From positions 13,250,517-13,314,516 of the forward strand of contig OX442318.1 in assembly GCA_949358305.1 (NCBI GenBank): a DNA stretch of 64,000 nucleotides, written 5' to 3'. Made by a program: the position numbers and the translations under genes. This stretch comes from Strigamia acuminata (lineage: Eukaryota > Arthropoda > Chilopoda > Geophilomorpha > Linotaeniidae). The notes under the pieces were generated by a model that worked only from the letters and a program-made list of their open reading frames with translations, made no database searches and was not told where the DNA came from. How positions within the stretch are numbered: position 1 is the first letter of the stretch; every line of letters begins with the position of its first letter. Of the stretch, positions 1 to 64,000 are shown in pieces.

Positions 1-17
1 ATTTTTATTAATTTTAT

Positions 18-145
18 TAATAATTTTACTAAAAATATTATCAGTTGAGAAATCTTATTAAATTACTTTCATTTGTAGAAAATGCTATTGAAAATAATTT
101 AAAAGATTTCTCAACTGATAATATTTTTAGTAAAATTAGTAATGA
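18..145. repeat. AT-rich inverted repeat (hairpin)
   Basis: Two arms of about 38 bases, near 22-59 and 99-137, are reverse complements and enclose about 40 bases. It may be the end of a small foldback element cut by the window edge. No gene is visible around it. Confidence 0.7.
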
Positions 146-1530
146 AATTATTAACAATAATAATCTGCCAAATTTTAAAAAAAATTTAAGTCATTTGACA
201 CATTTAACTTAACAAACAATTTATTTTTATGCAACTTGCAGACTGCATTTCTTTACTAGAGCCTTTAATAATAATATAAAGTCTAAAAGTAAAAGTAAAA
301 ACTGCAGGAAAAAGCTAATTTACAATAAAGTGTGAAAGAATGCATTAAATAAACAGTTAAATAAAAATGTTAAAGCTATTTTTTCTAACTCCTTTGTGTT
401 TTTATCTTAAAATAATGTATATAGCACATAAACCCTCATTATTTACATGCTATACCATGGACATACCATAGAGCTTTCCATCACAAAATGTGCACAGCGC
501 CATCGGGTGGTGGAATTAGTTACTAGTACTTCCGGAATAGGAGTTGAGTGACCATTCTATCCAAGGACCATGGTAATGGCAACGTATTGCCGTGAAAATC
601 AATGTGTGTGTGGCCTAATGCCACTTACAATATAAGCACAAAACAAAAGACTAGAGTCTTGTAAAATATAAACACTTTAATAAAACGAAAATATAATTAC
701 ATAAAGAGTCCATTTGTCTGGAAATTGCATGGTGTAGCACCTGGACCAGGTAGCTGCCATCTTGGAAAAAGGTAAAGTCACAAAGTGACACCTAGTGTCA
801 TTAATAGATAATAAGAATAAAACAAAGTTACTAGATGCTTAATACCTTAAGCTTAAATACAATTAATAATGTGCTTGGTGCACTGAAAAGTCTAAATAAT
901 TATATAATATCTACGGTATGCCGTTTGGAACATATAAGAATAAAGAACATATTGAAGTGAGCCGAAAAATGTTAAATAACATAATGAATATCGAATAACA
1001 TCGTTATCAAAAGTAATTAATGATCAGTACCAAATCACACGGTGCAGAACACACCAACATGTTGTCAATAAAGCGAGCCGGGATTTCTCATTGCCCAACA
1101 CCCGAGACGAAAAGTGGCTATTTAAGAACTCCCACGGATCTGGACCCATGCGCAATTAATTTTGCACGTAATAAGTTATTTAAATCTAACACCAACCTGG
1201 ATTTTCTTGACAAGAGGACCATTGGAAAGCGTTATAATTTATGGTGGATTTATTCACTTTGGATTGTGAATACACTCTAATTGTTGTTAAAACATGGTGG
1301 TTACACATTAGACTGAACTAGGTTACAGGAAGTACAAAAAAAGTCACAATTTTTCACTCGCCTCAAACAAGGGTACATATTAATTAAGCATCAACACAAA
1401 ATATCACAACAAATTTCCCCAATGGGTATTAATATGTAAACATCACAAGTATTATAAGACAAATCAAATTCCAATACGCTATAAAGAATGTTACACAATA
1501 AAAAACTTTATGTATGATGTGACTTACCCG
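146..1530. other. AT-rich stretch without recognisable genes
   Basis: Short open frames here show no family motif, splice structure or conservation with other parts of the window. If exon 1 of DEG/ENaC copy A survived nearby it should resemble the first exons at 10728 and 61001; I see no such match here. Confidence 0.5.
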
Positions 1531-2054
1531 CACAACATGAGGATTTACTGCACGAGAGGGACGCATACATCACGTAAACAAGATAGAGACTCCAGATCGT
1601 TAGGTTTTGGCCTTTAATCCGTTGTCTAGGGGTTGGGGACTCCCATCTCATTGTGTGGAGTGCCGTTAGGCACGCTACACCGTCAACCGTCCCGTCGCAC
1701 ACAGGGCGTGGTCGGTTACCTCGGACAAACATTCCGCCGTACTTACCTACGGCCCATGTAGCCACTCATGATACTGCAGCAGTCACCTCGATCTGCCACT
1801 GAGCGTCACAATGGTTAATGGTGAGAGGAGCAGAGTCGGCAGTTGTCTCTGCCATTGTTCGGACCGTGGCAGCTCACACTGGCACGTCTTCACTCTCGGC
1901 TCCCTCAGCAACGTCTTTCTCTCACCACACCACTCTGCTCTGTACCTCCCCTACTAGGCCTGTCCACCCCTCCAAGAGGTGGACGGCTTGGGGCCATCAG
2001 GCGGTGTGTGGAGTGATGTAGGCCACGAGGGTGGCCAAACGGTCACATCGATTA
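1530..2054 (-). mobile_element. Copia-type LTR (3' LTR of the decayed element)
   Basis: Read on the minus strand this begins TGTGACC..GGCCACC next to the Copia coding remnant. It shares several blocks with the segment at about 18143-18665 in the opposite window orientation: the TGTGACC start, the GGCCAC and GGTGTGTGG blocks, a GGTGTAGCGTGCCT block and a CTAGACAACGGATTAAAGGCC block. Boundaries, especially the low-coordinate end, are approximate. Confidence 0.6.
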
Positions 2055-2067
2055 TTAGATTCACTAA

Positions 2068-2712
2068 TTATACTCCCACAGTAAACATTCCAAATTCTTT
2101 CAAACTCTTCATACGACCAAGGGCTTGGTCAAAAAAGTCTGCCAAGACTAGGCACATGCCTTCTTCAACTTGTTCTTTCCTATTCAGATGTTTGGATCGA
2201 GTCCGCTGGGCTCTATCTCGAAGAAGTTTCACCACATTCAGGCTGGCGCAAAACATCTCCGCTCCGTCTTCGGGATCGTCTTCTTGATTTAGCTCCATCG
2301 ATAATTGTTTCGTCCAAATTAATTCTCTTATCCCTTCCGTTAGTGCCAACAATTCGCTTTCGATGCTTGACATCGCCACTATTGTCTGTTTTTAGCATCT
2401 CCAATTAATTAGAGAATTTTCATCACAGACTAAAAATCCAGAAAAAGATCTAGCATTTTGCGTGCGGTCCCAACTAACGTCAGAGTACCCATGGATTTCA
2501 CGCTCATCATTGCAGTAGGTCAACTTGTAATGCATTGTACCTTTCAGGTATATCACTATTCGTTTTAATGTATTTTGGTGTATTTGGCACGGAACAAGCA
2601 TCTTAGGTCGTCTTCCACTCTTCAAAATCATCAAAAACGTGTGAGGGTAATTTGGCATTTCAACTACAGTACTCAAGAATTGTAAAAAACAATTCTCTAC
2701 TTTTTTCGCCAC
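2068..2712 (-). mobile_element. Decayed Copia reverse transcriptase/RNase H fragment
   Basis: Minus-strand reading in shifting frames gives the end of a Ty1/Copia polyprotein. A 'YLKGT..Y.LTY' segment (end of the RT region) is followed by 'GYSDVSWD' and 'FSGFLV' (compare the usual YSDADWAG..STSGY), then 'SSIESELLALTEG' (RNase H, compare SSTEAEY.AL). After a break come the 'RTRSKHL' and 'VLADFFDQAL' tail motifs. Frames change at least twice, so it is inactive. It ends about 70 bases before exon 2 of DEG/ENaC copy A, where that gene's intron 1 or exon 1 would be expected, so the insertion may have separated or destroyed the first exon. Confidence 0.75.
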
Positions 2713-3571
2713 TGCATATTAAAATATATCGCAGATTAATTGATTTATTTGGAAATTGAATACTTATTCTCTTGTGGCAATAGGTCCATGTTCCATTAAA
2801 TATAACCATGACTGAAGAACTACAGCCGTGGGGTACTTGCACTAAATTTAAAGGTGAGTTAAATGAAAATCAATTCCTTCAGAAGGTAAAAAGTATTCCA
2901 ATTACAGTTGATGGAACTGTGAAGGGTTTTGAAATTTTTACAAGAATAGGATACGACATAAGGGCAAATGAATTGAAACGAGGAACATCCTTCACACTGG
3001 TAAAGAAAACTTGGTGCAAAAATATTAACAAGTAGTAAGAGTCCTGATTAATTGTACATTTTAGATATCATCGTCACAACCAATGGATTTTCAGACTGGT
3101 TTCGTGCAGTCTGCAGCCACTTTTGCCAAACTAGGATTAAGTTTCAGACTGGTAAGATTGCATTGTGCATCTGACAACAATGTTCACACTGGTAGTAAAA
3201 TCAAAATTTTTATGAGAAAAAAAAATCAGGCAATGGTAAAAATCTTAAAAAGATATGGTGGTACAAACAATAAATAGCAAATGAAAACAATCTTGATATT
3301 ACAAGAAAAATTGTGATTTTTTATCAGCTCAACTATGAAAGATGGAAGCGATCTTGGACGTGACAACCAGTGTGTACAATTTATCCGGTATCCAAATTTA
3401 CTACTTTTCATATCATGCTGTTCTTGTGGTTTGGGTTGAGGTCCTGTGGCAATAGCCCTTCTTTTAACCTGGCCCTGTTTAATAACATACTATTACGTGG
3501 TTCGGGGATGAACGAATCCACTTAACAAATTAACTAGAATGACTGTTTTAAATATAAATGAATGTTCTTTA

Positions 3572-4398
3572 GGGGCCGTCTATAAATTAGGTAACGCTGA
3601 TTTTTAGATTTTTAGACCCCCTCCCCCCCCTTGTAACAAGGTCGTAACAAATCCACAAACCCCCCCCTAGAATATTACGTAACAAACCTCACCACCCCCC
3701 CCCCCCCCCAAAAAAAAAAATTTGATACGTGCTTATAATACAAAAATTTACAAAAATTTAAAAAAGATTTAAAAAATTTTTAAAAATTTTCAAAAATTTA
3801 AAAAAGATTTAAAAAATTTTCAAAAATTTTCAAAAATTTAAAAAAGATTAAAAAAATTTACAAAAAATTTACAAAAATTTAAAAAAGATTTAAAAAATTT
3901 TCAAAAATTTTCAAAAATTTAAAAAAGATTTAAAAAATTTACAAAAAATTTACAAAAATTTAAAAAAGATTTAAAAAATTTTCAAAAATTTTCAAATATT
4001 TAAAAAAATTTTCAAAAATTTAAAAATATTTTCAAAAATTTAAAAAAATTTTCAAAAATTTAAAAAAATTTTCAAAAATTTAAAAAAATTTTCAGAAATT
4101 TAAAAAAATTTTCAAAAATTTAAAAAAATTTTAAAAATTTTAAAAAAATTTTCAAAATTTTAAAAAAATTTTCAAAATTTTAAAAAAATTTTCAAAAATT
4201 TAAAAAAATTTTCAGAAATTTAAAAAAATTTTCAAAAATTTAAAAAAAATTTTAAAAATTTTAAAAAAATTTTCAAAAATGTTAAAAAAAAATTTGTTAC
4301 GTTTTTAGAAGTCCTCCCTCCCCGTCGTAACAACCCATAACAAAATTTGAAACCCCCTTCTTCCCCCTCCAGGCGTTACGTAATTTATGGACGGCCCC
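3572..4398. mobile_element. Harbinger-like MITE with TTA target duplication
   Basis: Termini GGGGCCGTC and GACGGCCCC are inverted, followed inward by AAATTAGGTAACGC and its near complement. TTA flanks both sides (3569-3571, 4399-4401). The interior is a C-rich block, an A/T array and a second C-rich block. The same family recurs at 9874. The 3-bp TWA duplication fits PIF/Harbinger, which is inference. It sits in intron 3 of copy A. Confidence 0.8.
3722..4290. repeat. A/T tandem array inside the MITE, unit about 20 bp
   Basis: Degenerate copies of AAAAATTTAAAAAAATTTTC with a 20-bp spacing make up most of the MITE interior. Confidence 0.8.
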
Positions 4399-7300
4399 TT
4401 ATTGATTTATAGTATCGGACATCTGGGCAATACAATCCACATGTCTGGTTTAAGACTAAACTGTACAAGGTATAAAATAATAATCTATTTCATTAATTTT
4501 AGTAATAAAATGATAAGAATTACAAAGCATACAAAATATTACAAATAACTAAGTTAAGTATGGATATTGTTACACGGTGGAACAATACCGTAAACCGGTT
4601 GTCCCTTCCGCGCTTCCGTAAGCATTGATTTGAGTTAATTCCACCTTTCATCACCAGAGTTCGCCCTTGTTAGCGAAGTGGACAGATTAGTCTATTATCA
4701 AACATAGATTCGCCCAAGTTTTCTTAATGACTAAAGAGAGCTGATTTCTCAGTTCTCTCCAGGTTTCCGTGCTTTGAGGCATCTCGAAGTCGGATTTATT
4801 ACTTATTACACCAAGTGTTATTCATACTTAGATTTAGATTTCATTATTATTTAGTGCATTATTATTTGAATTGAGTTCTTACTTATTCTTTGGTGTAATA
4901 AAGATGTTATTATTATTTTAAGTAAACACATAGAGTCCCCTTTATTCATAAGTTAGTAAATGCAAAAGATAGTTAATTACGTGGTCCATTCTCACCCCTG
5001 GGCCACGTAACAATATCAACTGTTTCAAAAGACAAAACTAGGTTCAGTCAAAACACACTGGCTGGCATCATCACAGTTTGAGTGCTTTAGGAGAACTGAC
5101 TTTTATGAGCTGTATCAGCTGGTTTCCCCCATTGAGTCTTAATAGCTCCGTCGATTACCTCACTGTGGTGAATGCCATCTGGTGAGCTTTAACGGTACTA
5201 ATGATCTAAAAACGCACGTTTAAGAAAGCTGGTTTATGGTGTAGCTTATCCGCGTAAGAATACAATAATTTTGTTGAATTTTGTTTCAGCATCGATTTTT
5301 AAACACAAAAAATGACCCTTGTCTACACCATGAGGAGTACATGAAGTGTGGCAAAAAATGTGTGGAAACAATTTTAGACAAAAACCACTGCTGGTTCGTG
5401 CAAATCAACGTTTAACTGGCAATACACACGTATTTAATAAACTTTATTTTGAATTAATAGGTTGCCTTATAGACCAAGATATTCCAAAGGATATCTCCTT
5501 CCGCTTTGCAATAATTCTCTAGAGACGTTAGATATGTACAAAAAAAATAAAAACGATATGATAGGACCAAACCCTTGAGTAGACTGTGGATGTCCTAAGA
5601 ATTGTGAAACCAAAGAAGTTGATATTACTTTTAGATTAGAACATAACAGCGATGGCACATCTTTAGGTTCTTGGCACTTACTCAACGATCATGTGGTCGT
5701 AACGAAAGAGCGTTTTGTCTATGAATTGGACAATCTCATCTGTGATTTTGGTGGAAATCTTGGTCTTTGGTTAGGACTATCTTCGCTCTCCTTACTCAAC
5801 TTGATCTTGCTTGTCGGAAAGCAGTGTGCTAGAAAGCTGATTCGTCACAAAGATCTTGCAACAACACAAATTGAATCTTACCTTAGAGCCAACCAACCAA
5901 CTGTGAAACTCCAAAAACGAAAAAAAATGCTTTCTGTCATTTATCTTAGCTTACTTGGATTCAGTGTATTTATACTGCAACAAAGAGTTCAATTGTATTT
6001 GGATAAACCCATCCAAAGAACAGTGGCTATAGAAGATCCAGCTAATGTAACGTATCCAAATATTATCATTTGTGGAGGACAACATGCGGGAAGAATAATA
6101 AATGCTAAAGAAAAGTATTTAAAGCAACAAAAACTTGACAACTCGAAATGCAATGTAGATTTATTGGATCTACTTGACTTTGATCACAATCAGTTGTCTG
6201 CAGAAATACTGTGGAATCTGACTTACATGAAACCATTCCGTCGGAGTATAATCGAATCATACGTAAGTAAATTTTGGCTGTGGTTACCATGGCAGGTTAA
6301 TTTTTGGCACAATTCAAATTGCAAGGTGAACCCTGCAGTCATGACCATTCAGTTGGTACTGAATTATTTATAACTGAATGGTCGTGATTGAAATGGTTGG
6401 AAGTAATCATTTGACCAATCAATTTGTGAAAAAAACACGCATATTTGGTAAATTAAAGTACACATACCGCTTTTAATCCATTGCTCCTTATTCTTTATCA
6501 ACTATTGAATTGTTTCCGTTTTTAACCTACTTTACATAAACGTGTCAATTACACGAAATAAACTTCTTACAATAAAACTTAGTGTTAATAAAAATAGCGT
6601 TCATTTTTCCTTAAACGCACATCACATTTACTGTTTGCTGCCCCAGCCCCCTTTTCACCACTACAGATATGCCCAGTAAATATGTTATTGTAAGCAGATT
6701 ATAAGTGTCAAATATGACAGAAAGAATTTGGAGTCCAAACATAAATTTACACATAATTTCCATACAAATAAAAATATTTTTTGCGTATTTCATACTTGAG
6801 GATTGTTGAAATCATTATTCTATGTCATTTTCTGCTATTTATGAGCACATAAACTGTTGCAACATTTCAAACTGAACTTATATCTTTTTAGAATCCGTTT
6901 CCGTTTAATCTATTAGATGTGCGAACGTTTTCTAACTTCCCAAATCCACTTGGAACTTGCGTTAAACATTCCTTTGGTAATAAATTCCTTTTCTAATAAA
7001 CAGAGTAAAACAGATTGGATTTGAATTAGGTTCAATTAAATATCAATTATATTCCATGTTTCTTGACTTTATCCCAGAAATAGACAATATATGCAGACCA
7101 GATTATATACAAGTAAATATTGGTAAGGGTACTAATGGTGTAAATATCTAATCACAGAAATTTCAGGTGTATATAACTCCGATTGAAGATCCCAATTTTT
7201 CATTTGATTTCAATGTTGCTTGTTTACCAACACTGTCTACAACTGTTCTGCTTAGAAGACTAAATGTATGCATTACATTTCTCCAATGGTACATATAAAA

Positions 7301-7879
7301 TTCATTACACTTAAACCGTTTCAGAACCATCGTCTAAACACTAAACGTAATCCATGCAATGCAAACTTAACTCAATATTACACCTGTAGACGCCAGTGCA
7401 TAGACAATGAGATCAAAAGCAAACAATTGTGCAGGTAATACTAAAAGATGTCGGGCAAGGTAAAACCTTATTTTCTCTATTTATTTTCTAGTATGCCGTT
7501 TGCTATTAAAAGAGACGTTGCCTTCTGCAACTCTTCAGCATCAGCCAAAGCAGTGCGAGCTTTGTACTACAAAACACACACAAAAATTGATGTTGAAAAA
7601 CAATGCTTGTGCTCACCACCTTGCAAACAACCATTCTACAAACTAAACGACTTTAATTATGCTTCTTTTAGAGCAGACACATCCATCATAACAATTCCTT
7701 TTATTACCAACAAAATAGAAACAATAGCTGAAGAATTTAAATATTCTTTTGTTGCATTAGTTTCCGATGTGGGCAATATTTTTAGTTTGACCATCGGCCT
7801 TTCTGTGTTAGCTGCAATACATTTCTTATTCTATCCTGCACTTTTACTAGCAAAAAAAATAAATAATTACCAAAACTAA

Positions 7880-9873
7880 CTCGTATTAAGAATTTAAAGT
7901 TGCTCAAATCAATTTACTCATATCTTATTTATGTTATTGTAACAGTGCAAAATTACTTAAAATGAAATACCTTCAACTCAGTTTAAATTCTTTTTTGGGA
8001 CATTTCCTCACATGAAAAATGTAGGACGAGTGCATTAAATATCTAACCAATTTATTGATGTATAAGAACACAAAAACTTTAATTTGTAACCAGTCAGGGT
8101 TTCAACAATTGACCTCCCTCAATCCAGTTCCAAAAATTGGTTTTTAAAACTGGCGTTTAGAGGGATGAAAAGATGGGGGGGTTTCAGAGGTAGCGCCATA
8201 ATTACACCATAAAAAACCAAAAATATAAAAAATAAACCTTTTCTAAAAACGTAGTTTTTTCAATTTACTTGTTATCCCTTATTAATTTCCCTGTTTCTAT
8301 GTCACATCTGGTCATCACCTGTTGTAACCCACCTTGATGACTCATTTTGAGTTCCTTGAATTTGTTGATCTATTACTATTGTTTCTTAAAATATCTGTTT
8401 GCACATTTTTTAAAATAAATCAGTTACAGTTTAGAAGTCACAGTAAGAGTTTGTTTTTAGCAGTGTTCATTTTTGCCAAAGTCCACCCAAACCAAACCTG
8501 GATGAGGAGAATACAGTAAGTCCCTGCTTTGTCAAATTGAAAATCCTCAGTTCCAATGTTTCACGCTTAGGTTTCCATAGTTTCATCGATATGAAAAAAT
8601 GTGCACAAAAGTGAAAGTCACGATCTTATAAAATTTTTATTTACCTGTCAAGTTAGAAATTTCCATTTTCCAAATGACTGTATTAACGCCCATATCTTGT
8701 CAGTTGTCAAGTTAAACCGATGAACAGACATCAATTATTCCTGATATGAAAATTGCACTTATTCATAAACTGTCTTACGCCTCAGTCAGGTAAGTGCGTT
8801 GTTCTTTCCCAGAAAAATTCAGTCTTTACTCCAAAAGTCCAAATTTCTGGTTAAAAAAACAAAAGGCTCCAACTCTGTGGAGTCCTGAACCTGGAGTCCT
8901 AGATAAAAAAAAAAACCGGTCCTTGGGTTCAGAACTCCTCAGCGTTAAAACTACGCCTCGGTTATCGGCCGACCAAAATAAGGCTCCAATAGCTAAATGT
9001 TTCCTGCCTTTAGCACTATTTGGACTGACACTTGCAAAATTACTGCACTTGTAGAAGCACGTGTGGAGAGGGCACTAAACACATTTGTGTCTGCTATTTT
9101 ATTCAAATATCCTGTATGGTACCTGTTGTCGGAGCCGAAACGAGGGAATTATGAATCGGAACTAATGATTTCACCTTGGCGATGGGGTAGCATTCTCTTG
9201 CCATTCTATCTCTCCCCATACAATCTCTCACCCATGCAATCTATTCCCATGCATTCTCTCCCCACTCAATCTCTCGCCCCGCCACAGACACTCATTCTCT
9301 CGAAAACAGCTTAAAGACCACCTGCGGTCTGCCAGGGTAGGCAGACTCTTGCAGGATCAGATGAATGTCAGTTCTTGAAGTTTTCTATACGGCAAATGAC
9401 CTAAAAACAGTAACCCCCTCCGTGATTTGGAGTTCTGAAAATATTAGCAATTGTAGCGTGGTGTTTGTTGACACAATTCCGCAAGTGCATTGCCAACTTC
9501 TCATGGGTTGGTGTAGCTGGGCACACTGAAACATGAACCGTAAATTTAAACTTTTTTAAGAAAAGCTACATCAAGTAGACCAGAATGATACATAAACAAA
9601 TAATTAATGTGCTCATTGAAAATGCAAAAATTTTTATTTCTTTTTCACAAATATTGATTAAAGTCTGAACATCCAGGCATATTATATGTATTTTCCAAGA
9701 ATACACGATCAATGAAGCAGGTAAACCTGCTTCATAAAGTTCCTAAGAAAATAGGTAAAAATAGGGTCACGCACATGAACATCATTTAGTTTCCACTTAA
9801 TGTGTCTGCATCTTAATTCATGCTGATAAATCTTTTATTCTACCTAACATGCCATTCTAAAGTGCAGACATAA
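7880..9873. other. Intergenic region between DEG/ENaC copies A and B
   Basis: Short open frames at 8334-9314 have low-complexity composition and no recognisable domain. A CT-rich block with repeated 'CAATCTCTC' lies at 9225-9300. No gene is supported. Confidence 0.5.
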
Positions 9874-10485
9874 GGGACCATCCATAAATTATGTAACGCA
9901 AAATTAGGGATTTTTAGACCCCCTCCCCCCCCCTCTGTAACCTGTTCGTAACAAATTCCCAAACCCCCCAACCCCTAATTAAGTACCAAAATATAAATCG
10001 CCCCCTCAACATTTTCAAAAATCATATAAAAAATACTTACCGTATTTTACCAAATAAAAGCCGCAGCTCTTATTGAAAACTGCCACTTTGAGCTGCGGCT
10101 TTAATTCGGGGACGGCTCCAATTCGGGGCGGCTCTTATTTTAAATAGTGGCCAATATCGTATTATTACGTTCATTGAACGTATATACCCGCGGCTACTAT
10201 TCGAGGTCGGCTCTTATATCAAGTCGCCTATCTCGGCCGTGGCTACTATTCGAGGTCGGCTCTTATATCAAGTCGCCTATCTCGGCCGTGGCTACTATTC
10301 GAGGGCGGCTACAATTCGAGGGCGACTCTTATTCGGTAAAATACGGTATATTTTTGTTATTAAAAATAATTTTTTTTTTTTTAGAACGTAATAAAATTTG
10401 AAACCCCTCTCTTTTTGTAATGACTCGTAACAAAATTTTGAACCCCCCCCCCCCTTGGTGCGTTGCGTAATTTAAGGACGGTCCC
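9874..10485. mobile_element. Harbinger-like MITE, same family as 3572, TAA target duplication
   Basis: Ends GGGACCATCCATAAATTA and its complement near 10465-10485, with the same C-rich sub-terminal blocks as the 3572 copy. TAA occurs on both flanks (9871-9873, 10486-10488). A second TIR element (10040-10346) is inserted in it. Confidence 0.8.
10040..10346. mobile_element. TIR element nested inside the 9874 MITE
   Basis: Inverted ends CCGTATTTTACCAAATAA / TTATTCGGTAAAATACGG are flanked by TA. The interior has a duplicated unit of about 60 bp at 10188-10305 (GGCTACTATTCGAGG..CGGCTCTTATATCAAG). TA duplication fits a Tc1/mariner-type mover. The end sequence CCGTA resembles the MITEs at 17461 and 61444. 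Confidence 0.75.
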
Positions 10486-10727
10486 TAATGGGACATCAAC
10501 TCTCAATAAATTCCGATCGATCCTAGGTAGGACATTCAAAGTTTAAACCATTCACTGTTAAAATTCAAACATTCTAATACGTACCTTATACAGATTCTCA
10601 GGCGATACAGAGAAGTGAATGTAAAGAGTATATCAGCCGAAATCAAAATACAAGTAGCAATAAAAGCAATAATTTCCTTCTCACAATCACCATTGTGTCT
10701 TTAAATCTCTTTTCTTCATTATAGAAA

Positions 10728-13700
10728 ATGGTGTTTCAACAAAAAATCGGCAGAAAACTTAAACTGAAAGTCAAAGACGTACTGAATTCACTGGAGGAAG
10801 AGAAAGAAATACTGCAATTGTTTCATCCAATAAATGATGAAACGAATTCTCTTGCATTTCATATTTTTTGGTCTTTTCTCGTTGTAGTCTGTATTCTCAT
10901 CTATAGTTTCCAAATCTATGACCGTATTTCTTATTACATTGAAAGCCCAAAAGCAGTTGATGTCTATGAAGAAAAGATGGACGAATTTCAGTTTCCGGTT
11001 GCGCACGTCTGTGTGCTATCAAATAAGTATATAGTAGCTTACTATAACTCATCTGGCTTAGTACCGTCGGAAATAGATTCTGCTGCCCCAATTGACAATC
11101 TTATACAACGTTCTGATGTTGATCTTACTAAATTGTGGAACTTAAACTACAGTTTCAAAGCCATTCATAATTTATTCATGATTGATGAGCAACGCCAACA
11201 CAAAGTAGGTTGAAAAGTTTTTAATCAGGAATAGTAAATCAAAGTTTAAAATTAAATTAGTCTAAGAAACAACACTGTCTTTACGAAATGTAAATGAACT
11301 TCACGATGGGTGATGAATTGTAAAACAGCAAAAGCGACGGTCGAAATAAAACTTAACAACTTTTAATTTTACTTGAGTTGAAAAATGACATTCTTTTTCA
11401 CAAGTGACGCGTGGTCAGCGAGTTGAGGGTGGAATGTGGGTTACATAGAAAAAACGGGGTCTACATCCGGTCAACAAGGGCCGAAAGATACCCAATTTAC
11501 ATAAAAGAGGGCTCTCGAAAAGACCCTCGAGCGATTTATATAACACAAAAAGAACACAGACAATTTAATGCAATAACACAACTGAAAAGTCAGCAAAAAC
11601 CATGATGAAACACAATTAAACACGATAATACACAATAAGGCACAATGAATGAAAAAGAACACAAAACACAAAACAAAACACAAAACACTTAATTGTAATA
11701 AACACAAATCAATCACTAAATTCAATCGATAATTAAACTAAGACAAAATTACTAAAATCAAATACATGAATAAACATTAAAAACAAATTAAATCAGTCTA
11801 GATTTTACATTGGGGGGGGGGGAATTCAATTAGTCTGAAGCCTCTAAAGAACACAGTCTTTGTACTGGGCGTCTCAAAGTTTTTCCTTCGGGCAAAGTCA
11901 ATTCACAAGAGCGTATTTTTTCGTCCCGTCCGATAAAGGTATTTGAAACTCTTGCCATTTTCCATGACATTCGAGGCTGACCTTGTTCTTGAATGAGAAC
12001 CAAATCCCCAATTTGAACTTCTTTTGAGGTTCGTACACGACGGAATTCACGAAGCTCGACAAGGTACTCGTGCGTCCAACGACGCCAAAGCAAATTAATC
12101 AAACGTTGACGCAGCTTCCATCGCTTCACGAGCTCGGGTCGAAATGAATTGTCGACACGACTTTCTGGACTGTAGACGTCTGGAAGCGTGATGAGACGTC
12201 CTCCGGTCAAAAAATGAGAAGGCGTCAGCGGTTCTTGCTCCAACGGATCGTCCGTAACGTAAGTGATTGGTCTCGAATTAACCGCAGCTTCGACCTCTGT
12301 CAAAACGGTCGACAGTTCTTCAAAGTCCAACGATGATCGAGCAAGGACTTTTTTTAAGCTCAGTTTAACAGTTTTGACCAGTCGCTCCCAAAATCCGCCC
12401 CACCACGGAGCCAATTCGACGATAAATTTCCACTGTATTTTTTGCTTTGACAAGAACCCCTGGAACAGCTCGTGCGAGAAGCTGTTGATGAATAAAGACA
12501 AGTCTTTTTCGGCTCGCTTAAAGGTTTTAGCATTGTCTGAGTAGACAATGCCAGGGACTCCTCTTCTTGCAATAAGTCGTTTAAATGCGAGAATGAATTT
12601 CTCCGTAGTGAGATCAGATACAAGTTCTAAATGAACAGCTCGCACCACGGCACAAGTGAACAGAGCGATGTAAGTCTTTTTTCCGTTTTTAGTGTATAGT
12701 GGTCCGGCGAAGTCTATGCCAATAATTTGAAATGGCTCCGCACGATTCACTCTGTCCGCAGGTAGCAGACCGACCGTTTGAGTCATCAATTTTGCGTTCA
12801 CTCTTCGACAAGTCACGCATCGGGAAATCAATGTCTTGATGAATTTTCTTCCTTTTTTAACCCAGTATTTCGCTCTAAATTCTGACAGAGTGTTGCCTAG
12901 TCCTCCATGTAAAGTTCTATGATGACAATCTTCGACTATTAATTTTACAGCCGGTGAATTTGAATCCAAAACGATGGGGCTCACAAAATTTTCTATTCCC
13001 GTGTTAAAACGTATTCTCGAGTCGATTCGTATAATTTCATTCTGGTCGAGAACTACGGCTACGCTTGCTAGGGGTGAATCGCTTTTCAGTTTCGTTGAAT
13101 TTTTCAAGCTATATATTTCCTCCGAAAATCTCTGTTTTTGTATACTGCGCAACCAATAAATTTCGGCTGTTTCTAACTCTTCCGTCTTTAACGGTCCGAT
13201 GACTGTTTCGATTTTTCTTGAATTGTGGCAAAATCTCAAAATCCAGGCGGTGATTCGTTTGACTTTGGTCCAACTGCTGTACTTTTCAATATCGAAAATC
13301 GCCTCTTCACTTGATCGAGTCACATTTACGCGAGTATCTATTTCTTCAATTTCTTCTTCAAAGTTGGACTCTGTTTCTTCGTCGAATTTTTGTGGCCAAT
13401 GTGTCTCGTCCTTTTTCAGCCACTCAGGGCCGCTCCACCATTCGATGTCTTGAACCAATTTGTCGGCCTCCATTCCTCGGGTTAACTTATCCGCTGGATT
13501 GACCTTCCCCGGGCAATGACGCCAACAGGCGACCTCGGTGTTCGTGCGGATTTCGCGGACTCGGTTCGAGACGAATGGATTTGACTTCTTCTGTTGCTCG
13601 CGAATCCAGAAATATGTAATGGACGAATCGGTCCAGTAGAAAACACGCTGAATTTCTAACTTCTTGAGTTTCACGGCAACTCGCGACAGCAGCAATGCGC

Positions 13701-16700
13701 CCATCAATTCGAGTTTGGGCAGCGTTAAAGACTTCAGTGGTGCAACGCGCGACTTCGACATACAGAGTGTGACTTCTACGGATGTTTCATTTTTTGTTCG
13801 AATGTAGACCACGACTCCATATGCTTTGGGGCTTGCGTCGCAAAACAAATGCAATTCACGATCTGGATTTGATTGTTGTCCAGCGCTGTAATGTCGAGGA
13901 ACGGCAATTTTTCTTAGCAATACGACTTGTTGTCGCCAACTTGACCATTGTTTTGAAATGTCGGGGGGTAATGGCGAATCCCAACCTATATTTCGAGTCC
14001 ATAATTCCTGGAACATCAGTTTGCCGACAATTACGAATGGTGTCGCAAATCCTAATGGATCGTAAATCCTTGCCACGGACTGAACGATCAAACGTTTTGA
14101 TTCCTTGAGTTGATCTTGTGCGTCAGCCCATTCGCCTATTTCGAGCAGGAGGTGGTCGGTTATAAAGTTCCAGATCAGTCCCAACACGGACGTCGAGTGT
14201 TTGTCGGCGTCGACCAGATTTGCGTCCGACGGAATTTCTCTCGCAAAAAGTTCTCGCAAGCTTTGTGAGTTCGATTGCCATTTGCGTAGGGGCATGTGCG
14301 CTTCCATCATCAATTTGCGAGCTTCGTGGAATATTTTTTCCACCTCCCCTTCGGATTTGGCGCAACCGAGCAAGTCGTCGACGTAAAATTTATCTTTGAT
14401 TTGAGCAACTGTTTCTTCATATTTTTCACGCATGTTGTCGAGATGTAGTTGAATTGAGTCGTTTAAAAGGTAGGGACTTGATTTGACTCCGAATACTACT
14501 CTTTTCTGGCGCATAACTCTGGGCTTCACAAACTGCCGACCGTCCCATTCTTCCGGTGTCCAAAGGAAACGAACGAAATCCCGATCTGCCATTCTCAGCA
14601 ATAGCTGTAAAAACGCCTTTTCTATGTCCGAAAGATAAGCAAATGGTTCTTTTCGAAACAAAATCAGCAATATAAGTATTTCTGGCAGCAAATTAGGACC
14701 GCTGTCCAGGCAATCGTTCAGTGAAAGTTCATTTTTTCCTTTAGCTGAGGCATCGAAAACGATCCGAATCTTTGTCGTGACGCGATCTTCTTTAATAACG
14801 GCTCGGTGTGGCATGTAGTACGAATTTTCATGTTGCGGTTCATTAACTTCTTCGATTATTCCATCACGTATTTGATCGTCGAAAATTTGTTTGTAGGCGG
14901 CGTAGAATCCTGGATTTTTCTTAAATTTTCTTACCAGATTCCAAAAACGTTTCTCAGCAATTTCGTAATTATTGTGAAGTTTTCTCGGTTCGACCAACCA
15001 CGGCAATGCGACGACGTATCTTCCTTCTTCTCTCGTCACTTGTTCGCGAAAACGAATTGCGCAGGAATTTCGATCGGTCAATGTTTCGTCTTCACTCTCG
15101 TGGCGAATGCCGATGGATTCGAGCTCCCAGAATTTTTTCAGACTCTCGTCCAGTCGCTCCTCGAGACGCACACTGCACACGCGGGTGACTAGTGTGGACA
15201 TTGTCGTGACATTTATTGATGACCCCATCAAAGTCCAGCCAAATAGCGTCTCTATGGCGATCAAATTTTCCTCGATTTTTCGTATGCATCCCGTAAGTAT
15301 CTTCGCGATACAGTCTGCGCCTAAAAGAATAAAAATATCGCAATTAGTATTGTTTCCAGAATCAATCACGATTTGATCGCGTTCGAGGGCGGCTCGTAAG
15401 CCAGCCTGCAATTTGGTACAAATGGGTTTTGTAATCCATGGCGTTTCAAGCGCATTAACGCAGAGCGATCGATTTTTGTCGCCAACATTGCACAATTTGA
15501 GTTCAAATCGATTTCCTTTAGTGTTCAATGGTGTCTGATTTCCAAAAGTGTGCACGCTTAAATGTTCCTCTCCATTCGGCTTTAAATGCATGTCTTTTGC
15601 CAAACTAGCCAGTACGAAGGAACTTTGGCTTCCGGGATCGATCAAACATTGCACGGTGGACTCACGAGATTCGTTTTGAATTTTTACGAATATTGTTGCC
15701 AATGTTGTGGTCGGAGGTTGAGCGTACGCAGCGAGATTTTCGTTGGTTGATACGAGCAGAGTGACTTTTTCTTTTGGTGTCTCAGATGGTCCTTCGCACA
15801 CGAGTTGGTTGTGATGGCGTTGACACAGTTTACATGTCACACGGTAGGTGCAGTTTCGAGACGAATGTCCCTTTTTTAAGCATTTGAAGCAGCGACCTTC
15901 CTTTTTGACGAATTCTTTACGCTCGGTTGCCGTCGTTAAACACCCGTCACGCTCATGAGTCTTGTTGCAAAACATGCAATTGCTGATTGTTGTGCTCAAA
16001 ACACGAGCAGACGGCACGCGGTTGTGAGTTTTGTGAACAGGCTTGTCCACATCAACTTTTTCAGGTTTGCTTTTTTCTGTTGAGCGGTGAAGATCTTGAA
16101 AGTTCTCAATTTTATTGTGGTGCACGAGTTCGTTACGCACCATGTCCAACAAATCTTTAGCTTTGTATTTCCCGTCGGGATATTGACGTGAAAATTCCAG
16201 CGAAATTTGTCGTGGCACTAGTCCTAGAATGAGTGGACACGCTGTTGCGTCAATGGCATCAACATTCATATTTGCCGCATTCAGACCGCGTACGTGTGTT
16301 TCACACTCATCGTACAATTTTTGAAGAGGAATAGGATCGAGAATATCACGTACGGGTTTCATTTTCATTAGGGAGCGTAAATGTGCGCTGAGAAGAACAT
16401 CTGTACGGCCAAAGCGTTCGAGCAACAATTTTTTAGCGATCGGATAGTTTTCATTCGTTGGCGGTAATCCCTTCAACACGAGTGCTGCTTCTCCATCCAA
16501 GAGCGACTTTAAATACACCAATTTACTTTGCGCAGAAATGTTCGTTTTGGTGTCAATTGAGATCTCAAAATTACCCCAAAAGTCAGCCCAGTCCAGCGGA
16601 TCTCCTTTGAATTTAATTGTGTCGTACTTGGGCAGTCGCATGGGTGAGTCTTGTGGCACACTCGCGGTCCCGTGGTAATTATTTGTTATCGGCGGGAGTA

Positions 16701-19700
16701 CAGGTGTGGTTGGGGGCGCGATGAAAGTAATTAGCGCCTCGTCGATTTCGACACCACAATCAATAATTTTTTCGTGATATTCAGTCTCGGATCGAGTGAT
16801 TTCTTCATCTATCTCTTGTTCGTCGGTGAGCATGGCCAAGATTTTGGCGTCGAGCGATTTGAGTTCATTTGATTTTGCTTGTAGATGCACTTTTATCTTT
16901 TTTAAATCGAGTTCATTTATAGGTATACCAGCGAGAATTGTTTTGGCCTTCGTTATAGTTGTGGTGGTCAGCCTACGGGTTACTGCACGCTGAGCCTTCA
17001 ACACGGCGAGGTCGTCGGCCATTGTTAAATTCGAGATGCTACTTGCAGTTTTTTCAGATTGAAGTTACGAGTTTGTTCCCTGGAAAGATGTCCCGGGTTT
17101 CGGCACCAATTTACGAAATGTAAATGAACTTCACGATGGGTGATGAATTGTAAAACAGCAAAAGCGACGGTCGAAATAAAACTTAACAACTTTTAATTTT
17201 ACTTGAGTTGAAAAATGACATTCTTTTTCACAAGTGACGCGTGGTCAGCGAGTTGAGGGTGGAATGTGGGTTACATAGAAAAAACGGGGTCTACATCCGG
17301 TCAACAAGGGCCGAAAGATACCCAATTTACATAAAAGAGGGCTCTCGAAAAGACCCTCGAGCGATTTATATAACACAAAAAGAACACAGACAATTTAATG
17401 CAATAACACAACTGAAAAGTCAGCAAAAACCATGATGAAACACAATTAAACACGATAATACCGTACTGCCTCGATTTAACGCCGGGGCGTTTATTCATTT
17501 TTTCTAGTTGACCCCCCCGGCGTTCATTCAAAGCCCGGCGATTATTCGCGCCGGGCGTCTACCCGAAAAAAAAAATTGGAAAGCCACTCATTGCTAGCTA
17601 TTCTTCGATGTTTCGACCAAAAGACCTCTCAAAACGTTTAAAAAACGTTTCAACCCGGCGTTTAAACAAACCCGGCGTTCATTTAAGGCCGGCGTTTATT
17701 GCCATTTCGTCCTCAGTTTGCCCGGCGCTTAATCAGGAGCCGGCGTTTAGATACGACCGGCGTTAAATCGAGGCAGTACGGTACACAATAAGGCACAATG
17801 AATGAAAAAGAACACAAAACACAAAACAAAACACAAAACACTTAATTGTAATAAACACAAATCAATCACTAAATTCAATCGATAATTAAACTAAGACAAA
17901 ATTACTAAAATCAAATACATGAATAAACATTAAAAACAAATTAAATCAGTCTAGATTTTACACTGTCACTTTGAGTTTGAGTACATTCAAATTCCATGTT
18001 GGTTGCCTTTCCTCTCAGTCTGGCTTAGCTTTCTCTCTTGCTTCTTCTTCTCACATTTTCTCTGATTTCAGTCTTGCTTTAAACTCCCTTCTCGAGTTTC
18101 AGTCTAACTTCCTTTCTGGTTTCCGGGTGATGTCATTTACTCTGTGACCACTTGGCCACCCAAGGGTTAAAAGCGTCACTACCACACACCGCCCAATGGC
18201 CCTAAGGTCATCCCTCCTTGCGGAATGGAATGACCCAGTATAGGGGAGGAGGGAACTGAGTGGCGTGGGGAGTAGAGAGAAGAGCACTGGGTCTCAACCG
18301 AGACAGGTGTGTGAAGTAAGGTCTTGAAGCCAGCAAGAATCGTCGTACTCTGGCTGACTCTGCTCTCTTCATTCACCACTGCGTCGCTCACAATTCAGTA
18401 GTGTGATGGTGGCTGTAGTGGTACAGCCTCCACGAGCGGTTGCTTGGGCTGTACGGGTAAGTATAGCAGAATTGTTATGTTTGACCGGCCACGTCATCCA
18501 TGGGTTCCCACCCTGTGTATGACGGGTCGGTCGCTGGTGTAGCGTGCCTTCATTACACTGTAAACACGCGAGTATATGAGAAGCTCCGACCCCTAGACAA
18601 CGGATTAAAGGCCAACAACCAACAATCTGGCGTCCCTGTCTAATTATTACGTGAGTATGCGTCCCACACCATGGTAACCAGTCCCCAGGCTGCCATGGCA
18701 AAGACCATACCAGTCACAACTCTAGGTAGAGAACCCGTCAAAGATCCTAGACCTGGAGCCCGCTTTTGGATGTAGGGGCTATGCGTAACCTGGTACCCAT
18801 TCCTCCATTCCTCCGTTGCTACGATATTACACATCAGTTACAATTCTATTGTGTTTATAGGTAAATGTTCCAGTAAATGTAACCATGATTGAAGAACTTC
18901 AGCCGTGGGGTGCTTGTACTATATTTAAAAGTCAGTTAAAAGAAAATTGAATTCTTCAGAAGGTAAAAAGTATTCCAATTACAGTTGGTGGACCTCTGAG
19001 AGGTTCTGAACGTTTTACAAGAATAGGATTTGACCTAAGGGCCTATGAATTGATACCAGGAATAGCCTGGACACTGGTAAATTAACTTTTTACCAGGTGT
19101 AACAAATATTAACTCATTGTCCATTCCAGATATCAATGTCAGTACCATTGGATTTTCAATTGGCTTTCTTGCAACAAGCAGCAACGTATGCCCAACTGGG
19201 ACTACGATTTAGAGTGGTAAGGTTGCATATTTCATCTTAACAATGTTCATACTGGCCGAAAAGTCAAAGTTTCTTTGTAAGAATAAGCCTAAAACAAAAA
19301 TCAAGAAACTCTGACAGGGGTAAAAAGATACGGTTGTGAGGACAATTAATGACAACCAAAAATTACGATTTTCAAAAGCTTTAATTAAAATCACCAGCGT
19401 AAAATAAATAAAATCACTTTTTGAAGTCAAAATTGACCCTAGGTTGGAATAAAAAGGTTAATTGAATTAAGATTCGTTCTAGCATAAATTCTTAACCACA
19501 AAAAATGAGCCCTGTGTGCAAGATAAGGAGTACGTGGAATGTGGTACAAAATGTGTGGAAACGATTTTAGATAAAAACCACTGCTGGTTCGTACAAATCA
19601 ATAGGTGCATTCAATCTTAACTGGATTTCCGAAATCGTAATTTTCACGATTTTCAGAAATCAAGGAAATCAGATTTCAACTTTGAACGACCTTCAAATTT

Positions 19701-22700
19701 GCCAAAATCCAACTGCTGCACAAGCAGAATTAGAACCGTTGGATAACTTCCTGTTTATAACTTCAAATGGCCAGCCGCATTCGAGAGCTCAAATGCGGCC
19801 GAAATATCGCAAAATATCTGAAAATTACAAGACGGAACATTTAATCACAACAGACCACATTTGGGCACTTGAATGCAGCCAAAATGTTGCGATTTCCTCT
19901 TGCAAAAGCACGCAAGCACAAATGCAGCCAAAAAGCACAGCGGGACATTTAAAAATGTTGTTTGCTAAATGTTAAATGGTTATCAGTCAACCAAAAACAC
20001 TGTGCTTTGATCACACTGTGTGGATATAATGGCTGAAAATCTAGAAAATCAAAACAAGCGACCCTCCATGTGGATTTTCAAAAATCCAATTTTGAAATCC
20101 GATTTCAATTTAATGACGTAAACATCGTCACTTCCGGTCTCCCAAAATCAAGAAAATCAAAGAAATCCATATAAGATTGAACGCACTTAATGTTTAACTG
20201 CAATACTCACATATTTAATCACCTAACTTTAAATACACAGGTTACCTTATAGACCGAGATATTCCAAAGGACGTCTCCTTCCGCTTTGCAATAACTCTAA
20301 AGAAACGTCAGATATGTACAAGAAAAATAGAAACGATTTGGTAGGACCAAACCCTCGAGTTGACTGCGGATGTACTAGGAGCTGTGAAACCAAAGAAGTT
20401 GATGTTTTATTTCGATTAGAACATAACAATGATGGCACATCAGAGGTTTCTTGGCACTTGCTCGATGATCATGTGGTCGTAACGAAAGAGCGTTTGGTCT
20501 ATGAATTGGACAATCTCATCTGTGATTTTGGTGGAAATCTCGGTCTTTGGTTAGGACTATCTTCGCTCTCCATACTCAACTTATTTCTGGTAGTTGGAAA
20601 ACGCTATTCTGCAAAGCTCATTAGCCACAAAGATCTCGCAACAAGACAAATTGAAGCTTACGTTAGAGCCAACCAACTAATTCCGTACCGACAAAAACCA
20701 AAAAAGCTATTTTCCGTCATTTATCTTTGCTTGTTGGGATTCAGTGGATTTATACTTCAACAAAAAATTCAATTGTATTTGAATCAGCCCGTTCAAAGAA
20801 CCGTGGCCGTTGAAGATCCAGCTAATGTGACGTACCCAAATATTATCATTTGTGCGGGACAACATAATCCAAGACTTGTAATCAATAAAGGGAAATATTT
20901 GAAACAACAAAAACATCCTGACACAACATGCAATGTGGATATGTTGGATCTAATCGACTTTAATCGCAACAAGTTTTCAGCAGAAAACCTGTGGGAAATG
21001 GCATATACGAAATCTTGCCCTTCGACTCTCCTTCGAACATTCGTAAGTAAACTTTTTGCAGAAATCACCCTGCACAAACTGTTCGAAGAGTTTGTTTCTC
21101 GAAAACCGACCATGGGATATAGATGAAACTTGTTTTATTGGGTTTTTCACGTGGTTTTGTAACTACAAGTATATAGAAACTTTCAGACACCTAACACTTT
21201 CGGTTTGCTACTTACGGTAATGTCAACGTTGATGTCAAAAGTGCAAAATAGGGAAATGAGGGAAAAGGGGAAATGGCAGAGGCTTTTTGATACAGGGGAT
21301 GACCATTCAGTTGGTTATATCTAACTTGCATAACACCAATCATTTTATTGTTTGCTGCCCCAGTCCATGAGTAGATATGCAAGCAGATTATAAGTGTCCA
21401 AATGTAGAATAAAGTGTCTTAATTTAACTTGTGGGAGCCTGATGCCATGAAGAATTTGGGGGCCCCAAACATAGATTTGCACATACTGTAGCTGTATAAA
21501 ATATTTTTTTGCACATTTTATTCATACTGTAAGGGCTGCTGATACTTGTATAATCATTTTTTTTCTGCAATTTGGGAGCATGTAAACAACGGCTACATTT
21601 TAAATTGAATTTATATTTTTTAGAATCCGTTTCCAGCTGAACTTTTTAAAGTTCGAACATTTTCTGAGTTCCCAAATCCACTTGGAACTTGCGTCAAACA
21701 TTCCTTTGGTAATTAATTCCTTTTCTAATAAGCAGAAATTAAAACTAGTAAATTTGACTTAGGTTCAATAAAATATCAATTATATACCATGTTCCTTGAG
21801 GGTATTCCAGAAATCAGTCGTATGTGCAGACCGGATTACACACAAGTAAATATTGGTAAAAGCACTGAGAGTGTTAGAACCTAACCACATCAATTTCAGG
21901 TTTACATCACTCCAATCGAAGATCCCAATTTTTCATTTGATTTCAATATTGCTTGTCCATCTACATTGACTACAACTATCCTGCTTAGAAAACTAAATGT
22001 ACGTACCACATTTCTCCTATGGTTTGTGAAAAGCCTTTGTTTGCAATGTATCACACTTGAAACCATTTCAGAACAATCGTCTCAACACTAAACGTAATCC
22101 ATGCAATGCAAATTTAACTCAATATTACACCTGCAAACGCCAGTGCATAGACAATGAGATAAAAAGCAAACAATTCTGCAGGTAATAGTAAAAGATGTCG
22201 AGCATGGTGATGTTAGTGAAAGACTCAGAGCACATCTTACTCTATGGGTGGCTTTATTCGGACTGGGGGTTAAAACTGTACATGGGGTGGACATGGTTAC
22301 ATGACACTACATAAGTAGATTAAATAACCATTGGCGCCTCTCATGTGGTACCACACTACAGAATACCATATTGCCATACTGTAATGTATACACAACATTC
22401 CAACAAGTGAAAGCTTATTTTCTCTATTTATTTTCTAGTATGCCCTTTGCTATTAAGAAAAACGTTACCTTCTGCAACTCTTCAGCCTCAGCCAAAGACG
22501 TGCGAGCTTTGTACTATGACATACACGCAAAAATTGATGTCGAAAAGCAATGCTTCTGCTTACCACCTTGTAACCGAACATTCTACAAGATAGACAACTT
22601 TAATTATCGTTCTGTTAGAGTCGACACATCAACCATAACAATTACTTTAAGTACAAATAAAATAGAAATAATCACTGAAGAATTTAAATATTCTTTTGTT

Positions 22701-22829
22701 GCATTAGTTTCCGACGTGGGCAATATTTTTAGTCTAACCCTTGGCCTTTCAGTCTTAGCTGCAATTCATTTCTTAATCCATCCGGCACTGGTTCTGGTAA
22801 AGAAGATATTGAATAGCCAAAACGAGTAG
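10728..22829 (+). CDS. Tandem two-domain DEG/ENaC cation channel, copy B (intact)
   Basis: Exons 10728-11204, 18861-18930, 18985-19076, 19130-19216, 19483-19586, 20241-21042, 21624-21708, 21763-21845, 21900-21998, 22072-22181, 22439-22829 join in phase to 799 residues. Half 1: TM1 about 46-65, 'FQFP' at 87-90, cysteine-rich extracellular region, TM2 about 369-395 with DFGG (372-375) and pore motif GLS (382-384). A linker of about 37 residues follows. Half 2: TM1 about 433-452, 'YPNIIIC' at 475-481, a second cysteine-rich region with 'CLPPC', and TM2 with DVGN and GLS (772-774). DEG/ENaC proteins are normally single two-TM subunits forming trimeric Na+ channels; here two are fused. The start follows a 3' splice site (ag|aaaATG), as in copy C, implying a 5' UTR exon. 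Intron 1 carries a BEL/Pao element and a solo LTR; intron 4 carries a TIR element. The classical His-Gly gating motif appears as His-Pro (33-34). Ligand unknown. Confidence 0.9.
11280..11809 (-). repeat. 3' LTR of the BEL/Pao element
   Basis: 530 bp; in element orientation it runs TGTAAAATC..CATTTCGTAAA. It retains the uninterrupted site (CACGATAATACACAATAAGG) where the right LTR carries a MITE. The element side is bordered by a run of G in window orientation (11811-11821). Confidence 0.92.
11830..17022 (-). CDS. BEL/Pao gag-pol polyprotein
   Basis: One uninterrupted 1730-residue frame. In order: N-terminal coiled region; DUF1759-like gag ('KFKGDPLDWADFWGNFE'); zinc knuckles (CFKCLKKGHSSRNC followed by CKLCQRHH); DUF1758-type aspartic protease with 'LIDPGSQSSFV', where Pro replaces the usual Ser/Thr of D-S/T-G; reverse transcriptase ('IVFDASAKG', 'LSDIEKAFLQ', catalytic 'YVDDLLG'); RNase H ('LFCDASPKAYG'); H2C2 zinc-binding segment ('HHRTLHGG..CVTCRR'); integrase core ('GIDFAGPL', 'IVYSDNAKTF'); and a C-terminal DUF5641-like tail. 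All are hallmarks of BEL/Pao elements that replicate through an RNA intermediate in virus-like particles. With no stops or frameshifts the element may still be active; the protease Pro is the one odd residue. Confidence 0.95.
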   Translation of the reverse strand: MADDLAVLKAQRAVTRRLTTTTITKAKTILAGIPINELDLKKIKVHLQAKSNELKSLDAKILAMLTDEQEIDEEITRSETEYHEKIIDCGVEIDEALITFIAPPTTPVLPPITNNYHGTASVPQDSPMRLPKYDTIKFKGDPLDWADFWGNFEISIDTKTNISAQSKLVYLKSLLDGEAALVLKGLPPTNENYPIAKKLLLERFGRTDVLLSAHLRSLMKMKPVRDILDPIPLQKLYDECETHVRGLNAANMNVDAIDATACPLILGLVPRQISLEFSRQYPDGKYKAKDLLDMVRNELVHHNKIENFQDLHRSTEKSKPEKVDVDKPVHKTHNRVPSARVLSTTISNCMFCNKTHERDGCLTTATERKEFVKKEGRCFKCLKKGHSSRNCTYRVTCKLCQRHHNQLVCEGPSETPKEKVTLLVSTNENLAAYAQPPTTTLATIFVKIQNESRESTVQCLIDPGSQSSFVLASLAKDMHLKPNGEEHLSVHTFGNQTPLNTKGNRFELKLCNVGDKNRSLCVNALETPWITKPICTKLQAGLRAALERDQIVIDSGNNTNCDIFILLGADCIAKILTGCIRKIEENLIAIETLFGWTLMGSSINVTTMSTLVTRVCSVRLEERLDESLKKFWELESIGIRHESEDETLTDRNSCAIRFREQVTREEGRYVVALPWLVEPRKLHNNYEIAEKRFWNLVRKFKKNPGFYAAYKQIFDDQIRDGIIEEVNEPQHENSYYMPHRAVIKEDRVTTKIRIVFDASAKGKNELSLNDCLDSGPNLLPEILILLILFRKEPFAYLSDIEKAFLQLLLRMADRDFVRFLWTPEEWDGRQFVKPRVMRQKRVVFGVKSSPYLLNDSIQLHLDNMREKYEETVAQIKDKFYVDDLLGCAKSEGEVEKIFHEARKLMMEAHMPLRKWQSNSQSLRELFAREIPSDANLVDADKHSTSVLGLIWNFITDHLLLEIGEWADAQDQLKESKRLIVQSVARIYDPLGFATPFVIVGKLMFQELWTRNIGWDSPLPPDISKQWSSWRQQVVLLRKIAVPRHYSAGQQSNPDRELHLFCDASPKAYGVVVYIRTKNETSVEVTLCMSKSRVAPLKSLTLPKLELMGALLLSRVAVKLKKLEIQRVFYWTDSSITYFWIREQQKKSNPFVSNRVREIRTNTEVACWRHCPGKVNPADKLTRGMEADKLVQDIEWWSGPEWLKKDETHWPQKFDEETESNFEEEIEEIDTRVNVTRSSEEAIFDIEKYSSWTKVKRITAWILRFCHNSRKIETVIGPLKTEELETAEIYWLRSIQKQRFSEEIYSLKNSTKLKSDSPLASVAVVLDQNEIIRIDSRIRFNTGIENFVSPIVLDSNSPAVKLIVEDCHHRTLHGGLGNTLSEFRAKYWVKKGRKFIKTLISRCVTCRRVNAKLMTQTVGLLPADRVNRAEPFQIIGIDFAGPLYTKNGKKTYIALFTCAVVRAVHLELVSDLTTEKFILAFKRLIARRGVPGIVYSDNAKTFKRAEKDLSLFINSFSHELFQGFLSKQKIQWKFIVELAPWWGGFWERLVKTVKLSLKKVLARSSLDFEELSTVLTEVEAAVNSRPITYVTDDPLEQEPLTPSHFLTGGRLITLPDVYSPESRVDNSFRPELVKRWKLRQRLINLLWRRWTHEYLVELREFRRVRTSKEVQIGDLVLIQEQGQPRMSWKMARVSNTFIGRDEKIRSCELTLPEGKTLRRPVQRLCSLEASD
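17092..17109 (-). other. Primer-binding site of the BEL/Pao element
   Basis: On the minus strand TTGGTGCCGAAACCCGGG directly follows the 5' LTR. The same 18-mer follows the second BEL/Pao LTR at 63403. It is expected to pair with a tRNA 3' end; the tRNA species is not identified here. Confidence 0.9.
17110..17962 (-). repeat. 5' LTR of the BEL/Pao element, interrupted by a MITE
   Basis: 530 bp of LTR plus 323 bp (a 321-bp MITE and a duplicated TA). Sequence on both sides matches the left LTR without visible difference. Confidence 0.92.
17461..17781. mobile_element. MITE with CCGTACTGCC ends and TA duplication
   Basis: Inverted ends CCGTACTGCCTCGATTTAAC / GTTAAATCGAGGCAGTACGG, TA on both flanks, and the empty site present in the other LTR of the same retrotransposon. 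The interior has many GCCGGCGTTTA-like repeats in both orientations. A 159-bp relative lies at 61444. Confidence 0.92.
18143..18665 (+). mobile_element. Copia-family solo LTR
   Basis: It starts TGTGACCACTTGGCCACCC and shares ordered blocks with the inverted copy beside the Copia fragment at 1530-2054. No coding sequence is attached, so it looks like a solo LTR in intron 1 of copy B. The right boundary is approximate. Confidence 0.6.
19603..20188. mobile_element. TIR element in intron 4 of copy B
   Basis: Ends AGGTGCATTCAATCTTA and TAAGATTGAACGCACTT are near-perfect inverted repeats. AAT flanks both sides (19600-19602, 20189-20191). Copy A has the uninterrupted intron at the matching place (CAAATCAACGTTTAACTG), which confirms the insertion. 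The interior contains repeated AAATCA/TGATTT-type words and no convincing protein. Confidence 0.8.
22195..22408. other. Insertion of about 200 bp in intron 9 of copy B
   Basis: The intron is 257 nt in copy B but 57 nt in copy A. Flanking intron ends still align (AAAGATGTCG.GCA.GG and CTTATTTTCTCTATTTA). No clear inverted ends were found. Origin unknown. Confidence 0.65.
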
Positions 22830-24806
22830 TGTGCTTGAAATTTAAAATCGATAAAAACATTCTTCTCAACAGATGTAACAGACGAAAAATATATTTTATG
22901 AGCATTAATGTATAACGCAAAGTTTTACAGTATTAGAACACTTAAACTTGAATTTTTAATAAATTAAATGTCTTCACTTCAGTTAAAATTCTTATCTTAA
23001 AACATTTTCCTCAAATGTAAAATGTGTTAAATCAAATATGGCAAACTGGAACATATTATTTTGGCTCATTTGTCTACACCCATGAATTCATAACAATTCA
23101 TTACTTAGCACCTACTCAAGCCTATTTTTAATGATAAAACGCACATAACCCACAATATGTACTTTGTGTATACTAAAATATGTAACCGGTTCATAATCCC
23201 GAGACTGAATAAATACTACCTAAATACCAAAATAAAACAGAAAAAGTTGAGTTCCACATGGTCGCTAGAACAATGCTGTCGTCTTGGTCTCGCTATTTGT
23301 CGTCTCTCGGGTCCGTAAGTTGGACGCAGTGGAATGCTCAACAAGCCTTTTTTCCATGCCTGTTCTGTCTAGAGGGTTTGAGGGTTGCGAATACGTCAGA
23401 TGGGAAGTTATTCCTCACAATGCTCGAGCACTTCGTGGACGAAAGAGCCAATTGGAACTGTTACTCTTTCAGTAGCTGCATTCAAAAACTAAAATATTTT
23501 GTGTTTTACTTCAATTTTAAACCAAAAATGACATCATTTCCTGTTTAAACCCTTGTTAAAACTTAAAACACACTTAAACTAAAATGGTTATTTTAATTTT
23601 TGAATGCAGCTACTGTAATTTGCAATGGCAGTTCCTCACTTACGCTGGAATCGCCGGCTCGCACAATCGGTGAGAAGTACACTTGTTATACTTATGTAGC
23701 AGATCCTCGATCAATCCAATTCATTGGTGAAGTTGGCCTGACAGTGAGGTGGTTGCTGTGTTGCTTGTATGGTTGTTCTGTAAGTTCTATCATAAAGCCG
23801 GGAAAACCCCAGCTTCATACAGTGGGGTCAGGTGACAAGGGCAGTCAATGATCGATGCCACCTGTCATTCCTTCGATCTTCTGAGAACACACACTTGTTC
23901 TTTGGAGGGATACCTTGGGGGAAACGATCCTGTAATCTTGTGACTCACAAGTCAGAAGGAAGTCGCTCACGGAATGTCTCGGGCACACACGTTTTTGGGT
24001 CACCATAGTATGATATTGTCTTTTTTTATGTTGTACATAAAATTTTTAGACACAAAAATAAACTTCTTAAGACAAAGATGGGTTTAAAGGCAAAACTTAT
24101 TCAGAAAGTGTGTTTAAGATATGAATATTATTCATTAAAGAATCTTACCTTGATCAGTAAAGTTGCGAAGTTGAATTTTCCAGCATATCGCAGTTAACAT
24201 ACAGAGCTTCGTAATTGGCTGAATGTTCCAAGACCTGTGATTGGTCATTTATGACGGCCAAACGAGTGTGACGCGATTATGAAACCGTCAGTGATACATT
24301 GCACCACCAGATGAATAAAAACGAGAGAGAAAAATTGTAAAAAAAATCAATAAATCAATAAATGAATAAATAAATAAAAAGAACTAAATTTTAAAAAGTT
24401 TGCTGCAACATTAAATGGTTTGAATTTTGTTCCATTATTCTTCCCTGGTAGTTTCGCCCCAGCATGATACCGCACGTTATTCAAAGGCGCTGTCTAAACC
24501 TTAAATCCAATTGCCACCACTAGGTGTTAGCAGCGGTTTCCCAGACGCCCGCATTCCTTCCGCGTATTTCAAGAAGGTTTATTTACATTTTGTTTTGTCT
24601 TATAATTTCAATTGTCTGCAACGACGAATTAATCCGGAAATCAAATGTAGTCTCTCGTATTTTTAGCATTTAAAAACCGATCGATTTGTGATTGGCCGTT
24701 AATAATTTCCTTTTTTTTCCTCCCGTTTTCTCGCAGCTTTGTGTCGTTACTACGTCGCGATGTCCATTCCGCGTGCGAACGAAAACATTTGTTTTTGCGA
24801 TGCAAA
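22830..24806. other. Intergenic region between copy B and the CEP164-like gene
   Basis: It contains a possible poly(A) signal for copy B (AATAAA near 22957) and a small TIR element at 23470. The region from 24560 presumably holds the CEP164-like promoter and 5' UTR. Short open frames around 23258-23850 have no recognisable domain. Confidence 0.5.
23470..23615. mobile_element. Small TIR element
   Basis: CAGTAGCTGCATTCAAAAA at the left and its reverse complement at the right enclose about 100 bp of AT-rich DNA. No clear target duplication was identified. Confidence 0.6.
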
Positions 24807-27800
24807 ATGAGCAGTGACAACGATGTATCTGAACAACTCGTGATGTCTGAATACTTTGACGACGAATATATTGTTAGCGAAGAAGGTCGTTTGAATTTTT
24901 TTTCATTTTAAAAAATTAATTTTTGATCAAATTATTTTTTTTGTTTTTTTATTTTTAGAAATACAAGAGTTTGCGCGATCTATTGGAATCAAGCCGGAGA
25001 TCGAAAGTGATTTGTTATGGATTGCTAGAGAAGGGATTTTAGCGCCGCTGCCGGACGAGTGGAAACCTTGGTATAATTTAGTCGCGGTGGTTTTCTCTTG
25101 TTTATTTTGTGAGGAAGGTTGGAAATGGAGAAATTTGTTGTTTGGGTGGCTGGGGAGAGGTGTACATGAGCGAATAATTCAATTTCTGGGATTTTTGGGT
25201 ATTAATTTTGATTATTACCTGTGAAAATTCAATTTTCATGAGAATTAAATGTAATTATGCTTTTAGAAAAATTAGAATTTTATTTTTTCAGTAATAAGGG
25301 ACTAAAAATTCAATTTTTTCTCGAAAAAAAAATCTATTTTTATTCAAAAAATTCAATTTGTGCCCGAAAATTCCAATAAAAATTCTATATTAACCGGAAA
25401 AATTCAATATTATCTTGAAAAATTCAATATTAACTGGAAAAATTCAATATTAACTGAAAAATTTCAATATTAACTGGAAAAATTCAATATTCACTGGAAT
25501 AATTTAATATTAACTGGAAAAATTCAATATTAACTAGGAATACTTACCTTAAAAACTAAAATTTTATTTGAAAAATCCAAGTTTTCTTTGTAAAATTTAG
25601 TCTCTCCTTAAAATCTTTCAATTTCAACTTGAGAATTCAATTCAAAACTAATCCTGATTTAAAACTAATGTTTGTGATGTTTTCCACCGTTCTTTTAGCG
25701 CTGACATCGACGGCTCAATTTATTATTTCAACTTCAAAAGCGGCGAAAGTCTGTGGGAACATCCACACGATGGCCACTACCGTGCCTTAGTTGACAAAGA
25801 AAGGAAGAAAAAGAAAGAAAAGGAAGCCAAAAAGGACATACTCATCGATAAAGTATATTTTAAAACAAAAATTAAATTCCTTTTTTAATTTTTCCATTTT
25901 TAATGTTCAATTTAGTCGGCCGATCTCCTCTCGTCGCGCAAACGCATCAGCACGTTGAGTCCGATCAAACCTTCCCCGAATTTGGTGATTTTTAACAAAT
26001 TTAAACATTTCTTTCCACCTTTTATTTATTTTATGATTTCTAGTTAAATTTGCCCACAGTTCGCGTGTCCACGAATCAAAATAAAAGTAAAACGAGCTCT
26101 AAATTAGTCCGATCTTCGAGCGACACTTTTATTTTGGTAAGATTTCGTTTCGTTTACGTCGTTTTAAATCGAATTTATTTGTTTCGCACCGCAAGGAGCC
26201 CAAACCGAGCTCGTTGTCACCGATCAAGAGGCCGAACGAGCCGAAAAAACTCGACAAAACCAAAGTATTCGTCGAAAAAATGACAAAAAATGCAAAAATA
26301 AACAATTTTTTCTCGCGAAACAGCGAAAGAATGCGCACGGCAACTCGCAGCCAGCGATGAACCGTGTTGGACGATCGGCGGAATACCACGGAATCGAGCG
26401 CCGGAGTCCGACGAGCGACGAACTGGAGAAAATTCGACGCGACTTCATGACGCTGAGCACGACCGATTCGGACCACACGGGCGAGAAGTCGAAGAATTCG
26501 GAGAAACGAAACGTGCGCTTCAATCTGGACTTGGAGGACGACGACCAGTTCCATTTCTCGTACGAGGAGACGGACCACGACGTGTCGTTGGACATGGGCG
26601 GGCCGCCGATGGACGAGAGTCGGAACGACAGTGCGGGCGATTTCGTCGCGCCCAGTTTGGATTTGTTGATGGATCCGAACGAGTTGAAACCCGTGCAAAA
26701 AGTATGCGTGTCAATAGATGGCGCTTTTTAGTTTTAAGTGTTTTATGTTTAATTTAATTTCAGGATTCGAGTGTCGATTTGCGATCAACGAAGCCCAAGC
26801 TCGCACCTTTGGTGATTTCGAACGTGACATCTGCCGGCGAGGGGAGTAAAATGTATGAAATTGTGTTTTTAGTCTTTTTCGGCGTTTTAGATTTTTCTGT
26901 GAAGTGGTTATTTTAACAGAAAAATGTGTGCGTTTTTTGGTCTAAAAAAGATTTTTTGTGAGGAAAATTATTTTTATCCGTTATAGCATTTTAGGACTTG
27001 AAATAGCAGTATTTTGCTCTAAAATAACATTTTAGGACTTGAAATGGCAGTATTTTGGTCTAAAATAACATTTTAGTTCTTGAAATGGCAACATTTTGGT
27101 CTGAAATAACATTTTTGCATGGGAAATGGCTGTATTTTGGTCTAAAATAACATTTTAGTTCTTGAAATAGCAGTATTTTGGTCTAAAATAACATTTTTGC
27201 ATGGGAAATGGCTGTATTTTGGTCTAAAATAACATTTTAGGACTTGAAATGGCAGTATTTTGGTCTAAAATAACATTTTAGTTCTTGAAATGGCAACATT
27301 TTGGTCTAAAATAACATTTTTGCATGGGAAATGGCTGTATTTTGGTCTAAAATAACATTTTAGTTCTTGAAATATCAGTATTTTGGTCTAAAATAACATT
27401 TTAAGACTTGAAATGGCAATATTGTGGCCTAAAATAACATTTTAGGACTTGAAATGGCAATATTATGGTCTAAAATACGATTTTTGCATGGGAAATGTCT
27501 GTATTTAGGCCTAAAATTGCAGTTTTGAGTTGAAATTGCAGTTTTTTTGTTTGAAATACCATTTTGGGACACAAATTTTAACATACTGGTCTAAAATACC
27601 CAACTTATACACGCAAAATGCATAATTCGTTGCTAGTTATTACTGTTTTCTTCAATTTTAGCTCGATTTTGGAGGAAATGGATTCCGAAGAGAAGATAAG
27701 CGACGAACCGAGAAAGACAAACAAAGTGGGCATCGACGAGGAAGAAAAACTAAAACGAGAGCACGAAGAAACACTGGACAAACTACGCGTGATATTCGCG

Positions 27801-30800
27801 CAGGAATTGAACGACGAAGAAGAGCGTTTGCGCGAGCACAAGAAGACCCAGCTGGACGCGCTGCGAGCCGGCTTGGAATCGACGCAAACGGAAGCGGAAA
27901 ATCGCCTCAAAGCCGAAATGGACGCCAAACTGAACGAAACAAAAACGAAATTCGACTCCGCCGTCGTCGCCGAACGACTGCAGTTGGAAAAAGAGACGAC
28001 GAAACGACTGGACGAATTCAGATCCGCCTTACAAGCGCAAGAAAACCGCGAAACCGACGAACTGAGAGCGAAATTCGCCGCCGATTTGGCCGAAACGAAG
28101 CGAAAAATGGCGGACAAACAGCACAAAGTATGGAAATCAATCGATCAATCGATCGAAATGATTTTTGACATTTTTCGTAGGTTGTTGATGATTTGCAGGT
28201 GCAGGAAGTCGACGAATACAAGAATAAATCGACGGCGATGATGGAGGACAAGAAGCGAGAGATTGACGACGAATTTCGGAGTGTTATTGACAAACTGAAA
28301 GCCGAATATTCATCAAAAGTGAGGGATTTTCGGCTTTTTAAACCGATTGATTAATTTTTTGTTTTATTTTAGGAAGTAAAGGAGAAGGGGGTCCTCGAAG
28401 ACGAATTCGAGATGATTAAAGCGCGAATCGAGAGCGAAAGAAGCGACGAATTAGAGCGAATCGAAAGCGATTGGAACGAGAGGAAATTGAAATTGGAGGA
28501 GCAGATCCGCTCGGAGGAGGAGAGATTGGGGAATAATTTGAAGAAACTTCGAGAGGAATACGAGAACGAGGTTAACGAACGATTTGTTATTGTTTTTGAT
28601 GCATTTGTCTGATTTTTGTTGGATTTTGTTTGATTTTTGTTTGATTTTGTCTGATTTTGATGGATTTTGTCTGATTTTTGATGGATTTTGTCTGATTTTT
28701 GATGGATTTTGTCTGATTTTTGATGGATTTTTGTCTGATTTTTGATGGATTTTGTCTGATTTTTGATGGATTTTGTCTGATTTCAGGTGAAAAGATTATC
28801 GGAGATGAACGAGGACGTGAAGAAACGTCGGGAATCCATTTCGGAGTTGTTGAACGAGTTGGACAGCAGGGAGGATTTCGTGTCGAAACGGAAACGCATT
28901 TTGAATGACGAGATGAACGAGCTGCAAGCGGAACGACACGATCTGGGCAAACAAGTGGAAAACGAGCGGTCGAATTTGGAGCGCGAGAGAAACAACGTGC
29001 GCGAGTTGAGGCGAGAAAAGGCGGAAATCCAAGAGGATTTGAAGAAAATGAAATCGTAAAATCGATTTAATGATGAAAGTGTCCAGAATTATGAATCTCG
29101 ATCTAATTTATCGCTAGAAACGTGCCCGACGAGCCGAATAACGTGAACAACGACGACGAAATGAATAAAAACGACAGCAGCGAGTCGAGCAATGAAGACA
29201 AAGATGGCAGCTCCGATAATTCCTCGGGTAAAGATTTAAAAAATGCAAAAATCGCAAAAATATAATTATTTCGAATTTTTTTCATCATTTTTTTTATTGA
29301 AAATCAGAATCGTCTTTGAGCAGCGCTTCGAATTTCGACACGGAGCCCGAATTTAAGCCGATCGGCTGCGAAAAGCCGAAAAAAGAGGAAAATTTCGAAT
29401 CGCTAGAAAATGGCGGCAAGGAGAAACAAATGTGGAAGAACAAGTTTTCGCCGCCAGATGGGGTAAATTTGGAAATAAGCCTAACGTTAAGTGTGTTGTG
29501 AAAAATGATCTTTTCAGCAATCGAACGGCGCTAAACAAACGATCCAAAACGAGGACAGTAACAAACTAAAATGTCGCCGTCGTTCCAAATCCGCGAACCG
29601 AATTTCACGCTTGACACGAACGATCAAACGAGTCGTGTCGGACGAATCGCTGCAACTCTCGTTCCCGACGCCAACGGACGACAAAGCGGACCAGCTGAGC
29701 GACACCGAGCACACGCTCGCACTTTCGTCATCCCCGTCCGATTTATCGTCCGATTCGGACGAAACTCCACTGCGTGGACAAATGTCGAGCGAATCGTTAG
29801 ACGTGTTGAAAAACAATGCTTTATCCGGTCGAAAATCGTCGAGTAATTTGCAAAAATTCGTCTTAAATCGACTAAAAATGAAAAATTCGATTTAAGACGA
29901 CAAAAGAAATTGAAAAATCCGTTTTATAACGACAAAAAATGAAAAATTCGATTTAAAACGACAAAAGAAATTGAAAAATTTATTTTAAATCGACTAAAAA
30001 ATGAAAAATTCGATTTAAGACGACAAAAGAAATTGAAAAATTCGTTTTAAAACGACAAAAAAAGAGAAGAATTTGTTTCGAAACGACGAAAAATTGAAAT
30101 AGTCGTTGAAAAACGACACAAAAATAGAAAGAATGCGTTTTAAAATGCACAAATTAAAAAATTGGTTCTAAAACGACAAAAAACTTAATTGTTTTTCCTT
30201 GTAGGAAAATCGAAGGAATCGACGACGGGTGGCCAAAACCACTTGATCGCATCGCTGCATAAGATCAACTCCGAGTTGGGACAAGTTTTGACGGTTTTAT
30301 CGGGTCAGCCGGCTCCAGTTTCGCACGTGCCGCGCGTTATTTCGGTGCCCACGTTGCCCGCATTCGCTTCGTGTACGAGAAATGTGAAATTGTGTCGAGT
30401 CTTTGTATTAATTGGTTCGATTTTAGTGCCATTTTCGCGTTCTTTACGCTCGATGCCGGCCGTCGGGCTCGCCGGGGCGTCCATTCTGCCGTCGCGGTCA
30501 CGATCCCGGTCGGGCGTGTCGCCGTTTGGCGTTCCTGTGGTGGAAGCGAAGGAGCAGCCAAAGTGGGCGAGTTATTTCGAGGATAGGAAGGTTCCAGTGT
30601 GTGCCCCGCAGCCGGTGCCAGGTTACGTGGTTAATTCGAATTACGATGTAATGAGGTGAGCAATTCATTATTGTTTGCTTTGTTTTTAAGAGGTTTTAGA
30701 TTGTTTTTCTTTTTTTTTTGAATCGCTTTAAATATCTTTTTATTGTTGAAAAAAGTTAATTTTGGTCGACTGAAGTCGATTATGACCATAAAGATGATCG

Positions 30801-31962
30801 ATTTTGATTTAAATTGTCAATTTGAAAAAAAAAATTCAAATTTAGACCCAAATACCGGGAGTCACTTTTAATAATAAAAAAAAATAGTTTTAGACCCAAA
30901 TAGTCACTTTTAATTATAAAGAATTTAATTTTAGACCCAAATAGTCACTTTTAATCATAAAAAAATAGTTTTAGACCCAAATAGTCACTTTTAATGATAA
31001 AAAATTTAATTTTAAACCCAAATAGTCACTTTTAATCATAAAAAATTTAATTTTAGACCCAAATAGGTAGTCATTTTTAATAAGAAAAAAAAATAGTTTT
31101 AGACCCAAATAGTCCCTTTTAATCATAAAAAAATAGTTTTAGACCTAAATAGTCACTTTTAATCATAAAAAATTTAATTTTAGACCCAAATAGTCACTTT
31201 TAATCATAAAAAATTTAATTTTAGACCCAAATAGTCACTTAAGTATAAAGAATTTAATTTTGGACCCAAATTGTCACTTTAATTACAGATACTGTGCTTC
31301 AATTTAGTCCCAAATGTTCAATTTTAATTATAAAAACATTCAATTTCCACACATATTTCAACAATAAAAAAAATATCAAAATTTGACCAAAATATTTATT
31401 TTCTAACGATAAAATTAAAATACCGGTTGACATTTCTGACGTTAAAAAAATAAAAATTGTCATTTTGAACTATAAAAAATTGGATTTAAAGCATAAATTA
31501 GTCACCACAACTCACATTAAACTCACGGGTAGATTTTAAATAGAATTTTTAATCATAAAAAAATAAGCATTCAATACAAAAAAAACTTAAAAATAAGTTG
31601 GTTGGCCATAAAAAAAACACTACCGGTAAGTTAAAAAAAAATCGATATAACGAACCGATTTCTCAGCTCTCTTGCGTTTCGTTATAACGAGACTCGACTG
31701 TACACTTATTGATTCTTGGCATCGAGCCTTTTCAATGGCACAATTTACAATATCAATAATAAATAGGAGCGAATTAAATTGGATCTTATTTAGACTTCTT
31801 TTTAGGAAAAAAATCGTGGACCAGTCGACATCAAACCTGGGGTCGCGAAGCCATTCTAGCATCGAGGACCAATTGCAGGAGCACCGAGAATGGCTGCGCA
31901 GGTTCCGCCACGAGTCGGGAATCACGAGCAACTCTAGTCCGGCTTGGATCTCAAAATCTTAG
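24807..31962 (+). CDS. CEP164: CEP164-like centriolar distal-appendage protein
   Basis: Exons 24807-24885, 24959-25070, 25699-25852, 25916-25984, 26044-26136, 26196-26264, 26324-26701, 26764-26852, 27662-28127, 28199-28318, 28373-28570, 28787-29055, 29118-29227, 29308-29462, 29518-29842, 30205-30372, 30427-30655, 31806-31962 join in phase to 1079 residues (human about 1460). The N terminus has the family signature: 'EFARSIGI', 'LLWIAREG', '[11 protein letters not shown]', then a WW domain (about 57-90: '[15 protein letters not shown]'). Residues about 348-698 are a long charged coiled coil. Acidic and Ser-rich stretches and a conserved-looking tail ('[14 protein letters not shown]') follow. 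CEP164 recruits TTBK2 and docks basal bodies for ciliogenesis. The donor after exon 15 is a choice between two nearby GTs. Intron 16 (54 nt) is also open in frame, so retention would add 18 residues. Small exons 4-6 are the least certain. Confidence 0.88.
25385..25545. repeat. 20-bp tandem array (CEP164 intron 2)
   Basis: About seven copies of AAAATTCAATATTAACTGGA with few changes. Confidence 0.85.
26985..27530. repeat. 41-bp tandem array (CEP164 intron 8)
   Basis: About 13 copies of a 41-bp unit beginning TTTTGGTCTAAAATAACATT. Two sub-types alternate, one with TTAGTTCTTGAAATGGCA and one with TTTGCATGGGAAATGGCTG, suggesting amplification of higher-order units. Confidence 0.88.
28605..28785. 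repeat. 21-bp tandem array (CEP164 intron 11)
   Basis: About eight copies of GATTTTTGATGGATTTTGTC plus one T. The array runs to the 3' splice site and supplies its pyrimidine-rich context. Confidence 0.85.
29875..30180. repeat. Degenerate repeat region (CEP164 intron 15)
   Basis: Imperfect copies of AAATTCGATTTAAGACGACA and AAAAATTGAAAAATTCGTTT alternate. The copies are more diverged than in the other arrays. Confidence 0.7.
30840..31265. repeat. 40-41-bp tandem array (CEP164 intron 17)
   Basis: About ten copies of a unit starting TTTTAGACCCAAATAGTCAC, then TTTTAATCATAAAAAATTTAA. Unrelated in sequence to the 41-bp array in intron 8. Confidence 0.85.
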
Positions 31963-32284
31963 AAGCAGATTTACACATTTACACTTTGATCTTTATTTTT
32001 CTTAATCCGTCCAGAGAAATTTTTATATACAAAATTTGTTGAGTCAAATAACGGTTATTTCGGATACCCCTAGCCGCAGACCAGTGCCTTGATGGGGATT
32101 GACGGAATCGATTGTGAGAGGCCATATTTTTTATTGTTTAATTTATATAAAATATAAATTATTTATAATTTATTTTTATTATTGTGAATACCGAAGCAGA
32201 TGTAAAGTTTTAAAATTAAATTTTAACTTATTTCATATCTTTAGTCGCCATTTTTTTTAGTTTATTTTATGCATAAATAATAGA

Positions 32285-33297
32285 TCAAGAAATGGCCGCT
32301 GCTTCTCCTTTTTCCTTGTATACGACTACTTTCCTGTGGATTAAATCGGGAACTTCGACGGCCAACCACGGACCGAGCTAAAAGAAAATTTTTTAAATAA
32401 ATACGAAAATAATCAAAATAAATACGAAGAAATCAAAATAAATGCGAAAAATTGAAAATAAATACGAAAAAAATCAAAATAAATACGAAAAAATCAAAAA
32501 AAATACAAAATATTCAAAATAAATACGAAAAATTCAAAATAAATACGAAAAAATTCAAAATAAATACGAAAAAATCAAAATAAATACAAAAATAAAACCA
32601 AAATAAGTACAAAAATCCCCAAAAATTGCAAAATAAGTACAAAAATCCTCAAAAAATTAAAAATATGTACAAAAAATATCAAAATAAGTACAAAAAAAGC
32701 CCAATAAATTCAAAATAAATATGGAGAATCAAAATAAATAGAAAAAACACTTACTCCTAGCGCCATTGCATGCGCAATACCAAATCGCGGTACATTCCGA
32801 GCCCACAGAGGTTTAAAATGATCGGAAATACAGATCTTCCCACCCCGAAACATCTTCGCCGTTTTCCCATCTAATTCTGGAATTGCAATCTCAGGAGCTG
32901 TCACTGGATACGTGACCGGAATCTAAAAATACCCAATAAATAAATAAATAGAACGAATAAAAATAAAAAATAAATTTTCATACGTCAAACTCAATATCGA
33001 ATTCATATTTAAGCCGTCCGTGAAAATGCCAACACTTCCCGAACCATCTGGTGCCCTCTTTATTCGATTCCAGGCGGAACCAGTCGTTGTCCGCATCCTT
33101 GTTCGTTTGCACATACTGAAACGACAAAACACGCGTTAGCACTCACTTTTCATTATCACCAACCAATGTTTCACCTTGATTAACGATTGGTATTCCTCTT
33201 TCAACCGTTGAACCCACAGATCTTTCTCTCTCGGCCCCGCTTTGGTTTTTAATAGGGGGATTCGTGAGAGTGTCTTTTTAGTCGATTCGTCCACCAT
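32285..33297 (-). CDS. UFC1: UFM1-conjugating enzyme E2 (UFC1)
   Basis: Exons (minus) 33297-33175, 33115-32984, 32922-32755, 32377-32285 give 171 residues (human 167). Recognisable landmarks: N-terminal '[20 protein letters not shown]', central '[19 protein letters not shown]', '[20 protein letters not shown]', the active-site Cys in '[14 protein letters not shown]', and '[14 protein letters not shown]' near the C terminus. UFC1 takes UFM1 from UBA5 and hands it to the UFL1 ligase in ufmylation at the ER. All introns are phase 0. Intron 3 holds a 20-bp tandem array. It is tail-to-tail with the CEP164-like gene; the two stop codons are about 320 bp apart. Confidence 0.97.
32395..32745. repeat. 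20-bp tandem array (UFC1 intron 3)
   Basis: About 16 degenerate copies of AAATACGAAAAAATCAAAAT. The array grades into variants with AAGTAC toward the exon. Confidence 0.85.
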
Positions 33298-33476
33298 TTT
33301 GGTGACGTGTCAGAGAACTAGATCTGGGTCACATTTCGTGACGTTATAAGTGTGTTTTTTAGAATTTGAAACTTTTATTGACAGAAAATAATTTCAAAAC
33401 GTATTAATTCACAACAGAAAAATAAGAATAATAATAAAAATCTTTTTATTGAAACAATTTGGATTTTTTGAAAATT

Positions 33477-33987
33477 TTACAAAATCGATTCAGGCCAGCA
33501 CAAACTCTCCTCAGATTCATAGTGTGGAATGCAATATGAAGCTGTAAATCAAATAAAAAATTTAAAATAACCAATAAAAACATTAAAAAATTATTCTTTT
33601 TTAAATATATAATTTTATACTTGGTTTGCAAGAGCATTTTGTGACATTAAAACTACAAATGTGTTTATCAGGTACAAATTTATCAAAACATTCTTTATTC
33701 TTAACTGTGTAAATCAAATCCTTTTCAGGATCAACTGCAACAAAAGAAAATTAAAAATCAATTAAAAATCAACATAAATTCCCCAAGAAAATAGACAAAA
33801 AATATTGACCAAAATTCACAGTCAGTACGCTCTTAAGTTTCACTTGCAACTGCCCACTGCAACATTTCCCACCACCGCAATCCGTATCGCTTTCACACAA
33901 ATTTGGCGCTTCGTATAAATCATCCAACCATTCGTTCGCGTATCCCAAATGCAAACAAAACACAAAAATCACGAAAATCCCCGTCAT
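33477..33987 (-). CDS. Small secreted cysteine-rich protein
   Basis: Exons (minus) 33987-33810, 33734-33621, 33541-33477 join in phase to 118 residues. The first ATG with a signal peptide was chosen ('MTGIFVIFVFCLHLGYA', then mature 'NEWLDDLYEAPN'). Although the frame is open further upstream, the extra sequence is basic and signal-less. The mature chain has a C-x5-C-x5-CC cluster ('CESDTDCGGGKCC') and further cysteines ending 'CSCKPTSYC' and 'ESLCWPESIL'. The spacing recalls colipase/prokineticin or WAP-like folds, but no family is assigned. A secreted, disulfide-bonded peptide is inferred; its function is unknown. Confidence 0.75.
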
Positions 33988-34342
33988 ATTCCTCACACAA
34001 ATAACAGAACACACCAAACCAAACAATCGAAACTTTATCAATACTTCAATTCGCACTCTACTGCCAAAACCCGCAACTAACCGGCCCGGTACATCGAAAA
34101 CTCGGAGTATGGTGCATCGACGTTTCGCGTAACGCGCCGAACCGGCCGTTCGGCGACCCGTTCGACGACCTCTTCTTTGTGTGCCGAACAAATGAATTGT
34201 ACGTACCAAACCAAATTTGATCGGTTTACGTCTCTTCACCACTGTTTGTGAACCTTACAAGTGAAAACTCGCGTAACCCACGTTTTAACCTCTCCATTAA
34301 TCTTTTCCACCTTTTCTAACTACCGGATTAAAGTTTGCTATC

Positions 34343-34631
34343 ATGCAGGGTGAATCTGGTGTCCATCACCTCGTTTCTGCCCCAAACTCGACATTTCGGG
34401 GCCCGGTCACGTCAACAGTGCAGCCACGGCTCTCGCTTTCAATGCCGGTCGTCTCTTTACCCCAACCCGGTTCGATTTCTGTAAATATCGATCGATTTCA
34501 CTCCTAAAATGTAGAATTTTAATCGCATTTTTATTGTTTTTTAGCCGAATTTTGGAAACATGGAGTTCCCAGAGCACCCCGATCATCTAATCGAGCAGTT
34601 AATTTTAGTCAGAGCGTTTGATTATGACTAA
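34343..34631 (+). CDS. Small two-exon gene, 74 residues, unknown function
   Basis: Exons 34343-34480 and 34545-34631 with clean GT-AG sites and a phase-0 join give 74 residues. The first is rich in Ser, Pro and Val ('SLSMPVVSLPQPG'); the second is acidic ('MEFPEHPDHLIEQLILVRAFDYD', ending at the stop). No membrane segment, signal peptide or known domain is visible. 'tgcag' precedes the second codon region, so this could instead be the 3' end of a longer gene with an upstream exon between 34000 and 34340. Base composition is coding-like compared with flanking AT-rich DNA. Confidence 0.55.
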
Positions 34632-35138
34632 TTTTTTGATTTTTTTGTTCTATTGTTTATTGGCTTATTCGGTTTTTTCGATTTTTCTGACGTTTTTTGT
34701 TGTTTTATTCGGGATTTATTCCATTTTTTTCGAATTTATGTCAAATTTACCGGTAATATGATTTTTTCTTCTATTTTGTGGACTATTTGAATGTCTAATG
34801 TAACGAAAAAAATACCGAAATGTACATAAACTAAAGTAAAACCATTTATTTATTTATTTATTCACTTCCTCCATGTTGTTTACGCGATGACGCCACAAAT
34901 TACTATGGAAACCGTATTCGAGAAAGCCGTCTCCCACCGCTAGGGCGGCGCTGCGCTCCCAAGCATCAATAGTGAGCAGAGTGCCGTGCAAGCTGCCGGT
35001 TCGGGTTTTAACCAGTGACAGCATCGCGTCGGTTACTTTCACAGATTCCGAACTCCATGGCTAACGAGTGAATGCCCAACATCAGAGAGAAGCAAGACGC
35101 GTGCTGACGGTCGAGTTCTACCATCAAAACCAGACGAA
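34632..35138. promoter_or_regulatory. Region upstream of the kirre-like gene
   Basis: 34632-34860 is T-rich and probably holds the 3' UTR of the preceding small gene. 34880-35138 is less AT-rich and presumably contains the promoter and 5' UTR of the adhesion gene. No specific element is identified. Confidence 0.35.
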
Positions 35139-38100
35139 ATGTACCGAATTCTAGGGATTGCATGCTTTGTCATTGCGCAAGGTAAGAGACTGATACTTAA
35201 AAAAAAAGACACATCACAATTCTCCCCGCATCGTGACCCACTCTGTGACAATCGTGCACACAAAGCACAATTCGTGACGTAATACCCCAACATCTTAACC
35301 CGAATTCAACACTCGTCGATTCCCATCACTTTTCTATAAATTTTTTGACATTTTATGACGTAATAATCGATATAAATAACGTTGAGGTATTTATATTCGG
35401 GTTTTGGATCGATTTGTGTGTGTTGTAGTTCATTAAGAAGGTGCTATTATGGTTCCACGAAAAGGAGGGGTGTAGGGAAAAGAATACCCCACAGGGGGGT
35501 TGAAATTGAAGACTTGTTTTTACAAATACACTTCCACACCCTCGCGCATTTTATTTGGCCAAAAGAGTTTCATATGGCGGCCACGTGCTGCGTGTCCAAC
35601 ATTTTAACTGCTCGAAACCGTTTTTTTCTTTCAAGGTCCATTTCCTGTGCAGGAGGAAGAAAAAAGATTTTTCAGACTTGTAATGGGGGGGTTGTCCCCA
35701 AAGGGAAATAAAGTTCGCATGTGGATACAAGTTAACAAAATGGTTGGATTTGGGCTTGTTTTGGTTGGGTTCAAGATGGCCGCGTGGCTCGATCTAAGTT
35801 TTGTTTTGAGGGTATTTTCAAGGAAGGTTAGATTGGGGTTTAAAATGGGTGAAGAATCTGAATCCAGGTTTGAGAATTTGTATAAAATGAAAGAAATTTG
35901 TTGGTTTTGAAGATTTTTTTTGATGATTTTTCGATGGGTTTTGATGATTTTGTTGATTATTGTTGACTTTTTGATGATTTTTGTGGATTTCTTCATAATT
36001 TGTGTGGATTTTTGATGATTTGTATGGATTTTTGATGATTTGTGTGGATTTTTGATGATTTGTGTTGATTTTTGATGATTTGTGTTGATTTTTGATGATT
36101 TGTGTTGATTTTTGATGATTTTCTTCTTATTGGTTATGTTCAAGATGGCCGAATGGCTCGGTCTAAGTTTTATTTTGTGGATATTTTAAAGGAACCTTGG
36201 ATCTAGGTTGGGAAATTTGTATAAAATGCACGAAAATCATCAAAAATCAACACAAATCATCAAAAATCAACACAAATCATTAAAAATCAACACAGAGCAT
36301 CATAAATCAACACAAATCATCAAAAATCAACACAAATCATCAAAAATCAACACAAATCATCAAAAATCAACACAAATCATTAAAAATCAACACAGAGCAT
36401 CATAAATCAACACAAATCATCAAAAATCAACACAAATCATCAAAAATCAACACAAATCATGAAGAAATCAACAACATGAGTGTTCTTGTGTGACTAGTCA
36501 GACAGGAATTAATTATTAACACCATTTTACATCACAATTTGAAGGAAAATCTAGAAACCAAGCCAAAAATATTTTTTTTTCCTTTTTTTCTTTTTTTCCG
36601 CCCCCTTTCTGTCCCTCAACAATCCTTAATTCCATCCATTTCAATGCAGTATTTGAACCCCCAAAATAAACGTTAGAAATTCTCAGCACGTCCTGATTGG
36701 TCCGATTTAATCACGTGAACAAAAAACCAAAAATTTCTCTTCATTCCGATTGAAAATTTCGTGATTTTTCCCCACAAAATCCCAGCTTAACCGCCATTTT
36801 TATTCTTAATAGAGCGGAAACCCGAACTGCGCATGAGCGGAACTTCAAAAATAAGCGAACAACCTCCAGACCATAATAACAACAATATAACTCTCACAAT
36901 AATTGGTTAATCGGACGAAATCTTTGACCTCGCTTTGATGCATCTTCTGCTCTATTTACTCACAGGCTAAAAAACTTATTTCCAAAATTCAAAATTTAAA
37001 AATATATATATATATTTTTTTACTTCCAATTTGGATACATTAAAGGAAACATGCGGGAATGAGAAATTACAGCCAAGTATAAATGTGTGTTAAAGGAATC
37101 AGTTGGCCGTGTCCGCAGCTTTTGTCCCGTCTTCCGGGAGACCGAGACTCTATGCTTTGTGTGTTCGCATCACATGTTGAACCCATCCCCGCATTAGGTC
37201 ATTGCTGATGTTAATCGAGCGTGCAATTCATTATCTATGGGAGTGATAGGCAAAGCTAATGGAATGTATCGGCTGGAGAATATTGTATTTGCTTTGTTTT
37301 TATTAAATCTCGGCCGTATTTGGTCGCTACACGCGAATTACGGATCAATTTCTGTATCCGAAAACAATTGGACGGAATCTTAAAAATGGCGGGTTATTAT
37401 TTACGTAATTAAAAATGTATTTGACCGATATTAGTCGGCCATCCACGAATATAAGTCAACGGAATGTTTATTTTTGGTTTATTTATGCTTGATTTTTGGT
37501 TTTGTAAATTGTTTTACGGCGATAGAATTACGGATGGCTTTGGATTAGGACGAAGCCATCCGGGACGAGTCAACGACTTCCTCGTCGCCTTGTTTCTTGT
37601 TTGAACCGATCACGTAAAAAAATCATTTTTATACGACCAATCGCATTGTCTCCTTGTATGACAATTGTATTTTTAAAAAAAAAAACAGGAACGGATTATT
37701 CTTCCGATCCATTTTTATTTTCATTAATTTCACCGATAATCTTCGTGCATCGAATAAAAAGCTGAGCATTTATAAACTTTTGAATATTTATTCTGGTTTT
37801 TGGTTTGAAAAACGACGTGTTTTGACGACAAAATTCCCCCGATGGCGTCGGATTAGGATTAAGGGGCTAGCCTACCCGCCATCTTGCCTGTTTTCTGATG
37901 CTACAAGGCGGTCTTAGTTTCGTCATAGCTAAATGACTATTGCATATTTTTTTTTCTTTTTTTTTTTTCTAAATACTAATTAATAAACTGAATGTTTATA
38001 TTATGTTACATTTGTGATATTTGTTCAATTTGTTTTTCAATCATTAAAATTAGAACATGATTTTAAAAAAAAAAATTTTATTTTTTTTAAAAATAGAAGT

Positions 38101-41100
38101 AATAGAAACCTAGATAAAACAATTTTATATGTTGCATTAATTTTTATTTATGAAAATTTTTGAAATTGTTACTGTAAACTTGAAATTACGAAGCAAATGT
38201 TTTAGATGTGATTGTGCTGCCACCTATTAGTGAAGTGTACCGATACACTACTTTAGCATGCGTAGGAATATGATTTAGTCACGTGATTTTTTAGTCATGT
38301 GATTTTTCAGTCATATGATTTCACAGATCATTTTTTTTTCTTTTGATTCAATACGACCATTGCAATCATAAAAAATGTCAAAAAGAAAAAGTACAAAAGC
38401 AAGAATCTGGCAAAGTGCTCGGCGAAAGAAGAGGACCTGTAACCACTTAAAAAAGTTTTATGGCTTACCAAAAACTAAAAAGTAATTTATTTATTTGAAA
38501 TTTTATATTATTTTAATTCTGGGTCATATTTTTGGATGTCGGGTCACTTTGGTGCCGATTATTTCGATGCCTAACCAAAAAAAACCCTAAATTTTCACCC
38601 AAATTTATTGATGGATTACTTCGGCGCCATCATTTCATCGTCAATCTCTTCGTCGCCAATCATTGCTTTGGCAATCACTTCGTCACCGCTCATTTCTTTG
38701 GCAATCACTTCGTCACCGCTCATTTCTTTGGCAATCACTACATTGACTGTCGGCCGTACGTTTTTGACTGTCGACCGTCAGCTTTCGACTGTCGGCCGTA
38801 CGTTTTCGATGTCGGCCGTACGTTTTCGATGTCAGCCATACGTTTTCAACTGTTGGCCGACGACTGTCGGCCGTCAGCTGTCGCGGCATTTGTATATATA
38901 TATTTTTTTTTATAAATTGTAATAAAAATCACGAAACAAAACATAAATTGCACAAATTGCAACACACACTCGGTGTATGGCAGCGATGGTCACGACAGCT
39001 GACTGCCGATTGGCGGGGAATTTGTTTGAGATTGGCGGGCCATACGTTTTCGACTGTTGGACGTCGACTGTCGACAGCTGTTTTTATGCACTTTTTGGCT
39101 AGTTTTCATGCGAGTTTTGGCCAGTTTTCATGCGACACGTTTTTCCGGCAAATTTTATAGGTGTTTGCAGGGGAATTTGAGGGGAATTTGTTTGAGATTG
39201 GCGGGGAATTTGTTGGAGATTGGCGGCAAATTTGACACGTTTTTGAGGGGAATTTGTTGGAGATTGGCGGCAAATTTGACACGTTTTTGAGGGAAATTTG
39301 TTTGAGATTGGCGGGGAATTTGTTTGAGATTGGCGGCAAATTTGACACGTTTTTGCGCAAATTTGACACGTTTTTGAGGGGAATTTGTTTGAGATTGGCG
39401 GCAAATTTGACACGTTTTTGAGGGAAATTTGTTTGAGATTGGCGGGGAATTTGTTTGAGATTGGCGGCAAATTTGACACGAATTTGCGGCCGTACGTTTT
39501 CGATGTTGGCCATACGTTTTCGACTGTTGGACGTCGACTGTCGGCAGTCAGCTGTCGCGGCCATCAGCTGTCTACTGTCGGCCGGTTTTCTACTAATTTC
39601 CGTAAAAAAAAATTGCAAATGCATTTGTATATTTATATTTATAAATTTTAATAAAAATCACCAAACAAAACACAAATTGCACAAATTGCAACACACACGC
39701 GTTGTATGGCAGCGATGGTCACAACAGCTGTTTTCATGCGCTTTTTGGCCAATATTTATGCGATGTTTGACCACCAATTCTGGTGCGATTTTTGGGAATA
39801 TTTTATACGATTTTTAGGCAAGACAGAAATAAAGATATAAAAATTTTGTCAAAGATTTTATTTGTTTTTGTACCAAATGTCATACGATTTTGGGCAAGAT
39901 TTCTTCCAATTTTTGGCCATTTTTTATGCGTTTCGGGTCTGTTTTCAGGCGCTTTTTGGCCAGTTTCAAAGCGATTTTTGGCCAATATTTATGAGATGTT
40001 TGGCAACAAATATGCTGTGAATATGCGGCAATAAGCCGTGAATTATTATTGGCAAGTAATCGTGTGATTTTGGGAATGATTTCAACCGATTTTGTACAAG
40101 ATTTGTTGTGATTTTGTGCAAGATTTGTTGCGATTTTGGGTAGAATTTGTTGCGATTTTTGGCCAGATTATGTGCAATCTTGGGCCAGAGATTATGTGCC
40201 ATCTTGGGCCAGTTTTGGTGCAATTTAGGCCAAGATTTGCTGCGATTTTGGGGAACTTCTTGCCCTTTATTGTTGGCAAGAAGTTGTACGATTATGGCAA
40301 TGAAATTAGCTGTTTTGTGCAAAATTTTGTTCGATTTTGGCCAATAATTTAAACTATTTTTGGTCAATGTTTCTGAGATTTTGGGGACACTTTTATACAA
40401 TTTTGGACCAGTTTTGGTTGAAATTTTGGGCCAGGTTAGGTGCGATTTTGGGTCGAATTTGGTACGATTTTGGGCCAGATTTGGTGCGATTTTATGCATT
40501 TGGACCAGTTTTGGTGGCAATTTTGGGCCAGATTAGGTGCGATTTTATGCAAGACAAATATAAAAATATAAAAACTTTAAAAATAATTGACCCAACATTA
40601 ATTTGTATTTTAAAAAAAAATTAATAGTGAATTCGAGGATCCTGAAAGCATTGAAATTGATGGGCAGTCAGAAATGGATTCAATGCTACTGTCACATTTG
40701 AGTTTTCAAAATGAGAATACTCCAATTGCAAATGAATGTGCTGTTGATCATGGAAGTGATCATTCATTTCAATTGCCAAATTCTACTGATGAATTTGACA
40801 GTGCACATCTTAAAATTGGAGAGTTATGTTCAACACCTAGGCCTGGTCGAAATCAAGGAGGTGACTCTCCTATAGAGATGAATACACCAATCAGTGATGA
40901 AGTTGCTGGTTCATACAGCCAAGAAAGTGAAAGGTATTCATACATCACAAAGTCAATTCTTTTACTGTGTTACAAAATTATTTTTTTTCAGTTACTTGGG
41001 TCGACGTATTGTTGACATAGGACATGTATTTTCTGCTATCAAAACCATATCAGATCACGATCCATTTGACTGCTCATTTAAAGATATGGACCTTGTCAAT

Positions 41101-44100
41101 GAAAGCAGGGAAGGGCTGCATACAGTTTGGACATTTGTGTGCAAACTGTGTAATTTACGTAAGAAGATACGGAGTGAACCCATCGATGATGGGAAAATGA
41201 ATTCGAATGAATCTGCAGTTTCGGGAATATTAACAACAGGAGGTGGCTATTCCCAATTAGAAGAAGTCCTGGCTGTGCTTGATGTGCCAGTTATGGCAAA
41301 ACAAACATACAATAAGACTCAGGCAACTCTGGGAAATGTGTATCAGAAAGCAGCAATGGAAGAAATGATTTCAGCTGGGAAAGAAGAAGCAGAACTTGCT
41401 ACTGCAAGCAGTGATTTGGACACTGATGGAATTCCACTGATAACTGTGATTGCTGATGGTTCTTGGGCAACTCGTTCTTACGGAACGAAATACAACTCTT
41501 CATCTGGCGTGGTAACAATCGGAAATTTATTTTTTATACTTTTTTTAAAATTTCTTAATTTTTGCACATTTCAGGCAATAATAATGGGTGCCAGAACTAA
41601 AAAAATTCTGTTTGCTGCAATAAGGAATAAGTACTGCTCGACTTGTACCTTTTATGACACAAAGCAAGAAACTACACCTGAACATCGATGTTACAAAAAC
41701 TGGACAGGTAGTTCTGGTGGGATGGAAGCCGATGGAATTGTTGAAGGCTTTCAACGAAGTTTGGAAATGCATGGCGTCAGATTCGCTCGGCTTATCGGAG
41801 ATGGAGATAGTAGTGTCTACAAAAGACTTTTGGATGCAATGCCGTACGGACATGCTTTGATCATTGAAAAAATAGAATGTCGAAATCACATTCTGCGAAA
41901 CTATTGTAATAAGATCAGAGATATTGCAGGCAACACCAAGCTGGGAACACCAGCACTACGACGAATTATTAGTGGACAAGTACTCCGTCTTAGAACTGCT
42001 GTGCAAAAAGCAGTTCAGTATCGAAAGCAACAAAATGAATTAACACTTTCTGAAAGAACACAATTACTGAAGAAGGATGTTAAAAATGGCCCGTATCACG
42101 TGTTTGGTGACCACACTAACTGTGCTAATTATTTTTGCTCTGGGCCAAAAGAAAGTGAAACAAACCTCGTACAGCAATTGTCAGCAACAGGACTTTTTTC
42201 AGAGATGCTAAAAGTAGTGGAAAGAGTGCATAATAATGCTTTTAGCTTAATCCACGATGTGACTAACAATATAGTGGAAAATGCGAATTCAGTAATAGCA
42301 AAGTTTATAGGAGGAAAACGAGTTAACTTCAGTCGTGGGCACTCATACCAAAGTCGTTGTGAAGCTGCTGTAGTTTCAATCAACTCCAACAACAACCTAC
42401 ACGGCAGAGTTCATGAAGTGATGTTTAACCGCAGTCCTAGGAAATTCACTGCTTCATTTATTAGCAGACGTCAAGATAAAAAAAACTATAACATTGAAGC
42501 ACGAAAGGCTGCTGCTCTGAAACCACGAAAGAAAACTTCAAACATTCTACCAATGGGAGATGCAGATTATGGAAAGAATGCCCAACAACCTGACATGGAC
42601 ACCACAATCTATGAAGAGGAAAAAAAGAAGATACTGAAAAGTTTACAAGTCTCTTTAGATCAGAGGAACGACATAGAAAAGATAACTGTTGGTCAAGCCA
42701 TGTCACCTGTTTGGCTGCAGGAACGACAACGAAGATTGACAGCCTCAGTGTACGGAAAAATCTGTAAAATGAGGCCTTCAACTTCATGCAAAACCAATGT
42801 TCATACCATTTTATATTCTGCTGTAAAAACTCAGGGCATGCGTTATGGAAATGACAGTGAGCCATTTGCTATAGCAAAGTTTGAACAAGTGTATGGGTTG
42901 AAAACAATTGCATGTGGGCTATTTGTGGATCTGGAGAAGGGATACTTGGGAGCCAGTCCTGATGCCATAATTGGAACAGATGCAATTGTTGAAGTGAAGT
43001 GCCCATCATGTGCGAAGAATTTGACACCTTTGCAGGCAGTTGAGGGAAAAAAAATCACTTACTGCTCAATTCAAAACGGCAAGCTATTCCTAAAACCGAC
43101 CCATGAGTATTATTACCAAATTCAGGGACAGCTGCACATTACTAGAAAATTAAAGTGTTATTTTGTTTTATGGACACCTTTGGGAATGTCAGTTGAAGAA
43201 ATTGTAAGAGATGACGCATTTTGGGAAAACAACATGAAGGAACAATTGGACAAATTTTATTTAAACTGTTTGTTGCCCGAAATTGTGGACCCCAGGCATA
43301 CAAGGAATATGCCGATACGAGACCCTGACTATATTCTAAATGCTCAAACCAAACAGAAAGAAAATAAAAATATTGCATTACAAAAGAAAAGAAATCAAGA
43401 CGAAATAATTGATGAGCAAACAGAAGAAAACAATCACCAAACAACGGGTAATGAAAATATACAGCCAAAGCAAGATAGGAAACGCAAAAAGTAAAAATTG
43501 TAAAAATATCTAATAAAGTAATGGAAATTCATAAATATTTTGAATAAATTCATTTCAAATTGTAAATATTTTGAATAAATTCATTTCAAATTGGAAATAT
43601 TTTGAATAAATTTATTTCAAATTGTAAATATTTTGAATAAATTCATTTCAAATTGTAAATGTATCGAATAAACTCACGTGAAATCATATAAATTATCACA
43701 ACTTCTTGCCAATAAGAATGGGCAAGAAGTTTCCCAAAAGTCGCAACAAATCGTTTCAAAATTGTACATAATCTGACCCAAATTTGCATCAAATCACGGC
43801 AAATTCACGGCAAATTCACGGCAAATTCGCCGCAAATTCGCCCCAAATTTGCCACAAATTCACGGCAAATACGTCCCAAACTTGCCGCAAATTCGCCCCA
43901 AACTTGCCGCAAATTCGCCCCAAACTTGCCGCAAATTCGCCCCAAATTCGTCGCAAATTCGCCCCAAATTCGCCGCAAATTTGCCACAAATTCACGGCAA
44001 ATTCGCTCCAAACTTGCCGCAAATTGGCCCCAAACTTGCCGCAAATTGGCCCCAAACTTGCCGCAAATTCGCCCCAAATTCGTCGCAAATTCGCCGCAAA

Positions 44101-46175
44101 TTTGCCACAAATTCACGGCAAATACGTCCCAAACTTGCCGCAAATTCGCCCCAAACTTGCCGCAAATTCGCCCCAAACTTGCCGCAAATTCGCCCCAAAC
44201 TTGCCGCAAATTCGCCGCAAATTCGCCGCAAATTCGCCGCAAATTCGCCGCAAATTTGCAGCAAATTCGCCCCAAACTTGCCGCAAATGCGCCCCAAATT
44301 CATCGCAAATTTGCCACAAATTCGCCCCAAATACGTCCCAAACTTGCCGCAAATTCGTCCCAAATTCGCCGCAAATTCAAAGTAAACTTGCCCTAAATTC
44401 ACAGCAAATATTCCGCAAATTCACAGCAAATTTTCCGCAAATTCACGATAAATTTGCCAGAAAATCACGGCAAATACACAGCAAAGTTGTGCAAATTCAC
44501 GACTATTTGCCAATAATAATTGTAATTAACCTTTGAAAAAATCAAAATTATTACATTAAATTTTTTTTATTAAAATCTATTTTTTTTTATCACAACTGAA
44601 AAATCAAAATTCTGGCCAAAAGTTTATTCTGAATAGCATTTATTTATTTTTTAAATAAAAAACACTTGACCCCTTTAATACCCACAACCCCTTTTAATTC
44701 CAAGAAAGGATTAAGTTGGAACCCCTTTTATGCACTACTTTCTAGTGTGTGATAATATTGTAGGTGATTTGGTTTTAGTAATCAGCGCCATCTATTGACC
44801 AAAACATGTCAAAATAATAAGGTAGGCTAGCCCCTTAAGCCACCCGAGACCATTCATCTTCGACTGTCGAGGCGGGAGGGAATTGTACGAAGCGAAAATG
44901 TCATTGCACACATCTTTTGAATATTGGCTCGGCTCCAATTTGTTTCAATTATCATGATTCATGGTATTAATTACGACCTGTGGAAATTGCTGTACGATTT
45001 CATTTGCATTTAGATCTCAAAAGCGATTTATTGCGCACGACGAATGCATTTTTTTGTGTCCGCCATTTTTTTTTTTCGTCGTTGAACTCGATTCGGTCGA
45101 AATTAAAGTTGAAAAACAAAAGGATTTGAAAGTGGGAATATCACGCTAGAAATGCACGCATTCGCTGCGAATCGGGTTAATTCTTGAATCGGATATTTTA
45201 ATCCCGTTCTAATTAAGTTTTAACTTTCAAACTGTCTGTCGCCCACATTACCCAGACCGGTCGTTAAACTTGTCGTTTTTATAGTCAATCAGTTATTTGT
45301 TTATTATTAGACCAATCCCCTGTCTGCAAATTAGCGTCAGGACTGGCCCCAGCTTAAATAAACACGGGGGATCGTTCTGCCGAAACCCAATCTGAAATTA
45401 CGATGTTTACAAATGGCCGTTTTCAATCCACCTCGATTTCTAATTACAATCCCTCGAATCCATATTTTTTTCAACCCATCCGACTGCTTTACATTACGAA
45501 ATAAAAAGATAAATATTTAATCCAGCGAAAGAAATAAAAAATACAAATGGAAAACATCTGATGTCGCAGTGCGAACAATTTTTTGCGCGCCTTAATGATT
45601 AATGCGCCGAGACGTTGAGTCATGGAATCCCCAGGAAGCTGCGAACTGCAGTTTGAACTTTTAAAATAAATGTTTACTCATAGGAAATGCAATAAAAATT
45701 ATTTCTATTTGTTTTTCCAATTTTTAATTTGTTTATTTATTCAGTGGTATGTCAACAAGAAGTGATCAAACACCCCGAGTACACGGAAGTGAATCCGGGC
45801 GATACGGCGCTGCTGGAGTGCGGCATAGCGAACAAGAAAGGACAGTGCGGATGGCAGAAGGATCGACGAATTCAGGTTTTGTTCGAGCTTGAGAGGTTTT
45901 TGAGTCGTGTTGGATTTATTTGTTTCTATTTAGACGTTTATTGGGACGAGTAAGTATGCGTGGAATGGAAACAGGGAGAAGGGAGACTGCAGTATTCTCA
46001 TTCTTAACGCGAGTGTGGAGAGAGACGACGGCGATTGGGAATGTCAAGTCGGTGCGTCAACGTTGGAGTTGGATGATCCACGCACTTCGCACGCTGCGAG
46101 GTTGTTAGTTCGAGGTATTTTGGGTATTTTCTGATATATGATATTTTTGCCAAGTTGAGGAAGATTGAGTATCGG

Positions 46176-46207
<32 letters not shown>

Positions 46208-49200
46208 AAAAAAATGAAGAATTATTGCGAGTTTTGAATTTTTTTGTGGTGAAACGTCAGCTGGAGATGTTTTAAGTGATAAAATTGGATTAAATGTTGA
46301 AAGTTGTTTTCATTCATAGGGTTTTATTGTTTTAAAGGTGTACATGTGGCGGAAAAATTGTTTTTTGTTTCTTCAGATTACGCAATTTAATTATTTTATT
46401 GTGCTTGGGATAAAAAATTATTTTAATTAAAAATATTTTAAGTTTTTGTTTCTGGTTTCAAACTACGCAATTTAATACGTTTATCACATAAAGGAAAAAA
46501 TAATTTGTGAACATATTAAAAGTCGCGGTTTAAAATTGCAAACGCAATATTTTGTCACGACCTATTGTCGAGGGCGACCTTTAATTGAAATTGTATACAG
46601 TGCCGGTTTGTACAGCGACAGTTTTCAAGCGTCATTGAGTTAATTTTGTCTACATATTATTCATAATTACTATATTTCACTGGTACACTATCGGTAAAAT
46701 GAACTTCTTTTGTGCGTTAACGGTTAGGTGAATGGGATAACTTTAAAATATCACGTAAAAACTTAATTTTTTGAGACAAATTCAAACCTCTCAAATTTTC
46801 CAAAAAAATTCACATTTTAATTTCTATTAAAAAAAATAATTCAAAAACACTAGGGGCATTCAATAACTCATAAACGGTCGTTTAAATCTGTTTGCCTAGT
46901 AGGCGCATTCGAAAAGCCATTAAAACGAGTGTAAATGTGTTTACACTCGTTTTCACACGACATTTACACGAATTAATTCGTGTAAATATCGTGTAAATTG
47001 GTTAAACGGAAAAGACCTGTACGCCACGTTTACGTTTAAATCTTCGTTCAACGAGTTTTCTCGTTCAAATCGGGTCTTGCTGGCAGCCATCTTGGATTTT
47101 CGTTAGATCGGTTGGAACGATTTCGATCGTAAGAACAATTTCGTAGCAGTTATTAGCGGCATTCTTGCGATCGAATGCGGCCGATGTTCGGCCTCGAATA
47201 ATAGCTGTGGCAAATTGAAATAAGAGCCGGTGAAATTAGTTTCAGAAAGATCAGGAGACTGACGCTACTGTATTTTTTAATTCAGTATTTTTGTTGTTTC
47301 TAAATACTAATTATTCTGATATTTTGTAATAAAATTATTATTACAAAATTGTATTTGTATTTTTTAGTCGCGCCATTGGATCCCATTATCGAGTATCAGT
47401 CGAGTTCGGTGTTTGATGGAGGCAACATAACGGTTGTGGCGCACAGAAATGCATCCGTGCAATGTTTATCTCGGCACGGTAGTCCGGCGGGCGTTATCAA
47501 ATGGTACTTGGGATCGGAAGATGTGACAGCCTGGGCCGAGCAGAGGAATAGAACCAATAAGGATTATCCGAAGAAATACGACGCTGTTAGCATTCTTCAG
47601 CTGACGCTGGTCAAGGAACAGAATGGCATTCCGTTGAAATGTGTTGCGTTACACGACGCCTACGAAAGGAAAACGAAACAGATACAAGTCAAAATTGATG
47701 TGCAATGTAAATTACAATTTTTATATAATTTCATATAAAAAAAATTATTTTAGATGCAAAAAATAGTCAAAATTGTGCTATTTTCAGTCAAAATTTTGCG
47801 ATTTTTGGTCAAAATTTTGCTATTTTTAATCAAAATTTTGCTATTTTTGGTCAAACTTTTGATACTTTTAGTCAAAATTTTGCTATTTTTAGTCAAAATT
47901 TTGCTATTTTTAGTCAAAATTTTGCTATTTTTAGTCAAAATTTTGATACTTTTAGCCAAATTTTGCTATTTTTAATCAAAATTTTGCTATTTTTAGTCAA
48001 AATTTTGCTATTTTTAGTCAAAATCTTTCAGTTTTTAATCAAAATCTTTCAGTTTTTAATCAAAATCTTTCAGTTTTTAATCAAAATCTTTCAGTTTTTA
48101 ATAAAAAAAAATTTCAGTTTTTATTAGAAATTTTTTTTTACTTTTTAGTGAAAAATGTTGCTAATTTTAGTTAGCAAATCTGATTTTTTTTTTAATTTAA
48201 ATTTTATTTGTTTTAAAATTTCAGATTTACCAGTTGTCACGCTAGAAAAAACACCAACAGAAGACGTCGAAGACGGCAAAGATTCAGTTCAACTGATTTG
48301 CAACGTCGATGCGAACCCAGAAGCGTTCGTAATCTGGAAAAAAGATGGCCGAGATTTATCAGTCGACAACGACCTAACCTTCAACCCAATTCGTAAAGAA
48401 GACGGGGGATTGTATACGTGCCAGGGTTCGAACAATTTAGGCTCAAGTGAACCTGCCAGCGTCCACTTGGACATTAAATGTACAAAATAATAATTTTTTA
48501 AATTTATTTAAAATTAATTGTGACATTTTATTTGAAACAGATTCACCGACCAATGTTCGCGTCTTGCCTGGTGGAACTCAAGCCAAAGTTTACAACCAGA
48601 CGTCTCTAATTTGCATGGCCGACGGAAATCCAGCGCCGCGGTTCATCTGGCTGTTCAGCGCCAGCGGAGTGCCGTCGGATGCTCAAATTAAGGGCGTCGA
48701 AGCCACTTTGCACATAGATAACGTCACGTACGATGCTCAGGGAACCTATGTATGCATGGCAGCTAATTCTATCAAGGGCGAGGAACGAACCGAGCAATCG
48801 GAGGAAGTCAAAATCGACGTTTTTGGTGAGAAAATGTGAAAATTATTGACCAAAGAGCACCAAAACACTCGAAATAATTGGTTATAATGACAAAAAAGAG
48901 AAATTATTAGCAAAAATGAGTGAAAAAAGAGAAATTTTTGGCAAAATGTGTGAAAAAAGAGAAATTATTGGCAAAAATTGTTGAAAAAAGAGAAATTATT
49001 GGCAAAAATGAGTGAAAAAAGAGAAATTATTGGCAAAAATAAGTGAAAAGAGAGAAATTATTGGCAAAAATGTGTGAAAAAAGAGAAATTATTGGCAAAA
49101 ATTGTTAAAAAAAGAGAAATTATTGGCAAAAATTGTTGAAAAAAGAGAAATTATTGGCAAAAATGAGTGAAAAAGGAGAAATTATTGGCAAAAATGAGTG

Positions 49201-52200
49201 AAAAAGTAGAAATTATTGGCAAAAATAAGTGAAAAAAGGTTTATTTTATGGGTTAAAAGGTGTAAAAGTAAATTTTGTTTTTGTTTGGTTTTGTTCAGGA
49301 ATACCGCAAATTCTATCAAGTGCCACGTCACGAAGTTCCTTACAGGTGGAGAAAGGCGAGGACGCCATTTTGGAGGTTCCGTTTTGTTCGGACCCGCCGC
49401 CCAAATTGATTCTTTGGGAATGGGGCGAGGATTTGAGGTTGCAGCTGCAGGTCGGAGAGGGCAGGGGGAAGTTTATTGCCGAGCAATTGTCTTCGTCTGT
49501 GAGTTTTTCATTTATTGCTTATTTATTTCTTTTGGTTAATTGTTTTGTTTGTTTTGAAGTCTTTGCAACCGACGGATTGTTACGATGCGCGTCTGGTTGT
49601 GCAGAAAGCGGATCTAGGAGATGCTCGCTCCTATTTGTTAACGGTGGAAAACGAAAGAGGACGCGATTCGACGGTGGTTTCGTTAGCGATAAGTGGTAAG
49701 GAAGACGGAAAAGAACATTTCAACACATAAAAATGCATTTTTTCATTCAAAAAGGACATTTTTCATAAAAAACATATTTTTGCACATAAAAATACATTTT
49801 TTTCATATAAAAAGCACATTCTTACACCTAAAAGTGCTTCTTTTGTGCATGTCAACATAAAGGCACTTTTTTGCATACGAAAATGCAAACTTTTATATTA
49901 TTTTTATTTTTATTTTGGCACTTAAATTTACAATGTTGTATTTTCGCACATCGAAAGCATATTTGTGCATATAACGAGCATTTTTCGTGCATTTCTGATG
50001 ATAAAAAGGCATTTCCTCACATAAAAAAGGCATTTTCGCACATAAAAAATGCATTTTCGCACATAAAAAATGCATTTTCGCACATAAAAAATGCATTTTC
50101 GCACATAAAAAATGCATTTTCGCACATCAAATGCACTTTTCGTGTATATTTCGACATAAAGAGCGCGGTTTTGCACATAAAAATGGACTTTTCATGCATA
50201 TTTCAACATACAAAGTACATTTTTGCACTTAAAAATGTAATTCTGCGAAAAAAAGTGCATTTCTCGTCTAAAAAGTGCATTTTTGGTGTCTGGAAATGGA
50301 TGTTTGCTAACAAATGCAACGAAACTAATACTTTCTATTCAATTTACAGAACCCGTATCCATGTCGACTGTAATAGGTCTCGTAATCGGTTGCCTGATTG
50401 TCCTGGTCATCGTCGTACTTATCATTTTATACGCCTTCCGCGCCGAAAAATGGTGTTTCCGAAGTAAGTACTCCCTAAATCTCACCTAAAACTCCCTAAA
50501 CCACAGTTTAAAAATTTTAAAAAAAAATTTAAAAAACGACACACCTTCCGGTTTTCTGGCCAAATTTTGGTTTAGCGACTGAAATTGATCCAGTTTTGTT
50601 GTTGTTTTTCTTTTTCTTTCTCTGTTTGTTTCTCTGTGCGTGTTTGCTCGGTGCTCGCAGTGCAAGCGCTGCCTTACTGGCTCTCGCCGTTGCCCATGTA
50701 CGTGACGACGCGGGCGGGAAGGAAGTTTGACTTTGACGCGCCACGGCCCGGCTCGCCCACCGCATCCCACGGCTTAACGCACGGGAGCCCGGGCAGCTCT
50801 GTAGACGCAAGAAAACTAGACTTATGTTAATTTGTTGACCGAAATTGATTGTTGTGCCTTGGAATAGTGAAATATTGAGATTTTCTTTTTTTATTTGTTT
50901 TATTCTTGTTTTTTGAGGTTTTAAGCTCAAATAAACAGTGCCTTGTGTGTGGCGGTGGTTGCTCAATTCGATTGCAGGGCTGGATCGGTTTAATGTGCCA
51001 ACACTTGACTCATGCACACGGGGACACTGGGGTGGGTGGTGGGTGGTGGGTGGTGGCAGTGAGCCGGGCGAAGGTGGGGATATGGTGCCAAAGGTGGATT
51101 CTTTTAATTTAAAATTCATATTTAGACGCAAAAATGGAGTTTTCGGACTGTACAACGCATTTTTAATTCAAAATGTGGGCACTACGTGTGAAGAAATGCA
51201 TTTTTAGAGGCTAGATGTGCTTTTTAGATGTAAAAAAAATTACAAAACTGCATTATTTTAGACCCAAGAAGGGATCTGTGTAATACAAAAATGGATTTTA
51301 AATTGAAATTAATGAAGAAATTCACTTTTAGAGGCGTACAATTGATTTTTAGATGCAAAAATTGATCTAGAATGTATTAATTTAGGCATGAAAACTTAAA
51401 AATGCATTATTTTAGACCCAAAAATGAACGGTTTTAATTGGGAAATTCATTTTGAATTCAAATTAGGTGAAGAGATTCACTTTTAGATTCATAAAAGTGG
51501 TTTTCAGATGCAAAAGTAGACACTGCATTTGGCACAAAAATGAACCTTTCTACAAAAATGCATTATTTTAGACACAAAACCTTTTTGTCGTCCCAATCCT
51601 CCTACATCTTGCACTGGCCCGTAAAACTGAGCATGCTCAGACCATAAATATACAAGCAGCAACTTCCACACTGCCTGACGGCAATGCTGAAGTGCGAGCA
51701 ACTGCTTTCGAAAAGCCGTTTAGTCTTGTTTATCTAATGATTTAAATCGGTCGAAATGCATATTTTAGACACAACAAACGTTGTTCAAGGCTGTTTAAAT
51801 GCAATAAACCTAGAAACGTGTTTAAAACTGCACTTTAACTCGTCGGAATAAGCCGACCGGGTCAAACGAATACGAAATTGTTGTGTAAAGTAAGTTTCTA
51901 TAAATACGAACGAGTTAGAAAGGAGTGTACAAGGTGGAAAAATTGGTCCATCTTAATTAAAGAAAACATTTTAAATTGGTTGCGCAATATTTGGCGCGTA
52001 AATTTGTAAGAAAAAGGCGAATTGAAAATTTTCGATTCTGAACTAGTCGCTTCGTAACAAAAGGAAAAATTCTTCTTTCCTTTCGCAAATTGAACGCACC
52101 TATTGTGAACACGGGTGTTCGTACGCATTCTGATTGACTTTTCGAAAGCATGACTTGGGAATTGTACGTTAGGGCTTCAATGCAACACATTCTACAATCC

Positions 52201-52688
52201 TTGATCCGGCCCTATCGATTTGTAACATTTCAATTTACATTTAAAATCGTGAATTGTACATAGAAAAGAAATTTATGCAATTGGCATTTTGGCTGAATAA
52301 ATAAATTAATAAATATATATATATGTAAATATACATAAATATACATATGAGATAAATTGTAAATTGAGTTTTGCCTTAAGAGTTGAATTACTTGATTAGA
52401 AAAAAGTGTTAGTTTTCTACTAATGGATTTTTGGAAATTTGATTAGTTGAATGAATTCTGTAAATGATGTATATTTTAGAAACTTGATATATTAATATAC
52501 ACATGAATTTGAAGGGTTGTCTGCTTTGAAAAATTTGGGTTTTAAAAATAGTAATAATGATCAGAATAATAAAAATTCCTCTTTTTTCTTGATTTCTCAT
52601 TCTTGTCTCATCTGTTCGGTTTTCTAATTTAAAATGCTTCCATGGTAAGTTGTGTGTTTATTGTTAATGCATAGAAAAATACAATTTT

Positions 52689-52719
<31 letters not shown>

Positions 52720-53813
52720 AGTTTTTATTAAAATAATTTTTTTTTTAATATACTTACAGAAGATGGTGGCTATAAGTCGAATAAGAGAGATGGGTAAGAC
52801 ATTAGAGATTTTTTTTTTTTGTTATTTCATGTTTTGTTTGTTAATTTGTGAAGGCTGGAAGCAATTCGGAATCGTCTTCGACCAAGTCTTGGGTCTCGAG
52901 CAGGGGCGATCCCGCCCGATGCCTTATATACGCTGCCGCCGAAGCGATCGTCCAATTCAGAAGAAAACAATAGCCAACAAGTAAGTTGGTAAAACAGTTG
53001 AAAATAATCTGAAAAACAAGACAAAAATAATCTAAAAAACATAAAAGAAATCGGAAAAAAGTTGAAAGAGCGGCAAATTCTGCACAGGAAACATATTTTA
53101 AATATTCTAATCGGTTCATTTTTCATATTTTTGGTTTTTTTATGTGTCGAATTCAAATTCCCCACTAAATTTGCAAAATTTACAATCGTAAAAAAAAACG
53201 TACTTTTTTTTTACCGAATCAAAATAAAAAATACACAAGCTTGTGCAGAATGCAATTTCCAATCGAATGAGCCTAGTTTCAGATTTTTAAATCCTTTTTT
53301 AGTACCGAAAACATCAAAATTCGTATCGGGCAAACATTTTGTCATCCATTAAAGGACATGGGTTCCGCCAGGTGGCGCTTTGATTTGCTTATATTTTGCC
53401 GTAAATCAGCATTTTATTTTGTTTTTCCAGTCCACAACGCTTAAAAATGAGTCTCTTTTTTATTTTATTTTTTTAAAATGTTAGGAATGACCTGTTCCAT
53501 GGCCTAACAAAGCCAAAATTTTAATTTTTTTTTATGCTTAATTTATTTTTGGAAAATTGCACAAACCAGAAGTTGAAACACACACACACACACACACACA
53601 CAAACATTATAGTCAAGTTAAATAAAAGCTTTTAAAAAACAAGAAAAGACGCTGAAATTGTACCAAATTGTCTCATTTCAGAACGATCACAATGAGAACA
53701 AAAGTTCGACGCGAGAAGTCGATTACACCGAAGTGGAAGTGCCAAAAATTGAAACCCGTGTATCAAACTCGCAAGACTATCGGCCCCAGCCGCACGAAGT
53801 CGCCGACATATGA
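35139..53813 (+). CDS. kirre: Kirre/roughest-type immunoglobulin cell-adhesion receptor
   Basis: Exons 35139-35181, 45745-45875, 45934-46114, 47368-47706, 48225-48479, 48541-48825, 49299-49498, 49560-49695, 50350-50463, 52760-52793, 52854-52980, 53682-53813 give 658 residues, every junction in phase. Exon 1 encodes a signal peptide completed by exon 2 ('MYRILGIACFVIAQVVC'). Five Ig domains follow: Ig1 (exons 2-3, 'WECQVGAS'), Ig2 (exon 4, 'VQCLSRHGSPAGVIKWYLG'), Ig3 (exon 5, 'GLYTCQGSNNLG'), Ig4 (exon 6, 'GTYVCMAANSIKG') and Ig5 (exons 7-8, 'SYLLTVENERGRDS'). A transmembrane helix lies at about 528-553, then a cytoplasmic tail with 'VDYTEVEVP'. Five Ig domains plus TM match the irre module protein Kirre/Rst (KIRREL), a partner of nephrin-like proteins in myoblast fusion and cell recognition. 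The last three exons are short and unconserved, but their phases fit. Intron 1 is 10.6 kb and contains a 7-kb transposon. Confidence 0.92.
35940..36480. repeat. Two 20-bp arrays in opposite orientation
   Basis: TGATTTGTGTTGATTTTTGA is tandem in about seven copies at 35985-36120. Its reverse complement (CATCAAAAATCAACACAAAT) runs for about 12 copies at 36230-36465. Beside each array lies a direct repeat of about 70 bp starting TTCAAGATGGCCG (35770, 36138). Confidence 0.88.
38375..43494 (+). CDS. Mutator-like transposase fused to a YqaJ-type nuclease
   Basis: Exons 38375-38481, 40628-40933, 40992-41511 and 41575-43494 join in phase to 950 residues. Exon 1 is a short basic segment ('MSKRKSTKARIWQSARRKKR'). 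Exon 2 is acidic and Ser-rich. Exons 3-4 hold a Mutator-like transposase region with candidate catalytic Asp in 'VIADGSW' (D293) and in 'LIGDGDSS' (D387 or D389), plus the 'RNKYCSTC' and 'CRNHILRNYCNK' motifs. The C-terminal part is YqaJ-like (lambda-exonuclease fold): 'RLTASVYGKI', 'SPDAI' (D774), 'EVKCP' (E784, K786) and 'YYYQIQGQLH'. The tail is Lys/Glu/Asn-rich. The third intron (63 nt) is open except for its hydrophobic translation and is removed here because splicing restores 'SSGVAIIMGARTKK'. Intron 1 is 2.1 kb of satellite-like repeats. The nuclease may process ends during transposition, which is inference. Confidence 0.87.
38600..40560. repeat. 5' sub-terminal repeat arrays of the transposon
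   Basis: Three blocks are visible. 38640-38880 has TTTCTTTGGCAATCACTTCG and GTCGGCCGTACGTTTTCGA repeats. 39160-39480 has units of about 22 bp: GGGGAATTTGTTTGAGATTGGC and GGCAAATTTGACACGTTTTTGA. 39880-40560 has units of about 22 bp around GATTTTGGGCCAG.TTTGGTGC. They fill intron 1 of the transposase gene. Confidence 0.88.
43690..44510. repeat. 3' sub-terminal repeat arrays of the transposon
   Basis: Units of 11 and 22 bp (CAAATTCGCCG, CCCCAAACTTGCCGCAAATT) are repeated about 30-60 times. A segment with CAACTTCTTGCC..GGGCAAGAAGTTTCCC at 43700 is the reverse complement of one at about 40250-40305, so the two arrays are inverted relative to each other. Confidence 0.88.
44839..45744. other. Remainder of kirre intron 1
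   Basis: AT-rich DNA without recognisable genes or repeats, ending in the T-rich tract before exon 2. Confidence 0.5.
47755..48180. repeat. 21-bp tandem array (kirre intron 4)
   Basis: About 13 copies of TTTTGCTATTTTTAGTCAAA plus one A, then variants with TTTCAGTTTTTAATCAAAATC. TTTCAG within the variants resembles a 3' splice site. Confidence 0.88.
48870..49245. repeat. 31-bp tandem array (kirre intron 6)
   Basis: About 12 copies of a 31-bp unit starting GAAATTATTGGCAAAAATGA and ending GTGAAAAAAGA. Confidence 0.88.
49735..50285. repeat. 21-bp tandem array (kirre intron 8)
   Basis: CACATAAAAAATGCATTTTC plus one G is repeated. Copies are nearly perfect at 50028-50125 and degenerate on both sides. 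Confidence 0.88.
50661..50830 (+). CDS. kirre: Alternative terminal exon of the kirre-like gene
   Basis: After the transmembrane exon (ending 50463, phase 1) an acceptor at 50660 (CTCGCAG) opens a phase-compatible exon that adds 57 codons including the stop. The tail starts 'MQALPYWLSPLP', continues 'RKFDFDAPRPGSPTASHG' and ends 'ARKLDLC'. Its composition is GC-rich and coding-like, unlike the surrounding intron. Used instead of the exons at 52760-53813 it would give a 617-residue isoform without the VDYTEVEV tail. Poly(A)-like signal AATAAA lies near 50930. Confidence 0.7.
50831..52759. other. Kirre intron 9, distal part
   Basis: Mostly AT-rich DNA with scattered TTAGACGCAAAAATG-like words. 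A GGTGGGTGGT simple repeat lies at 51030-51060. If the alternative terminal exon is used, the proximal part is its 3' UTR. No further exon is convincing, although an ATG..GTAAGT segment at 52633 could be an alternative first exon. Confidence 0.4.
53577..53603. repeat. (AC)n microsatellite
   Basis: Thirteen uninterrupted AC dinucleotides in the last intron of the kirre-like gene. Confidence 0.95.
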
Positions 53814-55136
53814 ACATACTCTGTCAAAAACTCTTAACATGCAACGGTCACAAGTTTCATCTTAAAAAGAGAATGAAAAAATTGAGAAAAATATTTATCC
53901 GCTACGTTTAACGGCGGTGCTCATCGTGAACATTTATTGTGTCGTCTGTCGTATCGTGGATTCGTGTGTTTTTAACAATGTACTCCTTCGTGTCTAGATC
54001 TGAGTGGTGACTAGTGTGTTGATTAGTCTTCCTTAATAATCAGCAAATAATTAAATATACATTTAAAATGATTGCTCACTACGAAATTTAAAACTACTCC
54101 GTACTTTTCTACGACTTTTTTTTCCTTTTCTACTTAGATTTTTAAACAAAAATGTTTATTTTATTTTTTAAAAGAAAATATAAATGTAATTTTTGATACA
54201 ACTTAAATAAAGGTCAATTTTTTTCATGTATTTCGTGCCATTTTATATAATTTTTGCGCATTTTTGTGGTTTTAACGCTGTGTTGATGCGGATACTGTGA
54301 TTAGTGATCGTCAGACGACTCTTCAGAGATTTTTCATGTAGTTTTGTGAAATGCTCGGATGAGGTAAACGTATAGCGGCGCCACTATTGAAAACCTACAA
54401 CTCATGTGACAATCAGCCAATCACAACACTCTGTGTGTTGTAGCTGCGATATGGCAGGAAATTAACTTCACAACTGTACTGGTAGAATTTTTTTAATTTC
54501 GAATTAAGCAAGAAAAGAAATAAGTTAAAAAGAAAGACATTTTTCACATAAAAGATGCATTATTTTGTTTTAAAAACCATTTTTGTGCTTAAAAATTTTA
54601 TTTTTTGCTTAAAAATTTTATTTTTTGCTTAAAAATTTTATTTTTTGCTTAAAAATTTTATTTTTTGCTTAAAAATTTTATTTTTTGCCTAAAAATTTTA
54701 TTTTTGTGCCTAAAAATCTTATTTTTGTGCTTAAAAAGTTATACGTATAACACATGGACATACTGTACATGCACCATACATGAAAAGCGTACACAATTTG
54801 TTTACAGTAAAACACAGCATTTTCTGTTTATAAGAAGTAGAAATATACTTGAATGTATCTGTTTTCACCACTTTGTAATTAAAGACATTCTATGGACCTT
54901 GATTTCTACACCAATTCGTGGCACTGGGTTGAGGACTGCTGAATCCTCACTTTTTTATGTTTTTCCAAAGACCGAACATAAATAATTAAGTGCGCTTATC
55001 AATTTATGCGTTACATATCAATAGACATAAAATACATTTTTATTTGTTAAACCTTTTCATTGTTACTATAAAATAAGCAGGATTTGAGAAGAATATTTTT
55101 CTCAAATTTAAATTCTTAATGAATCCAATACAAGTA
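53814..55136. other. Convergent intergenic region (kirre 3' end / copy C 3' end)
   Basis: The first part is probably kirre 3' UTR, with AATAAA near 54206. A 20-bp tandem array (TGCTTAAAAATTTTATTTTT, about seven copies) lies at 54590-54740. No gene is recognised before the copy C stop codon at 55137. Confidence 0.5.
54590..54740. repeat. 20-bp tandem array
   Basis: About seven copies of TGCTTAAAAATTTTATTTTT, degenerating to the right. Confidence 0.85.
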
Positions 55137-58100
55137 CTAGTTTTTTGTATTGTTTAATCTTTTCACTAGCAAAATTGCGTGATGGAATAAAAAATGTATT
55201 GCAGTTAACACAGAAAGGCCAAGGGTCAGACTAAAAATATTGCCCACATCTGAAACTAATGCAACAAATGAATATTTAAATTCTTCAGTGATTGTTTCTA
55301 CGTTATTGGTATTTAAAGCAACTATTATTACTGTTGTGCCAGTTATAAAAGAAGCATAATTAAAGTCGTTTAATTTGTAGAATGGTTGTTTGCAAGGTGG
55401 TGAGCATAAGCATTGTTTTTCAACATCAATTTTTGAGTGTGTTTCATAGTACAATGCTCGCACTGCTTTGGCTGATGCTGAAGAGTTGCAGAAGGCAACG
55501 TCTTTTTTAATAGCAAACGGCATGCTAGAATAGAAACAAAAAAATTAATCCTTTTGGCACAGCTGAAACCTTGCCATATTTCTTTTACTCTTACCTGCAC
55601 AATTGTTTGTTCTCTGTCTCATTGACTATGCATTGGCGTTTACACATGTAATATTGAGTTAAATTTGCATTGCATGGATTACGTTTAGTGTTTAGACGAT
55701 GGTTCTGAAATGGTTTTCAGTGTAATGAATTGCAAACAAAAGCTTTGCACAAACTATGGAGGAAATGTGATACGTACATTTAGTCTTCTAATTGAAATAG
55801 TTGTAGTCAATGTTGACAAACAAGCGACATTGAAATCAAATGAAAAATTGGGATCTTCAATTGGAGTGATGTAAATCTGAAATTAATATGATTAGATTTA
55901 TACTTTGTACACTTACCAATATTTACTTGTGTGTAGTCTGGTTTGCAAATACGATTGACTTCTACGATACAGTCAGTAAACATGGTGTATAGTTGATATT
56001 TTATTGAACCTAATTCAATTTCTATCTGTTTTATTCTGTCTAAAAAAAGCAATTAATTACCAAAGGAATGTTTAACGCAAGTTCCAAGTGGGTTTGGGAA
56101 TTCAGAAATTGTTTGAAAATCCAAAAGTTTATCGTCAAACGGATTCTAAAAAATAAAAATTTAGTTTAAACTATTGCAAATGCCTAGCTGTTTCTAATAA
56201 TAATAATAATAATAATAATAACATAATAATAATAATAGGCCACCGTACCATACTGATTCAGCCCCTAGATAAGGTTGTTGGGAACAATTTTACTTTATGG
56301 GCACCCTCTCAGATCATCTCCAAAATTTGGTTCTAGGGGTAACCAAGTGTGGGAAAACGAATGGCGTTGACGGTTTTGGGGGCAAACGAAAACGGAAGTA
56401 GAAAACAGCAGTTTAATGACCAGCGATTAACATTAGATGTTTGCTTTCACATTTTTAAAATGTTAATTTGATTGTTAGCAACCAGTCATTTTCTCCCCAG
56501 CATTGTTATGCACGTGCACTCTGATTGTCAGCCATCTTTGTTTTTGCATCAGTTTTACACCTGTTTTCACGTAATAAACACGTTTCATTTCACTCAATGA
56601 TTCGTCCTTTTTTCATCCTCCTTGCACCTAAAAGAAGTGTCCATTTCATCCCTGGTTCGTACCTGGTTCGTGCTTTTTCTTTTTTTATTCAAGGGGGGGC
56701 TCTGCCCCCCCTGAACCCTCCCTTCCCGCCCCCACCTTTCCCCGACCCCTGTCCGCTAACACTGTGGACCAGCGACGACAGCAGCAGCAACAACAACAAT
56801 GGGCCATATGATTCCCAGCTTAACCTACAGCCATTAATCTCCTGATTTCCGCTTCCGTTTTCGTTTGCCCCCAAAACCGTCAACGCCATTCGATTCCCCA
56901 CCCTTGGTTACCCCTAGAACCAAATTTTGGAGATGATCTGAGGGGGTGCCCATAAAGTAAAATTATACCGGTTGTTGTAAAATTGGCCACCTCACTTCCA
57001 AAATGATAATTAAAGAAATGCACCAATTAAGTCAGTGACCTTTATTAGCATTGAGGTAGCGATTTTCTTTAGGCATGCCGTTTAATAATTATAATATGAC
57101 GCAATCTCAAATGATGAAATGACATCATTGAATATCAAATGATAAAATTCAACTTGGATCTTGGAACTATTTTTTACCTAGCAACTGTTGTTTACAGTAT
57201 TCATACACTAGGCCTAATTGCTCAGATTGGATAAATACACAGACAAAATAGTGCCAACTTTCTGCTCATTGTTTATCTCATTCAGCATGACATAACAATC
57301 CTTCACATTTAATATTGCAACAATCTGTGAGTATCTTATTCATGTGCTCTCCTTGTTAGTCAATATTTACTTACGGACGATCGCAAAAAATCTCGCGGGC
57401 ATGGTTTCGTGTAAGCCATCTTCCACAGTTTTTCAGCCGAAAACTGATTGTAATCAAAGTCGATTAGATCCAATAAATCTACATTGCATTTTGAGTTGTT
57501 CAGTTTGTTTTGTTTTAAATACTTTTCTTTAGTATTTATTATTTTTCCCTTATGTTCTCCTGCACAAATGATAATATTTGGATATGTCACATTAGCTGGA
57601 TCTTCTATAGCCACTGTTCTTTGAATTGGTTTACTCAAATACAATTGAATTCTTTGTTGAACTATAAATCCACTGAATCCAAACAAGCAAAGATAAATGA
57701 CAGAAAATAGCTTTTTTGGTTTTTGGCGGTTCGTAGTTGGTTGGTTGGCTCTAACGTAAGCTTCAATCTGTCGGATTGCGCGACCTTTGTGATACATAAG
57801 CTTTGTAGCACAACGTTTTCCAACAACCAAAGTCAAGTTGAGTATGGAGAGCGATGAGAGTCCTAACCAAAGACCGAGATTTCCACCAAAATCACAGATG
57901 AGATTCCCTAATTCGTAGATGAAACGCTCTTTCATAACGACCACATGATCATCGAGTAAGTGCCAAGAACTCAAAGATGTGCCATCGCTGTTATGTTCTA
58001 ATCTAAAAGTAATATCAACTTCTTTGGTTTCACAATTCTTAGGACATCCACAGTCTACTCGAGGGTTTGGTCCTACCAAATCGTTTTTATTTTTCTTGTA

Positions 58101-61001
58101 CATTTCTAACGTCTCTGCAGAATTATTACAAAGCGGAAGGAGGTGTCCTTTGGAATATCTCAGTCTATAAGGTAACCTGTGTATTTAAATAAATTAAAAA
58201 AAATTAAATAAGTGAGTATTGCAGTTGAGCATTCATTTCTACGAACCAGCAGTGGTTTTGGTCTAAAGCTGTTTCCACACATTGTTTTCCACATTCCATG
58301 TACTCGTCAAGTTGTACACAAGGCTCATTTTTTGTGTTTAAGAATTGATGCTAAAACAAAGTTGAATTCAATTTATGTTTGTTGGTACACAGGGCCACGT
58401 TTAATCATTTCTCATGCCTCAGGATTTCACAGTAAACCTGTAAGGGCACGAATACCACGCACTAGTGTACCAGTAAAGATAATGTGTGCAATTTAAAAAT
58501 CTGAAGAAAACTAAGGTTCTATCAATTTAAATTTCTCTCTCTTAAATTTTTTCTCCATTCCTTTAAATTACAAAAGCAATTTTAAAACTAACTTAAGCAA
58601 AGCTTTGCTGTAGTTCACACCTGATATCTTGATGCCAAATTTAAATTCAAACTGCGCATCACATTCTGTGCATGCATTATCAAGCAGAGGACATACAAGT
58701 AGATCAACAAAATTTTGGTTTCAGTTGGTTTGAGCACCAAGTTTAGGCAACAAAACATACTTTTACTGCAATTTAAGCACCCTTTCAAGACTCTCTAAAT
58801 TTCAACAGTTTTGTTGTCCAAATAAGTAGTGTGTTTAGATCACTTTAAAGCAGATAAAAAGTCTTTTGGTTGAGTTTGAATTGCTAAATTTCTGTTGTAT
58901 CCAGTAAAAGGAACGGCAGGCGAGAATTAAAAAGGATAACGACTGTGAATCTTTACTCTTCGTAACACACAAAAAAGTTGCTCGTGTGTATAGCAACAGT
59001 ACAGCAAGCCACTAACAATACACGGTTTCAATAATGCAACTTTTAAAACGATAAGACTATATCCAAACCGGTACAACGTTGTCCTAACTCCTATTGGTTG
59101 AGCCGTCTCACTGGTGTAGTGGCACAAAAAAGAAGCCCAAAATACCAGAATTGTAATCTAACTAGGCAAACCAACCAATAAAACACTAAAACTTTGTTTA
59201 CCTGCCAAAAGAAACCAACAAACTATGCTAACATTGTTTGATTGATCAAAAAGGGAAAATGCTTATTTAGCAAATAAAATAAACATTTTATTATCAAATA
59301 AATAAAATCCATCATTCTAATGAATATTCATTAAAGTAAAAAGAACTACTTTTCTGCATAGTAGAGCTTAGTCCACAGTTAGGCGTAATCCGGCTCAACC
59401 AATAGGAGTTAGGACAACGTTGTACCGGTTTGGAGTATAACAATTTCTTTTGCCATTAACAGATCCTTGGAACAAATTTTTAACTATACTCTTTCCACAT
59501 TCACTTTTGACCCTGGAAGCTAGGCTCCCATTGGCCGAGCCATTTCACTTGTGTAGTGATACATAAAAGAAGACCGAAAACACCAGACTCAACACAAAAT
59601 TCAAATAACATGTGCTTTCTAGACAAAGCAAGCACTAAAATGAAAACAATTCGTTTTTAATTAAAAACACCATAAAACTATTTTCCAAAGATGGAAAACA
59701 TGTTTTATTAGATAATAACATTGAATGTAAATAATTTCAAGCATTATTATTCAGGAATAGACTAAAAATCATAAGGAACTACTTTTCCTTGTAGCAATAG
59801 TTCCATTGCAGTTCTGAGTAATTGGACTAGGCCAATGAGAGCCCAGCTTCCAGGGTAAAGAATGAGTGTGGAAAGAGTATACTTATAGCATCGCTTGATT
59901 TTAGATTTAGTTTCAATCTCTGAAAGTTTTTTGAGATAACTACCAGTTTGAACATAACTGAACATTCAGCCTTACCAGTCTATAACGTAATCCCAGTTTG
60001 GCATAAGTGGCTGAAGTTTGCACGAAACCCATTTGAAAATCTAATAGTAGTGACATTGATATCTAAAATGTACACACGTTTTAATATTTGTTTGCACATG
60101 GTAAGATGTTTATTTACGAGTGTGTAGGATATTCCTGATATCAATTCATTGGCCTCTATGTCGTATCCTATTCTCGTAAAAATTTCATTACCTTTCACAG
60201 TTCCATCTACTGCGGTTGAAATACTTTTAACTTTCTCAAGGAATCATTTTTCTTTTAACTCACCTTTAATTTTAGTGCAAGTACCCCACGGCTGTAGTTC
60301 ATTAGCCATGGTTATATTTAATGGAACATGGACCTATAGACACAATAGAATTGCGATTGTAATGTAATATCTTAGCAAGCTGAAGAATGGTTACTGCTAT
60401 TTTAAAGAGTTAATATTGTGTGTAAATTAAGTAAATTGGTGGTCCTGATTAGACTGGATTTCCAAATTTCACCAAAACAATGTACGACGGGGCTTTGAAG
60501 TTTTCGAAAAAAAATTCAACTTACCTTGTGTTGGCGTCGCTCATCAATCGTGAATAAATTATGAATGACTTCGAAACTGTAGTTTAAATTCCATAATTTA
60601 GTTAGATCAACATCAGGATATTTTATAAGTCTGTCAATTGGACTTAGGGAATCTTTCTCCATCGGTTCCAAGCCAGACAAGTTATAGTAAGCTACTATGT
60701 ACTTATTTGATGGTACACACACGTGCGAATCAGGAAACTGAAATTCTTCTATTTTTTCGTCATAGACATCAACAGCCTTTGGGCTTTGCATATAATACGA
60801 AATACGGTCATAGATTTGGAAACAATAGATGAGAATACAGACTACAATGAGAAAAGACCAAAAAATACGAAATGCAAGAGAATTAGTTTTTTCATTCATT
60901 GGATGAAACAATTGCAGGAGATCTCTCTCTTCCTTCAGTGAATTCAGTACGTCTTTGACTTTTAGTGTAAGTTTCTTGCTGATTCGCCGTTGAAGCTTCA
61001 T
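55137..61001 (-). CDS. Tandem two-domain DEG/ENaC cation channel, copy C (intact)
   Basis: Exons (minus) 61001-60525, 60333-60264, 60209-60118, 60062-59976, 58350-58247, 58176-57375, 56145-56061, 56009-55927, 55876-55778, 55704-55595, 55524-55137 join in phase to 798 residues. Exon lengths match copy B exactly except the last (388 against 391). Half 1: TM1 'FWSFLIVVCILIYCF', then a cysteine-rich extracellular region, then TM2 'DFGGNLGLWLGLSSLS'. Half 2: TM1 'FSVIYLCLFGFSGFIVQQ', 'YPNIIICAG', 'CSPPC', TM2 'DVGNIFSLTLGLSVL'. A 54-nt intron (60210-60263) would carry an in-frame TGA if translated, so it must be spliced. The 3' splice site just before the ATG implies a 5' UTR exon. Intron 1 is only 191 nt, against 7.6 kb in copy B. 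A long-TIR element lies in intron 5 and inverted repeats in intron 3. Ion selectivity and stimulus are unknown. Confidence 0.9.
56195..56236. repeat. (TAA)n microsatellite
   Basis: About 13 trinucleotides with one interruption, just outside the long-TIR element in copy C intron 5. Confidence 0.95.
56285..56966. mobile_element. Long-TIR element in intron 5 of copy C
   Basis: Arms of about 115 bp (56285-56398 and 56847-56966) are near-perfect inverted repeats, containing CTTTATGGGCACC and GGTTCTAGGGGTAACCAA. The interior holds a C/G palindrome at about 56692-56712 and a CAGCAGCAACAACAACAA stretch. No coding sequence was identified. Outer boundaries are approximate. Confidence 0.8.
59063..59433. 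repeat. 43-bp inverted repeat (copy C intron 3)
   Basis: Arms 59063-59105 (CCAAACCGGTACAACG..GGTTGAGCCG) and 59391-59433 are perfect reverse complements about 285 bp apart. Confidence 0.85.
59467..59880. repeat. Second inverted repeat (copy C intron 3)
   Basis: The segment with TATACTCTTTCCACATTC..CCCTGGAAGCTAGGCTC at about 59485-59540 matches the reverse complement of about 59825-59880 with few changes. The neighbouring words 'GTGTAGTG.CA.AAAAGAAG' also recur at 59114 and 59555. This suggests diverged copies of one short element. Confidence 0.7.
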
Positions 61002-61443
61002 TTTCTGTTAAAAGACAAAACAAAAATGTGTTGTACTGACTGACAAGTGAGGTTTATAGGTGCATTAGAATGTTTGAATTTTAACCGACGTGCCGTGCGT
61101 CAGCCCTAACTAATATTCATGATACATGCAGTCTCTAACATCAGACGGACGTATATAATAGCAATACACTAAATGCAACTAAAAGTGTTGTATATGTTGT
61201 GTTGTGACCAATACTCGGCCACTGCAATGCGTAACCCACATGGCCCAATCCACCAACACCCTGCCAGGTGGAGTTGATGGTTGAGGAGTAGTGATCATAA
61301 TGATATCACTTACACCTTACCTTTAACTGATGCTAAACTAATTATGGATCCACTGAGTCTTCCAGGTGCAATGGGTAGAATCGACTCCAAAGCCTAATAT
61401 CGATGCTAAATCCAGGCTATTTGAATTAAAGCAACTGCATTTA
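61002..61443. promoter_or_regulatory. Region upstream of copy C
   Basis: It should hold the 5' UTR exon and promoter of copy C on the minus strand, since the ATG follows a 3' splice site (TTTTAACAG|AAAATG). The donor and start site are not identified. Confidence 0.35.
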
Positions 61444-61602
61444 CCGTACTGCCTCGATTTAACGCCGGGCGTATCTAAACGCCGGGCCTCGATTAAACGC
61501 CGGCGTGTAGTGCACTAAATGCCGCCGAAAGCCGACCCGCCCAAGAGGGGGTCGGCTCGGAAAAATTAATAAACGCCCCGGCGTTAAATTGAGGCAGTAC
61601 GG
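61444..61602. mobile_element. MITE related to the 17461 element
   Basis: Ends CCGTACTGCCTCGATTTAAC / GTTAAATTGAGGCAGTACGG, TA on both sides, and internal CGCCGG-type repeats. It is half the length of the copy at 17461. Confidence 0.9.
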
Positions 61603-61917
61603 TAATTGTATTTGGAATAAATTTGTGTTTTTGTTCTTACCAATATTACAACAGCTATAGACCAAATGGTCAAATGAGCAGTTGAAATTACGAACGTCAT
61701 GATGACTGTCAACATTTCAATGTGACATGTAAGTTCTCAGAAACATGCAAGTCTAAAGTAAACAGCACGTCCATGACTGTGACAGTCAGAAAGTTAGTTG
61801 GACTGTTTTTTCTTCGTTTTAAAGTCACCAAATTAATGATGATTTGACATGTGAGCACACAACTGTTTTAATGTCTGTCTTCTGTACATCTAATGTTTAT
61901 GCCAGGTGTTGACTATA

Positions 61918-62683
61918 CAGGGTGGTCAGAAAGTCTGGTTCTATGTAAATAATTCCCAAACTGTTCTAGATGTTGATTCAGCAAAATTATTGTAAAGGTA
62001 GTATGTCGGGGGAAATCCAATTATGACATCCAATTTAACTTCTAAGGTCATCTTCAAGGTCATCCATATTGTAAATCGAGAACCGTGACAGATAGAGAGA
62101 AAAAGTGAATTAGAAAGTTGTAGAGGACCATCTAATTAGTCTAGAACTGTTCTTAAAAAAATTATTTCTTACCGAAAAGTTTTGAGAAAAAAAGGTTTGA
62201 AATGTTAGTCTACTCAGCTTTGTAACCTAAAACAATCATGTTGGAATGTATTTCCAAAATAAATTATTTCTTTTCTTTTGTGTTTCCTCTCTTTCACTTA
62301 CAAGTATGACCAAATAAAGTGTCCTAATTGAGGATTAGCTAGGTTGCCTCAATAGTTTTAGGTTACAAAGCTGAGTTACAATGCTGAGTAAACTAATGTT
62401 TCAGACCTTTTTTCTCAAAACTTTTCGGTAAAAAATAATTTTTTTAAGAACGATTCTAGACTAATTGGATGATGCTCTACAACTTTCTAATTCACTTTTT
62501 CTCTTTTTCTGTCACGGTTCTTGAGTTACAATATGGATGACCTTGAAAATGACCTCTGAGGTCAAGTTGGATGTCATAATTGGATTTCCCTCGACATACT
62601 ACCCTTACAATAATTTTGCTGAATCAACATCTAGAACAGTTTGGGAATTATTTACATAGAACCAGACTTTCTGACCACCCTGT
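61918..62683. mobile_element. Palindromic mariner-type MITE, 766 bp
   Basis: The left arm (61918 to about 62245) and right arm (about 62345-62683) are inverted copies roughly 90-95% alike. The ends are CAGGGTGGTCAGAAAGTC, flanked by TA. CAGGGTG-type ends and TA targets are typical of Tc1/mariner elements. Nearly the whole element could fold into one hairpin. Confidence 0.9.
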
Positions 62684-62729
62684 ATACATGCACGGAATAT
62701 TTTGAGTGAGATGAAATATTCCTTGTACT

Positions 62730-63402
62730 CAACTGTCATGTAAACAGGGATATCAAGGATTATTCGAGTAGTGAATAATCTCTCCCGCCACTTGTGACTC
62801 CATCCCTGAATGAACTGCTCCTTATGAGACCATGAAATTTAATTGCTCTCTCGGACATATGCCTGCCATTGACACCGCCGATATAGAGACACATACAACC
62901 CATGGCCTGTGAAAATCGGGTGATTTGACATGTCATGTAAACCATTATTCAAATTGTTGTTTGTATTCCGAGATTGCTACATTGATTTGCTGATTTCATT
63001 GTTTCTCATTTTTAAGACTCACTATTATGTTTTGATGATGTAAACACTTTATTATTAATTACCATTTATCATTTCAAGTGTATTGACCTGTTCTAGTTTT
63101 GTATAAGGTTTTTACCCCCACGTTAATCTTTTAATTGGTGGGGTTTTCCCAATCTTGTGAGCACCGTTTCCATTGGTGCACTGAACGTGTCATCCACATT
63201 CTTTGCCTTTTCTTTTTATGTAAATAATAGAATAAAATCCAGTGTACCTTTTACCTCTAAAACGTGTGGTTGTGCTTTTACTTTGCTCCAACGCCATCTT
63301 TGAATTTCACCACCATCTCAACTTTATTCATCCACTTGTATCCAGGACTTTGGAAATTTGTTTGGTAGATTTGTATTGATTTAAACTTATGCAAATTTAA
63401 CA
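62730..63402 (+). repeat. 5' LTR of a second BEL/Pao element (left end uncertain)
   Basis: It ends ..AAATTTAACA immediately before a primer-binding site identical to that of the first element. AATAAA (63231) and a T-rich segment fit an LTR. The start may be at either TGTCATGTAAAC copy (62731 or 62932); the 3' LTR lies outside the window. Confidence 0.6.
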
Positions 63403-63421
63403 TTGGTGCCGAAACCCGGGA
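63403..63421 (+). other. Primer-binding site of the second BEL/Pao element
   Basis: TTGGTGCCGAAACCCGGGA, the same 18-mer as at 17092-17109 plus one base, 35 bases before the gag start codon. Confidence 0.9.
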
Positions 63422-63456
63422 GTATTTAATTTCCCATTTAATCCAATTTAAACAAA

Positions 63457-64000
63457 ATGGTGAGAAGCTTCGAGTTGAAGAACAGAGCCTTCCAGGCGGC
63501 CATGTTGGTCACCGACACACTGATGACCACGGTCACCACCGCGCTGAACGGGCGAGCTGCGATTCCGCAAGCCACAATCGAATTATGGCTGCAACAGCTC
63601 GACCAAAAGCAGAAACGAGCGCAACTGTCATTCGACGCCACCCTGGACTTAGCAAAAAGCGACCAGGAAATCGACGACACCGTGCAGGCACTCGACGCAC
63701 TGGAGGACCGTTTGGCAGCATCAAGAGCAAGTTTGAACAGGTACACTCATATAAATTATCCACCTGTTCCGCCCCAGAATCTGCGACCAGACGCGGACGC
63801 GCAACCGGCGGCAAACATCGACGCACTGGCGGCGGCCATTACCGCAGCAGTGACGGCGGCGACGCCACGTGCGACCCCGACCAACAGCCAAACGTTCATC
63901 AAACGTAAACCGCTGGAAATACCCAAATTCGACGGGCGTAAACCGGAGGAGTGGGGAGGATTCTGGAAAACATTTTCCATCCAAGTTGGCGACGACGAAC
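63457..64000 (+). CDS. BEL/Pao gag, partial at window end
   Basis: The frame opens at ATG 63457 and stays open for 181 codons to the window edge. An Ala/Gln-rich helical N terminus is followed by 'LEIPKFDGRKPEEWGGFWK', which matches the DUF1759 gag signature of BEL/Pao elements (compare 'IKFKGDPLDWADFWGNFE' in the first element). It is clearly a different family from the 11280 element, with higher GC than the host genes around it. The rest of pol should follow outside the window. Confidence 0.85.
   Translation, partial: MVRSFELKNRAFQAAMLVTDTLMTTVTTALNGRAAIPQATIELWLQQLDQKQKRAQLSFDATLDLAKSDQEIDDTVQALDALEDRLAASRASLNRYTHINYPPVPPQNLRPDADAQPAANIDALAAAITAAVTAATPRATPTNSQTFIKRKPLEIPKFDGRKPEEWGGFWKTFSIQVGDDE

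Follow-up and report, generated by a model that had tools for sequence, protein, structure and literature searches.

Two genes in the window analysed here (the whole stretch of 64,000 nucleotides from the centipede Strigamia acuminata, positions 13,250,517 to 13,314,516 of contig OX442318.1, assembly GCA_949358305.1) are each predicted to encode two DEG/ENaC subunits as one covalent chain with four transmembrane (TM) segments, and they belong to a large family of such genes. The family, with more than 200 predicted fused places in the genome, is larger than the copies in the window and invisible from the window alone. This single-chain tandem architecture, together with its large family, was judged highly probable, a grade that applies to these two points and not to assembly or role. 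A four-TM tandem dimer had been proposed in an earlier note on this DNA, and the proposal was borne out by one open frame in both intact copies, two ASC repeats per chain, purifying selection on both repeats, the lack of a usable methionine start for the second half in one copy, more than 200 homologous fused exons in the same genome, and a linker with neither a poly-A hexamer nor an acceptor common to the copies.

Exon models of the three copies (A, B and C) were rebuilt by hand from splice sites, between-copy homology and phase, and are predictions. Copy B (10728-22829, plus strand) and copy C (61001-55137, minus strand) each assembled into 11 exons with a single open frame, of 799 and 798 amino acids respectively, as noted before (Table 1). 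The 802-nt exon 6 was likewise confirmed to carry TM2 of half 1, a basic linker (36 residues) and TM1 of half 2 at the three positions named before, and the single stop of copy A was confirmed to precede TM2. Exon 6 has this length in A, B and C and is open in B and C; exons 2-10 are of equal length in the three copies, and exon 11 measures 388, 391 and 388 nt in A, B and C respectively. In exons 2-11 of copy A, all acceptors are ag and all donors gt. Copy A need not lack exon 1, since a 71% match to this exon is located just outside the window, approximately 1.2 kb before its start (G000:C6:13248855-13249325). The models are weakest at the exon 5 donor, whose letters are shared by A, B and C, and at the beginning of exon 3, which was chosen by phase. 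Rfam and tRNA scans of the window gave no matches, and no further ASC gene was found in it, as all matches were pieces of A, B or C, except one at E = 0.95.

Table 1. Predicted exons and encoded segments of the three tandem DEG/ENaC copies, numbered from the first letter of the window (the slash in the exon 5 donor marks the exon end).
Feature	Position	Strand	Remark
Copy B exon 1: N-terminus and TM1 of half 1	10728-11204	+	translation 75% identical to copy C exon 1
Copy B exon 2	18861-18930	+	
Copy B exon 3	18985-19076	+	start set by phase and homology
Copy B exon 4	19130-19216	+	
Copy B exon 5, donor CTG/GTTCGT	19483-19586	+	donor identical in A and C
Copy B exon 6 (fusion exon): Cys-rich end of half 1, TM2, linker, half-2 TM1, start of half-2 ectodomain	20241-21042	+	
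Copy B TM2 of half 1, residues 366-396	20506-20598	+	B/C identity 29/31 residues
Copy B linker, residues 397-432	20599-20706	+	36 residues: 10 K/R, 2 D/E
Copy B TM1 of half 2, residues 433-456	20707-20778	+	
Copy B exon 7	21624-21708	+	
Copy B exon 8	21763-21845	+	
Copy B exon 9	21900-21998	+	
Copy B exon 10	22072-22181	+	
Copy B exon 11: half-2 TM2 and stop	22439-22829	+	poly-A hexamer at 22958
Copy C exons 1-11	61001-60525, 60333-60264, 60209-60118, 60062-59976, 58350-58247, 58176-57375, 56145-56061, 56009-55927, 55876-55778, 55704-55595, 55524-55137	-	
Copy C exon 6 (fusion exon)	57375-58176	-	linker 57711-57818
Copy A exons 2-11	2784-2853, 2908-2999, 3065-3151, 5290-5393, 5461-6262, 6892-6976, 7030-7112, 7167-7265, 7325-7434, 7492-7879	+	
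Copy A exon 6 (fusion exon)	5461-6262	+	one in-frame TGA at 5576-5578, before TM2

Each half of copy B was recognised on its own by the Pfam ASC profile (64.4 bits for half 1 and 59.8 bits for half 2, with a cut-off of 23.6), and the full chains scored 112.2 (B) and 108.2 bits (C). Hydropathy and PDB alignments resolved each half into TM1, a large Cys-rich ectodomain and TM2, with the TM1 part of half 2 aligning weakly; the ectodomains of copy B contain 10 (half 1) and 14 (half 2) cysteines. By sequence the halves are members of the DEG/ENaC superfamily, and with four TM segments in one open frame the predicted chain is not a conventional subunit of one repeat and two TM segments. The two halves are about 20% identical (69/370 residues in B, 81/369 in C). 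Five introns interrupt each half, with phases 0, 1, 0, 0, 2 in both, and in the weak alignment of the halves on which this comparison rests their positions are offset by 6, -2, 0, -4 and 0; none of 1,000,000 random placements matched equally well. An AlphaFold model of exon 6 (3 rows) had a mean pLDDT of 33.8 and was not used.

The genome search covered 237,517,015 bases on 157 contigs. With the fused exon as query, 144 scored matches were obtained from 1401 candidates, of which 139 span TM2 to TM1, 132 of them with no stop on the way; two more family members used as queries gave 147 matches of 1583 candidates and 150 of 1623. The union of the three queries holds at least 229 fused exons, 217 open and 12 with stops, and the open ones are spread over eight contigs; it was built from 144/144, 147/147 and 106/150 rows, the 44 omitted rows all lying at places already in the union, and it counts exons, as do all family figures, not finished gene models. 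The 132 open exons from the first query form 55 groups, and contig C6 carries the largest of these (37 members); the family is thus large and clustered in the manner of arthropod chemoreceptor expansions. For the same 132 exons the next upstream match was of exon-1 type in 94, the next downstream match of exon-11 type in 94, and both applied in 86, which are rough lower bounds drawn from 103/150 exon-1 and 111/150 exon-11 rows chosen by hand on or near the fused-exon stretches. When 34 fetched loci were aligned, 2 had a stop, and all half-2 terminal exons fetched (30/30) reach a stop soon after TM2. Five loci were fetched through the Pfam search; four, on contig C3, belong to a further, divergent subfamily whose fused exons have a longer linker, and these stand outside the count of 229; the fifth (L077) is not fused.

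Three neighbouring pairs of fused exons without a flanking-exon match between them were considered as possible three-unit genes, and no such gene was borne out: a half-2 terminal exon and an exon-1-type exon lie between the members of the pair on C9, and for the two pairs on C4 another member of the C4 array has its own terminal exon. Scans of viral and prokaryote contigs with the fusion exon found no relatives, and a protein search with the 799-residue chain returned 0 of 4282 candidates at E<=0.001 from a database that apparently holds few or no animal proteins.

Both repeats are under purifying selection. The overall dN/dS between B and C was 0.42; half 1 as far as residue 376 gave 0.50 and the parts of half 2 gave 0.26 to 0.41, with 0.80 for exons 2-5, where constraint is weak, and 0.82 for the 20 codons of the second TM1, where changes are few. 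Nonsynonymous changes between B and C were depleted (Fisher test) in half 1 (P = 7e-5), in half 2 (P = 2e-10) and in the stretch from TM2 through the linker to TM1 (P = 0.012), for which the other pairs gave P = 0.010 (A-B) and a borderline P = 0.053 (A-C); the linker alone was not significant between B and C (P = 0.12). Identity between B and C was 29/31 and 30/31 in the two TM2 regions, versus 220/300 and 203/291 in the ectodomains. A reading of the genes as decaying relics that happen to read through has in its favour the stop of copy A and the 12 stop-bearing fused exons among the 229. The dN/dS values of half 1 and of the half-2 parts speak against such decay, as do the ag/gt splice sites, the equal exon lengths in three copies and the open frames at 217 of 229 places, and we regard it as extremely improbable.

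Two separate proteins could also arise from the locus, by an internal promoter, an internal start, an internal poly-A site or alternative splicing of exon 6. Some sites resembling donors within TM2 (at residue 380 of A, B and C and at 393 of B) and others resembling acceptors past the second TM1 (at residue 459 of B and 467 of C) do score within the range of real sites, so that by score alone splicing within exon 6 may occur; poly-A hexamers occur within exon 6 at residue 305 (A and C) and at 489-491 (all three), and a title on operon-like transcription in Drosophila is cited within a DEG/ENaC paper (PMC3583452). In-frame methionines are present at residue 404 of C, in the linker, and at 433 of A, but their positions do not coincide, and copy B has none between residues 302 and 511, so that its half 2, TM1 included, is without an ATG start of its own. 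The linker contains no hexamer and, when A, B and C were compared, no acceptor common to the copies, and the frame through it is the one kept at the 217 open places. A, B and C also each have poly-A hexamers downstream of half 2, which is weak support since the DNA is AT-rich. Taken together, separate products were considered very unlikely, and the single chain was retained as the preferred reading.

Since the introns of the two halves match in order, phase and approximate place, exon 6 resembles a terminal exon fused to the initial exon of a following gene, an origin that is read from the exon layout, which would be hard to explain otherwise. Two neighbouring genes of the same build would have been joined, the reading frame of the upstream one continuing past its final exon into the opening exon of its neighbour. 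In a tree of 70 TM2 exons (132 columns, with long-branch warnings), half 1 formed one group with support of 94/85, just below the mark of the tool, and half 2 another (100/98), as expected if one fusion came before the expansion; the single-repeat row L004 adjoined half 1 (95/78). Rows omitted from this tree were L009 (same as B), L038, L046 and L047 (duplicates), L014 (copy A), and L062 and single-repeat row 5 (both short), and L020 was kept with X at its stop. With C3 added and rows thinned by hand, half 2 had support of 79/66 and half 1 was not one group, a single half-1 clade being neither shown nor rejected (p-AU = 0.198). The main group thus probably goes back to one fusion, whereas the C3 subfamily may stem from another, independent one.

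The best eight Pfam matches in the genome were TM2 exons that end in a stop shortly after TM2, which alone proves nothing because half-2 terminal exons stop likewise. At five of these eight loci (L002, L003, L005, L007 and L008) a TM1-type open frame without a TM2 match lies upstream on the same strand, and L004 likewise has such a frame upstream, via L077. Single-repeat genes thus seem to remain in this genome next to the predicted tandems. The TM2 exon of L006 grouped with BRTNaC1, a centipede channel, with support of 100/88 in the 70-exon tree and 96/93 in the thinned tree with C3.

The gate Asp (D433 of ASIC1) and the GxS filter were located in both halves of copy B (D372 and GLS 382-384 in half 1; D761 and GLS 771-773 in half 2), and every counted row has the gate Asp together with a filter of the form G-x-S or G-x-C, as follows from the rows having been found by these motifs. 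The position of E451, the acidic residue of the inner pore in ASIC1, is occupied in half 1 (38 rows) by N in 23, D in 10 and E in 5, and is therefore acidic in 15/38; in half 2 (32 rows) by H in 23, R in 5, N in 2 and Y in 2, acidic in 0/32; and by E in all ten reference rows, of which eight are single TM2 exons from this genome and two are PDB chains, with all counts including near-copies and two stop-bearing rows (L014, L020). The second Gly of the GG pair is replaced by Asn in 32/32 half-2 rows, and half 1 mostly retains the GG and GxS pore motifs. The one half-2 exon of the C3 subfamily that was read has Ser at the second-Gly position and His at that of E451.

Copies B and C have no acid at the E451 and D454 positions, which hold N390 and L393 in half 1 and H779 and I/F782 in half 2. 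The N-terminal His-Gly motif is absent, with FHPI in half 1 of both copies, and no HG was found within 40 residues before TM1 in 12 half-2 rows; single-repeat rows of this genome vary, the letters HG occurring in two, about 36-38 residues before TM1. None of these features strictly defines the superfamily. E451, D454 and the His-Gly motif are described as highly conserved, and E451 and D454 have been called crucial for selectivity, an effect that a recent study argues to be indirect (PMC10148893). As neither half of B or C has E451 or D454, their pores may conduct unlike those of known channels. As half 2 is without the E451 acid and usually carries His or Arg there, a trimer made only of half 2 would probably be a poor pore for cations.

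The well-studied DEG/ENaC members are single subunits that assemble in threes, and it is reasonable to expect, as the earlier note did, that a tandem would need to assemble differently from these known channels. Both chain ends and the linker would lie in the cytosol, judging from other DEG/ENaC channels, and each chain would supply a fixed pair of non-equivalent pore subunits. The structures of ASIC1 and ENaC are trimers (PMC10148893). An engineered ASIC1a tandem dimer is reported to give typical ASIC1 currents in oocytes (PMC4529235). Linking the subunits is thus tolerated and would not by itself prevent the usual trimeric pore, but the construct does not reveal which stoichiometry forms. 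The most likely assembly, put forward tentatively and at somewhat less than an even chance, would be a trimer in which the tandem fills two places and a conventional two-TM subunit fills the third; it is favoured because half 2 has the look of a partner with a specialised part to play, and because the genome seems to keep single-repeat subunits with Glu.

Three chains might instead form two linked trimers, one pore of first halves and one of second halves with the three linkers between them. The separate grouping of the halves in the tree, the ASC domain in each half of B and the GxS-type filter in all counted rows would suit such a complex, and the 36-residue linker would be long enough to bridge the two pores, but in a trimer of second halves the E451 ring would, for the majority of members (28/32 rows), consist of three His or Arg, and such a trimer would be without the second Gly of the GG pair, missing in 32/32 rows, and we consider this arrangement unlikely. 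Much the same standing was given to a trimer built from two tandem chains only, with three halves lining the pore and the fourth lying outside it or recruiting another chain: engineered ASIC1a dimer, trimer and tetramer constructs all give typical currents (PMC4529235), but among the compared segments TM2 shows the strongest conservation in both halves, which does not suggest a spare half. A tetrameric pore of two tandem chains finds a precedent in one study which made the case that surface ASIC1a is a homotetramer (PMC4529235); with trimeric structures for ASIC1 and ENaC (PMC10148893) and a homotrimer reported for the centipede channel PDPNaC1 (PMC12714832), it was rated as highly improbable.

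Lineage expansions in S. maritima are enriched for sodium transport and for sensory perception of taste (PMC4244043). The size of the present family, its clusters and the analogy with such expansions suggest a sensory, probably chemosensory, role. Carried further, the trimer of one tandem and one conventional subunit would imply that geophilomorphs replaced much of their single-subunit DEG/ENaC repertoire by more than 220 concatenated receptors, each with a variable pair of non-equivalent subunits that is joined by one shared conventional subunit in a chemosensory co-receptor system, and with nearly every second half contributing His or Arg to the pore; we offer this as a speculative proposal, possible but doubtful. 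The earlier statement that no natural fusion of this kind is described agrees with the open-access literature, and it is to be read within that literature, most subscription papers and animal protein databases lying outside this scope. In the open-access text available, no natural two-domain or tandem DEG/ENaC fusion was found, including under Strigamia or centipede with ENaC, and the term 'sodium channel' is absent from the available text of the S. maritima genome paper (PMC4244043).

A large natural family of two-repeat chains would break the match between repeat number and pore symmetry, and would thereby allow a direct test of the way in which threefold symmetry is reconciled with a twofold chain. 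Further gains would be natural concatemers with non-equivalent halves, many variants at the pore residues to which selectivity is ascribed and, in blind centipedes, a family of candidate sensory receptors.

Among PDB chains, the best matches of both halves were BRTNaC1 and PDPNaC1, centipede DEG/ENaC channels (8ymr, 9jf7), which resemble the tandem halves in the end of the ectodomain and in the TM2 motifs. Unlike the tandem, each of them has one repeat per chain, with PDB lengths of 431 and 421 residues, and both retain Glu at the E451 position; PDPNaC1 is reported to be a homotrimer (PMC12714832). With ASIC, ENaC, FaNaC and pickpocket channels each tandem half shares the Pfam ASC domain, the Cys-rich ectodomain, the gate Asp and GxS, but those channels have two TM segments per chain versus four in the tandem, and the halves of B and C are without E451, D454 and His-Gly, which are highly conserved according to PMC10148893. 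Engineered ASIC and ENaC concatemers likewise place subunits head to tail in one chain, but they are artificial, with chosen subunits and added linkers, whereas in the tandem the joining is genomic and the halves are only about one-fifth identical.

K2P and TPC channels are two-domain channels that arose by ancient gene duplication, and in them, as might hold for the tandem, covalently joined and diverged repeats rebuild a symmetric channel. Their two repeats divide a fourfold pore, whereas the two repeats of the tandem do not divide three, so that a partner or a spare half would be needed.

The fused exon, which encodes TM2 of the first half, the linker and TM1 of the second half of the tandem-dimer DEG/ENaC genes, formed a local cluster of six in and around the window (C6:13226854-13356249, on the contig that holds the window), with three on the plus strand followed by three on the minus strand. 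Elsewhere in the Strigamia acuminata assembly, equal-scoring fused exons were found on different contigs, at C3:11014317, C6:2863754 and C6:2938079, and likewise at C1:5396634 and C32:58171. These would represent either sequences duplicated recently from one chromosome to another or fragments of haplotypes that were left unplaced.

For gene copies B and C, an AG preceded by a pyrimidine-rich stretch was located 3 bases 5' of the start codon, and a block of approximately 25 bases upstream was common to both (window 10550-10728 for B; 61001-61090 for C). Together, these features suggest that the first exon is non-coding or that the transcripts are trans-spliced.

Intron 1 of copy B was occupied by a BEL/Pao retrotransposon, and its insertion is recent, because the terminal repeats were identical over 352 bases and 99.5% identical over 184. 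Within one of these repeats, an insert of approximately 320 bp (window 17462-17782) was bounded by terminal inverted repeats of approximately 25 bp, identified by eye. The other mobile-element traces, open frames and repeats are listed in the table; for the Copia-like fragment, a Pfam search of the piece tested returned no match.

Mobile-element traces, open frames and repeats in the window
Feature	Position	Strand	Description
Copia-like pol fragment	2068-2718	minus	shortly before exon 2 of copy A; identified by eye
BEL/Pao retrotransposon	11280-17965	minus (open frame)	single 1744-aa open frame
870-aa open frame	40882-43494		Mutator-like transposase domain (PF20700) and YqaJ exonuclease domain
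Repeats	43716-44536		frames of type PQIRPKFAANS; by eye
Open frames	47304-48839	plus	immunoglobulin domains
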